From Phycisphaerae bacterium (GTDB lineage: Bacteria > Planctomycetota > Phycisphaerae > Phycisphaerales > UBA1924), in contig JAUIES010000002.1 of assembly GCA_030429705.1 (NCBI GenBank), positions 684,001-748,000 on the forward strand: 64,000 bases of DNA, in the 5' to 3' direction. Positions 1-64,000 of this stretch are shown piece after piece; the first letter of the stretch is position 1; the number at the start of each line of letters is the position of its first letter. The translations under genes and the position numbers were made by a program. Under the pieces are notes generated by a model. The model was not told where the DNA came from. It made no database searches and was given only the letters and a program-made list of their open reading frames with translations.

Positions 1-297
1 GGTATCGCTGGTGTCGGCGACCTCGCAACCACCTGCTTCAGTCCTGAAGGACGCAATCGATCGCTCGGTGAAGCGCTCGGACGCGGAGCAAAACTGCAAG
101 ACTACCTGGCATCGTCGCCGTTCGTCGTTGAAGGCGTCGCAACGACGATCTCCGTCATGGATCTCGCAACGCGATATAAGGTCGAAATGCCGATCACAGA
201 AGCTGTCCACGCTGTCCTGTTCGAAAACATGGACCCGATCGATGCAATCGGCATGTTGATGAATCGGGATCTCAAAAGCGAACATCGACACGGATGA
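1..297 (+). CDS. gpsA: glycerol-3-phosphate dehydrogenase [NAD(P)+], C-terminal fragment
   Basis: The open frame enters from the left edge and stops with TGA at 295-297, giving the last 98 residues of the protein. It starts GIAGVGDLATTC, the conserved substrate-domain motif of GpsA (G-x-G-D-L-x-x-T-C). SPEGRNRSLGEALG, FVVEGVATT and EMPITEAVHAVL follow in the family order, ending LMNRDLKSEHRHG. GpsA reduces dihydroxyacetone phosphate to sn-glycerol 3-phosphate for phospholipid synthesis in the cytoplasm. Only the C-terminal catalytic helical domain lies in the window; the Rossmann domain is off the edge. Nothing suggests a pseudogene. Confidence 0.9.
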   Translation, partial: GIAGVGDLATTCFSPEGRNRSLGEALGRGAKLQDYLASSPFVVEGVATTISVMDLATRYKVEMPITEAVHAVLFENMDPIDAIGMLMNRDLKSEHRHG

Positions 298-354
298 ACC
301 CCCGCCGATAGGCGTGGTTCAAGAACGACGAGAAAAACAGGGCTCGCTCTTTGG

Positions 355-1338
355 TCAGATCAAGCCCGCTTCACCGAGCCAATGTTCAGCATCAAGAGCA
401 GCCTGGCAACCCATGCCAGCGGCTGTAATCGCCTGTCGATATCGCGGGTCCGCCACATCACCCGCGGCGAACACGCCGGGGATATTGGTCTTGCTGCTGC
501 GATCATTCAGCACGATGTATTTTTTGTCATCCATCGCAAGGTTGGAATCGCTGAGGAACCCGGTCGTCGGTGTGTGACCGATCGCCACAAAGAGCCCTTT
601 GACCTCCAACCGACTGACTTCACCCGTCACAGTGTCTTCCAGTTCCACAGCTTCGATTGAGGTCTCGCCGATGACATCGCGAACAACCTTGTTCCACATC
701 ACCTTGGCGTTGGGCTTCGACAAGAACCGTTCCTGCATGATTCGGCTCGCGCGGAGTGCATCTCGTCGGTGAATAACGATCACTTCGCTTGCAAACTTGG
801 TGAGGTAGGTCGCTTCTTCCATCGCCGAATCGCCGCCACCCACGACGGCGAGCGGTTGATCTCGAAACACTGGGAGCGCGCCATCGCAGACGGCACAAGC
901 GGAGACGCCCCCACCTGCCATCGCTAGACGAAGTTCATTCTCAAGCCCCATCCAATTCGCGGTCGCACCCGTCGCAACGACGACTGTGTGCGCTCGAATG
1001 ACATCACCCTTGGATGTGTGCAGTACATGCGGGCCAGAATCACTAAACTCAACGCTGGTGATATCTTCGCCCACGACCCTCGTCCCGAACCGCTCGGCCT
1101 GCTGTTGAAATGCGTCCATCATTTCAGGACCAGCGATGCCGGATGGAAAGCCTGGATAGTTTTCGACATCCGTCGTGAGCATCAACTGACCACCAGGTAA
1201 CATTGGTGCCGGGTTCTGCTTCGGAACCCCGATGTAGCAGACCGGTTCCATTTGAGCGCGAGCGGCGTAGATGGCGGCAGTCCACCCGGCCGGGCCGGAC
1301 CCGATGATTACGATTTTCTCAATCTTGTCAGTCGTCAC
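355..1338 (-). CDS. trxB: thioredoxin-disulfide reductase
   Basis: This 327-residue protein has the family's usual length. The FAD-binding motif GSGPAG lies at residues 13-18, the redox-active pair CAVC at 148-151 is followed by DG, VGGGDSAMEEA forms the NADPH-binding fold, and FAAGDV near the C-terminus is the second FAD motif. It transfers electrons from NADPH to thioredoxin in the cytoplasm. The start is GTG, chosen because AGGAG lies 9 bases upstream. It converges on gpsA, with only 57 bases between the two stops. The dsbD gene at 33.4 kb would draw on the same thioredoxin pool. Confidence 0.95.
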   Translation of the reverse strand: MTTDKIEKIVIIGSGPAGWTAAIYAARAQMEPVCYIGVPKQNPAPMLPGGQLMLTTDVENYPGFPSGIAGPEMMDAFQQQAERFGTRVVGEDITSVEFSDSGPHVLHTSKGDVIRAHTVVVATGATANWMGLENELRLAMAGGGVSACAVCDGALPVFRDQPLAVVGGGDSAMEEATYLTKFASEVIVIHRRDALRASRIMQERFLSKPNAKVMWNKVVRDVIGETSIEAVELEDTVTGEVSRLEVKGLFVAIGHTPTTGFLSDSNLAMDDKKYIVLNDRSSKTNIPGVFAAGDVADPRYRQAITAAGMGCQAALDAEHWLGEAGLI

Positions 1339-1407
1339 GAATCAATTCTCCTCACACCCCCACTGTGAGGGCTTCAAAGCAAACGCCGCGATGTGAACGG
1401 CTATTCC

Positions 1408-2958
1408 CTATGGAAGCCGGTTGGTTTCCGAAAGGTGCGTGCGATAGAGCGAGAGCATCGGGGGCCAGATCAAGTAGTCGCCGGTGACGGCTTCAGGATC
1501 GATCGAGACATCTTCCGCCAGGCTCTTCACGCCATCACGCCCAACCGAGTACATGACGAATTGATCATCGCGAAGCATGATCGAGAAGTTCTCGCCGCCC
1601 GGAGCGTACACATTCATCTGGTGCGGCTGAGCTGTGTCATGTTCGTCGGCGACATAGTCATCACGCACCGGCACGAAATACTCCAAAGCCGGGATACGGC
1701 CGACCGCACGGTTCGGGTTGAACGGATCCGCTTCGATCTGCTGCATCCAGCGCGGACGGATCGAACTAATCGCCGGGGGGAACTCGTTGAGTTCGTAGTA
1801 GTAGCCAAGAAGTGACAACGCAGCACGCGTACCGACGATTTCTGTTTCATAGACTCGGCGTAGTTGATACAACACGCTCATGTCTTGAGTCGACGCAGTA
1901 ATAACCGCAAACCGACTCTTGTCCAAATCGTCAAATGCATATGGCAGGGATAACTGGCGATCGAATGGGTTCAGTGTCCAGCGTGAAGACCAGCCATCAA
2001 AGACAGAATCGATCTGATCGCGTGTCTGAAACCAATCAGCCTGTTCGCCGCCGCTCGATTCGTACCGCGACGCTTCTGCAAAAAGACGCAACGGACGATC
2101 GGCAGTCCGCAGTCGAGCCATTGTTGTGGCAAAGCCGGGGCGTGTGCCCCCCCGAGGCTCATAGAGCAGTTCCCACAGCTGTTGTGCCGCAATCTTGTTG
2201 GCACTGGGGAACATGAGTCGACCCGGGTTGAGATACCCGCGGTTGGTACCATCGAGCGCCTCGATCGTTTTCGCCAGATCGGTCGGGCTTATCTCCTGGT
2301 CATTGCGGAAATCGACATAGGCTATGTCTCGAATGCGTTCGAGCGCTTCGTTCACCAGGTTGAAACCGGTTTGCGATTCCTTCAAAAACGCACGATCGAT
2401 CAACTGACGACCGAGGTACACCTGCCTCACGAGCAGATCAACAGCTGCACCGGGTTCGCCAATGTTGGCGAGCCGAGTCGCTTCGACTTGAATCAACTTT
2501 ACGAGCTCATCGATGCCATCGAGGTAACCGATGTTGGCGCCTGCAAGCAAGGGCGGATCACCCAGTTCTGTGTACATGCGAGCCCGGATCAAATCAGGCG
2601 ACACCGCGACGCCATAGGGCTGGGCAAAGACCATCGCGCGTCTCGGATCGCTTGTGTCAGTCACCTGCCGCAGCGCGTCGAGTGCCTGTTGTTGCGGTGT
2701 GCCCGTAGCCCACGACTCCGCATCCTGCCAGAGAGAACTGCTCGGGTCGATCAACATGGCCCGTTGGTGGTCACTCACGCCAACCGGCGAAGGATCCATC
2801 GCCGCAATCGCCGGAAGCAGGATCAGATCGCTCCGCCGACTCTCCTCGATCGATGAATATCGAGAGTTGGCCTCGGTGACATGGTCTGCTTGAGCGAAAC
2901 TCAGACTTGTCACACTCGAAATCGCGGCGCAGGCGACCGTGGCGACGAAGCGGGTCAT
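1408..2958 (-). CDS. secreted protein of unknown function
   Basis: This predicted exported protein has 516 residues. ATG at 2958 was chosen because MTRFVATVACAAISSVTSL reads as a signal peptide ending near SFAQA; a longer frame to 3126 adds a non-conserved leader. The body is mostly helical and has no motif I recognise. The last 130 residues contain YYYELNEFPPAI, a DPFN segment, IPALEYFVPVRDD and FVMYSVGRDGVKS. That series (Pro-rich ordering segment, a DP element, then a YSVG-D-G ending) resembles the C-terminus of planctomycete pseudopilin-like secreted proteins, but no prepilin helix is present. The ribosome-binding site is weak. Function is unknown. Confidence 0.75.
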   Translation of the reverse strand: MTRFVATVACAAISSVTSLSFAQADHVTEANSRYSSIEESRRSDLILLPAIAAMDPSPVGVSDHQRAMLIDPSSSLWQDAESWATGTPQQQALDALRQVTDTSDPRRAMVFAQPYGVAVSPDLIRARMYTELGDPPLLAGANIGYLDGIDELVKLIQVEATRLANIGEPGAAVDLLVRQVYLGRQLIDRAFLKESQTGFNLVNEALERIRDIAYVDFRNDQEISPTDLAKTIEALDGTNRGYLNPGRLMFPSANKIAAQQLWELLYEPRGGTRPGFATTMARLRTADRPLRLFAEASRYESSGGEQADWFQTRDQIDSVFDGWSSRWTLNPFDRQLSLPYAFDDLDKSRFAVITASTQDMSVLYQLRRVYETEIVGTRAALSLLGYYYELNEFPPAISSIRPRWMQQIEADPFNPNRAVGRIPALEYFVPVRDDYVADEHDTAQPHQMNVYAPGGENFSIMLRDDQFVMYSVGRDGVKSLAEDVSIDPEAVTGDYLIWPPMLSLYRTHLSETNRLP

Positions 2959-3084
2959 AACATTCACTCGTGAAGATTCAGTTTGCCTCATGCGCGGATG
3001 GTAGCACAACACCACCCACACCGCCCTACCCATATCGTCAGAGTCCGACACTCCCGGGTCCGCTGCCAGTGTGTGACAAACGAA

Positions 3085-3113
3085 CAGCCCGCTCTCATGA
3101 TGAGAGCGGGCTG
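3085..3113 (-). terminator. intrinsic terminator after the sigma factor gene
   Basis: A perfect inverted repeat has 14-base arms (CAGCCCGCTCTCAT and its complement) around a single G. On the minus strand it is followed by TTCGTTTGTC. It lies 41 bases beyond the sigma factor stop, so it most likely ends that transcript. Confidence 0.8.
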
Positions 3114-3154
3114 CGAGAAAGGACAAGAGACGAGACTCTGGGCTTCAGATCAAG

Positions 3155-4084
3155 TTATGCATCCGAAGGGGCATTCAATCGAAGTCGTGGTGCCGGCTCG
3201 CTGGTTTCATCGTCTTCGCGACGGAAGAACTGACTCGGTTTGTCGTCGTTCAACCTCGTGTTGAGTTTATCAAGCGATTCGTCGACGATCTGGCGGACGC
3301 GTTCGCGGCTGATGCCGACTTCTTCTGCGATCTGCTTGAGTGTCAGTGACTCCTGGCCGTCCAAACCGAATCGCATACGCAGAATCTGGGCTTCACGAAT
3401 GTCGATCGTGTCAAGCAGGCGCTTGAGCGTTCCCAATTCTTCGCGGCGCAGTGTTTTTTCGTCCGGTGTGCCGTCGCGGCTGTCCGCAATCAACTCACTC
3501 AGACCGAGCAGATCATTGTCACCGGATGCCGGTTCCTGCGCCGGTGTACGGAATGCTTTGACCGCCCGACGAATGATTTTGACCTTCTTGACAGGCAAAT
3601 CCATCGCGGCTGCAAGTTGCTCCATACTTGGGGGATGCCCAAGATTGGCTTCGAGACGCCTGGCGTGTTCTTTCCACTTAGCGATCAACTCGACCATGTA
3701 GGCCGGAATGTGGATCGGCTGCGATGCATTGATCAAGGCTCGCTTGATCGCCTGTTTGATCCACCACGACGCGTAAGTGCTGAATCGAGCACCTTGCGCC
3801 GGGTCAAACCCCTCGACCGCTCGCAGAAGACCGATATTGCCTTCTTCGATCAAATCGCTGAGGACAAGCCCCCTGTTCTGGTAGTTTTTAGCGATAGCAA
3901 CCACCAGTCTCAGGTTGGAACGGATCATCCGCTCGCGAGAGACCTCACAATTATCATTGATAATCGCCCAGCCGAGCTCGCGCTCTTCTTCGGGGGTCAA
4001 CAGGTTAAAACGATTGATTTCGCGTAAATACAACTGCAAATCGGACTGAAGACCCGACCGCGCGGAAACAGTGTTTCCAATCAT
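3155..4084 (-). CDS. RNA polymerase sigma-70 family factor (RpoD/RpoS group)
   Basis: This 309-residue sigma factor shows region 1.2 (YLREINRFNLLTPEEE), region 2 (SNLRLVVAIAKNYQNRG, DLIEEGNIGLLRAVEGFD, RFSTYASWWIKQAI), region 3, and region 4 with the helix-turn-helix LTLKQIAEEVGISRERVRQI. Region 1.1 and the large non-conserved insert of primary sigma factors are absent, so it may be a group 2 factor; in planctomycetes short primary-like sigma factors also occur, so I leave it unnamed. ATG at 4084 is preferred because AGGAG lies 9 bases before it; an upstream TTG would sit directly against that site. It is divergent from the UVR protein and ends in a strong terminator. Confidence 0.9.
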   Translation of the reverse strand: MIGNTVSARSGLQSDLQLYLREINRFNLLTPEEERELGWAIINDNCEVSRERMIRSNLRLVVAIAKNYQNRGLVLSDLIEEGNIGLLRAVEGFDPAQGARFSTYASWWIKQAIKRALINASQPIHIPAYMVELIAKWKEHARRLEANLGHPPSMEQLAAAMDLPVKKVKIIRRAVKAFRTPAQEPASGDNDLLGLSELIADSRDGTPDEKTLRREELGTLKRLLDTIDIREAQILRMRFGLDGQESLTLKQIAEEVGISRERVRQIVDESLDKLNTRLNDDKPSQFFRREDDETSEPAPRLRLNAPSDA

Positions 4085-4447
4085 GCCACTCAACTCCTAC
4101 CCGCCTTCCGCCAGTTTCCCAGCGGGGGTGTACCGTCAAACGAACGGAACACCACAAACTCTCTCGCCCACTCATCTTCGGTTCCTCGGGGCTACCTATT
4201 TCCCCGAATCACCTCAAAGTGGGTTACTACCTACCTGTCCGTCATCATACTCGAAACGGTTCGACCCATGCAACACTTTTCCACCAACTCAAGGTACTTT
4301 TGAGAAATTTCGTCATTTTTTCACTTTCAGGCCCCTTCGCGGGTCAAAAAACGGCCATTTCTCGCGCAAGAAAACCGGCTGGAACCTGTGCGCCATCTGG
4401 CCGACATACATTCATCAGCGGAGTTCACCGATAAGTGACACACAATT
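4085..4447. other. divergent intergenic region
   Basis: This 363-base stretch separates two divergent genes and must hold both promoters. I see no convincing open frame. AT-rich sequence around 4295-4330 contrasts with its surroundings, but no clear -35/-10 pair could be assigned on either strand. Confidence 0.4.
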
Positions 4448-5221
4448 ATGGACCAAGATCTCACACCTTTACTCAACGATTGGGCGTTTCAGCCCGGGCA
4501 AATCAATGTCAGGCTCATCGAAGGCCTCGATGGACTCGCACGAGTTCAGGTCCGCCTCGACCTCGGCATTATCCAAATGCATGTGAACGGGAGGCCGGAT
4601 GGGGAACGGCCATTCAACTTCCCCAGTCTGCTCGACTATTTTGAATCCAGATTGGAAGAACACAACATCGAGCCCGAGGGTGACGACGATGTCGAGGAAG
4701 CCACCGAACAGCAAGTCCTCACGCCGGATGACTGCAAAGCGCTGCGTGACGAGTCACTGCAGTTTTATCACCGCTACATTGCGCTGCTGGTTCTTGAAGA
4801 CTATGAAGGAGTCGTACGCGACACCAATCGAAATCTCCGCGTGCTCGACATGTGCGCCGACCACGCTGCTGAAAGCGAAGATCGCACGGCTCTCGAGCAG
4901 TTTCGACCCTATATCTTAATGATGCGTGCGCGAGCACTCGCGAGCCATGCCATTCAGGCTGACGAACCCAAGGCTGCGCTCTTGGCGCTCGATGCTGGTT
5001 TAGCGACTCTTCGCGCGTGCTTTGAAGATCAGGATAGAGCCGACGAGTTTGAGTCTTCGAGTGAGGCACAGTTGCTTTCGAGCATGCGAGGGGCCTTGAT
5101 GCCGCAATTGCCTGTGAGTCAAAAGGCAGAACTGCGCCATCGCATGCAGGAAGCGATTGCCCAGGAGAACTATGAACTCGCGGCCATCCTTCGTGACGAG
5201 CTGCGCATGTTGCGAGATTAG
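4448..5221 (+). CDS. UvrB/UvrC-motif protein
   Basis: This 257-residue cytoplasmic protein starts at ATG. The last 35 residues (KAELRHRMQEAIAQENYE, then LAAILRDELRML) form a UVR motif, the helical hairpin by which UvrB and UvrC interact and which also occurs in Clp-associated proteins such as McsA. The first 65 residues predict a beta-rich domain with repeated V-R-L-D patterns and the phrase MHVNGRPDGERPF. The middle is helical and contains YHRYIALLVLEDYEGVVRDTNRNLRVLD, which looks like a tetratricopeptide-type helical pair. It lacks the nuclease domains of UvrC and the cysteines of McsA, so a repair role is not implied. Its stop lies 5 bases from the convergent antiporter stop. Confidence 0.8.
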   Translation: MDQDLTPLLNDWAFQPGQINVRLIEGLDGLARVQVRLDLGIIQMHVNGRPDGERPFNFPSLLDYFESRLEEHNIEPEGDDDVEEATEQQVLTPDDCKALRDESLQFYHRYIALLVLEDYEGVVRDTNRNLRVLDMCADHAAESEDRTALEQFRPYILMMRARALASHAIQADEPKAALLALDAGLATLRACFEDQDRADEFESSSEAQLLSSMRGALMPQLPVSQKAELRHRMQEAIAQENYELAAILRDELRMLRD

Positions 5222-5226
5222 GTCGA

Positions 5227-6936
5227 TCACTTCAAGGCAAGGTCTTCTGCTGAAACATGTCCCAATCGTGACAGTTGTTTGACGACCTCGCCGGCCATAC
5301 CGCGTGCTGCTGCGATTTCATCAACAAGCACTTTGTCTGCACCCAACTCGGTTGCCAGATTCGCCTGACTGAGCATGCCGGCACGGGCCACGATGTAGAT
5401 ATCCGGATTCAACTGTCTGACCACGCGACAGGCTCGCAACATGGCGGTTTCATCGGGGATCGTCAGTATGATCGCACTCGCATCGAGGATGCCAGCAGAT
5501 TCAAGGACGATTGGGTTCGTCGCGTCTCCATACACAATTGACCGTCCGAGCCTGGTCTGCGTCTTCACCGTCCTCGCATTCATCTCGATAATCGTGTACT
5601 TGAGTTGGTGCTTTTCGAGCCGTTCCGCACACGCGCGGCCCATCGGACCAAAACCCGCGATGATCACCGGACAGGCGACCCGCACGCCCTCTTCTTCACC
5701 AGGTGCCGCCGGTCGTTCGACGAAATATGCTTTTCCGATCCAGGGTGCCATGATCCCCCACCCCCCCAGATTGCCGATTCGAGACGACACGCCCATCATC
5801 GCAGGCGTGAGCAACAAACTCAAGAAAACGGTGGCTGTCACCAGTGCGCCGACACGGTCATCGACCAAGTTCACCTCAGCAATCAGCACCAGCACGATCA
5901 AACTGAACTCACCGGCTTGAGACAAAATGAGCCCGGTGCGAACCGCGACCGCCGGACTCGCACCAGCGAACCAACTAGATACTGAAATGACGACTGACTT
6001 GACCACCATCAGCAACGGGAGCGTGATCAGGAGTACCCACCACGAGCCCCCAATATCGCCTGGCGAGACGCGGAGACCAACCGCCGTAAAAAACAGGGCC
6101 ATGAACAGATCACGAAGCGGCGCCAGTTGTCCGGAGAGTTGATGCCGAACGGGAGAGGCCGCGAGGACCAACCCCGCAACGAATGCCCCGAGTTCGCCAC
6201 TGAGACCGACACTGGTCGAGGCGACCGCCGCGCCTAGAGCTGCACCGGCACCAATGACGAGCACCAACTCAGAGCCACCCACACGCATGGCCAATTCCAT
6301 CATCCGTGTCAGTCCAAACCGACCGACGAGAATGAGCAACGCCACCACAAGCAACTGGAGCGCCGCCTGTCCGAATCCGAATGCGTGTTCTCCAACGCTC
6401 GATTCCGCAAGAAGCGGGATCACCGCAAGCACCGCGACGACCGCAAGGTCCTGCATGATCAACACGCCGAACGCGAGTCTGCCGTGCGGCCTGTTCATGT
6501 CGCGCCGCTCCTGGAGCAATTTCAAGACGGCTGCAGTACTGGACATGGCCAGCGCCAGACCCAATGCCACAGCACCCTGCCAGGGAACCCCGAAAGCCAA
6601 TGCAATCGACGCGAGGACAATGGCGCTCACAACGGTCGAGCCCACCCCCACGGCGACGATCGATCCAACCGCAGATCGCATCGATCGAAAATCGAGGTGC
6701 AGGCCGATGGTGAACATCAGCAACACACTCGCTATCGCTGCGATATCCGCAATATGGTCTGGTTCGGAAATCAAACCGAAGATGGGCCCGATGATAAAAC
6801 CGGCGATCAGGTACCCCGGGATCAACGCGACTTTCAGTTTGCCGAGGATCAGCGGGACCAGACCAGCGCACGCAATCACCAGAAGTAGATCTGTCCCGAT
6901 GCCTTCAACTGCCAGTGTCGCCGACATCCCCGGCAT
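5227..6936 (-). CDS. KefB-type cation:proton antiporter with RCK domain (CPA2 family)
   Basis: This integral membrane antiporter has about 569 residues. The first 390 form the Na+/H+ exchanger fold with around 12 hydrophobic segments, including IPGYLIAGFIIGP, ALALAMSSTAAVLKLLQER, GELGAFVAGLVLA and LILSQAGEFSLIVL. From about residue 425, VIIAGFGPMGRACAERL is a TrkA-N (RCK) Rossmann nucleotide-binding motif, followed by VYGDATNP and the LGADKVLVDE segment. Members exchange K+ or Na+ for protons across the inner membrane and are gated by NAD(H) or similar ligands. The start at 6936 follows AAGGGG with 6 bases spacing; ATG codons at 6951 and 6927 are alternatives. The start lies inside the end of mnmG, so the two are probably cotranscribed. 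Confidence 0.9.
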   Translation of the reverse strand: MPGMSATLAVEGIGTDLLLVIACAGLVPLILGKLKVALIPGYLIAGFIIGPIFGLISEPDHIADIAAIASVLLMFTIGLHLDFRSMRSAVGSIVAVGVGSTVVSAIVLASIALAFGVPWQGAVALGLALAMSSTAAVLKLLQERRDMNRPHGRLAFGVLIMQDLAVVAVLAVIPLLAESSVGEHAFGFGQAALQLLVVALLILVGRFGLTRMMELAMRVGGSELVLVIGAGAALGAAVASTSVGLSGELGAFVAGLVLAASPVRHQLSGQLAPLRDLFMALFFTAVGLRVSPGDIGGSWWVLLITLPLLMVVKSVVISVSSWFAGASPAVAVRTGLILSQAGEFSLIVLVLIAEVNLVDDRVGALVTATVFLSLLLTPAMMGVSSRIGNLGGWGIMAPWIGKAYFVERPAAPGEEEGVRVACPVIIAGFGPMGRACAERLEKHQLKYTIIEMNARTVKTQTRLGRSIVYGDATNPIVLESAGILDASAIILTIPDETAMLRACRVVRQLNPDIYIVARAGMLSQANLATELGADKVLVDEIAAARGMAGEVVKQLSRLGHVSAEDLALK

Positions 6937-8872
6937 TCCTTGCCCCTTCATTGCGAGCTTGTCGCATCAAGACCGTCAACAGCGTCAGATCGGCCGGTGT
7001 CACACCTTCAAGCCGACTCGCTTGCCCCAGTGTATCGGGACGAAACCGAGACAGTGCCTCGCGTGCTTCGTTTCGGAGGGTCGGCATGGAATCGTATCGA
7101 ACCCACTCGGGGATTCGTTTGTGCTCCATCTCAGATTGCCGACGAATCGATCGGTGCTCGCGTTCGATATACGGGCCGTACCGAACCTCAGCGAGGACAG
7201 TGTCGAGCACGCCCAGGTTAAAAGTGTCGGCACCGACCAATACGGTCAGGTCTTCACGCGTGTACCCGGCGCGCCGCATAATGAGCGAAAAATCTTCGCC
7301 TTCTACCTTGAGTCCGTCGAGCTGCCGTCTCAGTCGTTCGATCTGCGCAGTCCGTTCTGCAAACAGCGTACGCCTCGCGCGTCCGAGATCGGTCGTGCCA
7401 AGTAATCCAAGTTCGTCGGCGATCGGCGTCAGACGATCGGCAGCATTGTCTGGTCGCAGGAGCAACCGATGTTCCGCCCGACTTGTGAACATGCGATACG
7501 GCTCGACAGGCGTCTTGGTCACCAGATCGTCCATTAACACGCCAATGTACGCCTGATCACGCCGAAGAACGAATTCGCCCCCACCTGTTGTCCAACGAAC
7601 AGCGTTGACACCCGCGACCAGCCCCTGGGCCGCCGCTTCTTCATATCCACTTGTGCCGTTGATCTGACCAGCCAGGAACAACCCATCAACCAGTTTGGTC
7701 ATGCCGGTCGCATGAATCTGATGCGGGCGCACCATGTCATACTCCACCGCGTATCCGTATCGCAGAATCTCCGCTCGCTCGCATCCCGGCATGTCGCGCA
7801 CGATGCGGTCCTGCACATCCTTCGGCAGGCTTGTCGAGATACCGTTGCAGTAGACCCAGTCAGTCGTCAGGCTCTCTGGCTCGAGAAAAACGCCGTGCGA
7901 TTCGCGGTCCTCAAAACGAACGACTTTGTCTTCGATACTTGGACAGTATCGCGGCCCGGCACCTTCAATCTGACCTGAGAACAGCGGCGCTCGATCAAGA
8001 TTCTGCCGAATCACATCATGTGACGCTGCGGTCGTTCGTGTCTGACGACAGACGACCTGTTCGAGGACAGGAAACCGCGAACTGAGTCCATCGAGCATTT
8101 CATCGCCCGTCTCTCGCAGCGCGTCGCATCGGGCTGCAAGATCGCTAAACGGAACAGGCTCGGCATCACCCAGTTGCTCAGGAAGTGATTCCCAATCAAT
8201 TGTTGATCGAGCGAGCCGCGGCGGCGTACCCGTCTTCAATCGACCGAGTTCAAATCCGAGGTGCGTCAGCGCCCCCGAAATCCCCACGGCCGCATCTTCG
8301 CCAAATCGCCCACCCGGCGTCTTGTCTTGCCCGGTGTGCATTAGACCGCGCATGAAAGTCCCGGTCGTCAGGATCACAGCGGGCGATTCGAGACGAACCA
8401 GTTCACCCGAGCGCAACTGCGCTTCAACACCTGCGATTTGTTTCAATGCTTGTCCGGCTCGTGACGAGGTGAGCAACCGTTCGACACTCGCGCCGACCAC
8501 CTCGATCTCGGGTCTCGCGAGAATCAACGAACGGGCGCAGGCTGCATACGCATGTTTGTCGCTCTGGCATCTCGGCCCGCGTACAGCGGGACCGCGTGAC
8601 ATATTGAGCACCTTGAACATGATCCCGGTTGCGTCTGCAACCAGGCCCATCATCCCGCCCAAGGCATCAACCTCACGGACCAGTTGCCCTTTCGCAAGGC
8701 CACCAATCGCAGGGTTGCAACTCATTTCCCCGATGCGGGCAGGGTCGAGCGTGACCAGCGCAACGGTCGGCATGCCGCCGTCGCACCCGAGCAGGTTGGC
8801 AGCCGCCCATGCCGCCTCGATGCCGGCATGACCCCCCCCAACCACAATCACGCTGTATTGATGTGTGCGCAC
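6905..8872 (-). CDS. mnmG: tRNA uridine 5-carboxymethylaminomethyl modification enzyme, FAD subunit
   Basis: This 655-residue protein has the normal MnmG/GidA length. VVGGGHAGIEAAWAA near the N-terminus is the FAD-binding dinucleotide motif. EMSCNPAIGGLAKGQLVREVDALGG, GRFGEDAA, RLKTGTPPR and RYCPSIEDKV are signature stretches, and the C-terminal helical part contains SRAEHRLLLRPDNAD. With MnmE it modifies the wobble uridine of certain tRNAs, using FAD and methylenetetrahydrofolate; mnmE is not in this window. The start is GTG; no good Shine-Dalgarno sequence precedes it. An 8-C run within the GGG codons of the FAD motif is noted separately. It overlaps the antiporter gene downstream by about 30 bases. 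Confidence 0.95.
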   Translation of the reverse strand: MRTHQYSVIVVGGGHAGIEAAWAAANLLGCDGGMPTVALVTLDPARIGEMSCNPAIGGLAKGQLVREVDALGGMMGLVADATGIMFKVLNMSRGPAVRGPRCQSDKHAYAACARSLILARPEIEVVGASVERLLTSSRAGQALKQIAGVEAQLRSGELVRLESPAVILTTGTFMRGLMHTGQDKTPGGRFGEDAAVGISGALTHLGFELGRLKTGTPPRLARSTIDWESLPEQLGDAEPVPFSDLAARCDALRETGDEMLDGLSSRFPVLEQVVCRQTRTTAASHDVIRQNLDRAPLFSGQIEGAGPRYCPSIEDKVVRFEDRESHGVFLEPESLTTDWVYCNGISTSLPKDVQDRIVRDMPGCERAEILRYGYAVEYDMVRPHQIHATGMTKLVDGLFLAGQINGTSGYEEAAAQGLVAGVNAVRWTTGGGEFVLRRDQAYIGVLMDDLVTKTPVEPYRMFTSRAEHRLLLRPDNAADRLTPIADELGLLGTTDLGRARRTLFAERTAQIERLRRQLDGLKVEGEDFSLIMRRAGYTREDLTVLVGADTFNLGVLDTVLAEVRYGPYIEREHRSIRRQSEMEHKRIPEWVRYDSMPTLRNEAREALSRFRPDTLGQASRLEGVTPADLTLLTVLMRQARNEGARNAGDVGDTGS

Positions 8873-8912
8873 AGGAGGAGTCTATGGACCCTCCCCGTTG
8901 TTTTGCCCGAGA

Positions 8913-9161
8913 TTAACCGGCGGCTTTGAGGCTCCCCTCAAGTTGCCCGTACAGGTCTTGTCCGCGTTCAGTGACGGCGAGGGTGTCTTTGACGCCGCCC
9001 AGCATGCGCACATATCCGCGTTTGACGAGCCTCTCACGCACCGGCCACCAGTCATCGCCGAATTCGAGCCACAGAACATCCTCGAATCGACTGCTGTGCC
9101 CGTTGGTCAGAAAGTGCAACGCCCGGGCGAGTGCTGACGCTTGAGACTCTGTGAGCTTCAT
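8913..9161 (-). CDS. small winged-helix-like protein
   Basis: This 82-residue protein starts at ATG 9161, where AAGGGG stands 6 bases upstream; longer versions of the frame have no such site. The sequence DDWWPVRERLVKRGYVRM followed by TLAVTERGQDLYGQL has the helix-turn-helix then beta-wing pattern of small winged-helix proteins (MarR/PadR-like ends), including a T-x-x-G-x-x-L-Y element typical of the helix after the wing. It may bind DNA, but there is no direct evidence. It is upstream of mnmG on the same strand with a 40-base gap, so cotranscription is possible. Confidence 0.6.
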   Translation of the reverse strand: MKLTESQASALARALHFLTNGHSSRFEDVLWLEFGDDWWPVRERLVKRGYVRMLGGVKDTLAVTERGQDLYGQLEGSLKAAG

Positions 9162-9460
9162 ATTCAACCCCTTCACCAGCACCCAAGCCTCCTTCACACA
9201 TTGAACGCCGCGGTACTGAGACCGGTTGCATCGGCAACAGGTTTTTCTCACTCAACAGTTTGCCATCCAAGAACTTACATTGGATCGGGCTCACGCAGAT
9301 TCTGCCGTGCGTGCTGCATGAAGTCGACTTTTCCTTGGGATTTCCATTGACACCAGTTGCAAAATGAGCTGCCCAGTCACCCGGTTTCGCCTGAATTGGC
9401 GTGCGAGCGCGTCCGCCAAGGTCCGAGATTTCGATGCCGTGGCGAAGTCCCAAAGAAAAC
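9162..9460. other. intergenic region, no gene seen
   Basis: These 299 bases lie between the small winged-helix gene and the terminator of the pseudopilin array. No start with a ribosome-binding site and no family motif is visible in any frame. It probably contains the promoter for the 82-residue gene; a TCCAAT hexamer occurs near 9279-9284 on the minus strand but without a matching -35. Confidence 0.4.
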
Positions 9461-9486
9461 AGCCCCCTCGAAGGATCGAGGGGGCT
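9461..9486 (-). terminator. intrinsic terminator, end of pseudopilin array
   Basis: The perfect 11-base arms AGCCCCCTCGA and TCGAGGGGGCT enclose a 4-base loop. On the minus strand the stem is followed by GCTGTTTTCTTTGGG. It ends the transcript of copy 1. Confidence 0.9.
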
Positions 9487-9540
9487 GCCGTTTTCATAGC
9501 CTTGCGTTTGGACCGATTCAGTCGATCGAATCTGAAGACT

Positions 9541-10566
9541 TTATGGCCGAATCTGACCTGTCTGAATCTCAGTTCCGCCGTAGTCGATCCCCTTTAAGCC
9601 GCCGCGTGTCCAGCGATAGTGCCCATCAAGCCAATCACCTGACGAATCGATCAGTGGATCGGGCTCAAAGGTCAGGTCGGTGATGCGGTACCTGATCCGT
9701 GTCGGTGCCCTGCGTGTCGGCAGATTTGGCTGGAAACCCTTATTTGAATCAGCGGTCAACCGAGCGTGCGCTGAGCCATCAAAGAACAACTGCGAAGACT
9801 TGGCCTGCGGATACGCAAAGAACGGGTCCTTTGGCTGGTGACGATCGTGGAACTCGAACAGGAACACCTTCATGCCCGGGAACGCGACCTGACTCAACTT
9901 CCGCTTGCCGAGCGGCTGTGAACCAACCGTCATCAGGTTGTAGTCGACCGGGTACTGCTCAACAGTTAACAACGGATTCGGGCCGTTGCTGATCTGGTCT
10001 TCTGCCCATGAGGCCGGGACCGCCTGGTAGGTGGAACTGTACGGCCACATCGCCTGAACAGCAGCACCACGCCAATCCGGAATCTCTGTCAGATCAAGCG
10101 GGTTGGCTTGCCAGTTCAGCAAGTTCTTGTCTTCTGGGCACACCACCATTTCTGAGGGAAGTGTGTCACCGATGTAATCGAGCATGACCAGGTGCGTGTA
10201 GCGCCGGTGGGGGTACAAGTCCATGAGGGCCGGGAAGTCATCGCGTCCCGTGCGGCGGCGAATGATGTCGGTCGCCTGGAACATCGTCGCGGTGATGTCA
10301 TCACCAGGATTCTGCAGATCAGTGTATTCGGTGCTGAAATCGTTCCGCTTCCAAGAGTACGAAGGAATCTTGTCCTGCGAATCGGTTGAGTAACTGGCTG
10401 CCCCCACCCCGTATTGCTTGAGATTGCTGATGCAGACCGCACGGCGAGCGGTGCTGCGTGCTTTGCCCAGTGCTGGCAAGAGAATACCGATAAGCAGCGC
10501 GATGATCGCGATCACAACCAGCAATTCGATAAGCGTAAACGCATGACTGCGTGTGCGTCGTTTCAC
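9541..10566 (-). CDS. prepilin-type secreted protein, array copy 1
   Basis: This 341-residue protein has a type IV prepilin N-terminus: a short basic leader, then [17 protein letters not shown] as the methylation/cleavage helix. A C-x-S-N-L-K-Q stretch follows, as in the planctomycete DUF1559/pseudopilin family. GTG at 10566 is chosen because AAGGGG lies 6 bases upstream and the leader is then 11 residues; the longer frame to 10707 has an unlikely 47-residue extension. LFFDGSAHA near the C-terminus is a degenerate form of the H-X9-DG motif, with F-x-D-G retained only in this copy. It ends [17 protein letters not shown]. It is the most diverged of six tandem copies and sits at the downstream end. 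It is probably assembled or exported by a type II secretion/type IV pilus-like system not in this window. Confidence 0.85.
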
Positions 10567-10657
10567 TTTAAACCCCTTCAGTACACGCTCAACCAGAACA
10601 GCCGAGCTTGTTTTCGATACAACCTGTCGGTGCGCTCGCACTGACTTCAGGTACAAG

Positions 10658-10686
10658 ATTCTACCAGATTTTTGCCTGAAAGCCAA
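10658..10686 (-). promoter_or_regulatory. promoter of array copy 1
   Basis: On the minus strand TTGGCT (10686-10681) and TAGAAT (10663-10658) are separated by exactly 17 bases. The -10 differs from TATAAT by one base. It lies about 90 bases before the copy 1 start, the same distance as in the other copies, so copy 1 can be transcribed independently of copy 2. Confidence 0.6.
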
Positions 10687-10725
10687 ATTCTGAGCAAATT
10701 GCCCCAAATCGCCTCAGAGGCCGCC

Positions 10726-11790
10726 TCAAGGGCCTGTGTCCTGTCCTGTGTTGATTTCGGTCGAGCCGTAGTCAACGCCCGCCAGCCCGCCGCGGGTCCA
10801 ACGAAAACTGACCGGGAGCAGATCGTTCGGATCGCCGATAGGTGGCGGCTCGAGGTCGAGCGGCGTATATCGGCACATCGAAGGCATGGTGGCAGTCGGT
10901 GAGGTCGGGTTCCAACCGTTGTTGGCATCGCCGGTCAGTTCCGCACGCACCGAGGTATCGAAGAACAACTGGTTGCATCGGGCTTGCTGATAGGCGTAGA
11001 AAGCGTCGTCGCGCCCGCTGTGCCGATCGTGAAACTCAAACATGAACACCTTCGCACCGGCGAAAAGAACCTCGCTCAATCGGCGCTTGCCGGCCCAGCC
11101 GTCGCGGTTCTGAACCCAGAACAGATGCGTCGTGGTGTGTGGCCACACATAGACCTGGTCCGGGCCATCCGGCGCCCAGGCGTTCGGGATCGTTTGGTAG
11201 GTCGAGGCAAACGGCCAACGCTGACGGACCTCGGCTCGGTTGAATGAGCCTGCGATTGCAGAACTGTATCGTGGATCGGCCATCGCCCAGAGCGATTCGT
11301 CAAGCGGATCAGACTGAGCGAGGATCAGCCCGCGGTCTTCCGGGCATGCCACGATCTGCTCAGGCAACTGAGCGCTCAGGTAGTCGAGCACGATCAGATG
11401 ATTGAAGCGGCGATGCGGCATCGTGCTCCAGTTGTTGACGATTTTGTGGTCACCATCCGACCGTCCTGTGCGGCGACGAAGCAGGTCAGTCTGCTGGGCC
11501 ATGCCGGCGCGGATATCACTGTTATGCGGGCCATTTATCGCCGGCCATTCGGTGTCATATTCGACGCCGGCTCGCCACGAGTACGAAGTGATCTTGTCTT
11601 CGTAATCAGTCGCGTATGACGCGGTCGCGACACCCAGTTGCTTCAGGTTCGACTTGCACACAGCCGCTCGACCGGCGCTGCGGGCTTTTGACAATGCGGG
11701 CAGCAAAATGCCGATCAAGAGCGCGATGATCGCAATCACCACGAGTAACTCAATCAGTGTAAATCCACGATGAATCCGTGTACTCGTCAT
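10726..11790 (-). CDS. prepilin-type secreted protein, array copy 2
   Basis: This 354-residue paralogue starts at ATG with AAGGAG 6 bases upstream. The prepilin leader MTSTRIHRG precedes [29 protein letters not shown], then [37 protein letters not shown] and [11 protein letters not shown] follow in the same order as in the other copies, and the C-terminus reads [22 protein letters not shown]. It keeps all conserved elements but is clearly diverged from copies 3-6. No terminator was found between its stop and copy 1, so some readthrough into copy 1 is possible. Its function within the surface or pilus-like structure is unknown. Confidence 0.88.
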
Positions 11791-11894
11791 CCGGATCTCC
11801 TTCCCGGAAGTGAGCCCGCGAAAGGCTCAAGGTAAGCGTTTCAAACAGACTAACGAGTTCTGTCAGCCAGACGCCCAGAACGGGACGCAATCTC

Positions 11895-11923
11895 ATTGGA
11901 CCCGAATTGCATGGCTGTGTCAA
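11895..11923 (-). promoter_or_regulatory. promoter of array copy 2
   Basis: Minus-strand TTGACA and TCCAAT are separated by 17 bases, identical in both hexamers and spacing to the elements before copies 3, 4 and 5. The expected leader RNA is about 100 bases. The -35 is a perfect consensus; the -10 matches TATAAT at four of six positions. Confidence 0.75.
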
Positions 11924-11954
11924 CATTCAACCGTTTCACACGCTTCAAATGCCC

Positions 11955-11984
11955 ACAAAAAAACCCCGGCACGAAGCCGGGGCT
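11955..11984 (-). terminator. intrinsic terminator after array copy 3
   Basis: A GC-rich stem (CCCCGGC paired with GCCGGGG) encloses a five-base loop. On the minus strand it is followed by an uninterrupted run of seven T. It lies about 30 bases past the copy 3 stop. Confidence 0.92.
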
Positions 11985-12010
11985 CGGAAACCAAAGTGGT
12001 AGAAAAAAGA

Positions 12011-13081
12011 TTACGGACCTGTGGGCTGACCGGTGTTGATTTCGCCCCCGCCGTAGTCATTGCCCGCCAAGCCGCCGCGTGTGAAGCGGTAGCGAACCGG
12101 CAGAAGCTGATTCGGATCACCGATCGGATCGGGCTCTGTGCTCAACGGTGTGTACGGGTAGTACGAGGTATCGGCACTCGTCGGATTCCGCGGATCCCAA
12201 CCAAGGTTTGCATCGCCGCTGCTCTCGGCCCGCACGGATGAGTCAAAGAACAGCTGCTGGCAGTTTGCCTCGGCGTAGGCGTAGAACGGTGACTTGTTGC
12301 TGCCATGCCAATCGTTGTGCTCGAACATGAGCACCTTCTGACCAGCGAAGGTCACCTGGCTGTACTTGCGCTTGCCGTGGGCACCGGACACATTCACGAC
12401 ATAGAAAGTGTGCGAACTGACCGGGTTCGGATAGACATACGGGGTGCCGTTGATCTGACCATCGGGAGCCCAGACATAAGGGATCGTCTGATAGGACGAA
12501 CTGTACGGATAACGCTGACGCACGCGCGGATTCGCAAAGTGTGACTCGTTGTTGTAATCGCTCTGGCCGTGCCACAATGTGTCGTCATACGGATCCGCCT
12601 GCGAGAGCAGGAGTTCACGATCTTCGGGACACGATGCGATCTGCTCAGGCATCTGGCTTGACAGATAGTCGAACAGCACCAAGTGGTTGTACCGGCGATG
12701 CGGCATGGTCACCAGATTGTTGAGAATCTTGTTCGCACCGTTGATGCGACCGGTAATGCGACGCAGAATTTCAGTTTGCTGCCACATCGCAGCATCCATG
12801 TCATCCGGCAACGGATCTGGCGGGCTGACATACTCGCTCTCGATCGTCATGCCCTGTCGCCATGAGTACGAAGTAATCTTGTCCTCGTAATCAGCCGCAT
12901 ATGAGGCAGTTCCCACCCCCTGCTGCTTCATGTTCGACTTGCACACTGCAGCTCGACCCGCTTTACGGGCTTTCTGCAAAGCGGGCAAAAGGATTCCGAT
13001 CAACAGCGCGATAATCGCGATGACGACCAGCAACTCGATAAGTGTAAATCCAAATCTACGGCATTTCGCGGCATGTGCCAT
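12011..13081 (-). CDS. prepilin-type secreted protein, array copy 3
   Basis: This 356-residue paralogue starts at ATG with AAGGAG 6 bases upstream. The leader [11 protein letters not shown] precedes [16 protein letters not shown]. Conserved blocks in order are [94 protein letters not shown] and [22 protein letters not shown]. The region between ACPEDR-type and FEHNDWH blocks is the most variable part among copies, which would suit a surface-exposed face. It has its own promoter and terminator. Confidence 0.9.
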
Positions 13082-13186
13082 GCGCTTCTCCTTCTCGCAA
13101 TGGAACCCCGAACGAGTCCATATTTGTTGCGATCACCGATCAAGCCAGAGAACCCGGCCCAAACGCCCTGAACAGGACGCACCTCT

Positions 13187-13215
13187 ATTGGAACCTAATT
13201 TCTGGACGCTGTCAA
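13187..13215 (-). promoter_or_regulatory. promoter of array copy 3
   Basis: Minus-strand TTGACA and TCCAAT are separated by 17 bases. The element lies just downstream of the copy 4 terminator. The first 30 bases after the -10 resemble those of copy 2 (TGCGTCC, GTTC, GGGCGT in the same order), showing that the duplicated unit included the leader. Confidence 0.75.
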
Positions 13216-13227
13216 GCGCAAAGAAAA

Positions 13228-13250
13228 AGCCCCGGTGCAAAACCGGGGCT
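13228..13250 (-). terminator. intrinsic terminator after array copy 4
   Basis: The stem AGCCCCGGT/ACCGGGGCT has perfect nine-base arms and a five-base loop. On the minus strand it runs into TTTTTCTTTG. Confidence 0.92.
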
Positions 13251-13282
13251 TCTGACCTGTGTTCTGTATCCGTTCGTGTCTT

Positions 13283-14356
13283 TTATGGGCCAGTCGGTTG
13301 GCCGGTGTTGATTTCGCTGCCGCCGTAGTCGTTACCGGTCAGACCGCCACGAGTGAAACGGTAACGCACCGGAAGCAATTGCTCCGGGTCGCCGATCGGG
13401 TCCGGCTCGGTGCTCAAGGGCGTGTACTTGTAGTAGAAAGTATCCGCACTCGACGGGTTGCCAGGATCCCATCCCAGGTTCGAACTGCCGCTGTTTTCCG
13501 CACGGACCGACGAATCAAAAAACAACTGCTGGCATGATGCCTCGGCGTAGGCGTAGAACGGCGCCTTGTTGCTGCCGTGCCAATCGTTGTGTTCGAACAT
13601 CAACACTTTCTGTCCGGCAAAGGTGACTTCGCTGTACTTGCGCTTGCCATGGGCACCGTCCGTACGAATGACACCAAAGAGGTGTGATGTACGCTCGACG
13701 GGCTGAACATATGCGTTGTTGCCGAGCCTTCCATCCGGAGCCCAGACATTTGGGACCGTCTGATAGGATGAACTGAACGGGTAGCGCATCCGCACACGAA
13801 TGTTGCTGAATGACCCTTCGGTGTTGTAAGTGCTGGTCGTTGCCCAAAGCGATTCATTCAACGGATCACCCTGCGAAAAGAGCAACTCGCGATCTTCAGG
13901 GCATGCGGCGATTTGTTCGGGCATCTGACTCGAGAGATAATCGAACAAAACCAAGTGGTTGTATCGGCGGTGCGGCATCGTGGTGCGATTGTTTAGAATC
14001 TTGTGTTCACCATTCACACGCCCGGTGATACGCCGCAAGATCTCAGTCTGCTGCCACATGGCGGCTTCCATGTCGTCAGGAAAACCACCCGCCGGACCAC
14101 TCACAAAGTCATTGATCTTCACCATTCCTTGCCGCCACGAGTATGAAGTGATCTTGTCTTCATAGTCGGCGGCATACGAGGCGGTACCAACCCCGGTCTG
14201 TTTCAGATTCGACTTGCAGACCGCAGCCCGTCCGGCTTTGCGGGCCTTCTGCAGTGCTGGGAGCAATATGCCAATCAGCAGCGCGATGATCGCAATCACC
14301 ACCAGCAGTTCGATCAGCGTGAACCCAAAACGACGACGATTCGTCGAAACAACCAT
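13283..14356 (-). CDS. prepilin-type secreted protein, array copy 4
   Basis: This 357-residue paralogue starts at ATG 14356, which has AAGGGG 7 bases upstream; the ATG at 14374 would overlap that site. The leader [11 protein letters not shown] precedes [16 protein letters not shown]. The conserved blocks are the same as in copy 3, including [65 protein letters not shown] and [22 protein letters not shown]. It is closest to copy 3 in the first half and to copies 5/6 in the second half, suggesting past exchange between copies. It has its own promoter and terminator. Confidence 0.9.
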
Positions 14357-14456
14357 GCAAAATCCCCTTCGCATTGCGGGCTTGGAACAGCCCAGGGCAG
14401 GTCATGCTCGAATGAACCCCGCCCACTCGTTGATCGCCAGCATTGGCGTACAGCCT

Positions 14457-14485
14457 ATTGGACCGTCAAAACGCTTCTGTGTCAA
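14457..14485 (-). promoter_or_regulatory. promoter of array copy 4
   Basis: Minus-strand TTGACA and TCCAAT are separated by 17 bases, about 95 bases before the copy 4 start and immediately after the copy 5 terminator. Confidence 0.75.
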
Positions 14486-14495
14486 CCCCAAGTAA

Positions 14496-14520
14496 AAGCC
14501 CCGGCGTGGCGCCGGGGCTT
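14496..14520 (-). terminator. intrinsic terminator after array copy 5
   Basis: The perfect ten-base arms AAGCCCCGGC and GCCGGGGCTT enclose a five-base loop. On the minus strand the T-tract is short (CTTTTACTTG). Confidence 0.88.
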
Positions 14521-14552
14521 GAAAAGACGCATTGGACTGTCAGTCGAAGCGA

Positions 14553-15623
14553 TTATGGGCCGATGGGCTGACCTGTATTGACTTCACCGCCGCCGTAGTC
14601 GTTGCCAGCGAGGCCGCCACGGGTGAAACGATAACGGACGGGCAACAATTCGCTCGAGTCGCCGATCGGATCCGGTTCCGTGCTCAGCGGGGTGTAGCGG
14701 CTATAGAAGGTATCGGCGCTTGACGGATTTGATGGATCCCAGCCGAGGTTGGCGCTACCACTGTTTTCCGCTCGAACTGACGAATCAAAGAACAACTGCT
14801 GACAGGTCGCTTCGGCGTACGCATAGAACGGCGCCTTGTTGCTGCCATGCCAATCGTTGTGCTCAAACATCATGACCTTCTGACCAGCGAAGACCACCTG
14901 GCTGTACTTGCGCTTTCCGAATGCACCGTCAACATCGAGCGTGGTGAACAGGTGCGATGTGTTGGCAACTGGTGCAACATACGGAGTCGAGCCGACCTGG
15001 CCATCCGGTGCCCACATGTAAGGCACTGACTGATATGTGGAACTGAATGGGTAACGAACCGCGACACGAGGATTATCAAATCGGTTGTCCGCTCCGTAAT
15101 CGCCAGACCCAGCCCAGAGTGATTCGTCAAGTGGGTCACCCTGCGCCAGAAGCAACGCACGGTCTTCCGGGCAAGACGCGATCTGCTCGGGCAGCTGACT
15201 GGAAAGGTAATCGAAGAGGATCAGGTGATTGAACCGGCGATGCGGCATCGTCGCGGTGTTGTTTTGAATTCGATGGTCACCGCTATTGCGACCTGTGATG
15301 CGACGGAGGATCTCAGTCTGCTGCCACATCGCGGCCAGGATATCTCTATCAAATGGCACGGGCGGCGACACGAACTCCGTGTCTGGCTGCATGCCCGCAC
15401 GCCACGAGTACGAAGTGATCTTGTCTTCGTAGTCGGCGGCATAGGACGCCATCCCCACACCTTGCTGTTTCAGATTTGACTTGCAAACGGCAGCTCGGCC
15501 AGCTTTGCGTGCTTTCTGTAGCGCGGGGAGAAGAATGCCGATCAAGAGCGCGATGATCGCGATCACGACCAGCAATTCGATGAGCGTGAATCCGAATCGG
15601 CGAGGTTTTGTCGTGTTTACCAT
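14553..15623 (-). CDS. prepilin-type secreted protein, array copy 5
   Basis: This 356-residue paralogue starts at ATG with AAGGAG 6 bases upstream. The leader [11 protein letters not shown] precedes [16 protein letters not shown]. It shares all blocks with copies 3, 4 and 6: [104 protein letters not shown] and [23 protein letters not shown] 167-base stretch (14743-14909) differs from copy 6 at only one base. It has its own promoter and terminator. Confidence 0.9.
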
Positions 15624-15734
15624 TTACAACTCCTTCATGCGCACCCGGATTGACGACGATGCCGGGCGAGTACTGTATTTCGACACAATGTGGCCATTTG
15701 GATGAATGTCGAATCCAACCAAAAGGGGATGTCC

Positions 15735-15763
15735 ATTGGACACGAAAGGCGAGTGTATGTCAA
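15735..15763 (-). promoter_or_regulatory. promoter of array copy 5
   Basis: Minus-strand TTGACA and TCCAAT are separated by 17 bases, about 105 bases before the copy 5 start and just after the copy 6 terminator. Confidence 0.75.
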
Positions 15764-15776
15764 GTTTCTTGAAAAA

Positions 15777-15801
15777 AAGCCCCGACTGAGGGCCGGGGCT
15801 T
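15777..15801 (-). terminator. intrinsic terminator after array copy 6
   Basis: The stem AAGCCCCG/CGGGGCTT has eight-base arms and a nine-base loop. On the minus strand it continues into seven consecutive T from the stem base, then CAAG. Confidence 0.9.
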
Positions 15802-15831
15802 AAAAAACAGGATCTCGGACTTGCTTACAGA

Positions 15832-16917
15832 TTACGGTCCGACGGGCTGACCGGTGTTCACTTCGCCTCCGCCGTAGTCGTTGCCTGACAGGCCACCACG
15901 CGTGAAGCGGTAGCGGACGGGCAACATTTCGCTCGAGTCGCCGATCGGATCCGGTTCGGTGCTGATCGGTGTATAGCGGTAGTAGAAGGTGTCAGCGCTG
16001 GTTGGGTTGCCAGGGTCCCAACCGAGGTTGGCGCTACCACTGTTTTCCGCTCGAACTGACGAATCAAAGAACAACTGCTGACAGGTCGCTTCGGCGTACG
16101 CATAGAACGGTGCCTTGTTGCTGCCATGCCAATCGTTGTGCTCAAACATCATGACCTTCTGACCAGCGAAGACCACCTGGCTGTACTTCCGCTTACCGAA
16201 TGCACCGGGAGCGTTGAGCGTCACGAACAGGTGCGAAGTGTTGGCCACAGGCTGGACATATGCGGTACCGCCACTTCGTCCATCAGGAGCCCACATGTAG
16301 GGCACGGACTGATAGGTCGAACTGAACGGATAACGCATCGCAACGCGTTCGTTGTCAAATCGGCCGTCTGCACCGTAATCGCCTGAACCCGCCCAGAGCG
16401 ATTCGTCAAGCGGATCACCCTGTGCCAGAAGCAACGCGCGGTCTTCCGGACAGGCTGCGATCGCTTCGGGCAACTGACTTGAAAGGTAATCGAACAGAAT
16501 GAGATGGTTAAACCGACGGTGCGGCATGGTGTCGAGATTGTTCAGGATGCGATGGTCTCCACCATTGCGGCCCGTGATACGACGAAGGATCTCAGTTTGC
16601 TGCCACTGGGCTGCTGTGATGTCGTCGCCAAACGGTGCTGGCGGATTCACAAATTCATTGGCCGGTTGCATACCTTGACGCCATGAATAGGAAGTGATCT
16701 TGTCTTCGTAGTCGGCGGCATAGGAGGCCATGCCGACACCTTGCTGCTTCAGATTTGACTTACACACAGCGGCACGGCCGGCTTTGCGAGCCTTCTGCAA
16801 CGCAGGGAGGAGGATGCCGATCAGGAGCGCGATAATTGCGATCACGACCAGAAGTTCGATGAGTGTGAATCCGAGCACACGCTGCGGACCTCGTTGAGAC
16901 ACTTGCTTACTCGCCAT
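15832..16917 (-). CDS. prepilin-type secreted protein, array copy 6
   Basis: This 361-residue paralogue is the upstream end of the array. ATG 16917 has AAGGGG 8 bases upstream; the frame extends to 16977 but without a site. The leader is longer than in the other copies ([16 protein letters not shown]) before [16 protein letters not shown]. Conserved blocks match copy 5 closely, with [62 protein letters not shown] and [22 protein letters not shown]. Its upstream region lacks the TTGACA-N17-TCCAAT element of copies 2-5, so it may be regulated differently. Confidence 0.9.
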
Positions 16918-17299
16918 AAATGTCACCCCTTCTTTTGGATGATAAAGGAACGATGGAACTCGCTCACGATTGTTCACGCCGATGCCGCGAGAAGAACACC
17001 CGCTGCTTGACGCGTTATTGTACGGACAGAACCCGATGAGGTTCCACGACCCGGACCTTGATCAACAGAGTTGTTGAATCAAAATCGGTGCGATTGTACC
17101 CGGATGAACCCCTCGATCCAGTGCGCAAGATTAGCGCAATACTTCATTTACATCCGGGCACCAAACATATCCAGATCAAGTCTGTTCATTGCTCGGGTCA
17201 AACCGGTTGGAGACAAGCGACTCGGATTCGCTGGTCGATTCGCGATGTATCAGCTCGATTCACGAATCTTGATTCAAACGAGCAAAATTGAAACCTCGC
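16918..17299. other. intergenic region upstream of the array
   Basis: These 382 bases separate array copy 6 from the sugar transferase stop. TACAAT hexamers occur on the minus strand near 17021 and 17096, but neither has a convincing -35 at 16-18 bases. No supported open frame is present. A small palindrome overlapping the sugar transferase stop (17295-17307) could act as a weak terminator. Confidence 0.4.
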
Positions 17300-18793
17300 T
17301 CAATGAGCGTTCGGGCTGATGAAGCCTCGGAAGAAGGTTACGAACAGTATCCGAATATCAAACCAGACTGACCAGTGACGTATGTAGAACAGGTCATACT
17401 GCAATCGCTTGCGCAGGCTCGATTGCCCGCGCAACCCGTTGATCTGGGCCCAGCCGGTCATTCCTGCTTTGACGTGCTGCCTGAGCATGTATCCGCGCCA
17501 ATCGTCACGAAACCGCTCGATCAACTCGGGTCGCTCCGGTCGCGGGCCGACGAGTGACATGTCGCCTCGCAGCACATTGAACAGTTGCGGGAGTTCATCC
17601 AGACTCGTCTTGCGCAACCATTGGCCGATGGGTGTGATGCGTGGGTCATCGCGTTCGGTCCAGCCGTCCATGCCTTGGGTGGGGGATTTCTGGTCTGCCG
17701 TCGACCCGCCCGATTCATCGACGACCTCCTGCATGGTACGAAACTTGTAGATTTCGAACTGTTCACCGCCGAGGCTGACGCGTCGTTGCTTGTACACGAT
17801 CGGACCCGGGCCACTCAGGCGCACGAGGATCGCTGCAACCACCATAACCGGCGCAAAGAGCAGGAGTGCAAGCAATGCCCCCCCGAGATCCAACAGTCGC
17901 TTGGTAAATCCGCCAAGACCGTACAGCGGGCATTCGCGATAACTGAGGATCGGCATCCCTTCCAGTTCGCTGACAGCCATGCTGTCCGGGAGATATCGTG
18001 GGCTGACATCCGGAATGATGCGCACATCGACGGCAAATCGCTCGAGCCGCTTGAGTGTCTCGGGAATCTGACTGGCAAACCGACTCGGAATCGCAAGGTA
18101 AATCGCATCAAGCGGGCGTCTCTCGAGGATCTCTTCGAGTTCTTCCATGCCGCCGAGAACCGGGCGATTGAGACAGATGCGTCGACTTGTCTTCGGATGA
18201 TGGCTGATGAAATACGACACCTGGATACCCGTCCAGGAGTTTCTGGCGAGCGTGCGGCAGGCAATTTGTCCCAATCGCCCGGTGCCGATGATGGCGACAT
18301 GTCGCAGGTTTTTGCCCCGCGATCGAATGTGCCGAAGACCCATCCGAATGCCCCACCGCAGCGTGCCGACACCGAGCGGGAGGAAAACCGCAAGCCAACC
18401 CATTTGAACCTTGGCAGGCGTGTCGGCCCACGAGAGCGGGCCGAACTCTGGACCCGTGCCACCCGCGGTGAGAAACTCACTGCCGAGCATCCACAAAGCA
18501 ATGATCACGACACCCACCACGACGAGCGAAGCACGCAAGACCCGGCTGAGTTCACTCCACAAACTTCGATCACGCATCGGGCGATACAACCCGAACAGCG
18601 AATACACATACAGCGCAATCGGAACGGCAAACAAGATCAACGGTTCTTTGATGTACTGTTCCCACTCGGTCGGCCACGCATCGCCACGACGGATCGTCCG
18701 CAAGGACCATGCTGCATAACACGCAATGGAGGCCATGACCGCATCTGCAACCACGAACAACGCCACGAATACTTGATGCCGCTGCTTGAGCAC
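17300..18793 (-). CDS. polyprenyl-phosphate sugar phosphotransferase (exopolysaccharide initiation)
   Basis: This 497-residue membrane enzyme belongs to the WcaJ/WbaP/PssE bacterial sugar transferase family. The N-terminal half has several membrane segments and a Rossmann-like CoA-binding domain (VAIIGTGRLGQIACRTL). The C-terminal catalytic domain begins KRLLDLGGALLALLLFAPVM and contains PIVYKQRRVSLGG, IYKFRTM, LRKTSLDELPQLFNVLRGDMS, LVGPRPERP and VKAGMTGWAQINGLRG, all family hallmarks. It transfers a sugar-1-phosphate onto undecaprenyl phosphate, the first step of exopolysaccharide or O-antigen unit assembly, at the inner membrane. The start is GTG with GGGGA 7 bases upstream. No other polysaccharide genes are adjacent, so it is an orphan initiator here. 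Confidence 0.93.
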   Translation of the reverse strand: MLKQRHQVFVALFVVADAVMASIACYAAWSLRTIRRGDAWPTEWEQYIKEPLILFAVPIALYVYSLFGLYRPMRDRSLWSELSRVLRASLVVVGVVIIALWMLGSEFLTAGGTGPEFGPLSWADTPAKVQMGWLAVFLPLGVGTLRWGIRMGLRHIRSRGKNLRHVAIIGTGRLGQIACRTLARNSWTGIQVSYFISHHPKTSRRICLNRPVLGGMEELEEILERRPLDAIYLAIPSRFASQIPETLKRLERFAVDVRIIPDVSPRYLPDSMAVSELEGMPILSYRECPLYGLGGFTKRLLDLGGALLALLLFAPVMVVAAILVRLSGPGPIVYKQRRVSLGGEQFEIYKFRTMQEVVDESGGSTADQKSPTQGMDGWTERDDPRITPIGQWLRKTSLDELPQLFNVLRGDMSLVGPRPERPELIERFRDDWRGYMLRQHVKAGMTGWAQINGLRGQSSLRKRLQYDLFYIRHWSVWFDIRILFVTFFRGFISPNAH

Positions 18794-18886
18794 GAATCAT
18801 TCCCCGATCACGGTTGCATCGAATGCGTGAGTGTCATCATTGGCATGATGGTACATCGAAAAACGGCGCTGCGCATGCAATTCTGT

Positions 18887-19852
18887 TTACGACGAACTTT
18901 CCCACGCCGATCCGGTGCGGACGGCCGCTCCTCGATTTGCGATCTCTTCAAGAGTCGAGACCTGCTCTGGCGTCAAATCCTCGCCTGACGGCACGACAAC
19001 TTGTGCGACGGCGTAGAGATCGCCGATCGCGCCCTTCGGCGAGCCCAGCCCGCGCTCACGCAATCGAAACACCTTGAGGCAGCCTGTGCCCGGGGGTATG
19101 GTGAGCCCGACTGTGCCGCGGAGCGTCGGGATATCAACCTTGCCGCCTCGGACCGCTTCGGCCAGCGTGAGCGGCAAGTGCAGGGTCACATCGAGGGACT
19201 CCGGATCCGGGTGTTGCGGTTTCCCTCTTTGAAGGAGCGGGTGCGGCTTGATTCGCACGGTCACCAGCAGATCGCCCGGTGACCCTCCTGAACCGGCAGC
19301 TGGTTTCCCTTCGTTCGAGACGCGCAGCGTTTTGCCATGCGCGATTCCGGCTGGCACCGTCACTGAAATCTCACGCCCGCTTGCAACAGAACGAATGGTG
19401 CGAGTGGTATTCGCAACAATGTCATGGAGACTCAGTTCAAGGTCAATACGAACATCTTCGCCGCGTCTGGGTTTGGCGCGACCGCGGGCGGCTCGGCCCG
19501 GACCGCGCTGGCCTCCAAAGAACGCGTCAAAGACAGAGCCAAGATCATCGTCATCGTGCTCGAATCCAGGTGATCCACCAGCCCAACCGCCATGCCATCC
19601 GGTCGGGCCGGTCGCTTGACCGGCTGCTCCGACGCGGCCGGCGTGCCCGTACAGGTCATATTGCTTGCGCTTGTCAGGGTCAGAGAGCACATCGTACGCT
19701 TCTTGCAACTGTTCAAACTGAGCGACCGCATCCGGCTCTTTGTTCACATCAGGATGCACCAACCGGGCCTTTTTGCGGTAGGCCTGTTTGATCTCGTCAG
19801 CGCTTGCTGTGCGAGCGACACCGAGAATTTCATAAAAGTCCTGCTTCGCCAT
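18887..19852 (-). CDS. DnaJ-class co-chaperone, CbpA-like (no zinc finger)
   Basis: This 321-residue J-protein starts at ATG 19852, directly before [11 protein letters not shown], with GAGG 5 bases upstream. The J domain (residues 4-67) carries the HPD motif at 33-35 and ends [11 protein letters not shown] glycine-rich linker with [12 protein letters not shown] follows, then the C-terminal substrate-binding beta domains ([61 protein letters not shown]). The four CxxCxGxG repeats of DnaJ are absent, so it is type B/CbpA-like. It stimulates DnaK ATPase and delivers unfolded clients in the cytoplasm. It lies downstream of the FKBP gene on the same strand but behind a terminator. Confidence 0.92.
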
Positions 19853-19882
19853 GCCGTCCTCGTTGACCTCATGCAAACGAAA

Positions 19883-19910
19883 GGCAGCAGCACCGGAAGA
19901 TGCTGCTGCC
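19883..19910 (-). terminator. intrinsic terminator after the FKBP gene
   Basis: The perfect ten-base arms GGCAGCAGCA and TGCTGCTGCC enclose an eight-base loop. On the minus strand it is followed by TTTCGTTTG. It separates the FKBP gene from dnaJ. Confidence 0.85.
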
Positions 19911-19943
19911 TGATTATTGACATCGTGTTGGAATCACATGAGT

Positions 19944-21038
19944 TCAGGGATGCGGATTGGCTTCGTGATCGTGTCCGCTGTGGTCTTCTTCGGCAGCGTC
20001 AGGCTTTTGCATCGCCATCAACTCGATCTCAAAGAACAGCGTTTCGTTGGGCATGATCTTCGCCCGGGGCTGACCGTTCACGCCATAGCCAACATCGCTC
20101 GGGATGATCAAGCGACGCTTGGTTCCGACCGTCATGTCGGCCAGACCGATGCCCCACCCTTCGATCAACCGACCGGGAGCCGGGAATGTCAACTCATAAG
20201 GCTGGTTGCGTGGACGACTCGAATCAAACTGATTGCCGTTGCCTGTCCAACCAGAGTAATGCACGAATACCTTGTCGCCAGCGACCGTGGCAACACCCTC
20301 GGGGCGGGCGTAGTCAACGGCCACGACACCCTTGTCCATGACAGTGACGCGAACTGGGTTTTCGACCTTGTTCCAAGTCCAGGCATCACCCTGATCTGCA
20401 CCCCATACCACATTGCCTTCGGCATCGAATCCTCGGTCGGCGGTGGTGAGCCTATCGGCGTTGAAGGTCACATGACTCGTCATTTCGACGGCGCCTCCGA
20501 CAGCCGTCGGATACGGATATGGGGTTGAACCGCTAAAAGAACCATCTTTGGCAGTGAGTGCGACATCGAGGGTTGCGATGCGGCCATCGGCACCGATTGC
20601 TGGGAAGAACTCAGGCGCTGCCCACAACCCGACAAGAGCACCGAGCCCGGACTTGGGCATCATGATCTCGTAGGTGCGAAGACGGATCTGTCCCTTGTAT
20701 CGATACAGCCCAAAGAGTGATTGGCGGAATGGTTGCTCCATTTGATCCGCGCGGGAGATTTCGGCGTACAGCATCGCTGTGCCATCCGCAGCCGCAACCG
20801 GTGCGATTTGCATGACCATCTGCACACTGCCGTCAGCATTTGTTTCCTGGACAGCATCTGCTGTGCGCCAAGTGCCCGAGAGCATCTCGGCGACACTTGT
20901 CATCTCGGCATCACCCCATGATGGTGCCCATTGTGTGACGGCTGCTGTGACCGGTGCTGCTTCGGGCTGGGCGTTCGAAACACCCGCAACACCCACGACC
21001 GCACCGAGACCAATCTGCAATACCTGCTTCATTCGCAT
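19944..21038 (-). CDS. exported FKBP-type peptidyl-prolyl isomerase with CpeT-like N-terminal domain
   Basis: This 364-residue protein has ATG 21038 preceded by AGGAG at 7 bases. Residues 1-23 form a signal peptide ending NAQ. Residues 45-240 contain LSGTWRTADA, LYAEISRADQMEQPFRQSLFGLY and QIRLRTYEIM, an arrangement that recalls the CpcT/CpeT (DUF1001) fold; I am moderately sure of this. Residues 254-343 are a complete FKBP domain (VFVHYSGWTGNGNQFDSS, GRLIEGWGIGLADMTVGTKRRLIIP, GYG). The C-terminal tail is rich in His and acidic residues (DHSGHDHE), possibly metal-binding. It would catalyse proline isomerisation in the periplasm. The combination with a CpeT-like domain is unusual. TATACT upstream on the minus strand may be its -10. 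Confidence 0.85.
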   Translation of the reverse strand: MRMKQVLQIGLGAVVGVAGVSNAQPEAAPVTAAVTQWAPSWGDAEMTSVAEMLSGTWRTADAVQETNADGSVQMVMQIAPVAAADGTAMLYAEISRADQMEQPFRQSLFGLYRYKGQIRLRTYEIMMPKSGLGALVGLWAAPEFFPAIGADGRIATLDVALTAKDGSFSGSTPYPYPTAVGGAVEMTSHVTFNADRLTTADRGFDAEGNVVWGADQGDAWTWNKVENPVRVTVMDKGVVAVDYARPEGVATVAGDKVFVHYSGWTGNGNQFDSSRPRNQPYELTFPAPGRLIEGWGIGLADMTVGTKRRLIIPSDVGYGVNGQPRAKIMPNETLFFEIELMAMQKPDAAEEDHSGHDHEANPHP

Positions 21039-21214
21039 GTTCTGACTCCTCTAGTTCTGGTTCTGGCGTTCGCCAAACGCGAAGGCAAGTATAGCGCCCC
21101 CACTGATTCAACTGGTCATCGCATCGGGTCGTTACGAGGCTGTTGCTCAATGATTTGCAGCATGTACGGCTCGGAACGGCTATAAATGTCCGACCGTATT
21201 GACAGAGGTAGGCC

Positions 21215-21721
21215 ATGGGACTCGACGACACGCCAGTTGATCAGAGCGCACTCGACGAGACCGTAGCGGATGTGGTTCTTGACGAATCCCTTGATCGGGT
21301 GGATAACGAACCAGCGCCCCAAACACCCCGACAGAGCACGCTTGAGTCGCCGGATGAGACCGAGTACGACCCAGAAGCACACTATTCGAACATCCGCAAT
21401 AAACAGTCCGTGCGTAAAGCGGTGACCTCGGACGGCGGCCAGTTCATTCTCGCTGTCGTTCTTGCAGCCATCGGCATTGCGATCGCGATATACGCTGCGT
21501 TCGTACAGACCCGCCCGGTCATCATCACAGCGGCTGTGGTTTGCCCGCCGACGCTGTTTTACGCGGCGTTTCGGTGGCGACTCTGGCTGGGACAGGCGCC
21601 GTACCTCTACCGGCTGCTCACTTCTCTTGGGGAGGATGCGGACGATCTGCTCGAATCCCATCGGGAGAAGATGGTCCGGAAAGGCAAATTGCCCGGGGAT
21701 GAAGACATCGGCGATATCTAA
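21215..21721 (+). CDS. small membrane protein of unknown function
   Basis: This 168-residue protein starts at ATG after GAGGTAGGCC. Residues 1-65 are acidic and probably disordered (many D, E, P and T). Two hydrophobic segments follow at about 75-95 (FILAVVLAAIGIAIAIYAAF) and 98-115 (VIITAAVVCPPTLFYAAF). A charged C-terminus with SLGEDADDLLESHREKM completes it. I do not recognise a family. It is divergent from the FKBP gene and lies 130 bases before the GH15 gene on the same strand. Confidence 0.7.
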   Translation: MGLDDTPVDQSALDETVADVVLDESLDRVDNEPAPQTPRQSTLESPDETEYDPEAHYSNIRNKQSVRKAVTSDGGQFILAVVLAAIGIAIAIYAAFVQTRPVIITAAVVCPPTLFYAAFRWRLWLGQAPYLYRLLTSLGEDADDLLESHREKMVRKGKLPGDEDIGDI

Positions 21722-21852
21722 CGACGCTGCGACCGGGTGTCAGGCATTCATCCAACACTGAAGAGCCAATCGGACCGATACTATCCGAGCGTGCTGAACG
21801 CAGGCTTAGGTTCATGCCCGGTTGTGGCGCACTCGAACGGACGGAGAGATTC

Positions 21853-23856
21853 ATGCCCAGAGATATTCCGGTCGGCAACGGATCATTGCTGATCACTTTC
21901 GACGATCAGTACCATGTCCGTGATTTGTACTTTCCGAATGTCGGAAGACACAACCACACCGGCGGGCACATCCAACGCTTCGGAGTCTGGGCGGACGGGC
22001 AGTTTGCCTGGGTGGACGATGACAGCTGGACGCGTGAACTTCGCTATTTGCCCGACACATTGATCACCGAAGTGCGTCTTGTCAATGAAGAACTCGGGCT
22101 CGAGATCCTCTGCAATGATGCTGTGGATTTTCACGAACCGGTGTATTTTCGACGGTGCGCAGTCCGCGACCTGTTGGGCAAGCCGCGTGATGTTCGGCTG
22201 TTCTATCACATCGATCTGTCGATCAAGGGGTCAGTGGTCGGCGACACTGCAAACTATGACCCGCAGATGAACGCGGTCGTCCTGTACAAAGAAGACGCCT
22301 ATTTCCTTGTGAATGCCTGCGACCAGCATAAATGCGGGATCGATCACTGGGCGATCGGATCAAAGCGAATCAACGACGCTGAAGGCACCTGGCGTGACGC
22401 TGAAGACGGGCAACTCGGTCGCAACGCGATCAGCCAGGGATCGGTCGATGCCACGGTCGGGTTCAATCTGCAGTTGCAGGCCGATGGCGAGGGATTTGTC
22501 ACCAGTTGGATCGCATGCGGACACTCGTACGACGACATCAAGAAACTCAACCAGCGCATCCGTGAGAAGACACCTGAGCGCATGCTAGCCCGCACCGAAG
22601 CCTACTGGAGGTTATGGGCGCGCAAGGAAACGAGCGACACTTCCCCCCTCCCTGAACACATTCGAGATCAGTTTTACCGAAGTTTGCTGGTGGTGCGCAC
22701 ACAGATCGACAATGGTGGCGCCATCATCGCCGCCAACGACAGCGACATCACGCAGTTTGGCGGCGACAACTACAGTTACTGCTGGATGCGCGACGGCGCA
22801 CTTGTGGCGTATTCACTGATCCTCGCAGGTCAGAGTGAGTTGAGCCGCAGTTTCTTCAGGTTTGCTGCCGGTTGCATCGAAGACGAAGGGTACTTCCTGC
22901 ACAAGTACAACCCGCTCGGGCAATTGGCGTCCAGTTGGCATTCGTGGATGCTCGACGGGCAACGCGTCCTGCCGATTCAGCAGGATGAAACGGCATTGGT
23001 GCTGTGGGCACTGCGCAAGCACTTCGAGACATTCCGCGATGTCGAGTTTGTCAAGCCGCTCTATAGCAAACTGATCGCTCGGCCGGCAGAGTGGATGCTC
23101 AAGTACCGCGACCACCACGGGCTGCCGCAGCAGTCCTGGGACTTGTGGGAAGAACGACGCGGTGTCCACACTTTCACCGTCGCATCCACAATTGGAGCGT
23201 TGCGTGCCGCTAGCTTGTTCGCCGGTGATTTCGGTGAGCCCGACCGCGAAGCCCAGTTCCGTGAAGCGGCCGACCGCATGTTGGGTGCGATGCGCAGACA
23301 CCTCTGGCACGAAGACCATCAGCGGTTTGCACGAATGGCAATCCCGCTCGACGATGGGTCATACCGCCTGGATCTGACAGCAGACTCTGCAAATTACGCA
23401 CTGTTCGCGATTGCCGGACTCGATCCACGCGACAGCATGGTCATGGCGGAAATGGACCGGTTACGCGAACGGCTGTGGGTGCAGACTGATGTTGGTGGCT
23501 TCGCCCGTTACGAGCACGACTATTACCACCAGGTCGAATCAAATGACATCGAACGCGTTCCCGGCAATCCGTGGGTGATCTGCACACTGTGGCAAGCGCA
23601 ATACCTCATCGCGCGCGCACGGACCATGCCCGAGTTGCGTCAGGCGCTGCCTTTGATTGAGTGGGCTGTCGAGCGAGCGAATATCTCGGGCATTCAGGCG
23701 GAGCAATATCATCCGCACACGGGTGCTCCGATCAGTGTCAGTCCGCTCACCTGGAGCCACTCCACTTATGTGGTGGCATGTATCGAATACATGAACAAGT
23801 TCAATGAGATTCGCAACGAACAGCAATCAGGCATCGATGCGGATGTCAGTATTTGA
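21853..23856 (+). CDS. glycoside hydrolase family 15 protein (glucoamylase/trehalase-like)
   Basis: This 667-residue cytoplasmic protein starts at ATG 21853 with GGAG 6 bases upstream; an ATG 39 bases earlier lacks a site. Residues 1-260 form the beta-sandwich domain (IPVGNGSLLITFDD, VRDLYFPNVG). The (alpha/alpha)6 catalytic domain follows, with YSYCWMRDGALVAYSL at 307-322 and SWDLWEERRGVHTFT at 428-442, where E433/E434 are the likely general acid. LTWSHSTYVV occurs near the end. GH15 enzymes release glucose from alpha-glucans, or split trehalose in some bacteria; the exact substrate cannot be read from sequence. There is no signal peptide, so an intracellular substrate such as glycogen, maltodextrin or trehalose is likely. 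It is followed at 390 bases by a GH1 gene. Confidence 0.9.
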   Translation: MPRDIPVGNGSLLITFDDQYHVRDLYFPNVGRHNHTGGHIQRFGVWADGQFAWVDDDSWTRELRYLPDTLITEVRLVNEELGLEILCNDAVDFHEPVYFRRCAVRDLLGKPRDVRLFYHIDLSIKGSVVGDTANYDPQMNAVVLYKEDAYFLVNACDQHKCGIDHWAIGSKRINDAEGTWRDAEDGQLGRNAISQGSVDATVGFNLQLQADGEGFVTSWIACGHSYDDIKKLNQRIREKTPERMLARTEAYWRLWARKETSDTSPLPEHIRDQFYRSLLVVRTQIDNGGAIIAANDSDITQFGGDNYSYCWMRDGALVAYSLILAGQSELSRSFFRFAAGCIEDEGYFLHKYNPLGQLASSWHSWMLDGQRVLPIQQDETALVLWALRKHFETFRDVEFVKPLYSKLIARPAEWMLKYRDHHGLPQQSWDLWEERRGVHTFTVASTIGALRAASLFAGDFGEPDREAQFREAADRMLGAMRRHLWHEDHQRFARMAIPLDDGSYRLDLTADSANYALFAIAGLDPRDSMVMAEMDRLRERLWVQTDVGGFARYEHDYYHQVESNDIERVPGNPWVICTLWQAQYLIARARTMPELRQALPLIEWAVERANISGIQAEQYHPHTGAPISVSPLTWSHSTYVVACIEYMNKFNEIRNEQQSGIDADVSI

Positions 23857-24247
23857 ACGACGACACGGAATCTGCGATCTGTCGCCCGTGTAAACGGAAG
23901 ATTGGCCACATCGGTAGCCGATGCACCGAGCGCGGTCGTGCCCACACTTTGAGCGGAATCCACACCGCGCGTCGCCTCAATTCTGGTTGAAGCATGTGAC
24001 CCAAGAGCAGCATTCTCGTTGTAAGCGTGACCCGTTGCCAGGTTTGGCACGCATCTCTTGGCCTCGGTTGCCACGCTCTCGAGGAGTACGCCGGCCGCAA
24101 CATGGTCGTGTAGGGGTCACTCGCAAGCACGCCGAGAGCGGGCTTTGGTTGCCAATCAGCGAAACAGTTTCTCTCCCTGATCTGCCTGCGTAACATGGTC
24201 CTCGCCGTTCGTGAACTGCTTTTTCTGGACTCGCCTGGAGGCTGTCT
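23857..24247. other. intergenic region, no gene seen
   Basis: These 391 bases separate the GH15 and GH1 genes. Open frames of 90-116 codons occur on both strands but have no ribosome-binding site or family motif and look like chance frames in GC-rich DNA. I see no RNase P, tmRNA or SRP RNA signature. The right end holds the GGAGG site of the next gene; a promoter is likely but not identified. Confidence 0.4.
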
Positions 24248-25621
24248 TTGTCATTTCCTCGTCAATTTGTTTGGGGCACCGCTTCGGCTTCGTATCAAGT
24301 CGAAGGCGCCGCCGACCGGGATGGTCGTTCGCCATGCGTCTGGGACGACTTTGCAGCCACGCCAGGGAAGACCTTTGACGGGCACGACGGCTCGCTCGCT
24401 TGCGGCAGCTACGACCGACCCGAAGACGATGCCGATCTTATCGCGGGCCTCGGTGCGACCGCCTATCGGTGTTCGATCGCCTGGCCTCGCGTTTTGCCTG
24501 ATGGCACGGGGCCTCGGAATGAAGCCGGGTTGGCGTACTACGACCGACTTGTCGATGCCTTGCTTGCCAGGAACATCGACCCGTGGGTGACGCTGTTCCA
24601 TTGGGACATGCCTTCGTGTCTTCAACAGCGTGGAGGTTGGCTGAATGCCGCCTGTTCTGATTGGTTTGCTGAGTACACCCAAGCCGTCGTTGATCGGCTT
24701 TCTGATCGCGTGACCCACTGGTTCACACTGAACGAGCCACAGATCTTCATAGGGCTCGGGCACGAGTCAGGCACCCATGCGCCGGGCTTGCAATTATCAC
24801 GGCGTGAGTTGTTGCTTGCTTCACATCATGCCCTCCTCGCGCACGGCAAATCAGTGCAAGTCATTCGCGCACATGCGAAGCAGCCCCCCCGGGTCGGTTG
24901 CGCTCCGGTCGGACAGATGTTTGTGCCAGCCTCGGATCGCCCTGAAGATGTCGAAGCGGCTCGCACGGCAACATTCAAAGTCCCCACAGAAAACTGGACA
25001 TTCAACCTGGCTTGGATGTGTGACCCGATGCTGCGCGGGCACTATCCCGATGATGGCGTGGAACAGTTTGGCGATGACATGCCGGCGTGGACCGAGTCAG
25101 ACATGGCCACGATCTGTCAACCCCTCGACTTCTTTGGCGTGAACATCTATCACGCTGACATCGTCCGCGCAGGGCCAGAGGGCCCGGAACGCGTTGAGCG
25201 ACCACGCGGGTACCCAATCACCATGTTCCGCTGGCCGATCCAGCCGGACTCCCTGTACTGGGGACCGAAGTTTCTCCATGAACGGTACAAGTTGCCTGTG
25301 GTCATAACGGAAAACGGGCTTGCATCGATGGATTGGAAGCACGCGGATGGCAAGATCCACGATCTTGGTCGCATTGACTTCCTGACCCGGCACCTGCACC
25401 AACTTCGACGCGCCATCGACGATGGTGTCGATGTCCAGGGGTACTTCCATTGGTCCATCATGGACAACTACGAATGGGCGGAGGGATACGCACTTCGGTT
25501 CGGGCTGGTGTACCTTGACTACACGACGATGCAACGGCTGCCGAAGGAGTCGTACCACTGGTATGCCAAGATTATTCAGAGTCGCGGCGAAGTGATTCCA
25601 ACGACGCTCGAACCACTCTAG
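24248..25621 (+). CDS. beta-glucosidase, glycoside hydrolase family 1
   Basis: This 457-residue GH1 enzyme has the usual length. It opens FPRQFVWGTASASYQVEGA, the GH1 N-terminal signature. The acid/base Glu is E163 in TLNEP, and the nucleophile is E355 in ITENG; YFHWSIMDNYEWAEGY near the C-terminus completes the sugar-binding site. The start is TTG with GGAGG 5 bases upstream and no nearby ATG in frame. It hydrolyses beta-linked disaccharides or aryl glucosides in the cytoplasm. With the preceding GH15 enzyme and the following fructosamine kinase it forms a small carbohydrate-metabolism run on the plus strand. Confidence 0.94.
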   Translation: MSFPRQFVWGTASASYQVEGAADRDGRSPCVWDDFAATPGKTFDGHDGSLACGSYDRPEDDADLIAGLGATAYRCSIAWPRVLPDGTGPRNEAGLAYYDRLVDALLARNIDPWVTLFHWDMPSCLQQRGGWLNAACSDWFAEYTQAVVDRLSDRVTHWFTLNEPQIFIGLGHESGTHAPGLQLSRRELLLASHHALLAHGKSVQVIRAHAKQPPRVGCAPVGQMFVPASDRPEDVEAARTATFKVPTENWTFNLAWMCDPMLRGHYPDDGVEQFGDDMPAWTESDMATICQPLDFFGVNIYHADIVRAGPEGPERVERPRGYPITMFRWPIQPDSLYWGPKFLHERYKLPVVITENGLASMDWKHADGKIHDLGRIDFLTRHLHQLRRAIDDGVDVQGYFHWSIMDNYEWAEGYALRFGLVYLDYTTMQRLPKESYHWYAKIIQSRGEVIPTTLEPL

Positions 25622-25707
25622 TGTGGGGTGGTGTCGTGACGTTTGCGATGGGTTGAACGAGAGCGTGTCGTCATGTCGATGTCACGACGCTCAAGGTGGA
25701 GCAGTGC

Positions 25708-26613
25708 ATGTCGCAATCGATGCCCGATCGAATTCGAGACCTGGTATCTGATATCGACGATCGCCGACGCGTGCAGTCGATGAGCGAAATTTCATCTGAT
25801 GGCGTGCAATGCGTGCTGAGCGTCATGCTCGACGATGGATGCCAGATGGTCGCCAAGTGTGTTGGTGAATCTGCGCATGACCGTTTGGTTGCAGAAGCCG
25901 ACGGGCTAGCTGCATTGGGGGCTGACGGAAAAATCGTTGTGCCACGCGTTTACACGCTTCGCACGATCACAGGCTGGTCTGTGCTTCTCATGGACGCAAT
26001 GCCGGCGATCGGTGGTGTGGGTTCGCCCGAAGATGCCTGGGCCGAGTTTGGGCGGCAACTGGCTCGGCATCATCAATCCAGTTGCGGCGGTCAATATGGG
26101 TGGTGGCGCGACAACTACATCGGAGCCACCGCGCAGATCAACAGTTGGTGCGACGATTGGGTGGCGTTCAACGCGGAACACCGGCTCGGGTTTCAGACTC
26201 GGCTGGCCCGAAGTCAAGGACTTCTTACGCGAGTTGAATCGGACCTCGTCGTTCGTGTGATTGATCGTCTCGACGAGTTTTTGCCGCGCCGGCCCCACCC
26301 TTCACTTCTGCATGGCGATTTGTGGTCGGGCAATGCACTATCAACGCAACGCGATGGCGGCGCTGTCGTCGCAGTGATTGACCCGGCGGTTTCAATCGGC
26401 GATGGCTGGGCTGACATTGCCATGATGAAACTCTTCGGCGGATTCCCTTTGGCCTGTTTCCGAGCCTACGCCGAGGTCGTCCGCGAGCCCGATGATCTCG
26501 ATCGACGGCTGCGCGTGTACCAACTCTATCACTTGCTCAATCATCTCAACCTGTTCGGGCGGGGCTACGCCGGCTCGGTCACATCGATCGTGCAAAGCCT
26601 GCTTTCATTGTGA
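25708..26613 (+). CDS. fructosamine kinase family protein
   Basis: This 301-residue kinase-like protein starts at ATG 25708 with GGAG 6 bases upstream; a GTG 12 bases earlier is less likely. It has the protein-kinase-like fold of fructosamine-3-kinases: MVAKCV carries the ATP-binding Lys (residue 50), LARHHQ and GWWRDNYIGATAQINSWCDDW are family stretches, and LLHGDLWSGN (about 201-209) is the catalytic loop, followed by VVAVIDPAVSIGDGWADIA with the metal-binding Asp. Such enzymes phosphorylate fructosamines or ribulosamines on glycated proteins or small molecules so that they fall off. It fits beside enzymes that release free glucose. Confidence 0.9.
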   Translation: MSQSMPDRIRDLVSDIDDRRRVQSMSEISSDGVQCVLSVMLDDGCQMVAKCVGESAHDRLVAEADGLAALGADGKIVVPRVYTLRTITGWSVLLMDAMPAIGGVGSPEDAWAEFGRQLARHHQSSCGGQYGWWRDNYIGATAQINSWCDDWVAFNAEHRLGFQTRLARSQGLLTRVESDLVVRVIDRLDEFLPRRPHPSLLHGDLWSGNALSTQRDGGAVVAVIDPAVSIGDGWADIAMMKLFGGFPLACFRAYAEVVREPDDLDRRLRVYQLYHLLNHLNLFGRGYAGSVTSIVQSLLSL

Positions 26614-26749
26614 TGACATCTCGGCAGTTCGTTTGACCAAAGTCATTGTCCAGATCTTACCTGATGTTCTTCGATTTTCGAGTGATTCCGGCGCGCGATT
26701 GGCCTCGCATCGCAACCCTCGATGAACGGGAGCCACCTAGACTCAAAGC

Positions 26750-27955
26750 ATGAGACGCCGCGCTGCTATTGTTGCTGCTGTTCGCACACCGATCGGTCGA
26801 TTTGGTGGTGCACTTGCAGCGGTCCGACCTGACGATCTTGCGGCCGTTGTGATCCGTTCGCTCGTCGAACGATCGGGCATCGAGTCTGCACTTATCGACG
26901 ATGTCTATTTCGGTGCTGCCAACCAGGCCGGGGAAGACAATCGTAATGTCGCGCGCATGGCGGCGCTTCTGGCAGGGCTACCGGCAAGTGTTCCGGGGGC
27001 GACGGTCAACCGGCTTTGTGCGTCCGGTTTGGAAGCGGTCAATATCGCAGCCCGGATGATCGAGTCCGATTGCGGTGATGTGATCATCGCGGGCGGCGTT
27101 GAGTCGATGAGCCGAGCGCCGTATGTCTTGAGCAAGGCCGACCGGGCGTTCGGACGCGACCAGGCAATATTCGACACTTCGATTGGCTGGCGGTTCGTGA
27201 ACCCGAAACTCGCTGCGCTGCATTATCCGTACGCGATGGGAGAGACCGCTGAGAATGTGGCGCGAGAGCACGGCGTTGATCGGCAAGCGCAGGACAATTT
27301 TGCCCTTCGCAGCCAACAGCGCTGGGCGGCAGCACACGCAGCCGGGCGATTCGCCGATGAGGTCGTGCCGGTCGAAGTACAACAGGGCCGAAATGGGTCG
27401 GTCTTCGTCGAGATCGATGAACACCCCCGCCCGGACACAACGCTCGAAAAACTTGCTCAACTCCGCCCGGCATTTGCGAAGGACGACCAAGGGACTGTGA
27501 CGGCTGGCAACTCGTCCGGGATCAATGACGGAGCGGCCGCCCTGCTATTGGTCGAAGCCGAACGGGCCGCGGCACTCGGGCTCAAACCGCTGGCGTTTGT
27601 CGGTCCGAGTGCGGCTGCGGGCGTTGACCCGGCCTACATGGGACTCGGACCGATCCCGGCGGTTCGGAAAGCGCTCAAACGGGCAGGGCTCTCGATCGGT
27701 GATGTTGGTCGATATGAAATTAACGAAGCGTTTGCCGCCCAGGCGGTGGCGTGTCAGCGCGAACTCGGTATTGACGATGAGAATCTGAATGTCAACGGTG
27801 GCGCGATCTCGATTGGTCACCCACTCGGGTGCAGCGGAGCGCGCCTCGCAGCAACGCTCGTCCATGAAATGGTGCGGACCGAGACCGATCGCGGTGTCGC
27901 ATCGTTGTGCGTCGGTGTCGGACAAGGGCTGGCAACAGTGTTCGCACGCGATTGA
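26750..27955 (+). CDS. thiolase, PcaF-like (3-oxoadipyl-CoA thiolase / acetyl-CoA acyltransferase)
   Basis: This 401-residue degradative-type thiolase has nucleophile C90 in NRLCASG, H357 in GHPLGCSG, and C387 in SLCVGVGQG. The stretches ANQAGEDNRNVARMAALLAG, FDTSIGWRFVNP and DEHPRPDTTLEKLA are characteristic of 3-oxoadipyl-CoA thiolases (PcaF/PaaJ type), although acetyl-CoA acetyltransferases share parts of them. It cleaves a 3-oxoacyl-CoA with CoA to acetyl-CoA and a shortened acyl-CoA. The gene is alone on its strand; the upstream site is weak. Its stop lies 18 bases from the convergent operon that encodes a 3-oxoacid CoA-transferase, so it is the natural next enzyme. The substrate preference is inference. 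Confidence 0.92.
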   Translation: MRRRAAIVAAVRTPIGRFGGALAAVRPDDLAAVVIRSLVERSGIESALIDDVYFGAANQAGEDNRNVARMAALLAGLPASVPGATVNRLCASGLEAVNIAARMIESDCGDVIIAGGVESMSRAPYVLSKADRAFGRDQAIFDTSIGWRFVNPKLAALHYPYAMGETAENVAREHGVDRQAQDNFALRSQQRWAAAHAAGRFADEVVPVEVQQGRNGSVFVEIDEHPRPDTTLEKLAQLRPAFAKDDQGTVTAGNSSGINDGAAALLLVEAERAAALGLKPLAFVGPSAAAGVDPAYMGLGPIPAVRKALKRAGLSIGDVGRYEINEAFAAQAVACQRELGIDDENLNVNGGAISIGHPLGCSGARLAATLVHEMVRTETDRGVASLCVGVGQGLATVFARD

Positions 27956-27973
27956 TGATGTCGCGGCTGGGGC

Positions 27974-29293
27974 TCACTCCATCGAAGCAATCTTTGCGAA
28001 ACCTGATTCCATGCCTGCAATGAGTTGGTCGATTTCAGACTCCGTCATCGGTGTCGAAAGCGCGGCTGTGCAGGTGTTGATCATGATAAAACCTTCATCG
28101 AACAGATGATCGAGTAACACTTTGAGTCGCCTGTTTTCAGCTTCACTGGCATACGCCTCGCGAAAGTTGCGAGGGTGATCGGGCTTCATGTGAACACGAA
28201 ACATCGACCCCCCTCCAGTGACGCAGGCTTTGGCCCCGGTCGACTCGATTGCTTCATTGATCCCATGCATAGCGCGAGATGTGAGCGCGTTTAGTCGTGC
28301 CACCGCTTGTTCGTCAAAGAGCTCCATTGCCGTAAGGCCTGCAGTCGTACTGATCGGGTTCGCTGAAAAGGTTCCCGAATGCGGGAAGAGATAATGGTCG
28401 CCGCGCGGGTTCATGACATCCATGACTTCGGTGCGGCCGGCCAGCACGCCGACGGGAAAACCGCCACCGATCATCTTACCAAGCGCTGTCAAATCCGGTG
28501 TGACACCGATATGGGTCTGCAAACCGCCGTAGGCCGATCGAAAAGTTATAACCTCGTCGAGCACGAGCAAAGCGCCGTGGCGTGTTGTCCAGTCGCGCAG
28601 AGCGTTCACAAATGCGGGGCTCGCAGGCGACAGTCCGACGCGGTGCGGCATGAGATCGATGAGTACACAAGCGAGATCGTCGGTGTGCTCGTCGAGAATT
28701 GCGAGCGATTTCTCTACATTGTTGAATGGAAGCACCACCACTTCGTCCAGCGCTGAGTGAGGGGTCCCATGAACGAGGGGAACGCTGCGAGGCCGGTCGA
28801 CATCGCCCCAGGTCTCGGGCACCGGGGCCTGACTGATCTCGGCATAGTCGTAACCGCCATGATAAGCGCCTTCAACCTTGGCCACCTTGGGTCTGCCGGT
28901 GAATGCGCGGGCCGCCTTGAGTGCAGCCATGAGCGCTTCTGTGCCGGAATTGACAAATCGAAGTTTCTCAAAGCCGGGGCACCGTGCACACAAATGCTCC
29001 GCATAGCTGACCTCAGTCTCGGTCGCCATCATGAAAGCGGTGCCTTTGGCGAGTTGCTCGCTGACGGCTTGCGTGATCGCAGGGTGCGCGTGCCCGTGAA
29101 TGAGTGAGCACATATTGTTCGAGAAGTCGATTCGCTCAACCCCCTCAATATCAATCACGCGACATCCTTCGCCACGATCGGCGTAGGCTGGATGCGGGGC
29201 GCGAAGGACGGTGTTGCGGCTCACGCCGCCCGGCATGACACGCTGGGCACGCTCAAAGAGATCAGCGCTGCGCGAAGTCACAGTATTTTTCAT
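27974..29293 (-). CDS. class III aminotransferase, GSA-aminomutase/beta-transaminase type
   Basis: This 439-residue PLP enzyme starts at ATG 29293 with AGGA 8 bases upstream. It opens with the GSA-aminomutase pattern RVMPGGVSRNTV. INNM-type FSNNMCSLIHGHAHP, FVNSGTEALMAALKAARAFTG, AYHGGYDYAE, DEV at 246-248 and LGKMIGGGFPVG with PLP Lys273 follow. Both glutamate-1-semialdehyde aminomutase (HemL) and the beta-amino-acid transaminases look like this; ICD-type HemL residues differ and the operon context (aminomutase, 3-oxoacid CoA-transferase) favours a beta-transaminase rather than heme synthesis. It is the last gene of the operon, 22 bases after the CoA-transferase B subunit. I assign the family with confidence, the substrate only tentatively. 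Confidence 0.88.
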   Translation of the reverse strand: MKNTVTSRSADLFERAQRVMPGGVSRNTVLRAPHPAYADRGEGCRVIDIEGVERIDFSNNMCSLIHGHAHPAITQAVSEQLAKGTAFMMATETEVSYAEHLCARCPGFEKLRFVNSGTEALMAALKAARAFTGRPKVAKVEGAYHGGYDYAEISQAPVPETWGDVDRPRSVPLVHGTPHSALDEVVVLPFNNVEKSLAILDEHTDDLACVLIDLMPHRVGLSPASPAFVNALRDWTTRHGALLVLDEVITFRSAYGGLQTHIGVTPDLTALGKMIGGGFPVGVLAGRTEVMDVMNPRGDHYLFPHSGTFSANPISTTAGLTAMELFDEQAVARLNALTSRAMHGINEAIESTGAKACVTGGGSMFRVHMKPDHPRNFREAYASEAENRRLKVLLDHLFDEGFIMINTCTAALSTPMTESEIDQLIAGMESGFAKIASME

Positions 29294-29315
29294 ATCAGCG
29301 TTCCTGGATTTTTCA

Positions 29316-29993
29316 TCAGGTCGAAAGTGTGGATTCCGGCGTTGGAAGCAATTGTGCACCCGTGCGATTCTGGACGAAATCTAAATCAATTCCAGGGTTC
29401 AGTTCGACAAGCCGAAAGCCCTCGGGTGTGACATCGATCACAGCAAGATCTGTATACACACGGTTGACAACTCGAGCACCCGTCAACGGATAGGTGCACG
29501 ATTCAACCAATTTGGGCTCACCTGTCTTTGTCGTGTGCTGGGTGATGACATAAATGGCTTTCACGCCTGCGACGAGATCCATCGCTCCCCCCACCGCGGG
29601 AATAGCATCGGGCTCACCGGTTGACCAGTTTGCCAGGTCGCCGTTCTGAGCAACTTGCAACGCTCCGAGCACGCACAGATCGAGGTGCCCGCCCCGGATC
29701 ATCGCGAAACTGTCTGACTGGTGGAAAAACGACGCGCCAGGATTGGCTGTGACATGTCGCTTACCCGCGTTGATCAGTTCGGGATCGCCATCGTCCGATT
29801 CCGGTGATGGGCCCATGCCGAGCAGTCCGTTTTCGGTGTGGTACACCAGTTCGCGGCCTTGCGGTACAAACCGGGCCACGAGTTCCGGGATACCGATGCC
29901 CAGGTTTACATACGAGCCGTCAGGAATATCTTGGGCAACGCGTCTTGCCATGTCTTCGCGTGTCCAGCCAACATTGGAAGGTGCGTCACTCAT
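29316..29993 (-). CDS. 3-oxoacid CoA-transferase subunit B
   Basis: This 225-residue protein is the catalytic subunit of a family I CoA-transferase. The active-site Glu is E54 in YHTENGLLGMGP; NLGIGIPELVA and GGAMDLVAGVKAIYVITQH, then CTYPLTG, are typical of ScoB/PcaJ/AtoA. The enzyme moves CoA from a donor such as succinyl-CoA to a 3-oxoacid (acetoacetate, 3-oxoadipate or similar) through a glutamyl-CoA intermediate. Its ATG overlaps the stop of subunit A by 4 bases (ATGA), so the two are translationally coupled as usual. Confidence 0.93.
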   Translation of the reverse strand: MSDAPSNVGWTREDMARRVAQDIPDGSYVNLGIGIPELVARFVPQGRELVYHTENGLLGMGPSPESDDGDPELINAGKRHVTANPGASFFHQSDSFAMIRGGHLDLCVLGALQVAQNGDLANWSTGEPDAIPAVGGAMDLVAGVKAIYVITQHTTKTGEPKLVESCTYPLTGARVVNRVYTDLAVIDVTPEGFRLVELNPGIDLDFVQNRTGAQLLPTPESTLST

Positions 29994-30700
29994 GGGTAGG
30001 TTGCTCCCGCTGCGATGAGCGCGGATTCGTGCGCCGGCGACATCACCGTCACGATGCGGTCGACGAAAATGCCAGGTGTCACGACCACTTCAGGATCGAT
30101 CGACCCTGGTTCAACGACCTGTTCGACCTGCACGATGGTTGTCTCACCGGCCATTGCCATGATCGGCGAAAAGTTCCGTGCGGTCTTGTTGAAAACAACA
30201 TTACCGTGGGAATCCGCCCGGCGTCCCTTGATGAGTGTCACATTGGCGCGCAGGCCGTACTCAAGCACATAGGATCGACCATCAAACTCACGGCACTCCT
30301 TGCCATCGCCGAGCGGTGTCCCGACTGCGGTCGGCGTATAGAACGCTGGAATCCCCGCCCCCCCCGCTCGAATGCGCTCGGCGAGTGTGCCCTGTGGTAC
30401 AAGTTCGAGAGCCGTTCGTCCGCTGCGATAGAGTTCCGGAAACACCGTCGAGTTGGCGGTGCGTGGGAATGAACAGATCACCTTGGATACGCGACCGGCT
30501 TTGAGAAGGGCCGCGAGCCCGACCTCGCCAGAACCGCAGTTATTGCTGATAATGGTCAGGTTGGTTGCACCGGTGTCGATGAGCGCATGGATGAGTTCGA
30601 TCGGGCTGCCGGCTTCACCGAACCCACCGACCATCACGGTCGAGCCGTCGCGGATATCCGCGAGCGCTTCTGCGGCGCTTTCGACCCGCTTGTCGATCAT
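29990..30700 (-). CDS. 3-oxoacid CoA-transferase subunit A
   Basis: This 236-residue protein contains DGSTVMVGGFGEAGSPIELI, the N-terminal signature of family I CoA-transferase A subunits. TIISNNCGSGEVGLAALL, GTLAERIRAGGAGIPAFYT and RRADSHGNVVFNKTARNF follow. ATG at 30700 overlaps the KamA stop as ATGA, and is preferred over the GTG two codons upstream. With subunit B it forms a complete 3-oxoacid CoA-transferase (ScoAB/PcaIJ type). The position directly between an aminomutase and an aminotransferase gene is what makes the operon unusual. Confidence 0.93.
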   Translation of the reverse strand: MIDKRVESAAEALADIRDGSTVMVGGFGEAGSPIELIHALIDTGATNLTIISNNCGSGEVGLAALLKAGRVSKVICSFPRTANSTVFPELYRSGRTALELVPQGTLAERIRAGGAGIPAFYTPTAVGTPLGDGKECREFDGRSYVLEYGLRANVTLIKGRRADSHGNVVFNKTARNFSPIMAMAGETTIVQVEQVVEPGSIDPEVVVTPGIFVDRIVTVMSPAHESALIAAGATYP

Positions 30701-32163
30701 CGACACATCCCGCCGGTTTGCGGCATTGAACTGATCCCTGCAGGCTTACCCGAACTGGTGACGCGGGTGTAATCAAACAGTCCCGCTTCGTCGAACAACA
30801 CACGGTCTTCGTAATCATCAAACCACAGGGCATCTGGGTTGCGACCCACGATGCACACCTTCGAGAGATGAGGAGCGTCCGCTGCATTGCGGAGCAGTTT
30901 GAAGATCACGACGCCATTCTCAGCACCCTTGAGACCCTTGATCGGCTCGTTGGTGACAGCGGCGACTTCAGTCTTGCCGCGATAGTGCGTGATCGACAAT
31001 CGCGCGTGTTTTTCAACGCCTGAAAGCCCCTTCTGCGAATTATTGAGAATGTTCCACGCTTTCTCGATCGGAATGTTGAATGCCTTGTATGCGACGATGT
31101 CGCGGCCACAGAAGAAATAGTGGTTCTCACCACCGATCCGCTTGAACTCACGCTGCAAAATGCGCAGTGCGTCCGAATCGTCATTGATGCCGCGAATGAT
31201 GGGTGCCTGATTCTGCACCGTCAGCCAACCTCTGTTGACGAGGCCGCGCATCGCGGCTCCGGTTTCGGGAACCCACTGCAGGAACCCCTGCTCATTGCGA
31301 ATGTATTCGCCGTTGTCATCTTTGGCGAGGAACTCGTCGGGGTGCTCGAAGTGGAGCATCATGTTGAGCCCGACCTCGGGGTATGCCTCATGGAATCGAT
31401 CGAGCATTTCGAGGAAGGTGCGATCGAACCTTTGCGGATAGAACGCCATTTCCTTGGTTCCAATTCGGATTGTTTCGATGCCCGATTCAGCGAGCGCTGC
31501 AAGCCACGCGGCGATCTTGCCGTTGTTGAGCACCATCGGATCGCCGCCGGAGAGCAGAATCTCGCGGAGTTTTTCTCGACCTGATTCTGGGTGCAAGCCG
31601 CCGTTGCGTTCGACCGCTTCGTTGTGTTCGCGAATGTATTGTGTGATCTCCGGGATCTTGGCGAGGTCTTTCTTTTTGACCGTCCCGTCCTGCCGCTCGA
31701 TCTCTTTCCGTGCGATCAGTTCCTCGCGGTAACAGAATCGGCAGTGAGCCGAGCAGGTTGAGACGACATACATCAAGCCCATCTCGTACTTGTGCAGCAA
31801 CCCTTCGACCGGGCTGTAGTCCATCTGGTTACCCGGGTCTTCCGAACCTTCGAGGTTTTCTGTTTCATCCGGACTTGCTTTGACCAGACGCTGGATGGAG
31901 GGGCTGTTTTTAGCGAGGTTGTAGTAGTGTCGCGTGATCTTCACGGGCATGCGCGACTCGACATCGCGATCGGTGCCCTTGAGTTGGCGGAGGCTGACGA
32001 CCTCGTCCTTGGTGTAGAAACTGAGCATGTCCTCCGGCGCCTTTTCGTTGATGAATGGCGCCAGCCCATTGATGATTTCTCGCTGATACTTGGACTCTTC
32101 AACCTTTTCGAGGAAGACCCGCTCGCGGTCGGTCTGGGCATACTCGTGCTGTTTCTGGATCAT
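30697..32163 (-). CDS. KamA-family radical SAM aminomutase
   Basis: This 488-residue protein starts at ATG 32163 with GGAG 6 bases upstream; the frame is open to 32253. The radical SAM cluster motif CSAHCRFC has Cys at 137, 141 and 144. LLSGGDPMVLNN, RIGTKEMAFYPQRF, LTVQNQAPIIRGIND and GKTEV with the presumed PLP Lys397 follow, as in lysine 2,3-aminomutase. It is longer than classical KamA (about 416 residues), with a 110-residue N-terminal part and an acidic insert in the middle. In a by-eye alignment the two aspartates that bind the lysine side chain become R354 and H393, so the substrate may not be lysine. KamA enzymes swap the alpha-amino group to the beta carbon using PLP and a 4Fe-4S/SAM radical. 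It heads a four-gene operon. Confidence 0.88.
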   Translation of the reverse strand: MIQKQHEYAQTDRERVFLEKVEESKYQREIINGLAPFINEKAPEDMLSFYTKDEVVSLRQLKGTDRDVESRMPVKITRHYYNLAKNSPSIQRLVKASPDETENLEGSEDPGNQMDYSPVEGLLHKYEMGLMYVVSTCSAHCRFCYREELIARKEIERQDGTVKKKDLAKIPEITQYIREHNEAVERNGGLHPESGREKLREILLSGGDPMVLNNGKIAAWLAALAESGIETIRIGTKEMAFYPQRFDRTFLEMLDRFHEAYPEVGLNMMLHFEHPDEFLAKDDNGEYIRNEQGFLQWVPETGAAMRGLVNRGWLTVQNQAPIIRGINDDSDALRILQREFKRIGGENHYFFCGRDIVAYKAFNIPIEKAWNILNNSQKGLSGVEKHARLSITHYRGKTEVAAVTNEPIKGLKGAENGVVIFKLLRNAADAPHLSKVCIVGRNPDALWFDDYEDRVLFDEAGLFDYTRVTSSGKPAGISSMPQTGGMCR

Positions 32164-32213
32164 GACGCACTCCGGTGATTGATTTCGGTTTGGCTGGTTC
32201 GGGCTTGAAACAG

Positions 32214-32241
32214 ATTGTACAATGCCAGACGACGATTGCAA
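32214..32241 (-). promoter_or_regulatory. promoter of the aminomutase operon
   Basis: On the minus strand TTGCAA (32241-32236) and TACAAT (32219-32214) are 16 bases apart. The -10 is part of the perfect palindrome ATTGTACAAT (32214-32223), which also gives a TACAAT reading toward the divergent RpiR gene. The region between the two starts is only 104 bases. Confidence 0.55.
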
Positions 32242-32267
32242 CAAATTGACCACTTCGAGGCCATCAA

Positions 32268-33098
32268 ATGTCAGTTGAGGATCTCATCGCCGATGTCGGA
32301 GACCGACTGACCCCGACCGAGCGCAGAATTGCCGAAACAGTGTCAGGAGATCCGACTCTGCTGGCGTTCGGGACCGTTTCGGACCTTGCCGAGCGCGCCA
32401 GGACGAGTCGACCCTCGATCGTCCGGTTTGCGACCAAACTCGGATTCTCGGGCTATGCCGAGTTGCAAGGCTGGGTCCGCGATGGGGTTTCGCGCAGACT
32501 CTCACGCCCCAGCGAACGCATTCGCAGACGCTCAGACGCAGATGAAAATGTCAGGCCGGATATCGAAGCCGCCGTGCAACATGTCTTTGAAGCGCTCGAC
32601 ACCCAGCGGTTGCCCGCGATGGCAGCTCCGTTGGTCAGCGCTCGTCGAGTGTGGGTGCTTTCCGGCGAGACATCCACGGGCGGGGCCCGAGTATTGCAAA
32701 GCGGGCTTTCGATGATTCGGCCAGATGTCCTGCTGGTTCATGATCAATCCGTGGGACGCGACCTGAGTGGCGCTGCCCCCGGCGACGCTGCGGTCGTTTT
32801 TGACTTTGCCCGGTACCGTCGCAGTTGTGTGACCGCGGCTCGAACACTTGCTGACCTAGGTGTCACGATCATCGCGATCACCGATGGACCGTTGTCCCCG
32901 CTTGCGTCGTTGACCAAACTCTGGTGTGAACTTCGCATCCCTGCGGTCGGGCCGTTTGACAGTTCTGTCCCCGCGGTCATCGCAGCCGAGTTACTCATCG
33001 CACAGGTCGTCAGCGACCTCGGCGACAGCGCTCGCGATCGCATCGATCAACTCGAGACACTGTGGCAAGCCACCGGGACATTCTTTAACGACGATTGA
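32268..33098 (+). CDS. MurR/RpiR family transcriptional regulator
   Basis: This 276-residue regulator starts at ATG with GAGG 7 bases upstream. Residues 1-75 form the HTH_6 domain (LTPTERRIAETVSGDP, SDLAERARTSRPSIVRFATKLGFSGYAEL). Residues 110-255 form a SIS domain (RRVWVLSGETSTGGARVLQ, GDAAVVFDFARYRR, VTIIAITDGPLSPLA). Family members usually sense phosphosugars through the SIS domain. It is divergent from the aminomutase operon across a 104-base region, the usual arrangement for a local regulator, so it probably controls that operon; the ligand may not be a sugar. DS replaces the typical SGxS phosphosugar loop, which is worth noting. Confidence 0.88.
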   Translation: MSVEDLIADVGDRLTPTERRIAETVSGDPTLLAFGTVSDLAERARTSRPSIVRFATKLGFSGYAELQGWVRDGVSRRLSRPSERIRRRSDADENVRPDIEAAVQHVFEALDTQRLPAMAAPLVSARRVWVLSGETSTGGARVLQSGLSMIRPDVLLVHDQSVGRDLSGAAPGDAAVVFDFARYRRSCVTAARTLADLGVTIIAITDGPLSPLASLTKLWCELRIPAVGPFDSSVPAVIAAELLIAQVVSDLGDSARDRIDQLETLWQATGTFFNDD

Positions 33099-33191
33099 CC
33101 GCTTCCAGATGGGCACACTCACCAATCACACACTCGCCCAGTCCCTTGTTCCTCTTTGGTGTGGCCCGCGACCAGTCAACCGCGCAAAACA

Positions 33192-33219
33192 ACACCCGGC
33201 ACCAATTGGCACCGGGTGT
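33192..33219 (-). terminator. terminator after tRNA-Gly
   Basis: ACACCCGG pairs with CCGGGTGT, with a CA/CA internal mismatch and an inner CCAATTGG palindrome. On the minus strand it is followed by TGTTGTTTTG. It starts 5 bases after the mature tRNA end. Confidence 0.7.
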
Positions 33220-33224
33220 CGTGA

Positions 33225-33296
33225 AGCGGGTGATCGGATTCGAACCGACGACATTCACGTTGGCAACGTGACGCTCTACCACTGAGCTACACCCGC
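33225..33296 (-). tRNA. tRNA-Gly(GCC)
   Basis: The minus strand folds as a complete cloverleaf of 72 bases. The acceptor arm is GCGGGTG/CACCCGC, the D arm GCTC/GAGC, the anticodon arm TCACG-TTGCCAA-CGTGA with anticodon GCC, and the T arm GTCGG-TTCGAAT-CCGAT. The discriminator base is T. CCA is not encoded; the next bases are TCA. It decodes GGC and GGU. It lies between the convergent rpiR stop and the dsbD stop and is transcribed with its own terminator. Confidence 0.96.
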
Positions 33297-33348
33297 AGGG
33301 TGTTGAATCGCTGCGAGGGAGTCTATCGACTTTTCCCACGCGAGCATG

Positions 33349-33377
33349 AAGTTAGGCCAGACACATCGTAGAGTCAA
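33349..33377 (-). promoter_or_regulatory. possible promoter of tRNA-Gly
   Basis: On the minus strand TTGACT and TAACTT are spaced 17 bases, starting directly after the dsbD stop. The -35 is near consensus and the -10 is weak. It lies about 50 bases before the mature tRNA. Confidence 0.35.
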
Positions 33378-35318
33378 TTAGCCGTCTGTACCAGTTGGTG
33401 TGGTTGGCGTGATCGAAGCCTTCTTGCGCCCTGCTGCCCGTTCAATGGCATCAACCACCTGACCCGGGGTGTAGCCGTTCGAGAGCCACGGCTCATCCAA
33501 CCCCGGCCCGTCGATCATCAGAAGCGGGATACCTGTCTGCCCGAGCGCTCGCAACTTGTCCCAACCGGGTGCCTTTCGACTGGTCAGATCGGCCATCAGG
33601 GGGACCACGCCGGCCGACACGAGCTTGTCGTGAACCGGATTGATATCAAGCACGCTCGCTTTGAGAGCAAGGCAGTTGAGGCACCAGTCGGCTGTGAAAT
33701 CGACCACGACCACGCTGCCATCTTCAAGTGCACCCGCCAAAATTTCGTCTGAGTATGGAGTCCAGATATCGTTCATCGTCTTTTCTGTTTGTTGCGCCGC
33801 GAACGCCACGGCTGCGAGCGAGATCACGAGGCCCACCACGAGGAAGATGCCTCGTGGCGCACCTTTGCGCGAGATGCGGAAAGTACGCCAGATCAACCAC
33901 CCGCCAGCGATGGTGGCGAAGAACGCAACCGCCCACCACTGCGCGACCTTGACCCAGACCGGAAGTTGGGCAGCTCGGACAGGATCGGCTTTCACAATCG
34001 CCATGATGCCTGAACCGATGAAGAACGCAGCGGCAGCGAAGAGCAGCAACCCCATGATCTGCTTCACAAGTTCACTCGCAGGACCAGTCCGTGGGATGAA
34101 ATCAACCCAGGAAGGCTTGGCAGCAAGGATGAGGTAGGGTGCTGCCATGCCGATGCCAATTGAGCCGAACACCGTCAGGATGTCCACCGCGGGCATCGTC
34201 GCTGCGCCTGCGAGGAGCCCCCCCGCGATGAAGCCGAAGCACGGCAGACCGAGCACCGCGGTCATTAGACCGAACATGAACGAGCCGCCCGCAGAGTCGG
34301 CTTTGGGGTTCATCCCATAGACCTTGTCCGGAAGTTTGATCTCGAAGAGCCCCATGATGCCGACACCCATGATGGCAATAATGATGCCGATCCCCAGCGT
34401 GACCCACCAGATGCCGAAGACTTGCGAAGGATCTGTCACACTCGTCAGAAATGCGACTGGCAAGCCGATACCGAACCAGAATGCAAAGACACCCAGAGCC
34501 ATCCACAGCCCTAGGGCGAGTGTCCGGCCTTTGGATTCGCCGTGCTGACTGAGTGCCATGACCTTGAGCGGAATGACCGGCAGCACACACGGCGTGAGAT
34601 TCAGGACGAGCCCACCGATGACACCAAACGCAGCCAGCGCGAGGATTCCGCGCGGGACCACAAATCCGAAAAACTTCGAACCGGCGGGTTGGGCGTCTGA
34701 ATCTGCGGTGGCATCGGTCCCGCTTCCATCCGCCCAGGACTGATCAAAAACAGACCTGTCAAAGTCTGTGAAATCACCCGCCCAAGACGCTTCTGCTGTG
34801 GCATCAATCGGAATGGTGACTTCGAATGGGATCGATTCGGGCATCTCGCAGTAGGTGTCATTGCACGCCTGGTAGGAGAGTTCAAACGCGATGTGAATCT
34901 CGCCCTGGGCGTCTTGTGGCACCTTCAGAGGTACATAAATCGGTGCTCTGCCTTCAAAGACCGGGTAGTCCATCGGTGGGCCGACGAACTGTACTTCGAT
35001 GACATGAACGGGTGGCCATTGGATCGGACCTGCGTCCGCGCCGGTGACCTTGAGATCGAGCAACTCGGTGGCGATTGCGACGAAGTTCGGAATGTCTGGC
35101 GGCGCGTTGGTGTGGACATGCCAACCGATTTCGTGATCGAGTATGACCGCGATTGCTCCGGTTGAACCAGGGGCGAGGGCTTCTGCCGACTTGACGACGC
35201 TGACACGGACGGTATCGCCACCGATTCCGACCTGGTCGAACGGAGATTGGGCAAACGCCGACACGCCGAACAAGGTGGTCGCGAGCAACATCAGCACAAT
35301 CTGAATGCGATAGGTCAT
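33378..35318 (-). CDS. dsbD: thiol:disulfide interchange protein DsbD-like
   Basis: This 646-residue membrane protein starts at ATG with GAGGA 6 bases upstream. Residues 1-23 are a signal peptide ending AFAQ. An N-terminal periplasmic domain contains the CNDTYC pair (DsbD-alpha-like, ISxACNDxYCE pattern). The membrane domain has about eight segments with LNLTPCVLPVIPLKV and the second conserved Cys in LGLPCFGFIAGG. The C-terminal thioredoxin domain carries DFTADWCLNC with C546/C549. It carries electrons from cytoplasmic thioredoxin to periplasmic disulfide isomerases or cytochrome c maturation. Complete three-domain architecture; trxB at the left of the window would feed it. Confidence 0.93.
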   Translation of the reverse strand: MTYRIQIVLMLLATTLFGVSAFAQSPFDQVGIGGDTVRVSVVKSAEALAPGSTGAIAVILDHEIGWHVHTNAPPDIPNFVAIATELLDLKVTGADAGPIQWPPVHVIEVQFVGPPMDYPVFEGRAPIYVPLKVPQDAQGEIHIAFELSYQACNDTYCEMPESIPFEVTIPIDATAEASWAGDFTDFDRSVFDQSWADGSGTDATADSDAQPAGSKFFGFVVPRGILALAAFGVIGGLVLNLTPCVLPVIPLKVMALSQHGESKGRTLALGLWMALGVFAFWFGIGLPVAFLTSVTDPSQVFGIWWVTLGIGIIIAIMGVGIMGLFEIKLPDKVYGMNPKADSAGGSFMFGLMTAVLGLPCFGFIAGGLLAGAATMPAVDILTVFGSIGIGMAAPYLILAAKPSWVDFIPRTGPASELVKQIMGLLLFAAAAFFIGSGIMAIVKADPVRAAQLPVWVKVAQWWAVAFFATIAGGWLIWRTFRISRKGAPRGIFLVVGLVISLAAVAFAAQQTEKTMNDIWTPYSDEILAGALEDGSVVVVDFTADWCLNCLALKASVLDINPVHDKLVSAGVVPLMADLTSRKAPGWDKLRALGQTGIPLLMIDGPGLDEPWLSNGYTPGQVVDAIERAAGRKKASITPTTPTGTDG

Positions 35319-35534
35319 GAATGATCCTCGATGCAGTTGACGGTTCTGGTCTTGACGGAGTGTACGCGAGAGGCCAACAGACCTGGCAGGGGCATTGTTC
35401 CCGATTCAAATGCTGAATATGGGCGCGACGCGCAAAACTCGCCGATTCGTGCTCATGGTCGACCTCTCAAGATGGCATGTCATTCGTTCCGATACTCGTG
35501 GCTGAAGGATTGACCAGCGTCAGATATTCGGACC

Positions 35535-36551
35535 ATGGCAGATGTTCTAGATCAAAATGAAGTCGATGCATTGCTTGCAGCGGTTGATGCTGGACAGGTG
35601 GTCGTCGAGCAACAGGATCAAGTCGTTTTCAGCCGACACCGTGATCCGAATGAAGATGTTGAGGTTCGAGATTACGACTTCAAACGCCCTGAGCGTGTGA
35701 GTAAAGACCAGATGCGTGCCTTGCACACACTGCATGAAGCCTTTGCTCGGAACTTTGGTGCGTCGCTTTCGGGGTTCTTGCGCACCATTGTCGAGGTCAA
35801 AGTTGCGACCTGTGAGCAGATGACCTATGGCGAGTTCATTTCCGGATTGCCGAACCCGACGAGTTTTAATCTTGTCGATTGCTCGACACTGGAAGGGCAA
35901 ATGTGTCTTGAGGTCAGCCCCCTCATCATCTACCCAATGATTGACCGACTGCTCGGAGGCTCCAGCCACGATCTGTTCATCCCGCAGCGTCCGATGACCG
36001 CGATCGAGATGCGGTTGATCGAAAATGTCACAACGCGAGCGCTCGAGGCCTTGTCAGAGGCATGGGAAGGCGTGCGGGAGATCAAGTTTCATATCTCTGC
36101 GTCTGAAAGCAATCCGCAACTGGTCCAGATTGTCCCTCCGAACGAGGTTGTGGTCATTGTCGGGCTCGAAGTCAAAATGTCGAATCGTGCCGGGACGATG
36201 AACCTGTGTATCCCATACAACGCGATTGAGCCCGTTATCGATGTTTTGAGCTCTCAGAGTTGGTTTAGCGTCAACAAATCTGACGGCTCGAATGAGTTTG
36301 TAAAAACACTCTCGACGAAACTTGGTCGTGCGGGTACGCTGGTCACAGCCGTTCTGGCGGAAACGAGGATGACGGTGCGCGACCTGGCGACACTTGAAGT
36401 GGGTGATATCGTGCTCACTGAACGAGATGCGAACAAGCCCATGGTGCTTTGTGTTGAGGGTGAACGCAAGTTCATCGGGTCGGTCGGGCAGCACAAAGGG
36501 CATCGTGCCCTGCGGATCGAGCGGTCGATTAACACAGGAGACCGTGTCTGA
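35535..36551 (+). CDS. fliM: flagellar motor switch protein FliM
   Basis: This 338-residue protein has the normal length. DVLDQNEVDALLAAV at the start is the N-terminal CheY-binding segment pattern (L-x-Q-x-E-I/V-D-x-L-L). RDYDFKRPERVSKDQMRALHTLHEAFARNF follows, then the FliM middle domain (MIDRLLGGSSHD, TAIEMRLIENV) and the C-terminal FliN-like SpoA domain (VRDLATLEVGDIVLTERDANKPMVL). It is part of the C ring that sets rotation direction. No other flagellar gene is present in the window; it sits just upstream of the nusA operon. No clear ribosome-binding site is seen before the ATG. Confidence 0.93.
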   Translation: MADVLDQNEVDALLAAVDAGQVVVEQQDQVVFSRHRDPNEDVEVRDYDFKRPERVSKDQMRALHTLHEAFARNFGASLSGFLRTIVEVKVATCEQMTYGEFISGLPNPTSFNLVDCSTLEGQMCLEVSPLIIYPMIDRLLGGSSHDLFIPQRPMTAIEMRLIENVTTRALEALSEAWEGVREIKFHISASESNPQLVQIVPPNEVVVIVGLEVKMSNRAGTMNLCIPYNAIEPVIDVLSSQSWFSVNKSDGSNEFVKTLSTKLGRAGTLVTAVLAETRMTVRDLATLEVGDIVLTERDANKPMVLCVEGERKFIGSVGQHKGHRALRIERSINTGDRV

Positions 36552-36588
36552 GCGGGTGCAGATCACTGCCCAGTTGAGGTCCGGTTGC

Positions 36589-36618
36589 TTGATTCTGATC
36601 GGCATCCCCCACTACAGT
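36589..36618 (+). promoter_or_regulatory. possible promoter of the nusA operon
   Basis: TTGATT and TACAGT are spaced 18 bases on the plus strand, about 335 bases before the nusA start. It would produce the leader that contains both hairpins. Confidence 0.4.
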
Positions 36619-36671
36619 CTGTCTGGAGTCCTGCGAACGGAATGGTCCGGGTCGCAGGCAGGAGTTGACGC

Positions 36672-36701
36672 ATGCAGGCGAGCATCACCAATGTTCGTTG
36701 A
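36672..36701 (+). CDS. possible nine-residue leader peptide
   Basis: ATG with AGGAG 7 bases upstream opens a frame encoding MQASITNVR and a TGA stop. The stop lies inside the first bases of the 36700-36716 hairpin, so a translating ribosome would block that stem. The ribosome-binding site is one of the best in the region. No run of codons for one amino acid is present, so classical attenuation is not implied. It may be chance. Confidence 0.3.
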   Translation: MQASITNVR

Positions 36702-36782
36702 AGTGCTACGCACTTCGGCTCGGTACGCGAATCGTCAAACGATTCGGCGTGCTGTCCCGGGAGGGGTCCGGATGAACTGACC

Positions 36783-36950
36783 TTGACCGAGACAGGGCGA
36801 TCGGTGGAGCGTGTCTCTGCCCAGTTGCCGAACCGCGAGCGCAGTTTGCGTCTGCTCGTGGTTTGTTTCTTTTTGTCCATTTGGTCAACAGGCCTCGCGG
36901 GCGACATTTTGGCATTTGAAAGTGCGGGGTTCATCCCCTGCGGAGTTTGA
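36783..36950 (+). CDS. possible small membrane or exported protein
   Basis: A 55-codon frame starts at TTG and stops at TGA inside the nusA ribosome-binding region. It contains the basic-then-hydrophobic stretch RSLRLLVVCFFLSIWSTGLA, which reads as a signal peptide or one membrane segment. The start is uncertain: GGAGGGG lies 15 bases upstream, too far for a good site, and the frame is open upstream to 36702. No family is recognised. Confidence 0.3.
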   Translation: MTETGRSVERVSAQLPNRERSLRLLVVCFFLSIWSTGLAGDILAFESAGFIPCGV

Positions 36951-36952
36951 TC

Positions 36953-38353
36953 GTGAATACACAAGAAATGATGCGCATTATCGATTCAATCGCTCGCGAT
37001 CGGAGCATTGATCGTTCGATTCTGATTTCTGATCTCGAACAGGCGATGGTGTCGGCTGCTCGCAAGTACTTCAACACGCTCGACGCGGAAGAGTTTACTT
37101 GCACGCTTGATCCTCTTGAAGGCACCTTCGAGTTGCGCCAGCATGGCGAGCCTCTCGAGATGCCACCGGAAGCGTTCGGGCGCATTGCTGCTCAAACATT
37201 CAAGCAGGTCATGATTCAGCGTTTCCGTGATGATGAACGCGCATCGATTCAAGATGAGTTTGGCAAACGCGTCGGCACGATCGTGACGGGCACCGCGCAG
37301 CGATATGACAAGGGTGTCTTGATTGTCAGTATCGATCGGGCAGAAGCGGTGATGCTTCGTAACGAGCAGATTCCTGGCGAGCAGTTCATGCCAGGCGATC
37401 GCGTGCGTGCGTTGATCCTTGATGTAAAGGATGTCGGCAGTCAAGTCAAGATTTATGTCAGCCGCGGCCACCAGGACTTCATTCGTCGCCTCTTTGAAGT
37501 GGAAGTTCCTGAAGTCGCTGAGCGAATCATCGAAGTAAAAGCGATGGCCCGCGAGGCCGGCTACCGCACGAAGATCGCGGTGAGTTCGATCGACAGTAAG
37601 GTCGATGCGGTCGGTGCTTGCGTTGGTGTTCGCGGAAGCCGAATCAAAAACATCGTTGACGAACTCAACGGCGAGAAGATCGACATCGTCCGATGGAATG
37701 AGTCAAGTCAGATCTTGATTCAGAACGCGCTCAAACCGGCAGAAGTCTCCGAAATCAACTTGTGCTTTGAACTCGGTCGAGCAACGGTGGTCGTCCGAGA
37801 TGACCAGCTCAGTCTGGCGATCGGCAAGCGAGGACAAAATGTTCGTCTTGCTGCTCGACTGACCGGTTGGGATATTGACATCCTGACGCCGGAAGAGTTC
37901 ACCAAGGGTCTCGAGATCATGGCTGAAACGCTGCGGGGTATCGAAGGTGTCTCCGACGAAATGGTCGATCGACTCGCTGCACTCGGCATGGTCAGCGTGT
38001 TCGACATCGAAGAGGTTGGTGCCGAAGTGCTCATGACCGAACTCGAGATTGACGACGAAGTGGCTGCACGCATGATGACGATCGCCGCTGAGAAGTCGAA
38101 AGTTGTCGCCGAGCAGCAACAGAAAGACAAGGAAGAAGCAGATCAACGGCGTGCTGAAGAAACCGCAGCCGCCCAACGGCTGCTTGCTGGTGAAGATGTC
38201 GGCACGATGGATCCGGATATGGCGGCAGCCGCCATCCTGGGCGCTGGCGCAATGGCGCCAACCCCTGAAACGAAAGAACCTGAGGCGACAGTGTCGGCTC
38301 CGGATGCAGAATCTGACGCTCGGGCTGAGGACATCCTCGGCGGCGATCACTGA
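36953..38353 (+). CDS. nusA: transcription termination/antitermination factor NusA
   Basis: This 466-residue protein has the NusA domain order. The N-terminal RNA-polymerase-binding domain ([16 protein letters not shown]) covers about residues 1-110, the S1 domain contains [18 protein letters not shown], and the two KH domains contain [19 protein letters not shown] and [24 protein letters not shown] helix-hairpin repeat region follows, then a tail rich in Glu, Ala and Gln. It controls pausing, termination and antitermination. GTG at 36953 with GGAG 7 bases upstream is preferred to TTG two codons earlier. It heads the nusA-infB-ylxP-rbfA operon; rimP is missing from the usual first position. 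Confidence 0.95.
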
Positions 38354-38407
38354 AACGAATGATGAGTTGGCCCGGCGATTGCCGGGTGTTGTCGACTGGA
38401 GGCAGGC

Positions 38408-41179
38408 TTGGCCAAGCGGGTATTCGAAATCGCAAAAGAACTGGGCATCAAGTCCAAGGCGATCGTGGAGAAGTGTCGCGCAGAGGGAATCCCCGAAAGC
38501 GTGATCAAGAACCACATGTCAACAGCTTCGGCTGGTCTTGAAGCAACCTTCCGCGAGTGGTTCAGTGCTGCAGATGGCGAGGGAACCGCTGTAGAAACGA
38601 CCGAGCATGTCGACATTGAGACAGTGCGCGCTAAACCGGTTCGAAAAGCCAAACCAGCGAAGAAAATCGTCGTAGATGCGCCAGACGCCGAATCGGGCTC
38701 CGAGGCGTCCGGCACCAGCGTTGGTCTTGCTGAACCTGAAGAGAAAACAGAAGCGAGCGATGCGGGTATCGATCGCGTCAGCCGGTCAAACGCTGGAAAG
38801 CCTGATGAAGATTCGGCGGCGGCATCGCCCGATGACCTCTCCGATGGTCCAGGTCGTCAACCTGAATCAGATGCACCCGACAGCAATGTGGATCCGTCAA
38901 CCTCGCGTGCACCAGCACCCAAACCAACGAAGACCAAGATGTCACCTTCGGCGCCCGCACCGATGAATGTGCCTTCGCGGCCGCAGGTTGTCAAGCCTGC
39001 CGGACCGCAACTGGGTGAAAAGGAAGTTGTGAAACTTTCTGGGCCCAAGGTTGTTCGTGTGGAAGCGCCCGAACCTGTTGATACGCGTCCGCGGCGAGCG
39101 CCACGACAAGGTGGCGGATACGGCGGTGGCGGTGGCGGTGGCGGATACGGCGGCCCGATGGATGCCCCCCCGACGGGTGACGATCGAGGACGCAGCCCAC
39201 GCCGCGGCGGCAAAGGAGGCGGACGACGAGGTGCGCCGTCGCGACAAGGTGGTGGCCAAGACGGCGGTGGCTCATGGTCGCCTCAAGACCTGGCAGAGCG
39301 TCAGCAACGGCTGCAGCACGCGGGCGGATACCTTCGTCAACGCCGTCAGCAATTGCAGCGGTCTGAACAGACCCAGAGCGCGAGCCTTGCCCAATCGGGT
39401 GGCAAAGTATCGATTACTGAGCCTTTCACGATCAAGGAGCTCTCTGCAGTGACCGGCGTCAAGGGCGCTGAGATTGTCAAGCAGTTGTTCTTGCAAGGCG
39501 TGATGGCGACGATCAACTCCGGCATTGAGTCTGAAAAGGCTCAGGAGATCATGCTCGAATACAACATCGAGTTGGAAGTTGTCGAAGCCAAGAGCGCAGA
39601 GAAACAGGTTTCCGAAGCGTTTGAAGATCGAACCCGAGTAGACGAACGCCCGCGTGGTCCGGTGGTGACGATTCTGGGCCATGTCGACCACGGAAAGACG
39701 AGTCTGCTCGACCGCATCCGCAGCGCCAATGTTGCGGACGGCGAAGCGGGTGGCATCACACAGGCAACGAGTGCTTTCCGCGTGCCGCTCAAACTGGGCG
39801 ATGACGAGAAGTTCGTGGTGTTCATTGATACACCCGGTCACGAAGCGTTTACCGCCATGCGTGCGCGAGGTGCCCATGTCACGGACATCGTCGTTCTGGT
39901 GGTGGCAGCCGACGACGGGGTGATGCCACAGACGATCGAATCGATCAGTCACGCAAAGGCAGCCGGTGTGCCGATCATCGTGGCGCTCAACAAGATTGAT
40001 AAAGTGGAAGCGACGGATGCCAACATCCAACGCATTCTGGGCCAACTCGCTGAACACGGCCTGAACCCGACCGAATGGGGCGGCGAGACGGAAGTGGTCC
40101 GCACAAGTGCGATCAAGAACGAGGGCATCTCGGAACTGGTCGAGATCCTCGATTTGCAAGCGCAGATTCTCGAACTCGCAGCCGACTTTGACGGCCCTGC
40201 CCGAGGGTCGGTCATCGAGTCGAAGCCAGAGGAAGGTCGCGGTAATGTGGCAAACATCCTCGTGCAAGAAGGCAAGTTGAAAGTTGGCGACTTTGTCGTC
40301 GTCGGGCGTGCGTTCGGACGGGTTCGCGATATCACTGATGATCGCGGCAACAAGTTGCGTGAAGCCTACCCCCCCATGCCAGTACAGGTTTCGGGTATCG
40401 ACGCGTTGCCTGACGCTGGCGATAAATTCTTCGTGACTGACTCACTGAAGAAGGCGGAACAGGCAGCCGAACAACGACGCGACAAGGAACGCCACGAACA
40501 ACTTGCCCAGCCGCGCGTCACGCTTGATTCGCTCTTTAGCCAGATCGCTGAAGCGGATCTCAAAGAAATCCTTGTTGTTCTTAAAGCGGATGTGCAAGGG
40601 TCAGTCGATGTCATTCGCCAGGAAGTCGAGAAAATCTCGACGGAAGAAATCAAGGTCCGTGTTCTACACTCGGCGGTCGGTGGTATCACGGAAAGCGATG
40701 TCATTCTCGCAGAAGCATCACGAGCCATCATCGTCGGTTTCAATGTCATCCCGTCAGGGAAAGCCCGCCGCCAGGCGGAGGACAAGGGCGTTGAGATTCG
40801 TAGTTATCGCGTGATCTATGACATCACGAACGATCTTCGTCAGGCTGCTGAAGGTCTGCTCTCACCGGATATCCGCGAAGAAGTCATCGGTCACGCCGAG
40901 GTTCGTCAGGTGTTCAAAGTTTCGAAGGTTGGTTCGATCGCCGGTTGTTATGTCACCAACGGCGTGGTTCAACGCGACGCGCTTATCCGTGTCACGCGAA
41001 GTGACATCGTCATCGAACATGACAGGAAACTCGAACAACTCAAACGATTCAAGGACGATGCGAAGGAAGTTCGTTCGGGCATGGAATGCGGCATGAAGAT
41101 TCATGGGTATGACGACATCAAGGAAGGTGACATCCTTGAGTGTTACAAACAGATTGAAGTGAAACGCAAGCTTTCATGA
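38408..41179 (+). CDS. infB: translation initiation factor IF-2
   Basis: This 923-residue GTPase starts at TTG with GGAGG 5 bases upstream, at residues [22 protein letters not shown], the IF2-N domain. A long low-complexity linker follows, with a strikingly Gly/Arg-rich part (about residues 225-300). The second IF2-N motif lies before the G domain. GTP-binding motifs are GHVDHGKTS (about residue 423), DTPGHEAF and NKID. Domains II, III and IV complete the protein ([22 protein letters not shown]). It places initiator tRNA on the 30S subunit. It is 54 bases after nusA and its stop overlaps the next start as ATGA. Confidence 0.95.
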
Positions 41180-41643
41180 TCGCTCAAGTCGAAACATGCA
41201 CGCATTCGCGGACGCGTCCAGCGAGCGTGTTGAATCAGGAACGAGTATCCGTGGTCGTTGGCATTCTCCAGTTTGAATTGCTCATCCATGATCCGTCGTC
41301 ACTTAAGGACAAGCGGCGCGTCGTGCGATCGGTCAAGGACAGGTTGCACCGCGACCATCAGGTCAGCGTCGCAGAGGTTGCCATGCATGATCGATTGGAT
41401 CGAGCAATACTGGGTCTGGCGCTCGTCGGTCACGAGGGGCGTCGCGTCGGGCAGGTGTTGGATCAGATACTCGAAAAGCTGCGAGCGCTCCACGATGCCG
41501 AACTGGGCGATATCACGCGCGAAGTATTGCAGGGTGTGGAACGGGTTGAACAGTCAGATCGTAACCTGACAGACGAAGATGCCGATGCTCTCGCCGCCGA
41601 GTTGTTATCGAGTTTTGAAGACGATGGGGAGCAAAGCTCATGA
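41176..41643 (+). CDS. ylxP: DUF503 family protein (YlxP)
   Basis: This protein of up to 155 residues belongs to the DUF503/YlxP family, found between infB and rbfA in many bacteria. The family begins at VVVGILQFELLIHD and has the key motif SLKDKRRVVRSVKDRL; SVAEVAMHDRLDRAILGLALVG follows. The ATG at 41176 overlaps the infB stop (ATGA), as do the other junctions of this operon, but it adds about 25 residues not typical of the family. GTG at 41251 with AGGA 10 bases upstream is the alternative start, giving about 130 residues. Its role is not well defined; a link to ribosome assembly is suggested only by context. Confidence 0.88.
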   Translation: MIAQVETCTHSRTRPASVLNQERVSVVVGILQFELLIHDPSSLKDKRRVVRSVKDRLHRDHQVSVAEVAMHDRLDRAILGLALVGHEGRRVGQVLDQILEKLRALHDAELGDITREVLQGVERVEQSDRNLTDEDADALAAELLSSFEDDGEQSS

Positions 41644-42056
41644 ATCGCCGAGCTCAACAGGTCGCATCCAATATCGAGCAGGCTGTGACGAGCGTTTTGG
41701 CCCGAGGGTTGAGTGACCCGCGCATTCGTGGCATGGTGACCGTGACGAAAGTTGAGATGACCGATGACCTCCTGATCGCTCGCATTCGGGTGTCGATCAT
41801 GCCGGAAGAACATGAAGCACTCACGATGCACGGGCTGCGCGCTGCGACAGGGCATATCCGCCGCGAAGCGATGAAAAAAATCCATCTCCGGTCCATGCCA
41901 ACCTTTGAGTTTTTCGTCGATGAGGGGCTCAAAAATCAACGCAAAATTATTGAGTTGCTGAACCAAGCCAAGAATGAACGACCCGGTTGGCAGATGCGTG
42001 ATGATGCACCCGAAGAAGCGATCGAAGAATCAGGCGAAGGGGAGATGTCCAGTTGA
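41640..42056 (+). CDS. rbfA: 30S ribosome-binding factor RbfA
   Basis: This 138-residue protein matches RbfA in length and pattern. MNRRAQQVASNIEQAVTSVL at the N-terminus, LSDPRIRGMVTVTKVEMTDDLLIARIRVSI in the KH-like domain and LRSMPTFEFFVDEGL near the end are typical. It helps mature the 5' end of 16S rRNA in 30S subunits. ATG overlaps the ylxP stop (ATGA), with GGAG 8 bases upstream. The acidic C-terminal tail is a common feature. Confidence 0.94.
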   Translation: MNRRAQQVASNIEQAVTSVLARGLSDPRIRGMVTVTKVEMTDDLLIARIRVSIMPEEHEALTMHGLRAATGHIRREAMKKIHLRSMPTFEFFVDEGLKNQRKIIELLNQAKNERPGWQMRDDAPEEAIEESGEGEMSS

Positions 42057-42691
42057 CCACCACGCCTGAAGAAATAAGATCCGCGCTTGCTGCGCTCGTT
42101 GAACCAACAGAAACGCAGCCTGTGATTGAAAACGGCGAGGTCACCGACGAATGCCGGATCGTCCGTTGCCTCATCGAGTCTTTCTTACTCTGGGAATCGT
42201 CCATAACCAAGTCTCAACGAGCGATGGAGTCTGTTCGCACGGAACTCGTTGATCTGAATGAGATGCGTGTGTGCTTGACGACCGAGCTCGTCGGCATCCT
42301 TGGCGTGCGGTATCCGCTTGCTCGAGAGCGCAGCGAACGCATTCGAACCTGTTTGAATGTCATTTTTGATCAGGAAGACCGTATGGACCTCGGCTCTCTT
42401 GTGCCATTGTCCAAGCGTGATGCAAGATCCCGTCTCGATGCCATGCCCGGCATGGTTCCGTTCGTCAGCGCGCGGGTTGTCTTGCTCGAACTCGGCGGAC
42501 ACGCCTTTCCGGTTGACAGTCGCGTGCGAGGAGTCTTGAAAGGAATCGGTTACTCGAGCGAGAGCGAATCGGCGCTGGCAACCAAACTCGAGCGGGTATT
42601 CCGGGCGGGCGAAGTCATACCCATTCATGCAGCACTCGAGCGAACGATCGACCAACCGGCCACTGCCAAGACGAAGTCCCGTACGAAGTGA
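42053..42691 (+). CDS. HhH-GPD (endonuclease III-like) protein lacking the catalytic lysine
   Basis: This 212-residue protein starts at TTG overlapping the rbfA stop (TTGA), with GGAG 8 bases upstream. The HhH-GPD pattern is visible in LDAMPGMVPFVSARVV at residues 129-143, matching LPGVGRKTANVV of endonuclease III. The position of the catalytic Lys (GRKTA) is occupied by PFVSA, while the conserved Asp is kept as D155 in FPVDSRVRGVL. The C-terminal 4Fe-4S cysteines are absent. It may therefore bind DNA or RNA but probably does not excise bases by the usual route. No homologue is expected in this operon; the location in a ribosome-maturation operon is unusual. Confidence 0.75.
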   Translation: MTTTPEEIRSALAALVEPTETQPVIENGEVTDECRIVRCLIESFLLWESSITKSQRAMESVRTELVDLNEMRVCLTTELVGILGVRYPLARERSERIRTCLNVIFDQEDRMDLGSLVPLSKRDARSRLDAMPGMVPFVSARVVLLELGGHAFPVDSRVRGVLKGIGYSSESESALATKLERVFRAGEVIPIHAALERTIDQPATAKTKSRTK

Positions 42692-45600
42692 TCATGTTGC
42701 ACCGCGTTGCCCATCGTCGGCGATTGCTCGATCCACGCCTCACATCGTGCGTGTTGATGTCGGTTGCGACATGCGGCTTGCTCGGTTGTGCGATGCCCAC
42801 GAACGACACCAACACCAATGAACAAGCCACCTCAGAAGCCGAAGAAGCCGATCTCACGCGGTCAGCGCAAACGCCTCAACCGGCGAACGACCAGTTAACG
42901 ACCGACGGCCTGCCTGACTCACCGGCCGTTGTAAAACTGCGTGAGCGGGCGGCGGCACAGATCATGCAAGCAACGACTCCGCAGTTCGTTGCGCCAGCGT
43001 GGTTACCTCCTTCGACGCATCTTGACCCCGACGAACTCGAACGCGCTCAACAGCCACTTGCCGAAGTTCTCGAACCCATTCGTTCGCAGCCACTCTTTCG
43101 TCAGCCGAACATCCCCACTGTTTCGCCATCGGCTGAAGATCTTGATCGGGCATTGCGTTTGTACACCCGTGGTCGTCTTGCCGCTGGACAAGGCGAAATC
43201 AGTCAGGCGATGACTGACCTCGAAGCGGCTGCAAAACTCGACCCGACATCTGCACAGATCATGCACGAACTTGCCAAGGCGCAGATGGCAGGCGGACTGC
43301 GCAATCTGGGCTTGCGCTCTCATCAACGAGCAGCCGAGCTCGGGTTCGATCATGTTCGTGTGTGGGCCATGATTGGACTCGAAGCGATACGACGGCGCGA
43401 TCTCGAGAACGGGCAACGATGGCTCGTCGCTGCGTATGACGGCTTGAAGGACGGAGCAGATCCGATCGCGGTCTCCTGGATCGAACTCTCACTCGGCGAG
43501 TTGCTGCTCGGTGACAATCAACATCGATCCGGTGCGTCGTTGATTCGATCCGCCATCACACGACCGATCGCCGAATCTTCTCAATCGAGTTTTCGCGACG
43601 AGTATGCGACGCTGATCCGACGAACGCCACAGCTCTGGCTGCGCGTGGGTGATGCCGAAGCACTGATCGGCGACTGGGCAGGCGCCTCGAGCGCGTATGA
43701 GTTGGCTCAATCCGGGGCGACCGGGGAGATCGCCGATTCGATCGCGCTTCGTCGCCTTGCGGTCCTTTCTGCGAGCGGCCGAACCGCCGAAGCATCACTC
43801 GCCCTGCTCAAGCAACTCCAAGCAGGCGGATATGTGCCAGACGACGCGCTGCGAACACTGCTCCGTCTCGGTGAGCGCGAGCCGTCTCTTGCGGACGCGA
43901 TCGGTGAGATCCGTCTCACGCTCCCAGCCGCTCATCCAAGCATCAAGTCTCGGCTGTTGACCGCAGAACTTGCTGCTCGTTGGCGTGAGCCGAGCATCAA
44001 CGATTTTTCTTCGGCGTTGCCGGTCCGAGCGGAGCACCTCGTGTATTGGCTGCGGTTGGTTGATCGCGATGAGGTTCGATGGACGCTCGTTCGAGCTTTG
44101 GCTAAACAACATCCGGCCTCGGTCCATGAGATCGCTGCAGCACTCGTGCAGGGTGGGTTGATTGCTGGTCCAAACCTCGCGGACTGGACAACTGATGAAT
44201 CAACTCTCAGCCTCGCAGTTCGGCTTGCCTTGGGTATGCCCAATCGCGAACTCGAACTGACTGAATCGGGGCACTCGCCCGAACGCGTTGCGGTCTTGAT
44301 TGAATCGGCTGTCCGGCTGGGTCGCTGGGATTCTGTCAAATCCTTGCTGACCGGTGTGGAGCCGATAGGGGATGCTGCTCATTTTCAAGTCTTGGCGGCA
44401 GCATCCATGCCGAGCCTCGCGTTGGATGTCTGGAAGCGGTCTGTTCGCGCAGATGCCGACTTGGATCAACAGTTGCTCGCTGCCGATCTGGCGATGAATC
44501 TTCGCGACCCAAACCATGCGGGTCAGATTTTGCTCAACGCCTGGCGAGATGATCCGTGTGATGAGCGCATCTATCACCGCATGATCGAAGTGGTAACGCA
44601 TCCGGCGCTCACCGCCATGAAATCCGAACTTGAGTCTGCGCTTCGCACGCTGCGCGACCATGTCCCTGGCTCGATCACACTGGAGACATTGGAAGTTTCG
44701 GAGATGATCAAGCGTGGTTTTTTTGCGGAAGCCGAAAGCCGCGCGCGGTCCATCGTGGAACGAACGCCCACACTCAAAGAGACCGACTTTGCTGGTCTGC
44801 TCACTCTGTGGCAAGGAGCGGCCGAGCGCGGCGACACCGCCACACTCGACGCAGCCGCCGCTTGGCTTGACGCCCTCCACGACGACCGTCGACCGATTCA
44901 GGCAATTGGTGTGACCATTGCCAAAGTTGTTGCGATGCGATCTGGCGCCATCGAAGGACGGCAGGCACTCAATAGTATTGCTCTCGTCAAGACACCTCGA
45001 CTCGTTGAGGTCGAGTCATCGCTGTTGCGGCAGGCCGAACGACATGACGAAGCATTCACGCTGGCCGACAACCTGTTTCGACAGCCGACCCTTTCGGTCG
45101 ATGATACGCTGCGGCACGCACAAGCCCTGCTGCGACACAATCAATCAATCGAAGCGCCACTCGCGCGACTCAGCGATATCCCAGCGACATTTCAACTCAG
45201 CAGACATGATGTTCCTTTGGTGCTTGATGTGTGCAACGGGCTGATGTCGGTCTTGTCCCATTCCAGAGCTGAACAGGCGGTCGAACAGGCACGCAGCCGT
45301 GAGTACATTGCGGTTGTCGGCTTCGCAATTAAACATGGTGCCTGGATTCCCGAGTTGTACCATCGCGTTCGTATGCGTTTGCTGGCGATTTCGCCCGAAA
45401 CGACGCTCGATGATCTCAACCTGGCAGCCGGTCAGTTGCACAGTGCAATCGGCGCCATCTCGGACGATGTCTTTGAGGATGTATTCACCACATTGATCGA
45501 ACAAAGCCGCACACAGGATGCTCTGTATTGGAGTGTTGAAACGATCTTGCTCGATGAAGACTTGAACGAGATGCGATTCGGATCAATCGTCTCTCCATTG

Positions 45601-46329
45601 GCTTCATTGGGCACTGTGGCCACGGTCGAAGTGACGATGGACCGACTCGAGTCGGCTGACAAACTGTTAGATGCGATTGCGGTGCTTTCCCCACTTGCTC
45701 CGGGCGACGAGCGAGACAACCTGAACGCGCGTGCGGAGTTGAGTTATATTCTTGCCGGTATAGCTGCATCTCGTGACCGAGGTTCGCAGGCCGAGTTGCT
45801 TTATGAACTCGCTCTTCGATACCAGCCTGAGCATCCTTGGACATGCAATGACTATGGCTACCTGCTCGCCGATCGCGGTGATGATTTGGTTAAGGCTGAA
45901 CAACTGATTGAAATCGCATTCGAGGCTTTACCAGATCAAGCCAATGTACTCGATACGGTCGGGTGGCTTCGATACAAGCAAGGGCGGTTTGTCGAGCCGG
46001 ACGGCACTGGCGCGGTTGGCATGCTCGAACGGACCATCGAAGTCGCGCAGGCGGATGCCAGTCCGGCGATGTACGACCATCTGGGTGATGCGTACTGGAT
46101 GGTCGGCCGAGAAGATGACGCAGTACTCGCCTGGGAAAAAGCAGAAGCCCGGTATCTGCAGCGTGTACGCGATAACAACTCGCCGCAAATGCGAGGCGGA
46201 CCGCTGTACAACAGTTTGCAAGCCAGTCTTGGGCAGGTTCGTCAAAAACTTCGAGCCGCTGAGTCACCGGGGATCGAGCCACAGGTCGCGGCGACACTGG
46301 GCGAACGGATCGTCGAGCCGAACAAGTGA
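42688..46329 (+). CDS. large tetratricopeptide-repeat lipoprotein
   Basis: This protein of about 1213 residues has a lipoprotein signal: SVATCGLLGC ends with the lipobox Cys. The start GTG overlaps the previous stop (GTGA), matching the other junctions of this operon; ATG at 42694 is an alternative. TPR-like helical pairs occur at several places, for example LYTRGRLAAGQGEISQAMTD near residue 155 and YELALRYQPEHPWTCNDYGY then LADRGDDLVKAEQLIEIAFE in the last 200 residues, ending in DTVGWLRYKQG and YDHLGDAYW. These C-terminal repeats are typical of bacterial outer-membrane TPR lipoproteins. The middle is helical and not recognisable. It would be anchored on the periplasmic side of a membrane as a scaffold. 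Confidence 0.85.
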   Translation: MIMLHRVAHRRRLLDPRLTSCVLMSVATCGLLGCAMPTNDTNTNEQATSEAEEADLTRSAQTPQPANDQLTTDGLPDSPAVVKLRERAAAQIMQATTPQFVAPAWLPPSTHLDPDELERAQQPLAEVLEPIRSQPLFRQPNIPTVSPSAEDLDRALRLYTRGRLAAGQGEISQAMTDLEAAAKLDPTSAQIMHELAKAQMAGGLRNLGLRSHQRAAELGFDHVRVWAMIGLEAIRRRDLENGQRWLVAAYDGLKDGADPIAVSWIELSLGELLLGDNQHRSGASLIRSAITRPIAESSQSSFRDEYATLIRRTPQLWLRVGDAEALIGDWAGASSAYELAQSGATGEIADSIALRRLAVLSASGRTAEASLALLKQLQAGGYVPDDALRTLLRLGEREPSLADAIGEIRLTLPAAHPSIKSRLLTAELAARWREPSINDFSSALPVRAEHLVYWLRLVDRDEVRWTLVRALAKQHPASVHEIAAALVQGGLIAGPNLADWTTDESTLSLAVRLALGMPNRELELTESGHSPERVAVLIESAVRLGRWDSVKSLLTGVEPIGDAAHFQVLAAASMPSLALDVWKRSVRADADLDQQLLAADLAMNLRDPNHAGQILLNAWRDDPCDERIYHRMIEVVTHPALTAMKSELESALRTLRDHVPGSITLETLEVSEMIKRGFFAEAESRARSIVERTPTLKETDFAGLLTLWQGAAERGDTATLDAAAAWLDALHDDRRPIQAIGVTIAKVVAMRSGAIEGRQALNSIALVKTPRLVEVESSLLRQAERHDEAFTLADNLFRQPTLSVDDTLRHAQALLRHNQSIEAPLARLSDIPATFQLSRHDVPLVLDVCNGLMSVLSHSRAEQAVEQARSREYIAVVGFAIKHGAWIPELYHRVRMRLLAISPETTLDDLNLAAGQLHSAIGAISDDVFEDVFTTLIEQSRTQDALYWSVETILLDEDLNEMRFGSIVSPLASLGTVATVEVTMDRLESADKLLDAIAVLSPLAPGDERDNLNARAELSYILAGIAASRDRGSQAELLYELALRYQPEHPWTCNDYGYLLADRGDDLVKAEQLIEIAFEALPDQANVLDTVGWLRYKQGRFVEPDGTGAVGMLERTIEVAQADASPAMYDHLGDAYWMVGREDDAVLAWEKAEARYLQRVRDNNSPQMRGGPLYNSLQASLGQVRQKLRAAESPGIEPQVAATLGERIVEPNK

Positions 46330-46383
46330 CTCTGGGTCTGTTCAGGCGAACAATGCAGCATCTTCAAAGAGGAGTGTGTTCTT

Positions 46384-47130
46384 ATGGCCGGTCATAGTAA
46401 ATGGGCAAACATCCGTCATCGTAAAGACCGCCAGGACAAGAAGCGTGGCGTGATGTGGTCGAAGTGTTCGAAAGCGATCATGGCAGCTGCACGACAGGGC
46501 GGCCCGGACCCCGATACCAACTTGTCGCTTCGCTACGCAATCGACGAAGCCAAGTACGCCAATATGCCCAAGGACACGATCAACCGCGCCATCGACAAGG
46601 GTGCCGGGGCAGCCAGCGGCGAAAACTTCGAAGAGATTACTTACGAAGGATTTGGGCCGTGCGGCGTGGCGGTGCTGATTGATGCACTCACCGACAACAA
46701 GAATCGCACCGTCACGGACATGCGCACGATCTTCAAGAAAGTCGGCTGTTCTATCGGGACTGCAGGAAGTGTCGCACACATGTTTCAGACCCGTGGGCAG
46801 ATTTTCCTCGATGGCGAACTGGACGAAGAACTCGTGATGGAGCAGGCGCTCGAAGCCGGCGCAGAGGATGTCATCGCACCCGAAGGTGAGGGCGACGCCT
46901 GGACCGTTCTCACATCCCCGACCGAGTTTCAGACCGTCAAAGAAGCGCTCGAGAAAGCGGAACTCAAGATCATCGAAGCACAAATCGCGAAGATTCCGAA
47001 CGACACGCATGAGTTTACCGGTGAAGATGTCGGCAAACTCATGGCGTTCTTTGAAGCGCTTGAAGATAACGATGATGTGCAAAAAGTCTACTGGAACGCT
47101 GTCCTTGATGAGTCCGCGCTTGAGAGTTAG
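46384..47130 (+). CDS. yebC: YebC/TACO1 family protein
   Basis: This 248-residue protein starts at ATG with GAGGAG 9 bases upstream. It opens MAGHSKWANIRHRKDRQDKKR, the unmistakable family start. MPKDTINRAIDKGAG, TYEGFGPCGVAVLIDALTDNKNRT and FKKVGCSIGTAGSVAHMF follow. YebC proteins were described as transcriptional regulators; more recent work links the family to translation of difficult (for example proline-rich) sequences. It lies 54 bases after the TPR lipoprotein gene and may share its transcript. Confidence 0.95.
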   Translation: MAGHSKWANIRHRKDRQDKKRGVMWSKCSKAIMAAARQGGPDPDTNLSLRYAIDEAKYANMPKDTINRAIDKGAGAASGENFEEITYEGFGPCGVAVLIDALTDNKNRTVTDMRTIFKKVGCSIGTAGSVAHMFQTRGQIFLDGELDEELVMEQALEAGAEDVIAPEGEGDAWTVLTSPTEFQTVKEALEKAELKIIEAQIAKIPNDTHEFTGEDVGKLMAFFEALEDNDDVQKVYWNAVLDESALES

Positions 47131-47243
47131 TCATCGACAGCGCGAAACACGAACGACACCGGCTGTGTCTATCGTGAGCAATCCAAGATGAGGATCGCCC
47201 GGCCAGTCCTCCTTCCTTGGCGATCGACCGTTTCAGAACTGCA

Positions 47244-47864
47244 TCAGGCACGACGGCATCGGAACGATCCAGCAAATCCGAATCCAACAAGTGCAATCAC
47301 ACCCGGAGCGGGCACGACTTGAACATCGTCGATGCCGAGGATCGACTCAAACACGCCGTTTGCGTCCGTCACATTGAACCTGAGCGTGTGTTCACCGGGA
47401 TCGGTGAATACATGTTCAATGTGCGTCCACTCGATGTTTTCATTGTCAGCAAGGAATCCGCCCGCGGGGGTGTTGTGCTCTGCGAGCACTGTTTCCCCGC
47501 CCGCACCAATGACCGAGATCGTAACCGTATCAGGAGAATCGGTGAAGTCGCCGAAGTCGAAGAAATACCAGAAACTCAGTTCAAAACCCGCACCAACTTC
47601 AAATGTCGTATCGAGTGAGCTGGCGCCCACGCCTGCCGAATCGGTCGACCAAAGCGAAGCAAACAGATTGCCATGCGTCGGCAGCCAGTCAGGCGCAACC
47701 GGATCGATGAAGTCTCTGGAAACTTCGGCATCCACAACACTGACGATACCTGTAGACGACCACCCGGTGAGACCGTCCTCAAACGAACCATTGGGAAGGA
47801 TGTTTTGGGCTCCTGCCGTCGTGGCGGCGATCGCAGCAACGATGAAGAAAATATTCGTATGCAT
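47244..47864 (-). CDS. secreted protein with PAPG-type (PEP-CTERM-like) C-terminal anchor
   Basis: This 206-residue protein starts at ATG 47864 with AGGAG 7 bases upstream. The signal peptide HTNIFFIVAAIAATTAGAQ leads to NILPNGSFEDGLTGWSS, the usual opening of a carbohydrate-binding-like jelly-roll domain (NxSFE motif). DTTFEVGAGFELSFWYFFDFG and HTLRFNVTDANGVFESILGIDDVQV complete the domain. The C-terminus is VPAPG, a hydrophobic segment, then RCRRA, the tripartite PEP-CTERM sorting signal in its planctomycete PAPG form. It is presumably cut by an exosortase and exported to the cell surface or matrix. It follows the propeller gene by 26 bases on the same strand. Confidence 0.88.
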   Translation of the reverse strand: MHTNIFFIVAAIAATTAGAQNILPNGSFEDGLTGWSSTGIVSVVDAEVSRDFIDPVAPDWLPTHGNLFASLWSTDSAGVGASSLDTTFEVGAGFELSFWYFFDFGDFTDSPDTVTISVIGAGGETVLAEHNTPAGGFLADNENIEWTHIEHVFTDPGEHTLRFNVTDANGVFESILGIDDVQVVPAPGVIALVGFGFAGSFRCRRA

Positions 47865-47890
47865 GTCTTGTCTCCTGACCATGGCGTGTC

Positions 47891-49999
47891 TCATGGCTGC
47901 ACCAGCACCGAGTCCATACCCAGCGCATCTTCGCACTCGCGGGTGACGCGGAACTCGGCCATCGTGTCTCCAAGAATAAACCCTGCATCGATGGTGCGGA
48001 ATCCGAACAACGCATCGATGTCGCCGTCGCCGTCAATGTCCATAAGTCGGGCAGGAGCAACCGGCGTGGCAGTTGCCGCTCCGGCGCGCCCGAATCGCGG
48101 AGCAAGCGCCGCCCAGTTCACCGTTGCGGGGTCCAGGAAATCGGCGGCATCGGGACGGCCTGCCGGGTTCAGCACCGCAACATAAACTGTATAATCCCTC
48201 GACAGTATGATTGGATTCGGAAAGCGGTTCGGATACACATCAATCAAAAACTGTGGCAACTGCTTCGCGTTAATCGTGAGATCGTATAGCACTGGTGTCA
48301 CTGCGGGGGGCGCATCCTGATCTCGGGCGAGTGTTGCTCGCATTTCAATAAATCGACCAGTCACGACTCCGTCGAGTGATTGCCCGTTCGTCACGGGTGT
48401 CCAAGGCTCTCCCGTCAAGTCAATCACCGAGTCTGCTGCCCGAATCGCGACACCGAGCGAAGTCTGACTGGGAACATCTGCGTTCCACGAGATATCGAAC
48501 CACTCAGAGCCGGGTACGCAGCCGTCATGGACGACGCGCCAGAATCCACGCTGATTGAGTACTGCGGTGACTTGCCCGGTCCCATCGTTATAGTTGTATG
48601 GCCCGGCCCCACTGCCGAGGTCCACCGTCGTATCCACGGCATTGGTTGCAGGATCGATGCGCACGGCGGTGTTGCTGCCTTGATTGGTTGCCCACACAAA
48701 TCCATCGGTGTCGACCCCAACATTCGTTGGTGCAGAACCAACGACGATTGATGCTTTCAAGGAGCCATCAGTCGGATCGATTCGAGCAACACGCGATTGC
48801 GAATTGAGCCCGGTCCAGAGATCGTTTGGTCCGCTGAAGGCGATGCTGCGATTGTTCGAACCACTGGATGTGAAAGAACGCAGAATCGCGCCGGAATTTT
48901 GATCATGCTCATAAAGCACGCCGTTGATGCTGACACACCAGATGCGTCCATTTGGAGCTTGCGCCCAGGAAGTCGCTCGTCCGGAATAGCCCCCAATGGA
49001 AACACCCGTGTCCGAACTGGTGTCGTAGCGAAGTGCGCGGTTGGTATAGCCGCCGCCGGTCCAGAGCACGCCGACATTGTCGATGATGGCGGAGTATCCG
49101 CCTTCACCTTGATTACCGAGATCGGCAATCCGGGAACCGTCGAAACCATCGTACTTGAACAGGGCGTACCCACTGCGAGGATTCATGGCGCTGGCATAGA
49201 GATTGTCTTCGCCGTCAACAGCAATGGCTGCCCACTCGTTCGTACCTGTGGTCAACATATACACGAGAACGAGCTCGTCTTCGGCATCTTCGACCAGAGC
49301 AGGGCCGAATGTTGCGCCGCCTCCATCCTGATCTGTGACAGCAGGCCAAGGCATGAGGTCGCTGAGCCCGCGCGAGGTTTTGATGAGCCCGTCACCATCG
49401 CGATCGACCACACCTGATGAGATGTAGTCGAACGGTGGACGGAGGTACGCTCCATCGGGGTCTGGCACGATGTCACCATTGGGTTCCTTACGAACGCGTT
49501 CCCCCCCAAGCACAACACCGATCTTGACGATGGTTGCTGGCTGATTGGTCGAGTTGTTGCGGTCACAGACCCAGACAGCTCCTTCCGAGTCAACAGCCGT
49601 TCGGCACACGCCGTAATACCCGCTCCGATTGATTCCCTCAGGAAAACACCGATACTCGCCGATGACCTCACCCGTGCGTGTGTTAATTCGAATGAGGGTG
49701 CCGCGTGATCGGGCGGGGACATTGAACAGCGGGAATGGTGCGGTGAGGGTCTCTTCGAGTTGCAGCGCACCTGGCTGATCGAGATTGAGATTGATCAGCG
49801 TGCCCTCGAGGAAATCGGCGTCGTCCGTGAAGGTTCGGCTGCGCGTTTCACTCGGGCTGCCAACCGGAGGCCCAACCGGACGACGAATCGGCTGAATCTC
49901 TTTCTCATCCAAACCGACCCGCACGGGTTGACTCGCCAATGCTGTCAGGCCGACGGCAACGGCGACTGATGCCCCTGCCACGAAGTACTTCTTCAACAT
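47891..49999 (-). CDS. secreted beta-propeller (Vgb/NHL-like) protein
   Basis: This 702-residue protein starts at ATG 49999 with AGGAGG 7 bases upstream. Residues 1-25 form a signal peptide (KKYFVAGASVAVAVGLTALA). Repeats such as GVDTDGFVWATNQGSNTAVRI, AVDSEGAVWVCDRNN, AQAPNGRIWCV and AVDGEDNLYASAMN are propeller blades of the virginiamycin B lyase/NHL type. The C-terminal part has LIDVYPNRFPNPI and FLDPATVNW (an IxVxPxxxPNxI motif) and DIDGDGDIDALFGF, a calcium-binding-like or repeat-domain motif. No anchor is visible, so it is probably periplasmic or secreted. It is upstream of and likely cotranscribed with the PAPG-CTERM gene. No enzymatic activity can be assigned. Confidence 0.85.
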   Translation of the reverse strand: MLKKYFVAGASVAVAVGLTALASQPVRVGLDEKEIQPIRRPVGPPVGSPSETRSRTFTDDADFLEGTLINLNLDQPGALQLEETLTAPFPLFNVPARSRGTLIRINTRTGEVIGEYRCFPEGINRSGYYGVCRTAVDSEGAVWVCDRNNSTNQPATIVKIGVVLGGERVRKEPNGDIVPDPDGAYLRPPFDYISSGVVDRDGDGLIKTSRGLSDLMPWPAVTDQDGGGATFGPALVEDAEDELVLVYMLTTGTNEWAAIAVDGEDNLYASAMNPRSGYALFKYDGFDGSRIADLGNQGEGGYSAIIDNVGVLWTGGGYTNRALRYDTSSDTGVSIGGYSGRATSWAQAPNGRIWCVSINGVLYEHDQNSGAILRSFTSSGSNNRSIAFSGPNDLWTGLNSQSRVARIDPTDGSLKASIVVGSAPTNVGVDTDGFVWATNQGSNTAVRIDPATNAVDTTVDLGSGAGPYNYNDGTGQVTAVLNQRGFWRVVHDGCVPGSEWFDISWNADVPSQTSLGVAIRAADSVIDLTGEPWTPVTNGQSLDGVVTGRFIEMRATLARDQDAPPAVTPVLYDLTINAKQLPQFLIDVYPNRFPNPIILSRDYTVYVAVLNPAGRPDAADFLDPATVNWAALAPRFGRAGAATATPVAPARLMDIDGDGDIDALFGFRTIDAGFILGDTMAEFRVTRECEDALGMDSVLVQP

Positions 50000-50129
50000 C
50001 ACCCATCCTCCCTAAAGAGCACGAAGTCGTCCGAATGATAAATGTACAACAGAATCAAATATCAACCACTATTTTTTTGGCAAATACCCCATCATCCAGC
50101 GACTCGACTTTTCATGTATCCTGACCACC

Positions 50130-50618
50130 ATGCGTGGCTCTGCCGCATTTGACAAGACACACCGATACCGATACACACTTCACCGTCGGTGGCGCCAAGG
50201 CGCGCGCCAACTGTGTTTCTGTATGTTGAACCCGAGCACCGCCGACGCTACCAAGAACGACCCAACCGTTCGGCGATGTATCGGCTACGCCATGGACTGG
50301 GGCTTCGACGCGCTAGAAGTGGTCAATATTTTTGCTTTTCGTTCAACCGATCCTGCCGGGCTTTTAAATGTGTCTGACCCGATTGGCGTGCGGAACACCC
50401 GGGCCATCGTTCGAGCAGCAAGCCGGGCTGAATTCACCGTCGCCGCCTGGGGTGTCCATGGAGCGATTGGTGGTCGCGGAGACGCTGTCCTGCGACGGCT
50501 GTGCCCCGATCACGATGTCCGATGCCTCGGCTTGACCCGCGAAGGACACCCAAAACACCCTCTCTACCTTCCCCGAACCGCACAACCCATCCCAATCTCA
50601 CCACATTCGGTGGTGTGA
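50130..50618 (+). CDS. DUF1643 family protein
   Basis: This 162-residue protein has the DUF1643 hallmark FCMLNPSTADATKNDPTVRRCIGYAMDWGF, then LEVVNIFAFRSTDPAGLL and DPIGVRNTRAIV. HPKHPLYL is the conserved C-terminal motif. The function of the family is unknown, though it is common next to mobile or accessory genes. The start is ATG without a visible ribosome-binding site. It is divergent from the propeller gene across an AT-rich stretch of 130 bases. Confidence 0.88.
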   Translation: MRGSAAFDKTHRYRYTLHRRWRQGARQLCFCMLNPSTADATKNDPTVRRCIGYAMDWGFDALEVVNIFAFRSTDPAGLLNVSDPIGVRNTRAIVRAASRAEFTVAAWGVHGAIGGRGDAVLRRLCPDHDVRCLGLTREGHPKHPLYLPRTAQPIPISPHSVV

Positions 50619-50650
50619 TCAGGGTTTTTCGAGTAGGCTAGAGCATCGTG

Positions 50651-51049
50651 ATGCTCTTCGCACCAGATCCGATCCTTCCGGCGTGGTTTGTCCTCCCGCT
50701 GGCGGTCCTGACCATGATTGTGGTGGGATTCCATATCCAATGGATGCATCGCGTTTCGATGCCGGGCTCACGACGACGCATCAGGACAGCGTCAAACATG
50801 GTCAGTCTGCTCGCTATTCCGTTGTTTGCGACCGGATTCGGGCTCATTAGCCCGGGTGACCACAGGCTCTTCGTTGGAGTCTGGTTTCTCGCCATGAGCC
50901 TGCTTGGGATTATCATCTTGCTGGCCGGGATCGACATGTTGAATAGTTTCCGACTCCATGCAGCGGAACGGCGTCACCTGCGGTCGCAGATTCGGCGTCT
51001 GGAGTCCGAGTTCAAGACGCTCATGGCCGAACGCCAGCATTCATCGTAA
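50651..51049 (+). CDS. small membrane protein with C-terminal coiled coil
   Basis: This 132-residue protein has three hydrophobic segments (about 10-30, 48-68 and 78-98) and a charged helical tail with RRHLRSQIRRLESEFKTLM, likely a short coiled coil. ATG at 50651 or the GTG one codon earlier could start it. I do not recognise a family. It lies between the DUF1643 gene and lpxK on the same strand. Confidence 0.65.
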   Translation: MLFAPDPILPAWFVLPLAVLTMIVVGFHIQWMHRVSMPGSRRRIRTASNMVSLLAIPLFATGFGLISPGDHRLFVGVWFLAMSLLGIIILLAGIDMLNSFRLHAAERRHLRSQIRRLESEFKTLMAERQHSS

Positions 51050-51116
51050 GCCTTGATCCAGATCTCTGAACGCGTCTTCGATCACATCGGACAGTCAATG
51101 TCGCTATCCTTGCGGC

Positions 51117-52175
51117 GTGCACCGAGATCACAGGCAAGATCGCTCACCCCCCCTTCCCGGTTTCATCGGCAAGGCGTTCTCGCGTCTGTATCTGACCGAA
51201 CTCGGACGCCGCAACCGCCGGTTTGATCGAGGCATCGGGGTCACGCAACTTGATCGCCCTGTTATCAGTGTTGGCAATCTGTCTGTCGGCGGTACGGGCA
51301 AGACGCCCATGGTTCGGCGTGTTTGTGAGTGGCTCGTCGATGCCGATATCAAACCGTGTATCGGCATGCGCGGGTATCGCGCCGGTCCTGAAGGAAGCGA
51401 CGAAGCGCGGGAATATCGGGAGACGCTGCCCGGCGTTCCGATCGTGGCGCAAGCCGATCGAAAGACGGGTCTGCAACGGCTGTTTCATAGCGACGAGGGG
51501 ACGGGTGTACGAGCGGTTGTTCTTGACGATGGGTTCCAGCATCGCCAGTTGGCCCGGGATCTCGATATCGTCCTGCTCGACGCTACGCGCAGTCCTTTTG
51601 ATGATGACGCATTGCCGGCCGGGTGGCTGCGCGAACGACCAACCGCCCTGTCAAGAGCACACGCGATCGTCGTCACACATGCCGAACGGGTGAGCCCCCC
51701 GACTGTCGAGCGGATTCTTGAGGAAACGCGTGATGTCAACGCTGCATTACTTTGTGCGGTCGCACAACATGACTGGTCCGGCTTGCGTGTGGTCGAATGT
51801 TCTGCGGCCGAACGAGACGAACCGATCAGTTGGCTGACCGGGCAATCGTGTCTGGCGGTGTGTGGACTCGGAAACCCGGAGCCCTTTCTCACAACCGCGG
51901 AGAAATCGGCAGGTGGTCATCTTGCGGGCCGGTTGGTGCTTCGCGACCACGCGACAATCGACCAGGCTCAGGCGGACCGGATCAAGCAATTGGCAAGGAC
52001 AACCGAAGCATCAGCGATCGTGACGACGGGGAAGGATCTCGTAAAAATGCGAAAATGGGCTTCGACGATTGGCGTTCCTATCGCAGCAGCCAAATTGGAG
52101 CTCACACTGACTTCGGGCGGACAAGCCCTGCGAGATGCTGTTCTCGCAGCCGCCCGATCCGACCGGGTACGATGA
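51117..52175 (+). CDS. lpxK: tetraacyldisaccharide 4'-kinase
   Basis: This 352-residue protein starts at GTG. SVGNLSVGGTGKTPMV at about residues 51-66 is the LpxK P-loop, and LDDGFQHRQLARDLDIVLLDA is the second signature, with the DDGFQH metal/catalytic segment. PAGWLRER and ITTGKD-like VTTGKDLVKM follow. LpxK phosphorylates the 4' position of the lipid A disaccharide at the inner membrane, the step before Kdo addition. Its presence supports LPS in the organism. The next gene (hldE) starts 4 bases after its stop. Confidence 0.93.
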   Translation: MHRDHRQDRSPPLPGFIGKAFSRLYLTELGRRNRRFDRGIGVTQLDRPVISVGNLSVGGTGKTPMVRRVCEWLVDADIKPCIGMRGYRAGPEGSDEAREYRETLPGVPIVAQADRKTGLQRLFHSDEGTGVRAVVLDDGFQHRQLARDLDIVLLDATRSPFDDDALPAGWLRERPTALSRAHAIVVTHAERVSPPTVERILEETRDVNAALLCAVAQHDWSGLRVVECSAAERDEPISWLTGQSCLAVCGLGNPEPFLTTAEKSAGGHLAGRLVLRDHATIDQAQADRIKQLARTTEASAIVTTGKDLVKMRKWASTIGVPIAAAKLELTLTSGGQALRDAVLAAARSDRVR

Positions 52176-52179
52176 TCAT

Positions 52180-53667
52180 ATGGATGCGCTGCTCTCACAC
52201 TTGAACGACTGGAAGCCTTTCACCGCGCTGGTGGTGGGCGATTTCATGCTCGACCAGTTGGTCTACGGCAACGCCGAGAGACTCAGTGCGGACGCACCGG
52301 TCCCGATCTTGCAAGTGCAGCATCAGGAGAGCAATCCTGGGGGGGCCGCGAATCTTTGCGCCGATCTCGTCGCGATGAAAGGCCGTGTCATCGCGTGCGG
52401 TGTCATCGGGCATGACGCTGATGGCTCAGCGCTCTCGATTGCAATCACCGAGCAAGGCATCGAGACAACAGCACTCGTCACCGACCCAACTCGACCCACC
52501 ACCGTCAAGCGCAACTTCATCGGTCTCGCACAGGCGAGGCATCCGCAGAAGATGTTTCGCGTCGATATTGAATCGCGCGAGCCGATTGGTGAGACAATTC
52601 AGCGTGATTTGCTGGTTCATATCGATCGTGCCATCGACGAGGTCGATGTCGTTTGTATCGAAGACTATGGCAAAGGTGTCTGCACGGAGGCCCTGTGCCA
52701 GGCTGTCATCGATCGTTCACGCCGTGCGAACAAGCCTGTCCTGGTTGACCCGGCGAATATGGCCGATTATGCCCGATATCGCGGTGCGACCGCCATCACA
52801 CCGAATCGATCCGAGGCTGAGAAAGCGACGGGGTTGCAAACGGACGACCTTGGTGATGGCGAACACAATGCGCAGTTGTCGCAACAACTGCTTGAAGCGC
52901 TTGATCTTGATGCGGTTGTCCTGACGCTGGACCGTCACGGAGCGCTACTGCTTGAGTCTGGGGGGGGTGTGCCGTCGCTGATACCGACTGTTGCCCGCGA
53001 GGTGTACGATGTCACCGGGGCGGGTGATATGATGCTTGCGGCGCTCGCGGCTGCCCGCGCGAATGGCGTACCCTGGGCCGATGCCGTGCGGTTTGCCAAC
53101 GCAGCGGCCGGGCTTGAAGTCGAGGTCTTTGGCGCACGCCCGATCCCGCTTGAACGCATCCATCACGCATTGTTGGAAGCAACGGTCTCGCAAACCGGTG
53201 GGCTCCGCTCGCTTGATGAAGTCATGGTTCAGGTGCGAGCCGTTCGAGCGGACGGCGGTACGGTTGCGTTTACGAACGGCTGCTTCGATGTCATCCATGC
53301 GGGGCATATATCGCTGCTGGAACGGAGCGCCGCCCACGCCGACCTGTTGATCGTCGGTCTGAACTCCGATGCCTCGGTCCGTCGGCTCAAGGGAGAAGAG
53401 CGACCGGTCAATACTGAACTTGACCGGGGTCGCGTGCTGTCCTCGATTTCGGGTGTCGGGGCGGTCGTGCTGTTTGACGAAGACACACCTTTGAGGTTGA
53501 TCGAAGTGATCAGGCCTGATGTGCTGATCAAGGGCGCCGATTATGCAGAGCACGAGGTGGTCGGGGCCGATCTTGTCAAGAGCCACGGCGGTCGGGTGCA
53601 ACTGATCGACCTGGTCGAAGGCAAGAGCACCACCGGCACGATCGAACGCATGCGCAACGCACCATGA
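52180..53667 (+). CDS. hldE: bifunctional heptose kinase/adenylyltransferase HldE
   Basis: This 495-residue protein has two domains. Residues 1-330 form a ribokinase-type (PfkB) kinase: VVGDFMLDQLVYGNAERLS, SNPGGAANLCADLVAMKGRV and VTGAGDMMLAALA (anion hole/catalytic Asp). Residues 355-495 form the nucleotidyltransferase: FTNGCFDVIHAGHISLLERSA with the HxGH motif, LNSDASVRRLKGEERPV and LIKGADY. The enzyme makes ADP-heptose for LPS inner core. ATG 52180 is preferred to an upstream frame that overlaps lpxK. It follows lpxK by 4 bases and is followed by an ASCH gene with a 4-base overlap. Confidence 0.94.
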   Translation: MDALLSHLNDWKPFTALVVGDFMLDQLVYGNAERLSADAPVPILQVQHQESNPGGAANLCADLVAMKGRVIACGVIGHDADGSALSIAITEQGIETTALVTDPTRPTTVKRNFIGLAQARHPQKMFRVDIESREPIGETIQRDLLVHIDRAIDEVDVVCIEDYGKGVCTEALCQAVIDRSRRANKPVLVDPANMADYARYRGATAITPNRSEAEKATGLQTDDLGDGEHNAQLSQQLLEALDLDAVVLTLDRHGALLLESGGGVPSLIPTVAREVYDVTGAGDMMLAALAAARANGVPWADAVRFANAAAGLEVEVFGARPIPLERIHHALLEATVSQTGGLRSLDEVMVQVRAVRADGGTVAFTNGCFDVIHAGHISLLERSAAHADLLIVGLNSDASVRRLKGEERPVNTELDRGRVLSSISGVGAVVLFDEDTPLRLIEVIRPDVLIKGADYAEHEVVGADLVKSHGGRVQLIDLVEGKSTTGTIERMRNAP

Positions 53668-54182
53668 CCAACCACCCAACGCGAATCCATGTCCCTCCGA
53701 AACAACCCGAAGCGACTGGCGCAACCAAGAACATTCATCTGGCTGTGATTGCACCCAAGTACGCTCGAGCAATCCTGACGGGAACGAAAACGATTGAATC
53801 TCGATTGACGATCACGCGTCGCGTGCCGTTCGGACAGGTTACCGCTGGTGAACGGGTGTATTTTCTCGCGCGGCGGATCGATTTCCTGGTCACCGCAATC
53901 ATCGGTCGGGTGGAGTCACATGAAGCACTATGCCCGAGCGCAATCGAGCAAATTCGTCGCGACCATGGCAGTGCAATCGGTGCCGATGAACTGTACTGGG
54001 TTTCCAAGGGCCAATCACGGTTCGCAACGCTGATCTGGCTCGATCAAGTTGAGCAGGTGTGGTATGCGCCGGACGATGTCCACGGACGCGAGCGGTCGTA
54101 TCGATCAGCGTGGTTCGTCAGACCGGGCGAGCAGTGTGTGTACCCGGCGTGTCTTGAACGACCATGGCGTCAAACGGCGTGA
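53664..54182 (+). CDS. ASCH domain protein
   Basis: This 172-residue protein overlaps the hldE stop (ATGA). KYARAILTGTKTIESRLT at about residues 32-49 is the ASCH/PUA-like signature (K-x-x-x-I-x-x-G-x-K-x-x-E-x-R). GERVYFLARR and WYAPDDVHGRERSYRSAWFV follow. ASCH domains resemble PUA RNA-binding folds, and some have ribonuclease or N4-acetylcytidine amidohydrolase activity; none can be assigned here. It converges on the MDR gene with 12 bases between stops. Confidence 0.82.
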   Translation: MTNHPTRIHVPPKQPEATGATKNIHLAVIAPKYARAILTGTKTIESRLTITRRVPFGQVTAGERVYFLARRIDFLVTAIIGRVESHEALCPSAIEQIRRDHGSAIGADELYWVSKGQSRFATLIWLDQVEQVWYAPDDVHGRERSYRSAWFVRPGEQCVYPACLERPWRQTA

Positions 54183-54194
54183 AGGAAGCGCACC

Positions 54195-55241
54195 TCACTC
54201 CCGCCAATCGATCACAATCTTACCGAACTGATCGCCTGCTTCGAGTCGTTCGTATGCTGCGACGCACGCGCTCGATTTGTAGACTTTGTCGACAACCGGG
54301 GCGAGCCGTCCTGATCGGAAGAGGCTGGTCACCTCTCGAAACTCTTCGTTGGTTCCCATGGTCGAGCCGAGGATGCGAAGTTGGTTCCAGAAAATGCGAG
54401 CCAGGTCGGTCGTCGCATTCGGGCCGGTGGTGCAACCCGGCGTGACATAGGCACCGCCTCTGCCGAGCGATTTGATGCAGTTGAGGTGCGTGACTTTGCC
54501 GACGGAGTCCACAGCCATATCAACGCCGCGCCGACCGGTCCAGCTGCGGATATCGCGTGACCAGTCCTGCCCCTCGTCGAGGATGCCGAGTTCAGCACCG
54601 AGTTCTCGAGCCTGATCAAGTTTCCACTGATGACGGCTCGTGACACAGGTCGGGCAGCCCAGGTATCGGGCAATTGAGAGGGCGGCCGTCGCAACCCCCC
54701 CACCGATGCCCGGGATGAGCACGGTCTGACCCGGGCGGAGATCGCCTTTGGTGACCATCATGGAGTATGCTGTCAGGGCGCACAAGCCGAATGCCGCGGC
54801 TTGGACAGGGTCGGCCCCATCGACCGCTGCGAGGTTGTCTGCAGGGCACACGAACCGTTCGGCGTGAGCGCCAAAATGGTGTTCGCCGATTAGTTCATAT
54901 TCAGGCGCAAGCGTCGATCGGGGCGCTTCATCCGGACCGATACCACGGTTGATTTGCACGGCCGCATTGTAAATCACTTGTCGCCCGATCCATGCCGAGT
55001 CGACACCGGGACCGATGGACTCGACAATGCCGCAGCCATCACACCCGGAGACACGCGGGTACGCGAGGTCGAGCCCCGGCACGCCGCGGCCGACCCAGAG
55101 GTCCATGTGGTTCAACGCGGACGCAAGCGTGCGGATCACGACTTCGCCGGGTTTGGTCTCGATTGACGGCTCCCAATCATCACGCAGCGCGATATTGGGT
55201 GCGACCGGATTGCCTTGTTCTGTGACGACAATTGCTTTCAT
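54195..55241 (-). CDS. MDR-superfamily alcohol dehydrogenase/quinone oxidoreductase
   Basis: This 348-residue NAD(P)-dependent oxidoreductase starts at ATG 55241. The N-terminal GroES-like domain reads VVIRTLASALNHMDLWVGRG, PRVSGCDGCGIVESIGPGVD; the catalytic zinc Cys of classical ADHs is replaced by Asn (SALNHMD) and the four-Cys structural zinc lobe is missing. The Rossmann domain contains VLIPGIGGGVATAALSIARYLG and VDMAVDSVG. It is therefore closer to zinc-independent quinone oxidoreductases. The substrate is unknown. It is single, convergent with the ASCH gene. Confidence 0.85.
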   Translation of the reverse strand: MKAIVVTEQGNPVAPNIALRDDWEPSIETKPGEVVIRTLASALNHMDLWVGRGVPGLDLAYPRVSGCDGCGIVESIGPGVDSAWIGRQVIYNAAVQINRGIGPDEAPRSTLAPEYELIGEHHFGAHAERFVCPADNLAAVDGADPVQAAAFGLCALTAYSMMVTKGDLRPGQTVLIPGIGGGVATAALSIARYLGCPTCVTSRHQWKLDQARELGAELGILDEGQDWSRDIRSWTGRRGVDMAVDSVGKVTHLNCIKSLGRGGAYVTPGCTTGPNATTDLARIFWNQLRILGSTMGTNEEFREVTSLFRSGRLAPVVDKVYKSSACVAAYERLEAGDQFGKIVIDWRE

Positions 55242-55288
55242 GCACGAGTTTATGAGTCAAGCCACACGCGGGCGCTTCTGCGCATGAA

Positions 55289-55314
55289 AAACCCCTGGCC
55301 GAAACCAGGGGCTT
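55289..55314 (-). terminator. intrinsic terminator after rplS
   Basis: The stem CCCCTGG/CCAGGGG has a six-base loop. On the minus strand it is followed by GTTTTTTCATG. It lies 24 bases past the rplS stop and ends the trmD-rplS transcript. Confidence 0.9.
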
Positions 55315-55337
55315 GGTGAGGTTTCTGATGCTCGCGT

Positions 55338-55730
55338 TTACTTCTGAACGGTCGGCTGACCAGCGGTGTGCTTGAGGCCACGACGCTGATCGCGGAGACG
55401 ACGGCTCTTCCCGACGCGATCGCGGAGGTAGTACAGTTTGCTGCGTCGAGCGTCGCCCCGGCGAACGACTTCGATCTTGGCGATCATCGGGCTGTTGATC
55501 GGCCAGATGCGTTCAACGCCCTGGTTGTCAACGATGCGACGAACGCAGATCATCTCGTTCATGCCTCGGCCCTTGCGGCTGATCAGCACGCCTTGGAAGA
55601 TCTGAACGCGTTCTTTGGCACCTTCGATAATGCGTGCGTGGACATTGATCGTGTCGCCAACGCCCATGACCGGCAGATCGGTCTTGAGTGCATCGGCGTT
55701 CAGGCTTTCGATGAGTTGTTGCGTGCTCAT
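55338..55730 (-). CDS. rplS: 50S ribosomal protein L19
   Basis: This 130-residue protein starts at ATG 55730 with GAGGTG upstream. GDTINVHARIIEGAKERVQIFQGVLISRKGRG is the L19 core, and VERIWPINSPMIAKIEVVRRGDARRSKLYYLRDRVGKSRR is the conserved C-terminal half. A short extra tail (QPTVQK) follows. L19 lies at the 30S/50S interface. It is 35 bases after trmD, in the usual order. Confidence 0.96.
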   Translation of the reverse strand: MSTQQLIESLNADALKTDLPVMGVGDTINVHARIIEGAKERVQIFQGVLISRKGRGMNEMICVRRIVDNQGVERIWPINSPMIAKIEVVRRGDARRSKLYYLRDRVGKSRRLRDQRRGLKHTAGQPTVQK

Positions 55731-55765
55731 GGCGCACCTCGTTAAGGGTTGAATCGGAGTGACTT

Positions 55766-56590
55766 CTAGGATAGGCGTGGGCACAGGTCAGTGTCCACTG
55801 AGGAACCCGGTGAGCCCCCCAACAAATCCGGTCTTCTGGCGCGGGTGCGGCTGACCATTTGCTCGAGTCGCCAGCGGGCAACAGCGTCGTGATCGCCGCT
55901 CAGCAGCACATCGGGCACTGACATGCCCTTCCATTCGCGTGGGCGTGTGTAGTGCGGGCAATCGAGCAAACGGGCATCAGGGGTGATACCCAGGTCTCGG
56001 CACCACTTGCGCAAGTGCTTGGAGTTGATGGGTGAGCCATCCGGGTTATCGGACGGTACTGGCGAGAACGAGTCTTGCACGGCGGACGCCTCATCACCGA
56101 GCACACCGGGGAGGAGCCGAACCACGGCGTCAATAAGGACGAGCGCAGCCAACTCGCCGCTGGAGAGAACGAAATCGCCGACACTAATCTCGAGAGGTTC
56201 AAGCCGATCGATCGCTCGTTGGTCGATGCCCTCGTAATGCCCTGCAATCAGGAGCAACCGAGGCTGCGTCGAAAGCCGTTCGACCAGTGGCTGGGTCAAT
56301 GGAGTGCCCTGCGGTGTCAGCAGGATCCGTGTTGCTGGTGCTTCGTGCTGCCGTTCGACCGCCTGGACTGCATCCCAGATCGGTTGACAAGTCATCACCA
56401 TGCCCGGGCCGCCGCCAAACGGTCGATCGTCGGTCTTGTCGTGTTTGTTGTGCGTGAAATCACGGATGTTGGTCGGGTGGTAGGAGACTGCCCCGGCTGC
56501 AGCTGCGCGGGCGGGAATGGACACGCCGAGAACACCGGGTGGATCTGCACTGAATATCTCGGGAAATGTTGTCAGAATATCTATTCGCAT
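55766..56590 (-). CDS. trmD: tRNA (guanine(37)-N1)-methyltransferase
   Basis: This 274-residue SPOUT methyltransferase contains DDRPFGGGPGMVM (57-66), LIAGHYEGIDQRAID (114-128), SVGDFVLSSGELAALVLIDAV (137-156) and LLDCPHYTRP (208-217). These make up the trefoil-knot SAM site. It methylates G37 next to the anticodon to prevent frameshifting. About 30 residues are inserted between EASAVQDSF and LLDCPHYTRP compared with the usual enzyme. ATG at 56590 has only a weak ribosome-binding site. The expected upstream genes rpsP and rimM are not adjacent; a plus-strand methyltransferase lies there instead. Confidence 0.95.
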   Translation of the reverse strand: MRIDILTTFPEIFSADPPGVLGVSIPARAAAAGAVSYHPTNIRDFTHNKHDKTDDRPFGGGPGMVMTCQPIWDAVQAVERQHEAPATRILLTPQGTPLTQPLVERLSTQPRLLLIAGHYEGIDQRAIDRLEPLEISVGDFVLSSGELAALVLIDAVVRLLPGVLGDEASAVQDSFSPVPSDNPDGSPINSKHLRKWCRDLGITPDARLLDCPHYTRPREWKGMSVPDVLLSGDHDAVARWRLEQMVSRTRARRPDLLGGSPGSSVDTDLCPRLS

Positions 56591-56725
56591 GGACAGGAAA
56601 CCCTAGCCGATTGATTCCACCGGGCGCGGGTGTTGCTCCTATGATTCGCTCTGTTCGCGCTTTTTGGAAGTGTGAATCGCGCCAAGCAGCATGCAGCACC
56701 AACACGAAGGAAGAGGGTCAACCGC

Positions 56726-57655
56726 ATGATCGAGCAAACGCTGGACCAAGAACATCAGATCGAAGCCCTCACCGAACGGATCGAATCTCTCGAAAAGCGC
56801 AACAGTGAACTGAGCACCATGCTCGAATATCTGCACTATTGGACGATTCGCAGCGATGAGAATATGCGTGATGTCATCTCGAAGATCGGCGGCCTGCCTG
56901 AAGCCGAGAAGGACACGCGAAGCATTTTCGAGATCAAATGGCAGAAACTCAACAAAGGTGTCAGCGGGCTTGAAAACCCGGAACATAAAGCCGTGGTTGC
57001 GGACACCGTCATGCGTTGGACCGGATTGCCTGCAGAATGGTTTCAGGGCAAGCGTGCTCTCGATGCTGGTTGCGGCGACGGGCGGCTGAGTTATGGTCTG
57101 TGCGAACTTGGTGCGACGGTGACCTCGATGGATCAATCGACCAAGGGCGTCGAACGAACCGTCGGCTACTGCAAAGAGTTCCCAGGGCATCGCGGTATCG
57201 TGTGGAACCTGCTCGACAGGTATACAGAAGAGCCAGAGAGTTTTGACCTCGTGCTCAGTTTCGGCGTCGTGCACTGCACGGGCGATACGCGCAAGGCAAT
57301 GGCGAATCTGTCATCGCTGGTCAAGCCGGGCGGGTACCTCGCGTTGATGGTGTACGGCTATCCGAGGCCGGAGAAACCAAACGACTTCCTGCACATGGTG
57401 CGGAAGGAGCGCGTACGTCAAGCGATCCGGCATATGACCGGTGACCAGGCGATTGCGTACATTCAGGACCTGCTCGACGCTGGAGCGATGAAGGGCGATG
57501 CGCGAGGCTGGTACGACGCGACGGCACCGCGCGTCGAAGACCACTACACCTTTGAGCAGATGCATCTGATGATGCAGGAACTTGGGTATGAGGACATCGA
57601 GTTGCTCGATGACAAGATCCGCAACATTGCCATTCGTGGCCGCAAACCTGCGTAG
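56726..57655 (+). CDS. SAM-dependent methyltransferase with N-terminal coiled coil
   Basis: This 309-residue protein starts at ATG 56726 with GAGGG 8 bases upstream. Residues 1-40 form a coiled coil (EQTLDQEHQIEALTERIESL). The class I methyltransferase fold follows, with RALDAGCGDGRLSYGLCELG as motif I, VLSFGVVHCTGDTRKAM around motif IV and VKPGGYLALMVYGY as the following beta strand. The C-terminal part (RQAIRHMTGDQAIAYIQDLL, EDHYTFEQMHLMMQELGY) is helical. Substrate is unknown; the pattern is like ubiquinone/sugar or small-molecule methyltransferases. It lies between rpsP and trmD on the opposite strand. Confidence 0.87.
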   Translation: MIEQTLDQEHQIEALTERIESLEKRNSELSTMLEYLHYWTIRSDENMRDVISKIGGLPEAEKDTRSIFEIKWQKLNKGVSGLENPEHKAVVADTVMRWTGLPAEWFQGKRALDAGCGDGRLSYGLCELGATVTSMDQSTKGVERTVGYCKEFPGHRGIVWNLLDRYTEEPESFDLVLSFGVVHCTGDTRKAMANLSSLVKPGGYLALMVYGYPRPEKPNDFLHMVRKERVRQAIRHMTGDQAIAYIQDLLDAGAMKGDARGWYDATAPRVEDHYTFEQMHLMMQELGYEDIELLDDKIRNIAIRGRKPA

Positions 57656-57690
57656 TCTCGAACTCCATCAAGGGTCCCAAAATCAAAGAA

Positions 57691-57717
57691 GCCCCCGAGT
57701 CATTGACTTGGGGGCTA
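57691..57717. terminator. bidirectional intrinsic terminator
   Basis: AGCCCCC pairs with GGGGGCT and the stem continues GAGTC/GACTT with one G-T pair. On the plus strand it runs into ACTTCTTTTTTTT, ending the methyltransferase transcript; on the minus strand TTCTTTGATTTT follows, ending the rpsP transcript. Confidence 0.9.
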
Positions 57718-57738
57718 CTTCTTTTTTTTATTACAGAT

Positions 57739-58359
57739 TTATTCTGAGGCGGCTTCTTCTTCAGCCGGTGCTTCTGCTGCAGCTGCGGCTTCTTCTTCAG
57801 CCTTGGCTTTGGCTTCAGCAGCCGCTTTGGCTGCCTTGGCATCTTCGTCTGCTTTGGTTGCGGCGGCAACTGCTGCGGTTGCCGATTCAGCTGCCTTCGT
57901 TGCCTCTGCAACATTCGCTGCAGCGACGGCCGACTTCACACTTTTCAATGCGTCATTGGCATCGCTCAGGAATGACGACACATCGGCTTCTGAGGAACCG
58001 GCGAGTTCACCGATCGTGGCGACCGCTGCTTCTGCCGTCTTCAAAGATGACTTGGCTTCGACACGAGCGCGGGCTGCAGCGCGACGACGCTCCCAGTCCG
58101 CTTTGCGCTTTTCGGGCAGAAGATCGAGGCGACCGAGCATGTTCTCGACGGTTTCGCTCGGCTGGGCACCTTGGCTGAGCCAGTATTGCACACGCTCGGT
58201 GTTCAGTTCGAGTTGCTTGGATTCATCCTTCTCGACGGGGTTGTACCAGCCCAGGCGCTCAATAACGGCACCGTTGCGGCGGGTGCGTTGGTCGATGGCA
58301 CAAATACGATAAAAGGGACGATGGGTGCGCCCAAGGCGCTGCATACGAAGTCGGACCAT
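57739..58359 (-). CDS. rpsP: 30S ribosomal protein S16 with long Ala/Lys/Glu-rich tail
   Basis: This 206-residue protein starts at ATG 58359 with GGAGG upstream. Residues 1-85 are S16 (VRLRMQRLGRTHRPFYRICAID, RNGAVIERLGWYNPV, LNTERVQYWLSQGAQPSETV). Ordinary S16 is about 80-90 residues. Here about 120 residues follow: a helical stretch with AVATIGELAGSSEADVSSF, then a repetitive Ala/Lys/Glu tail ending in EEEAAAAAEAPAEEE. The tail predicts a charged helix or disordered region. rimM does not follow; the terminator is directly behind rpsP. Confidence 0.95.
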   Translation of the reverse strand: MVRLRMQRLGRTHRPFYRICAIDQRTRRNGAVIERLGWYNPVEKDESKQLELNTERVQYWLSQGAQPSETVENMLGRLDLLPEKRKADWERRRAAARARVEAKSSLKTAEAAVATIGELAGSSEADVSSFLSDANDALKSVKSAVAAANVAEATKAAESATAAVAAATKADEDAKAAKAAAEAKAKAEEEAAAAAEAPAEEEAASE

Positions 58360-58540
58360 TGGTCCTCCAGAGGATGTGCGTTCAACGCAGGCGTTGCCTG
58401 AGTTGAGACGCCGGCCACGCCGCGCGCTTGTGCACGCGGCCGATCGACCAGGCAACCCGCAACGCTGCGGACCCGGTGATCACCGTGAAACGGATTGTTG
58501 GCTCCGACTCCGGTCAGTTCAACCCGGTCGAAAACTGCGA

Positions 58541-61500
58541 TCAGGGGCACCCGGCGGAGAAAATGCCAAGGAACGCCTGCACATCGAAGAAATCGAACAC
58601 CCCATCTGGCACGATATTGGCTGATGGATCCTCAGCGGCGAAGGCCTGCAGGAATGACTGTACATCGAAGAAGTCGACCTGGGTATCGCCGTTGAAGTCG
58701 GCAAGGCACGCGTTCACGGTTAGTGTGGCTGACTGACTGATGACCTCGCCGCATGGGTTCGACACGACCACATCGTACATGCCAGCGTCGGCCGTCTGGA
58801 CATCAGTCAAAGTCAGCGTCGGACTCCCTGCGTTGGGGATTGTGATGCCGTTGCGTCGCCAGGTATAAGCAAGTGGCGAGGAACCACTGGCGGTGACGGC
58901 AAACTCGACCGTCGCACCAATAGACACCGTCTGATCAAGTGGGTGATCAACAACAGACGGCGCGACCAAACCCGCTGCCCAACAGACGGCGTTCTCGAGC
59001 AAATGTTGCCCGTGATGGGTCGCGGTAAGCCAACTGTTGTCTTCAAAGAACAAGAACACGCGCCTGTCAGGAGCGGTCTGCCCGCCGAGCAACTGTGCCC
59101 CCACTTCAGCAGCAATGATGGTGGCATCACCTGTTGCACCGGCGCGCGTCGCGAGGACGGTGGCACCGGGAGCGTACTGCGAGAACCCCACACTCATCGT
59201 CGATGGTGCACTAAAGACACTCAACGCCCCCACCCCGTGACCGGTTGTGATCGGGTGCGTGTTCTCGAGGATAGAGATGGCGGTGACATCGCCGACGGTG
59301 TTCCCACTCTCTGCGAGACCCATCCGATCAGCACGGAGCAGGGCCTGCTCCCAGAAGACGACCGGGACCGGAACACCGACGAACTCACCTGCGACATTGC
59401 CCGAGTTGGTGGTTGATGAAATCACAACGATGTCATATTCGGCTGCGAGCGTTGTGGCATTTGGACGATTGCCAGGTTCATCGTCATAAACCAAGACTTC
59501 AAAACCAAGTTGACCGAGGTGTGTCGCGATAGCAGCATCGGATGCAGATGGGCTGGCATTCCCACCGATGATTGCGACGCGCACCGGTACACCAACACGC
59601 ACGAACCCGGGTTTTTGTGTCACACGGATACCATGGTCGCCGGTGACGGTCAGGCGGACATCGTAAATTCCGTCGTTGGCATAGGTGTGAGATGGGTGTT
59701 GAGCGGTACTGGTGGTGCCATCACCAAACTCCCAAAGCCACGCTGTCGGATTTGGCACCGTTGATAGATCGGTGAAATCAACCAACAACGGCGCCGCGCC
59801 CGTGGTGGGTGTGGCTGCGAAATCGGCATCGCCTACGAATCGAATGCGAAGCACCTGAGCGCCACGATCAATCGGGCTTGCGTAATCCTGATCTTTGTAG
59901 AGGTCTGTGAAGTAGAGACCGTCCGGTCCTGCGGCGATCCCGACGGCGGTTGCTTTGCCATTACTGACATACTCGACAAGCGTGTTCGGTCCTGAGATGA
60001 CGGTGCCGTCCGGTGCGAGTTCAAACTCGATGACGCGCTTTCCGCGGGACTGCGGCCCGGTTGCGTAGGTCGGACCACTCTCTGTGACGAAAGCGCGGTC
60101 CTGTGCCCATGCCGGGAACCCTGATCCATCGAAGATGGATGGGTCGACAAAGGTCATGTTGGTCGGCGCGTGGGCGGGGTCCCAGTTGTAGAGCGCGAAG
60201 TTGAACATGCTCTCATTTGAACCGTCCCACAGATAGTTGATGCCTTCATCGATGACCATCATGCGATCAACGCTTGGCCCATTCTCGACAGCGTAGTGTT
60301 CGTTGGTCGAGGGTCGCCATGCCCCCCCGAACGGATTGCGCAGGCCATATGCAAAGATGTAGTCGCGTGAGTCGATCCCATTGCCAGCGTTGTAGAACGG
60401 ATTGTCGGTAGGAGCCGAACCATCGAGATTCAGCCGCAGCACTTTGCCTCGATATGAGTTCAGGTTCTGACCCGTCGAGGCATCGAATCCGTCGCCCATG
60501 TGAACATACAGCTTCCCATCCGGACCGAACGAGAAGTTTGATATCTGGTGTGACTGCCCTTGCGTTTCGCCGAACATGTCGAGGAGGACGGTTTCATTGT
60601 CAGCGGTGAGCCCGCCATCGGAACTCGAAAACCGTGAGATGCGCGGGTAGTGCGGTCCGCCCGGATCGCGCAAGTACCCGGCAAAGACATCACCCGTGAC
60701 GGGATCAACAACGATGCCGGTCAGCCCCTGCTCACCTGATCCAGGGAAGTTACCCGTCGGGTTAAAGTTGAGCAAACCCGTGACATAGTCAGACACCACG
60801 CCTGCGTTGGTGACGACTTTGATTGTGCCATAGAGTTCGGTGACATAGTAAAGTGGGTCTTCGGGGTTGGGCCCTGGGTTGGGCACAAAAGCGATGTTGA
60901 CCGGCAGTTGAAAACCAGAAGCAACGACTTCAACGACATACCCGCTCTGTCGAACAGCCCACGGGACGGGTGCCCCTCGAACCAGATCCGAAAAGTCTGG
61001 CTCGGTCTGTCCTTCTGTCGCGGTGTAGGTTGCACCCGATTCTGCGATCCAATACAGCCGATCAGTTCCCGGTGCGATGCGCACTGACGGGATGTAGACC
61101 GTCACTTCGTTGCCTTCGTCCGTGGTAAAGGTGAGGTCCGTCTCCGGCATCACCAGGTCTTTGCTGAAACTTCCTGGGGAGAGGCGCACACGAGCGGGCT
61201 CGTGTGAACCGATCGATGCTGGGTTCGTCAAAAAGTTGCTCGACCCGTCAAAGCCGTCGATACGCAAGATTGTCTCGCCAACCGGTGATTCGATGGTGAG
61301 GCTCGGTTGCGTTGATGCGGTCGGCAGGATGTAGGGCAAGCCGGTCGTGTCGTTCCAGGTGGGCGACGGACTGTCGACGATGTCATCGAGTTCGAGCGGA
61401 TTGATGGCTGTCGGCGAAGTGGTGGTGAAAAACCGATTTGCCCAGTTGCTCCACTCGGTCGCGCCATCGCCGCTTGAGTCTCGGTGCCGAACACGCAGCA

Positions 61501-61837
61501 GATAATCGGTGTCATGGAGCAACTCGGATCGTCCGGCGTGCGAACCCATGAAGACCCCGTCACCCAGGTGCGTATGCACGCGTTCGACGCCTCCGATACA
61601 GTTGATGGTCCAGATGCGTTCAGCGGGGAACTCGGTCCAGACCTCCCAGTTTGAACACAGGTGTGTGTCGCCGGGGTCTGCGTCCATGAACGGGCCGCAC
61701 TCCATATGGACATCAGACGGGTTGACCAATTGGCCGTCGAACTCGGGTTCATTGATCACGGGGATCGCAGGCGGAACATTTGCGGTTGCCAATGACGCAC
61801 AGAACACAACCACACTCAACAGACACAACTTGAACAT
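58541..61837 (-). CDS. large secreted PQQ-dependent sugar-dehydrogenase-like protein with PKD, Ig and dockerin-like domains
   Basis: This protein of 1098 residues starts at ATG 61837 with GGGGAG 6 bases upstream and a signal peptide (FKLCLLSVVVFCASLATA). Domains in order: a fibronectin/beta-sandwich-like region to about residue 290; a glucose/sorbosone dehydrogenase propeller (about 295-660: VASGFQLPVNIAFVPN, GSGEQGLTGIVVDP, FSFGPDGKLYVHMGDG, IFAYGLRNPFGGAWRP, GIAAGPDGLYFTDLY); a PKD domain (WLWEFGDGTTSTAQHPSHTY); a ThuA/GATase-like segment (VRVAIIGGN, HPITTGHGVG); an Ig-like domain (YTWRRNGITI, DAGMYDVVVSNPCGE); and a C-terminal dockerin-like repeat (CLADFNGDTQVDFFDVQSFL). It is exported. 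Substrate and cofactor use are not shown. Confidence 0.87.
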   Translation of the reverse strand: MFKLCLLSVVVFCASLATANVPPAIPVINEPEFDGQLVNPSDVHMECGPFMDADPGDTHLCSNWEVWTEFPAERIWTINCIGGVERVHTHLGDGVFMGSHAGRSELLHDTDYLLRVRHRDSSGDGATEWSNWANRFFTTTSPTAINPLELDDIVDSPSPTWNDTTGLPYILPTASTQPSLTIESPVGETILRIDGFDGSSNFLTNPASIGSHEPARVRLSPGSFSKDLVMPETDLTFTTDEGNEVTVYIPSVRIAPGTDRLYWIAESGATYTATEGQTEPDFSDLVRGAPVPWAVRQSGYVVEVVASGFQLPVNIAFVPNPGPNPEDPLYYVTELYGTIKVVTNAGVVSDYVTGLLNFNPTGNFPGSGEQGLTGIVVDPVTGDVFAGYLRDPGGPHYPRISRFSSSDGGLTADNETVLLDMFGETQGQSHQISNFSFGPDGKLYVHMGDGFDASTGQNLNSYRGKVLRLNLDGSAPTDNPFYNAGNGIDSRDYIFAYGLRNPFGGAWRPSTNEHYAVENGPSVDRMMVIDEGINYLWDGSNESMFNFALYNWDPAHAPTNMTFVDPSIFDGSGFPAWAQDRAFVTESGPTYATGPQSRGKRVIEFELAPDGTVISGPNTLVEYVSNGKATAVGIAAGPDGLYFTDLYKDQDYASPIDRGAQVLRIRFVGDADFAATPTTGAAPLLVDFTDLSTVPNPTAWLWEFGDGTTSTAQHPSHTYANDGIYDVRLTVTGDHGIRVTQKPGFVRVGVPVRVAIIGGNASPSASDAAIATHLGQLGFEVLVYDDEPGNRPNATTLAAEYDIVVISSTTNSGNVAGEFVGVPVPVVFWEQALLRADRMGLAESGNTVGDVTAISILENTHPITTGHGVGALSVFSAPSTMSVGFSQYAPGATVLATRAGATGDATIIAAEVGAQLLGGQTAPDRRVFLFFEDNSWLTATHHGQHLLENAVCWAAGLVAPSVVDHPLDQTVSIGATVEFAVTASGSSPLAYTWRRNGITIPNAGSPTLTLTDVQTADAGMYDVVVSNPCGEVISQSATLTVNACLADFNGDTQVDFFDVQSFLQAFAAEDPSANIVPDGVFDFFDVQAFLGIFSAGCP

Positions 61838-61975
61838 ACAGATCTCCCCTTTACACATCGCTGGCGTACGTATCGCCTGCACTGCGACGGTTCAGTGTAG
61901 CGAAATCGACAAGATCTTGAAACTGGTTCTTCGAATTCGGAAGTGACTGCGACAAAGACCGAGACAAAACACCAC

Positions 61976-63442
61976 TCATGACTGCGGCGGTTTCAGCGCT
62001 CGACGCAGGATTTTGCCAGTGCCGTTGCGAGGAAGCGATTCGATGTGTATTGCCCGTTTTGGGACCTTGTAGCCTGCGAGTTTCGTTCGACAGTGGGCGA
62101 TGATCGACTTGTCGTCGAACACCGCATCGGCTTCTAACTCGATAAACGCGATTGGCACCTCGCCGCGGACGGGATCAGGTTGCGCAATCACAGCCGATGC
62201 GGTGACCGAAGGATGTTCGTTGAGCACTTCTTCAATCTCACGGGGAAACACATTTTCGCCACCGATGATGAGCATCTCCTTGATGCGTCCGGTGATATAG
62301 AGGTGCCCGTCTTCATCGAACCGAGCCATGTCTCCCGTGCGGAATCGCCCGATCTCGTCGAATGCGGCTGCCGACTCTGAAGGCAGTTTGTAATACCCAC
62401 GCATGACATTCGGCCCGGCGATGCGCAGTTCACCTTCATGACCGAGACCGACTTCTTCGCCCGTCTGTTCATGCACGATGTGTTGAACGACACCGGGCAG
62501 TGGTTTGCCGACCGATTTGTGTTTGTACTCTTGCGGCCTGCACCAGTTGGTCACCGGTGAGGTTTCCGTCAAACCATACCCTTCAGCGATTGACACACCG
62601 AAGCGTTCTTGGAACCGCCTGGCCACATCGGCGGGCAGGGGTTCGCCGCCGGAAACTGCGAAGCGCAGTGACGAGAAGTCGTCAGGCTTCGCACTCTTGA
62701 CCTGCAGTATCGCTGCATACATCGACGGAATCGCAACGAACATTGCCGGGCGATGCGTGCGAAACAGGTCGACGATGCGTGTGGGAACGAATCGTGCGGT
62801 GTAGACAACCTTGAGCCCGGCTGTCAACGGCAGGAGTGTCAACACGGTGAGGCCGAACGAGTGGAACTGCGGCAACACACCACAGAACACATCTGATTGT
62901 TCGAAGTGGACCCAGTTAAGCACTTGATTGATATTGGCTGCCAGATTGCCGTGCGTGAGCATGACGCCTTTGGGCTTGCCGCTGGTTCCTGAGGTGTAGA
63001 GGATAACAGCGAGGTCACCGGGCTCTGCAGATGCCGGCCAACGCGGGCTGGGGATGCCATCGAGTTTCAATGACTCAAGCGTGACGAGATGATCGACCCT
63101 CGGCGGCTCGGAGAGAAACTCGAGCATCGGTTCTGCAGTCAGGATGATGTCGGTCTCACAATCATCGACGACATATTGCAGTTCATCGGGCTTGAGCAGG
63201 TAGTTGAGTGGTACCAATGTTCGGCCCAGCATCCAGCAGGCCAGAGCCGCGATGGGGAACGCCCCACTTGTCGGCAGCATCACCCCGACATGAGGGGTCT
63301 TGGACCTGGCCTCGATGGCATCGGCGAGATTCATGGCTGCAACCAGAATCTCGATCCCCCGGTACGATCGCCTGTCGTCGACGACCGTGGTTTTGGTTGG
63401 ATGCGTGATGAGTCTTCGAATGATGGGCCAGTGAACGCTCAT
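61976..63442 (-). CDS. acyl-CoA synthetase/AMP-dependent ligase
   Basis: This 488-residue ANL-superfamily enzyme starts at ATG 63442, since the upstream frame is low-complexity and unlike the family. ILYTSGTSGKPKGVMLTHGNL is the AMP-binding P-loop. EGYGLTETSPV (A5), FRTGDMARFDEDGHLYITGRIKEMLIIGGENVFP (A7-A8 hinge) and LPRNGTGKILRR with the catalytic Lys (A10) follow. It activates a carboxylic acid (probably a fatty acid) as acyl-AMP and then acyl-CoA. The substrate cannot be read. It is divergent from the lipoprotein gene across 45 bases. Confidence 0.92.
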   Translation of the reverse strand: MSVHWPIIRRLITHPTKTTVVDDRRSYRGIEILVAAMNLADAIEARSKTPHVGVMLPTSGAFPIAALACWMLGRTLVPLNYLLKPDELQYVVDDCETDIILTAEPMLEFLSEPPRVDHLVTLESLKLDGIPSPRWPASAEPGDLAVILYTSGTSGKPKGVMLTHGNLAANINQVLNWVHFEQSDVFCGVLPQFHSFGLTVLTLLPLTAGLKVVYTARFVPTRIVDLFRTHRPAMFVAIPSMYAAILQVKSAKPDDFSSLRFAVSGGEPLPADVARRFQERFGVSIAEGYGLTETSPVTNWCRPQEYKHKSVGKPLPGVVQHIVHEQTGEEVGLGHEGELRIAGPNVMRGYYKLPSESAAAFDEIGRFRTGDMARFDEDGHLYITGRIKEMLIIGGENVFPREIEEVLNEHPSVTASAVIAQPDPVRGEVPIAFIELEADAVFDDKSIIAHCRTKLAGYKVPKRAIHIESLPRNGTGKILRRALKPPQS

Positions 63443-63487
63443 GTGGTGTGCAGCTTCCTGATAGAGTGATTCGGACGGAGTGATGAT

Positions 63488-64000
63488 ATGAGACAGTCCG
63501 ACTGGCTGCACAGATGGCGATTGACCGACCGGCATGGGTCTGCAGGGCTCGTGTTCGGCGTGGTTGCCTTTGGTCTCGGCTGCGGACCTTCCACGCCGAC
63601 GGAGACGGTCCCGCCGCAGGAATCTTCGCAAACCGACACAGACGAAATAGGGACGACAGACCAACCAGATGTGGATGAAACCCCGGTTGTCGAGCCGAAA
63701 CCGGTCGCTGTCGAACCGGCGTTGGCGGATGAGTCAACTTCTCCTGACAAGCCCGCCGAGCCGCAGGTCGCTGATGGACCGGTGGCGGGTGACCTCGACG
63801 GCCAACGCTTCGATCTTGCCCAAGCGTCACTCAACGATACGACGCTGGCGTTTACCGATTCGACAGGGCGTGTTGTGACGGTGGCGATCTTCGGATCGAC
63901 AACGGATGCCATGCGGCTCATCGACGATGTCATCCCATTCGGTTCGCCGCATATCTATGTGAAGCCTGGCCGCGACGCCCCCCCGGCCGCGTACACAGAA
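63488..64000 (+). CDS. lipoprotein of unknown function, N-terminal part
   Basis: A frame of 171 codons starts at ATG 63488 (GGAG 7 bases upstream) and runs off the right edge. GLVFGVVAFGLGCG is a lipoprotein signal with the lipobox Cys. A long Pro/Glu/Thr/Asp-rich linker follows (about residues 33-95), then VAGDLDGQRFDLAQASL and RVVTVAIFGSTTDAM, the start of a folded domain. No family is recognisable from this part. It is divergent from the acyl-CoA ligase. Confidence 0.75.
   Translation, partial: MRQSDWLHRWRLTDRHGSAGLVFGVVAFGLGCGPSTPTETVPPQESSQTDTDEIGTTDQPDVDETPVVEPKPVAVEPALADESTSPDKPAEPQVADGPVAGDLDGQRFDLAQASLNDTTLAFTDSTGRVVTVAIFGSTTDAMRLIDDVIPFGSPHIYVKPGRDAPPAAYTE

Follow-up and report, generated by a model that had tools for sequence, protein, structure and literature searches.

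A conserved KamA-family aminomutase operon of Planctomycetota and its possible role in feeding 2-aminoadipate into the end of the beta-ketoadipate pathway

The window, the whole 64,000-nucleotide stretch of a Phycisphaerae bacterium contig that was analysed, carries a run of four minus-strand genes. KAM (30697-32163) encodes a 488-residue KamA-family 2,3-aminomutase of the radical-SAM, PLP type, a proposed 2-aminoadipate 2,3-aminomutase. It is followed by CTA (29990-30700) and CTB (29316-29993), subunits A and B of a 3-oxoacid CoA-transferase (342.7 bits on TIGR02429 and 294.8 bits on TIGR02428, respectively), the former of the PcaI clade, and by AT (27974-29293), a class III PLP aminotransferase of the GSA-aminomutase/beta-transaminase type and a proposed 3-aminoadipate transaminase. 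ATGA overlaps at the KAM/CTA and CTA/CTB junctions and a 22-base gap between CTB and AT can be read directly in the sequence, in agreement with the original prediction, which had described four tightly joined genes and a PcaF-like thiolase converging on them. This last gene, THL (26750-27955, plus strand), encodes a predicted PcaF-type 3-oxoadipyl-CoA thiolase, and its end faces that of AT at a distance of 18 bases. AT likely starts at the ATG at 29293, because the alternative, longer reading frame, with a GTG at 29359, reaches into the gene upstream of it; CTA starts at the ATG at 30700, inside the overlap with KAM, or possibly at the GTG at 30706.

Next to KAM and divergent from it lies a gene for an RpiR-family regulator (HTH_6 plus SIS; 32268-33098, plus strand), absent from the original prediction, whose product presumably controls the operon. 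The 104-base region between the two genes (32164-32267) contains a promoter-like TTGCAA-N16-TACAAT for KAM, and a TGTTGCA..TGTACA..GTTTCA arrangement recurs in the KAM/RpiR intergenic region. Of 48 such regions, many of them from close relatives, 21 contain AGTGTACA in one orientation or the other and 15 contain ATTGTACA; the top 8-mer in any of 50 shuffles was counted five times. The arrangement is a possible candidate for the RpiR operator.

The order aminomutase, CoA-transferase, aminotransferase is kept elsewhere, which the original prediction had named as the first thing to check. In the best 80 of 216 relatives from the contig search, hence the closer ones, CTA directly follows KAM at every locus (80/80). 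Among loci with enough room, CTB comes next in 71 of 72 and AT in 65 of 66; 51 of 62 have a thiolase converging on the unit, and at 45 of 68 an RpiR gene diverges from it. At the lone exception to the AT order (L095), both genes are there, displaced by ~3.3 kb. KAM-CTA-CTB-AT with the convergent thiolase is confirmed as a conserved unit, kept together more than by chance. Further recurrent families flanking these 80 loci, most of them unannotated, reach 14 and 11 loci at the largest and no more than 7 otherwise; an acyl-CoA dehydrogenase family lies near three loci, and its member at L084 reaches no equivalog cut-off. The linked unit is found in Planctomycetota and in loci labelled Verrucomicrobiota (for genome G297 the phylum follows the label that L048 carries); some of the MAG labels Alphaproteobacteria, Acidobacteria and Chitinophaga are possibly wrong. 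Within a sample of 294 planctomycete genomes, KAM matches at E 1e-10 occur in 78 and full-length orthologues (at least 67% identity) in 10, the window's own genome included, the remaining matches being at most 38% identical. The cluster is carried by two of the seven sampled genomes of the window's family. All 10 KAM-positive genomes have an AT orthologue, compared with 0/5 KAM-negative genomes of the family, and a KAM homologue of 48% identity in genome G404 has no partner genes.

How might these enzymes act together? KAM, with SAM, an Fe-S cluster and PLP, would turn L-2-aminoadipate into 3-aminoadipate by moving its amino group from C2 to C3, and AT would convert the latter into 3-oxoadipate by transamination. 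CTA/CTB would transfer CoA onto 3-oxoadipate, presumably from succinyl-CoA, and the 3-oxoadipyl-CoA formed would finally be split by the thiolase into succinyl-CoA and acetyl-CoA. We put the probability of a catabolic operon with this sequence of steps at roughly 0.6. The cluster very probably degrades an acidic amino acid, and we infer that 2-aminoadipate is the most likely one. The original prediction had offered this substrate conditionally, and it is now backed by sequence evidence for each of the four enzyme steps and by an independent alphaproteobacterial cluster.

KAM contains a CxxxCxxC motif (C137, C141, C144) and K397 in the PLP-lysine column, all invariant, and R146 is kept as well. 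The 91 rows behind the KAM residue counts take in the sequences from the window and from Mesorhizobium and exclude the divergent L156 and rows outside the length limits. KAM shares the fold, the Fe-S motif and the PLP-lysine column with the lysine, glutamate and arginine 2,3-aminomutases, but no NCBIfam aminomutase model scores it above threshold, TIGR00238 (97.5 bits, cut-off 199.2) and TIGR04368 for glutamate 2,3-aminomutase (80.3 bits, cut-off 650) included, and it differs in having Arg in the Asp293 column. The best structural match of the KAM model is 2a5h (Z 18.2, rmsd 3.6, 259 aligned), and the later rows of that match list (VIA), with Z of 8.5 or less, were not used. Superposition by Foldseek is loose (TM 0.42, rmsd 7.8), and the AlphaFold model (mean pLDDT 63, below 50 over 350-398) served for the fold only. 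Judged by its sequence, KAM is clearly homologous to the KamA family but lies outside its named curated group.

In lysine 2,3-aminomutase (LAM), the side-chain amine of lysine is held by Asp293 and Asp330. The corresponding columns of KAM contain Arg354 and Ser390 in 91/91 rows, and both columns are Asp in the LAM-type proteins L032 and L033. This suggests that Arg354 suits an acidic side chain, a role that rests on the alignment because KAM is highly divergent and its active-site model poor. Further KamA-like proteins from this phylum (L015-L031), and also the lone homologue L156, carry Arg in the Asp293 column, and Arg354 is therefore not diagnostic of 2-aminoadipate.

It is possible that KAM acts on lysine itself, leading through beta-lysine, 3-oxo-6-aminohexanoate and its CoA ester to 4-aminobutyryl-CoA and acetyl-CoA, or through the acetylated version reportedly proposed for the kamA-yod operon of B. 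subtilis. The KamA fold, the identical order of reaction types and a yodTSRQ-like gene group on a Rhodobacteraceae plasmid are consistent with such a route, but it seems quite unlikely given the invariant Arg in the Asp293 column, an operon that contains no deacylase and the tendency of the unprotected intermediates to cyclise. Furthermore, AblB (TIGR03827) is found in 0 of 16 KAM-positive genomes, with 5 of 14 controls positive, three of them above the cut-off. Acetylation of beta-lysine as an osmolyte (AblAB), which the original prediction had named as a finding that would count against it, was rejected on the same AblB count. Of KamDE, Kdd, Kce and Kal, which the original prediction had stated to be lacking, the search covered KamD (PF09043); it matched none of 23 genomes and none of the control genomes, and classical lysine fermentation is disfavoured less firmly than the HemL and osmolyte readings. 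Alternatively, KAM may be a glutamate 2,3-aminomutase, yielding 3-aminoglutarate and then 3-oxoglutarate, which would be activated, or decarboxylated to acetoacetate and converted through acetoacetyl-CoA into two acetyl-CoA. Arg354 fits any acidic side chain, and the glutamate 2,3-aminomutase of C. difficile has neither LAM Asp; against this stands the TIGR04368 score of KAM, and the enzymes acting later in the pathway bear on the same question.

The best PDB match of AT is 6k8h, a beta-amino acid omega-transaminase, described as acting on beta-amino acids (PMC10589169). The counterpart of 6k8h R36 is kept in AT, and R48, R240 and K295 (P0002 numbering; R26, R218 and K273 from the ATG) are invariant in 66 of 66 rows, again with the window's and the Mesorhizobium rows counted and rows outside the length limits excluded. 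An invariant AT Arg (66/66) occupies a column in which the GABA-transaminase-like protein of the same genome (TIGR00700, 489.8 bits, cut-off 506.65) has Glu; this suggests an Arg suited to the second carboxylate of the substrate. Could AT instead be the HemL of the organism, with coincidental neighbours? It does score on the HemL models, at 332.1 and 337.5 bits, but neither cut-off (527.3 and 398) is reached, and the operon linkage is conserved. Glutamyl-tRNA reductase is absent from all 7 genomes sampled in the window's family, its own genome among them, with 10 of 14 controls positive, whereas six of eight other KAM-positive genomes have the reductase together with a separate class III aminotransferase no more than ~5 kb away. 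AT as the only HemL, a second finding that the original prediction had set against itself, was dropped as extremely improbable.

CTA falls in a 100/98 clade with four of five pca-linked PcaI proteins and not with SCOT or AtoD; the fifth pca-linked CoA-transferase groups with SCOT-like proteins. Its identity is 59.7% and 62.7% to proteins whose genes neighbour pcaF, compared with 47% to the SCOT-like subunit of its own genome and 42% to AtoD. The tree placement is that of CTA, CTB being compared by identity only. The closest plasmid relative of CTA among the matches listed, which sampled 40 records out of 640 and of which 10 had their neighbourhoods inspected, is a Tistrella protein (63.4%) with no pcaF among its listed neighbours. 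In their predicted activity, CTA/CTB resemble 3-oxoadipate CoA-transferases of the PcaIJ type. For THL, TIGR02430 is the best of 39 models, at 550.9 bits below its cut-off of 597. Its covering loop reads DTSIGWRF as in PcaF/PaaJ, and the loop residues match E. coli PaaJ, not AtoB or FadA; all 56 rows have I145, G146, W147 and R148, and 53 of them T143, the window's own row included and rows outside the length limits excluded. In PcaF the covering-loop residues are described as lining the acyl tunnel (PMC7337054).

A Mesorhizobium plasmid presents another arrangement, with KAM (66% identity, annotated as a hypothetical protein), the ferredoxin FdxA, AT (62%) and then a glutaconate-type CoA-transferase unrelated to CTA/CTB. 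The alpha subunit of the latter, which the plasmid assembly divides between two frames, shares 83% identity with a counterpart from a protocatechuate operon and 77% with another, both encoded in operons that carry pcaC, pcaH, pcaG and pcaF; no thiolase was found within a 33 kb stretch of the plasmid. This cluster suggests an independent case for a Pca-type substrate. Together with the Arg residues of KAM and AT, the CTA clade and the THL loop, it points to a six-carbon dicarboxylate. The glutamate route appears unlikely, since CTA and THL are nearer to 3-oxoadipate than to acetoacetate enzymes, the same genome also encodes a separate SCOT-like pair, and in Mesorhizobium the CoA-transferase that accompanies KAM is of the Pca type. 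KAM could also use leucine, ornithine, arginine or an aromatic amino acid, with a broad CoA-transferase and thiolase; a beta-leucine route is said to have been proposed once. Transaminases of the 6k8h type and PcaF-type thiolases are described as accepting several substrates (PMC10589169, PMC7337054), but a dicarboxylate agrees better with the conserved Arg residues and with a CoA-transferase of the PcaI clade, which makes these other amino acids unlikely.

If 2-aminoadipate is the substrate, where would it come from? Lysine would be the ultimate source. No lysine-to-aminoadipate marker was seen to recur near the operon, where most flanking frames are unannotated, and no LysDH-like gene was found beside it in the loci searched, except for a 23% match in L110. 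A LysDH-like protein above 300 bits occurs in only 13 of 30 KAM-positive genomes, and PF16653 in 5 of 10 KAM-positive compared with 5 of 13 KAM-negative genomes; saccharopine/lysine dehydrogenase, present in some KAM-positive genomes and uncorrelated with KAM, was rejected as a linked source. Intradiol dioxygenase was likewise rejected as another source of 3-oxoadipate, its PF00775 matches, seen in 8 of 18 KAM-positive genomes, being weak and partial and none of them above 52 bits. The reactions of the pathway are reversible in principle, and the operon might make 3-aminoadipate or 2-aminoadipate from succinyl-CoA and acetyl-CoA. However, this direction is very unlikely, as the degradative thiolase reaction is described as the favourable one (PMC7337054) and the cluster is accessory in both the family and the phylum sample, unlike an essential route.

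The proposed degradation of 2-aminoadipate resembles the lower part of the beta-ketoadipate pathway (PcaIJ, PcaF) in its CTA clade and THL motif, but that pathway is fed by ring cleavage and the window's operon apparently by an aminomutase and a transaminase. The kamA-yodP-Q-R-S-T operon of B. subtilis contains kamA and genes for an uncharacterised aminotransferase and CoA-transferase, the acetyltransferase YodP and the deacylase YodQ. Novelty here lies in the substrate and the enzyme clade rather than the type of route, because kamA-yod is a precedent. Like the cluster described here, kamA-yod combines an aminomutase with a class III aminotransferase and a 3-oxoacid CoA-transferase. The physiological function of its KamA is said to remain to be determined (PMC6522883). 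That KamA is a lysine 2,3-aminomutase, whereas the window's KAM has Arg and Ser for the lysine-binding Asp residues, and YodP and YodQ have no counterpart in the window's operon. The variant lysine fermentation described for Candidatus Cloacamonas (KamA, KamDE, Kdd, Kce, Kat, AtoDA, thiolase) also unites a KamA-family enzyme, a HemL-like beta-transaminase, a CoA-transferase and a thiolase (PMC3149608). However, its Kat is described there as working on 3-aminobutyryl-CoA, and KAM has no lysine-binding Asp. No description of the present route was found in the literature searched, most subscription journals lying outside it.

Known 2-aminoadipate breakdown runs via 2-oxoadipate and glutaryl-CoA. 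With odds slightly better than even, the enzymes described here form a new route that bypasses these intermediates, in which a 2-aminoadipate 2,3-aminomutase, a new KamA specificity, and a 3-aminoadipate transaminase would feed lysine-derived 2-aminoadipate into the beta-ketoadipate end, and which would be spread among Planctomycetota, Verrucomicrobiota and Alphaproteobacteria, with an unrelated CoA-transferase in Mesorhizobium. If this is true, a radical-SAM route would be added for 2-aminoadipate, a KamA clade named by no curated model would gain a function, and lysine breakdown would be joined to the beta-ketoadipate pathway.

The family membership, gene linkage and conserved residues of an operon in the window fit a catabolic route in which 2-aminoadipate would be converted through 3-aminoadipate, 3-oxoadipate and 3-oxoadipyl-CoA to succinyl-CoA and acetyl-CoA; the substrate, step order and direction of this route we infer. 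On the minus strand, a KamA-family aminomutase-like gene (KAM, 30697-32163) is followed by CoA-transferase subunits A (CTA, 29990-30700) and B (CTB, 29316-29993) and a class III aminotransferase (AT, 27974-29293). Re-reading of the window bears out the coordinates and junctions of the original prediction, with ATGA overlaps between KAM and CTA and between CTA and CTB, and a 22-base gap from CTB to AT. The start of AT is most likely 29293 rather than a GTG further upstream. A thiolase gene (THL, 26750-27955, plus strand) converges on AT with 18 bases between them, and an RpiR-family regulator gene (32268-33098) is divergent from KAM. The arrangement TGTTGCA..TGTACA..GTTTCA recurs in the RpiR-KAM intergenic region (32164-32267) and in 47 other loci; it may be an RpiR operator that overlaps the promoter. 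Just before THL sits a gene of the fructosamine kinase family (PF03881, 25696-26613), with a relative in only one (L066) of the 91 loci searched. Enzymes of this family can free lysine from glycated lysine.

The predicted linkage holds in other genomes. A genome_contigs scan yielded 216 encoding stretches, of which the best 80 loci (71-84% identical) were taken. Among these, CTA lies directly downstream of KAM in 80/80 (recounted), followed by CTB in 71/72 and AT in 65/66 of the loci with room; in L095, the sole exception, an insertion of about 3.3 kb follows CTA. The convergent thiolase is found in 51/62 and the divergent RpiR gene in 45/68 loci with room. Anywhere in the locus, truncated contigs included, CTB occurs in 78/80, AT in 72/80, THL in 56/80 and RpiR in 47/80, and beyond these six genes no family recurs nearby in more than 14 of the 80. 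Full-length KAM orthologues occur in 10 of 294 sampled Planctomycetota genomes, the window's own included, and in 2 of 387 from the phylum of L048 (labelled Spartobacteria). An AT orthologue is present in 10/10 genomes with KAM versus 0/5 genomes of the window's family without it. The verrucomicrobial rows L048, L067 and L095 nest within a set of planctomycete rows in the CTA tree, suggesting lateral transfer.

By sequence, KAM is clearly related to KamA, though distantly. On TIGR00238 it reaches 97.5 of the 199.2 bits set as cut-off, and the lysine, glutamate, EpmB and arginine models give 75.7-94.7 bits. Its predicted fold, of middling confidence (mean pLDDT 63), matches the lysine 2,3-aminomutase (LAM) structure 2a5h with Z 18.2 (rmsd 3.6 over 259 residues; runner-up Z 8.5). 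Alignment with the LAM-type planctomycete proteins L032 and L033 shows conservation of the Fe-S cysteines, of R146 (after the third cysteine) and of K397, the PLP lysine. The LAM Asp293 and Asp330 columns hold Arg354 and Ser390, respectively, each in 91/91 rows. Arg replaces the lysine-binding Asp of the known lysine systems; at this position it would be expected to push away the side chain of lysine and to bind a carboxylate. Arg354 is consistent with an acidic substrate and is not proof of one, since other KamA-like proteins of many planctomycetes (L015-L031) and L156 also carry Arg there. L156 (G404:C1:5795514-5796848) is a lone KAM homologue (48%); the surrounding 20 kb, when inspected, showed no AT, CoA-transferase or thiolase. 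It is possible that KAM acts on another substrate, glutamate above all.

The closest solved structure to AT (412 bits) is 6k8h, described in excerpts of PMC10589169 as a Sphaerobacter omega-transaminase acting on beta-amino acids, with R36 suggested as carboxylate binder. Its equivalent, R48, and a second arginine, R240, are invariant in AT (66/66 rows); a GABA-transaminase-like protein of the window's genome (489.8 bits on TIGR00700, cut-off 506.65) has Glu in the R240 column. In GABA transaminase, that Glu points at the substrate. R240 would suit a dicarboxylic beta-amino acid. AT could instead have been the organism's only HemL, which would have undone the prediction. This reading is rejected because AT scores 332.1 bits against a HemL cut-off of 527.3, glutamyl-tRNA reductase was found in none of seven family genomes (the window's own and six others), and in 6/8 other genomes with KAM a distinct class III aminotransferase is encoded no more than about 5 kb from the reductase.

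CTA shares 47% identity with the A subunit of a second, SCOT-like pair in the same genome and 42% with AtoD (CTB, 50% and 42% with the B subunits), compared with 59.7% and 62.7% with plasmid proteins encoded beside pcaF. Its nearest plasmid relative among the matches listed is 63.4% identical, with no pcaF among its listed neighbours. In a maximum-likelihood tree of 29 rows, CTA joins this relative and 4/5 pca-linked PcaI proteins in a 100/98 clade. SCOT-like, AtoD and yod-type rows lie outside it, and the remaining pca-linked row falls with the SCOT-like proteins. THL has PcaF as best model (550.9 bits, short of the 597 cut-off) and shares 55% identity with E. coli PaaJ, 49% with FadA and 48% with AtoB. 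Its covering loop keeps I145, G146, W147 and R148 in 56/56 rows and T143 in 53/56; passages of PMC7337054 place PcaF covering-loop residues in contact with the acyl tail.

An independent cluster on a plasmid of Mesorhizobium sp. 113-3-3 (NZ_AP023244.1) carries, in this order, KAM (66%), ferredoxin FdxA, AT (62%) and a CoA-transferase of another, glutaconate-type family. For the alpha subunit of this CoA-transferase, identity is 83% and 77% with proteins of Chelatococcus and Methylocella operons with pcaC, pcaH, pcaG and pcaF, and 69% with a protein of Sinorhizobium meliloti that has a PcaF-like thiolase downstream. KAM and AT are thus partnered here by an unrelated CoA-transferase of the 3-oxoadipate kind. 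In this assembly the alpha gene (L138:19227-20049) is split over two frames without a listed CDS, and is either a pseudogene or the product of misassembly. A search of the 33 kb around the cluster turned up no thiolase.

The route is not described in the literature searched. The B. subtilis kamA-yod operon has a similar order of reaction types, as does the variant lysine fermentation of Cloacamonas (PMC3149608). The physiological role of B. subtilis KamA is still to be determined, according to PMC6522883. Unlike these systems, the window operon lacks a deacylase and AblB; the latter is found in 0/16 genomes with KAM, which argues against beta-lysine being acetylated as an osmolyte, the other outcome that would have overturned the prediction. 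KamD may also be lacking: it gave no match in 23 genomes, nor in any control genome. On a Rhodobacteraceae plasmid (L169/L172; CP081101.1, 178975-184143), an aminotransferase, CoA-transferase A and B, an ArgE/DapE deacylase and a thiolase sit behind an amino acid ABC transporter, and look like a yodTSRQ-type route. At L130:4203-8508, a class III aminotransferase adjoins an arginine N-succinyltransferase-like protein (sub-cut-off on models) and a further long frame, by appearance an aldehyde dehydrogenase, resembling an arginine succinyltransferase operon.

A LysDH-like protein, with best PDB match 3abi, a lysine dehydrogenase (187 bits), exceeds 300 bits in only 13/30 genomes with KAM; in the loci searched, no such gene was seen beside the operon save a 23% match in L110. 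The 2-aminoadipate that would enter the route likely originates from lysine.

Follow-up and report, generated by a model that had tools for sequence, protein, structure and literature searches.

What reaction is catalysed by a KamA-type protein that resembles lysine 2,3-aminomutase (LAM) in its catalytic motifs, falls far below the curated cut-offs of the aminomutase models closest to it, and is encoded in a row with a CoA-transferase and an aminotransferase? The gene, which we call KamL (a label coined in the present analysis), lies in a stretch of 64,000 nucleotides of Phycisphaerae bacterium DNA, hereafter the window, from an assembly of 3.49 Mb in 8 contigs in which it is the sole KamA-type gene detected. 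An initial annotation, made from the DNA letters only, had described a KamA-family enzyme with altered side-chain-binding residues that would favour an acidic side chain. We consider it likely that KamL is a 2,3-aminomutase acting on an acidic substrate and that it stands at the head of a catabolic cassette passing through a beta-keto acid, the members of which are given in Table 1.

Table 1. KamL, its cassette partners and the adjoining regulator (positions in the window).
Gene	Predicted product	Position	Strand	Remark
KamL	divergent KamA-type radical SAM, PLP-dependent candidate 2,3-aminomutase	30697..32163	minus	488 aa
CTA	CoA-transferase subunit A, PcaI/ScoA family	29990..30706	minus	342.8 bits (cut-off 128.5)
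CTB	CoA-transferase subunit B, PcaJ/ScoB family	29316..29993	minus	294.8 bits (cut-off 243.55)
AT3	class III (HemL-like) aminotransferase, candidate beta-amino acid transaminase	about 27974..29293	minus	closest solved relative 6K8H
PcaF-like thiolase	3-oxoadipyl-CoA thiolase, PcaF-like	26750..27955	plus, convergent with the operon	550.9 bits (cut-off 597)
RpiR/HexR-type regulator	HTH_6 + SIS regulator	32268..33098	plus, divergent from KamL	

The KamL ORF is real, its reading frame being kept in more than 100 relatives. Among NCBIfam models its best match is TIGR00238, with 97.5 bits for a curated cut-off of 199.2, and the specific models also stay below threshold: arginine 2,3-aminomutase (94.7 bits, cut-off 600), glutamate 2,3-aminomutase TIGR04368 (80.3 bits, cut-off 650), EpmB (79.8 bits, cut-off 369.3) and AblA, the lysine 2,3-aminomutase model TIGR03820 (75.7 bits, cut-off 525.4). 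By sequence, the sole PDB relative is the lysine 2,3-aminomutase 2A5H (E 1.3e-14; profile E 4e-16). The same structure came out on top in Foldseek (E 2.4e-10, TM 0.45-0.53) with an AlphaFold2 model which, built from 24 close homologues, is itself weak (pLDDT 63, residues 351-363 and 381-488 below 50).

Active-site residues were compared in a MAFFT alignment of KamL with LAM-like proteins, EpmB-like proteins and two further KamA-like clades, labelled here QGRP and VERD after their motif. As the HMM alignment of KamL with 2A5H stopped short of the C-terminal half, two planctomycete lysine 2,3-aminomutases scoring above the TIGR03820 cut-off (L114 and L115) served as the AblA reference instead; the LAM residues concerned are numbered Arg134, Asp293, Asp330, Gly333 and Lys337. 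The assignment to the KamA type stands: the radical SAM motif CxxxCxxC (C137/C141/C144) is invariant in the 30 aligned KamL relatives, as are K397 and R146, which align with the PLP lysine K337 and the alpha-carboxylate arginine R134 of LAM. Two stretches, HYFFCGRDI (H348-I356) and THYxGKT (T392-T398), are kept in 30/30 sequences, including a Mesorhizobium protein at 64-66% identity; they hold R354 (CGRDIVAYKAF) and H393 (THYRGKTEV), which the initial annotation had numbered correctly and which are invariant in this set.

Those two residues had been proposed to replace the two aspartates that bind the lysine side chain in LAM, and one of the two proposals survives the alignment with the above-cut-off LAMs. 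R354 falls without gaps on Asp293, anchored on both sides by YYLYQ/HYFFC and FRTP/FNIP; a one-residue shift placing D355 on the LAM Asp, raised at the time as a caveat, is unsupported, the QGRP clade having Pro there. H393, on the other hand, was mispaired: the SG...GK stretch measures 16 residues against 17, so that the Asp330 column is empty in KamL, next to S390, leaving this residue without any counterpart, while H393 is matched with Gly333 in the PLP loop, which is rich in glycine. This loop, GGGGK in LAM, reads HY(R/K)GK in KamL, the His being found at the same position in the QGRP clade. The C-terminal zinc-site cysteines of LAM are missing from KamL in the same alignment, which also shows inserted segments near residues 157-196 and 280-298 of KamL that LAM lacks. 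Both lysine-binding aspartates are lost in KamL.

R354 is not peculiar to KamL. The LAM Asp293 position holds Asp in all LAM-like and EpmB-like rows sampled and Arg in all KamL, QGRP and VERD rows, so that the Arg marks a wider group rather than KamL by itself; its presence in these uncharacterised clades counts against the reading of KamL proposed below. In a tree of 58 KamA-type proteins, KamL forms a separate clade (support 100/100) on a long stem of 2.63 changes per column, and groups with QGRP and VERD at 100/99, apart from LAM and EpmB-like sequences; long branches meet in this tree, and the order inside the Arg group is unsure. The QGRP sequences (L027, L029, L113, L153-L156) come from planctomycetes and Paenibacillus, the VERD sequences (L028, L030, L141-L152) from planctomycetes, and we know of no characterised member of either clade.

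Gene context tells more about the function of KamL than its residues do. In the window, the KamL, CTA, CTB and AT3 genes overlap or touch, CTA starting inside the 3' end of KamL and sharing 4 bases with CTB. Conservation was counted over 80 KamL loci from GTDB genomes, with the loci having enough flank as denominators: CTA comes after KamL in 78/78, CTB is present in 72/72 and AT3 in 66/66, followed by the PcaF-like thiolase (50 of the 61) and the RpiR regulator (45 of the 68), which probably controls the cassette. The order KamL-CTA-CTB-AT3 is near-universal in Planctomycetota and in metagenome-assembled genomes (MAGs) labelled Verrucomicrobiota and Acidobacteria. Carriers are chiefly Phycisphaerae; the others are MAGs labelled Spartobacteria/Verrucomicrobiota, Acidobacteria or Alphaproteobacteria, and one Mesorhizobium plasmid. 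Neighbour clustering at the KamL loci gave no other conserved partner, save a divergent SCP2-type thiolase lying upstream in four Verrucomicrobia-labelled loci (L045, L064, L091, L092). In L092, a 3.2 kb insertion separates CTA from CTB.

Membership of the PcaIJ/ScoAB family does not by itself fix the substrate of CTA/CTB. The closest plasmid relatives of CTA are 60-63% identical to it, and three of the four viewed lie in CTA-CTB-pcaF operons; a Tistrella relative has no adjoining pcaF. The cassette thiolase has PcaF (TIGR02430) as its nearest NCBIfam model, with a score below the cut-off (Table 1), and is 56% identical to the PcaF of a protocatechuate operon. Contacts with the acyl tail in P. 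putida PcaF are made by T143-G146, R148 and, from the neighbouring subunit, R65 (PMC7337054); R148, R65, G146 and the catalytic C90 are kept in 52/52 cassette thiolases, and T143 in 49 of them. One has to keep in mind that PcaF-type thiolases tolerate other acyl chains, the PcaF tunnel taking C6-C8 and longer (PMC7337054).

Among PDB entries, AT3 finds its nearest relative in 6K8H, the structure of StoTA, a characterised beta-transaminase from Sphaerobacter (PMC10589169). With StoTA, VpAT (4AO9) and Kat, a HemL-like enzyme of Cloacamonas proven to be the beta-transaminase of a CoA ester (PMC3149608), it shares the HemL-like class III fold and a conserved arginine for the substrate carboxylate; it would differ from all three in its predicted substrate, 3-aminoadipate, taken as the free acid or as the CoA ester. 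This arginine, in the PGGxxR motif, is R48 (numbered from an upstream GTG start), invariant in 68/68 and equivalent to R36 in StoTA (PMC10589169) and to R41 in VpAT. Since Kat acts on a CoA ester, AT3 may transaminate before or after CoA activation. Transaminases of the StoTA type accept beta-leucine (PMC10589169).

The Mesorhizobium case is a variation on this cassette. Downstream of KamL (66%) on plasmid MesoLj113b2 of Mesorhizobium sp. 113-3-3 come FdxA, a ferredoxin, then an orthologue of AT3 (62%) and the two subunits of a CoA-transferase from a different subfamily, which the A subunit of planctomycetes matches at 27% identity over 89 aa. Its A and B subunits are 83% and 79% identical to a pair encoded between pcaG and pcaF in Chelatococcus, and a Methylocella pca operon holds another counterpart (78.5% for the B subunit); these protocatechuate operons read pcaCHG-CTA-CTB-pcaF. 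The plasmid's A gene (L031:12101-13060) is unannotated and split across three frames, by recent decay or by sequencing error, and this cassette copy may have decayed; the evolutionary association stands despite the broken frame. Two different 3-oxoadipate-type CoA-transferases accompanying the same mutase and transaminase argue for a 3-oxoadipate intermediate and, thus, for 2-aminoadipate as the starting compound.

We therefore propose, with about even confidence, that KamL, using radical SAM chemistry and PLP, is a 2,3-aminomutase whose substrate is a dicarboxylic amino acid, L-2-aminoadipate being the likeliest. The choice of 2-aminoadipate over glutamate, which the initial annotation had left open, is one to which the context points, its basis being the gene neighbours and not the active-site residues alone; the acidic substrate is retained, as a conserved Arg replaces Asp293 and the neighbours independently call for an acid, but H393 as an equivalent of Asp330 no longer contributes to it. 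As in LAM, a 5'-deoxyadenosyl radical and an azacyclopropylcarbinyl intermediate on PLP would serve to carry the amino group of the KamL substrate from C2 to C3, with R146 binding the alpha-carboxylate and R354, standing in for the two LAM aspartates, the carboxylate of the side chain. The route would then run from 2-aminoadipate to 3-aminoadipate, 3-oxoadipate, 3-oxoadipyl-CoA and finally succinyl-CoA plus acetyl-CoA, so that 2-aminoadipate, the product of several lysine-degradation routes, could enter the lower beta-ketoadipate pathway without aromatic chemistry. Each of these catalytic steps, the substrate and the direction are predictions, drawn from observed homology, residues and gene linkage. 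That this amounts to a new activity, L-2-aminoadipate 2,3-aminomutase, and to an undescribed route joining lysine/2-aminoadipate breakdown to the beta-ketoadipate pathway is put forward tentatively, at slightly under an even chance. A literature search, outside which most subscription journals lay, returned no description of such an enzyme or pathway, and no paper naming 3-aminoadipate or relevantly joining aminoadipate with a radical SAM aminomutase.

Genome surveys bear on this proposal in both directions. An intradiol dioxygenase match was found in only 4 of 26 KamL-positive relatives (in the genome of the window the match is partial), which argues that aromatics are not the usual source and that the cassette is no general appendage of aromatic breakdown. 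Lysine 6-aminotransferase, an enzyme on the way to 2-aminoadipate, occurs in 4/26 KamL-positive against 0/75 KamL-negative relatives (Fisher p = 0.004, uncorrected, with three upstream families tried), a fifth genome, KamL-negative and with a much weaker match (235 bits), being left out of the count. The strong matches to TIGR03251 (L-lysine 6-transaminase) are confined to G011, G052, G070 and G074, all KamL-positive; three exceed the cut-off and one reaches 504.7 bits for 520.8, and none of these genes is linked to the cassette. Most KamL-positive genomes are without this enzyme, which counts against the 2-aminoadipate reading. As for the other upstream sources, PF16653 shows no association with KamL (p = 0.8) and LodA is absent from the genomes surveyed. 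That no dedicated 2-aminoadipate source is linked to the cassette likewise speaks against 2-aminoadipate, and so does the lack of the PcaF-like thiolase from the fetched flank of three of the four Verrucomicrobia-labelled loci inspected.

Glutamate is the main rival substrate. KamL would then represent a new lineage of glutamate 2,3-aminomutases, and glutamate would pass through 3-aminoglutarate, 3-oxoglutarate and 3-oxoglutaryl-CoA to malonyl-CoA and acetyl-CoA. Always available, glutamate needs no upstream pathway, in keeping with the finding that no source gene is linked to the cassette, and the acidic side-chain pocket predicted from R354 would suit it; yet KamL scores about 80 bits against the 650 demanded by TIGR04368, and the downstream enzymes are 3-oxoadipate-like in both lineages, including the pca-operon CoA-transferase in Mesorhizobium, so that we hold glutamate to be unlikely. 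That KamL is an aminomutase whose substrate is neutral, branched or longer in its chain, such as leucine or 2-aminopimelate, seems to us improbable: the cassette would be a general route from an amino acid through a beta-keto acid to acetyl-CoA and an acyl-CoA shortened by two carbons (n-2), for which the four enzyme classes would suit any chain, the PcaF tunnel takes C6-C8 and longer, and StoTA-type transaminases act on beta-leucine, but the invariant R354 of KamL and the thiolase R148/R65 suit a terminal carboxylate, and the Mesorhizobium CoA-transferase is of the pca type.

The remaining two readings concern KamL itself. We give a low probability, similar to that of the neutral substrate, to another radical SAM/PLP reaction (another migration, a racemisation or an elimination, for example) whose product the cassette would handle; the long stem and the insertions listed above leave room for it, as do the other Arg-type KamA-like clades, none characterised to our knowledge, against which one has to set the retention of the catalytic Lys, the Arg134 equivalent and the radical SAM motif, and the beta-transaminase-like partner in every locus. 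Most improbable of all is that KamL does act on lysine as a 2,3-aminomutase and supplies a beta-lysine route comparable to that of the Bacillus yodT-yodS-yodR-yodQ-yodP-kamA set, in which KamA has a class III aminotransferase and both subunits of a CoA-transferase as partners. The similar composition of that operon and the fold and cofactors that KamL appears to share with LAM favour it; the missing lysine-binding aspartates and zinc-site cysteines, the low TIGR03820 score and the acyl-tail arginines that the thiolase keeps from PcaF all go the other way.

Returning to the 2-aminoadipate reading, the known LAM-type radical aminomutases, NCBIfam model names included, act on lysine, arginine, glutamate or a lysine on EF-P. 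KamL is like LAM (KamA/AblA; 2A5H, its best structural match) in the radical SAM motif, K397 and R146, but unlike it at Asp293, Asp330, the PLP loop and the zinc cysteines. Glutamate 2,3-aminomutase presumably has Lys and Asn in place of the two LAM aspartates, with Lys at the Asp293 position; KamL would resemble it in having a basic residue there, but with Arg rather than Lys, a gap rather than the presumed Asn at the second site, and 3-oxoadipate-type enzymes as partners. The cassette shares with the lower beta-ketoadipate pathway (PcaIJ, PcaF; CatIJ-type CoA-transferase) its CoA-transferase and thiolase families and the acyl-pocket residues, but its input would come from aminomutase and aminotransferase steps and not from ring cleavage, most carriers being without intradiol dioxygenase. 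If the proposal is true, the LAM-type aminomutases would gain a new class of substrates through a member specific for dicarboxylates and served by its own downstream pathway, and a gene set conserved in more than 70 mostly uncultured genomes, now annotated simply as lysine 2,3-aminomutase or hypothetical protein, would be explained. It would also provide a concrete test of whether, in this family, a single exchange of Asp for Arg decides which side-chain charge is accepted, and a functional hypothesis for the QGRP and VERD clades.

Two other regions of the window deserve mention. At 21814-26613 (+), just before the PcaF-like thiolase, a GH15-like glucoamylase, a GH1 beta-glucosidase and a fructosamine kinase stand in a row; the last was considered as a fructoselysine link and rejected, as it is not conserved next to KamL elsewhere. 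At 9541-16977 (-), a run of six paralogous ORFs, each about 350-390 aa long and all with the same prepilin-like N-terminus, represents a local tandem expansion.
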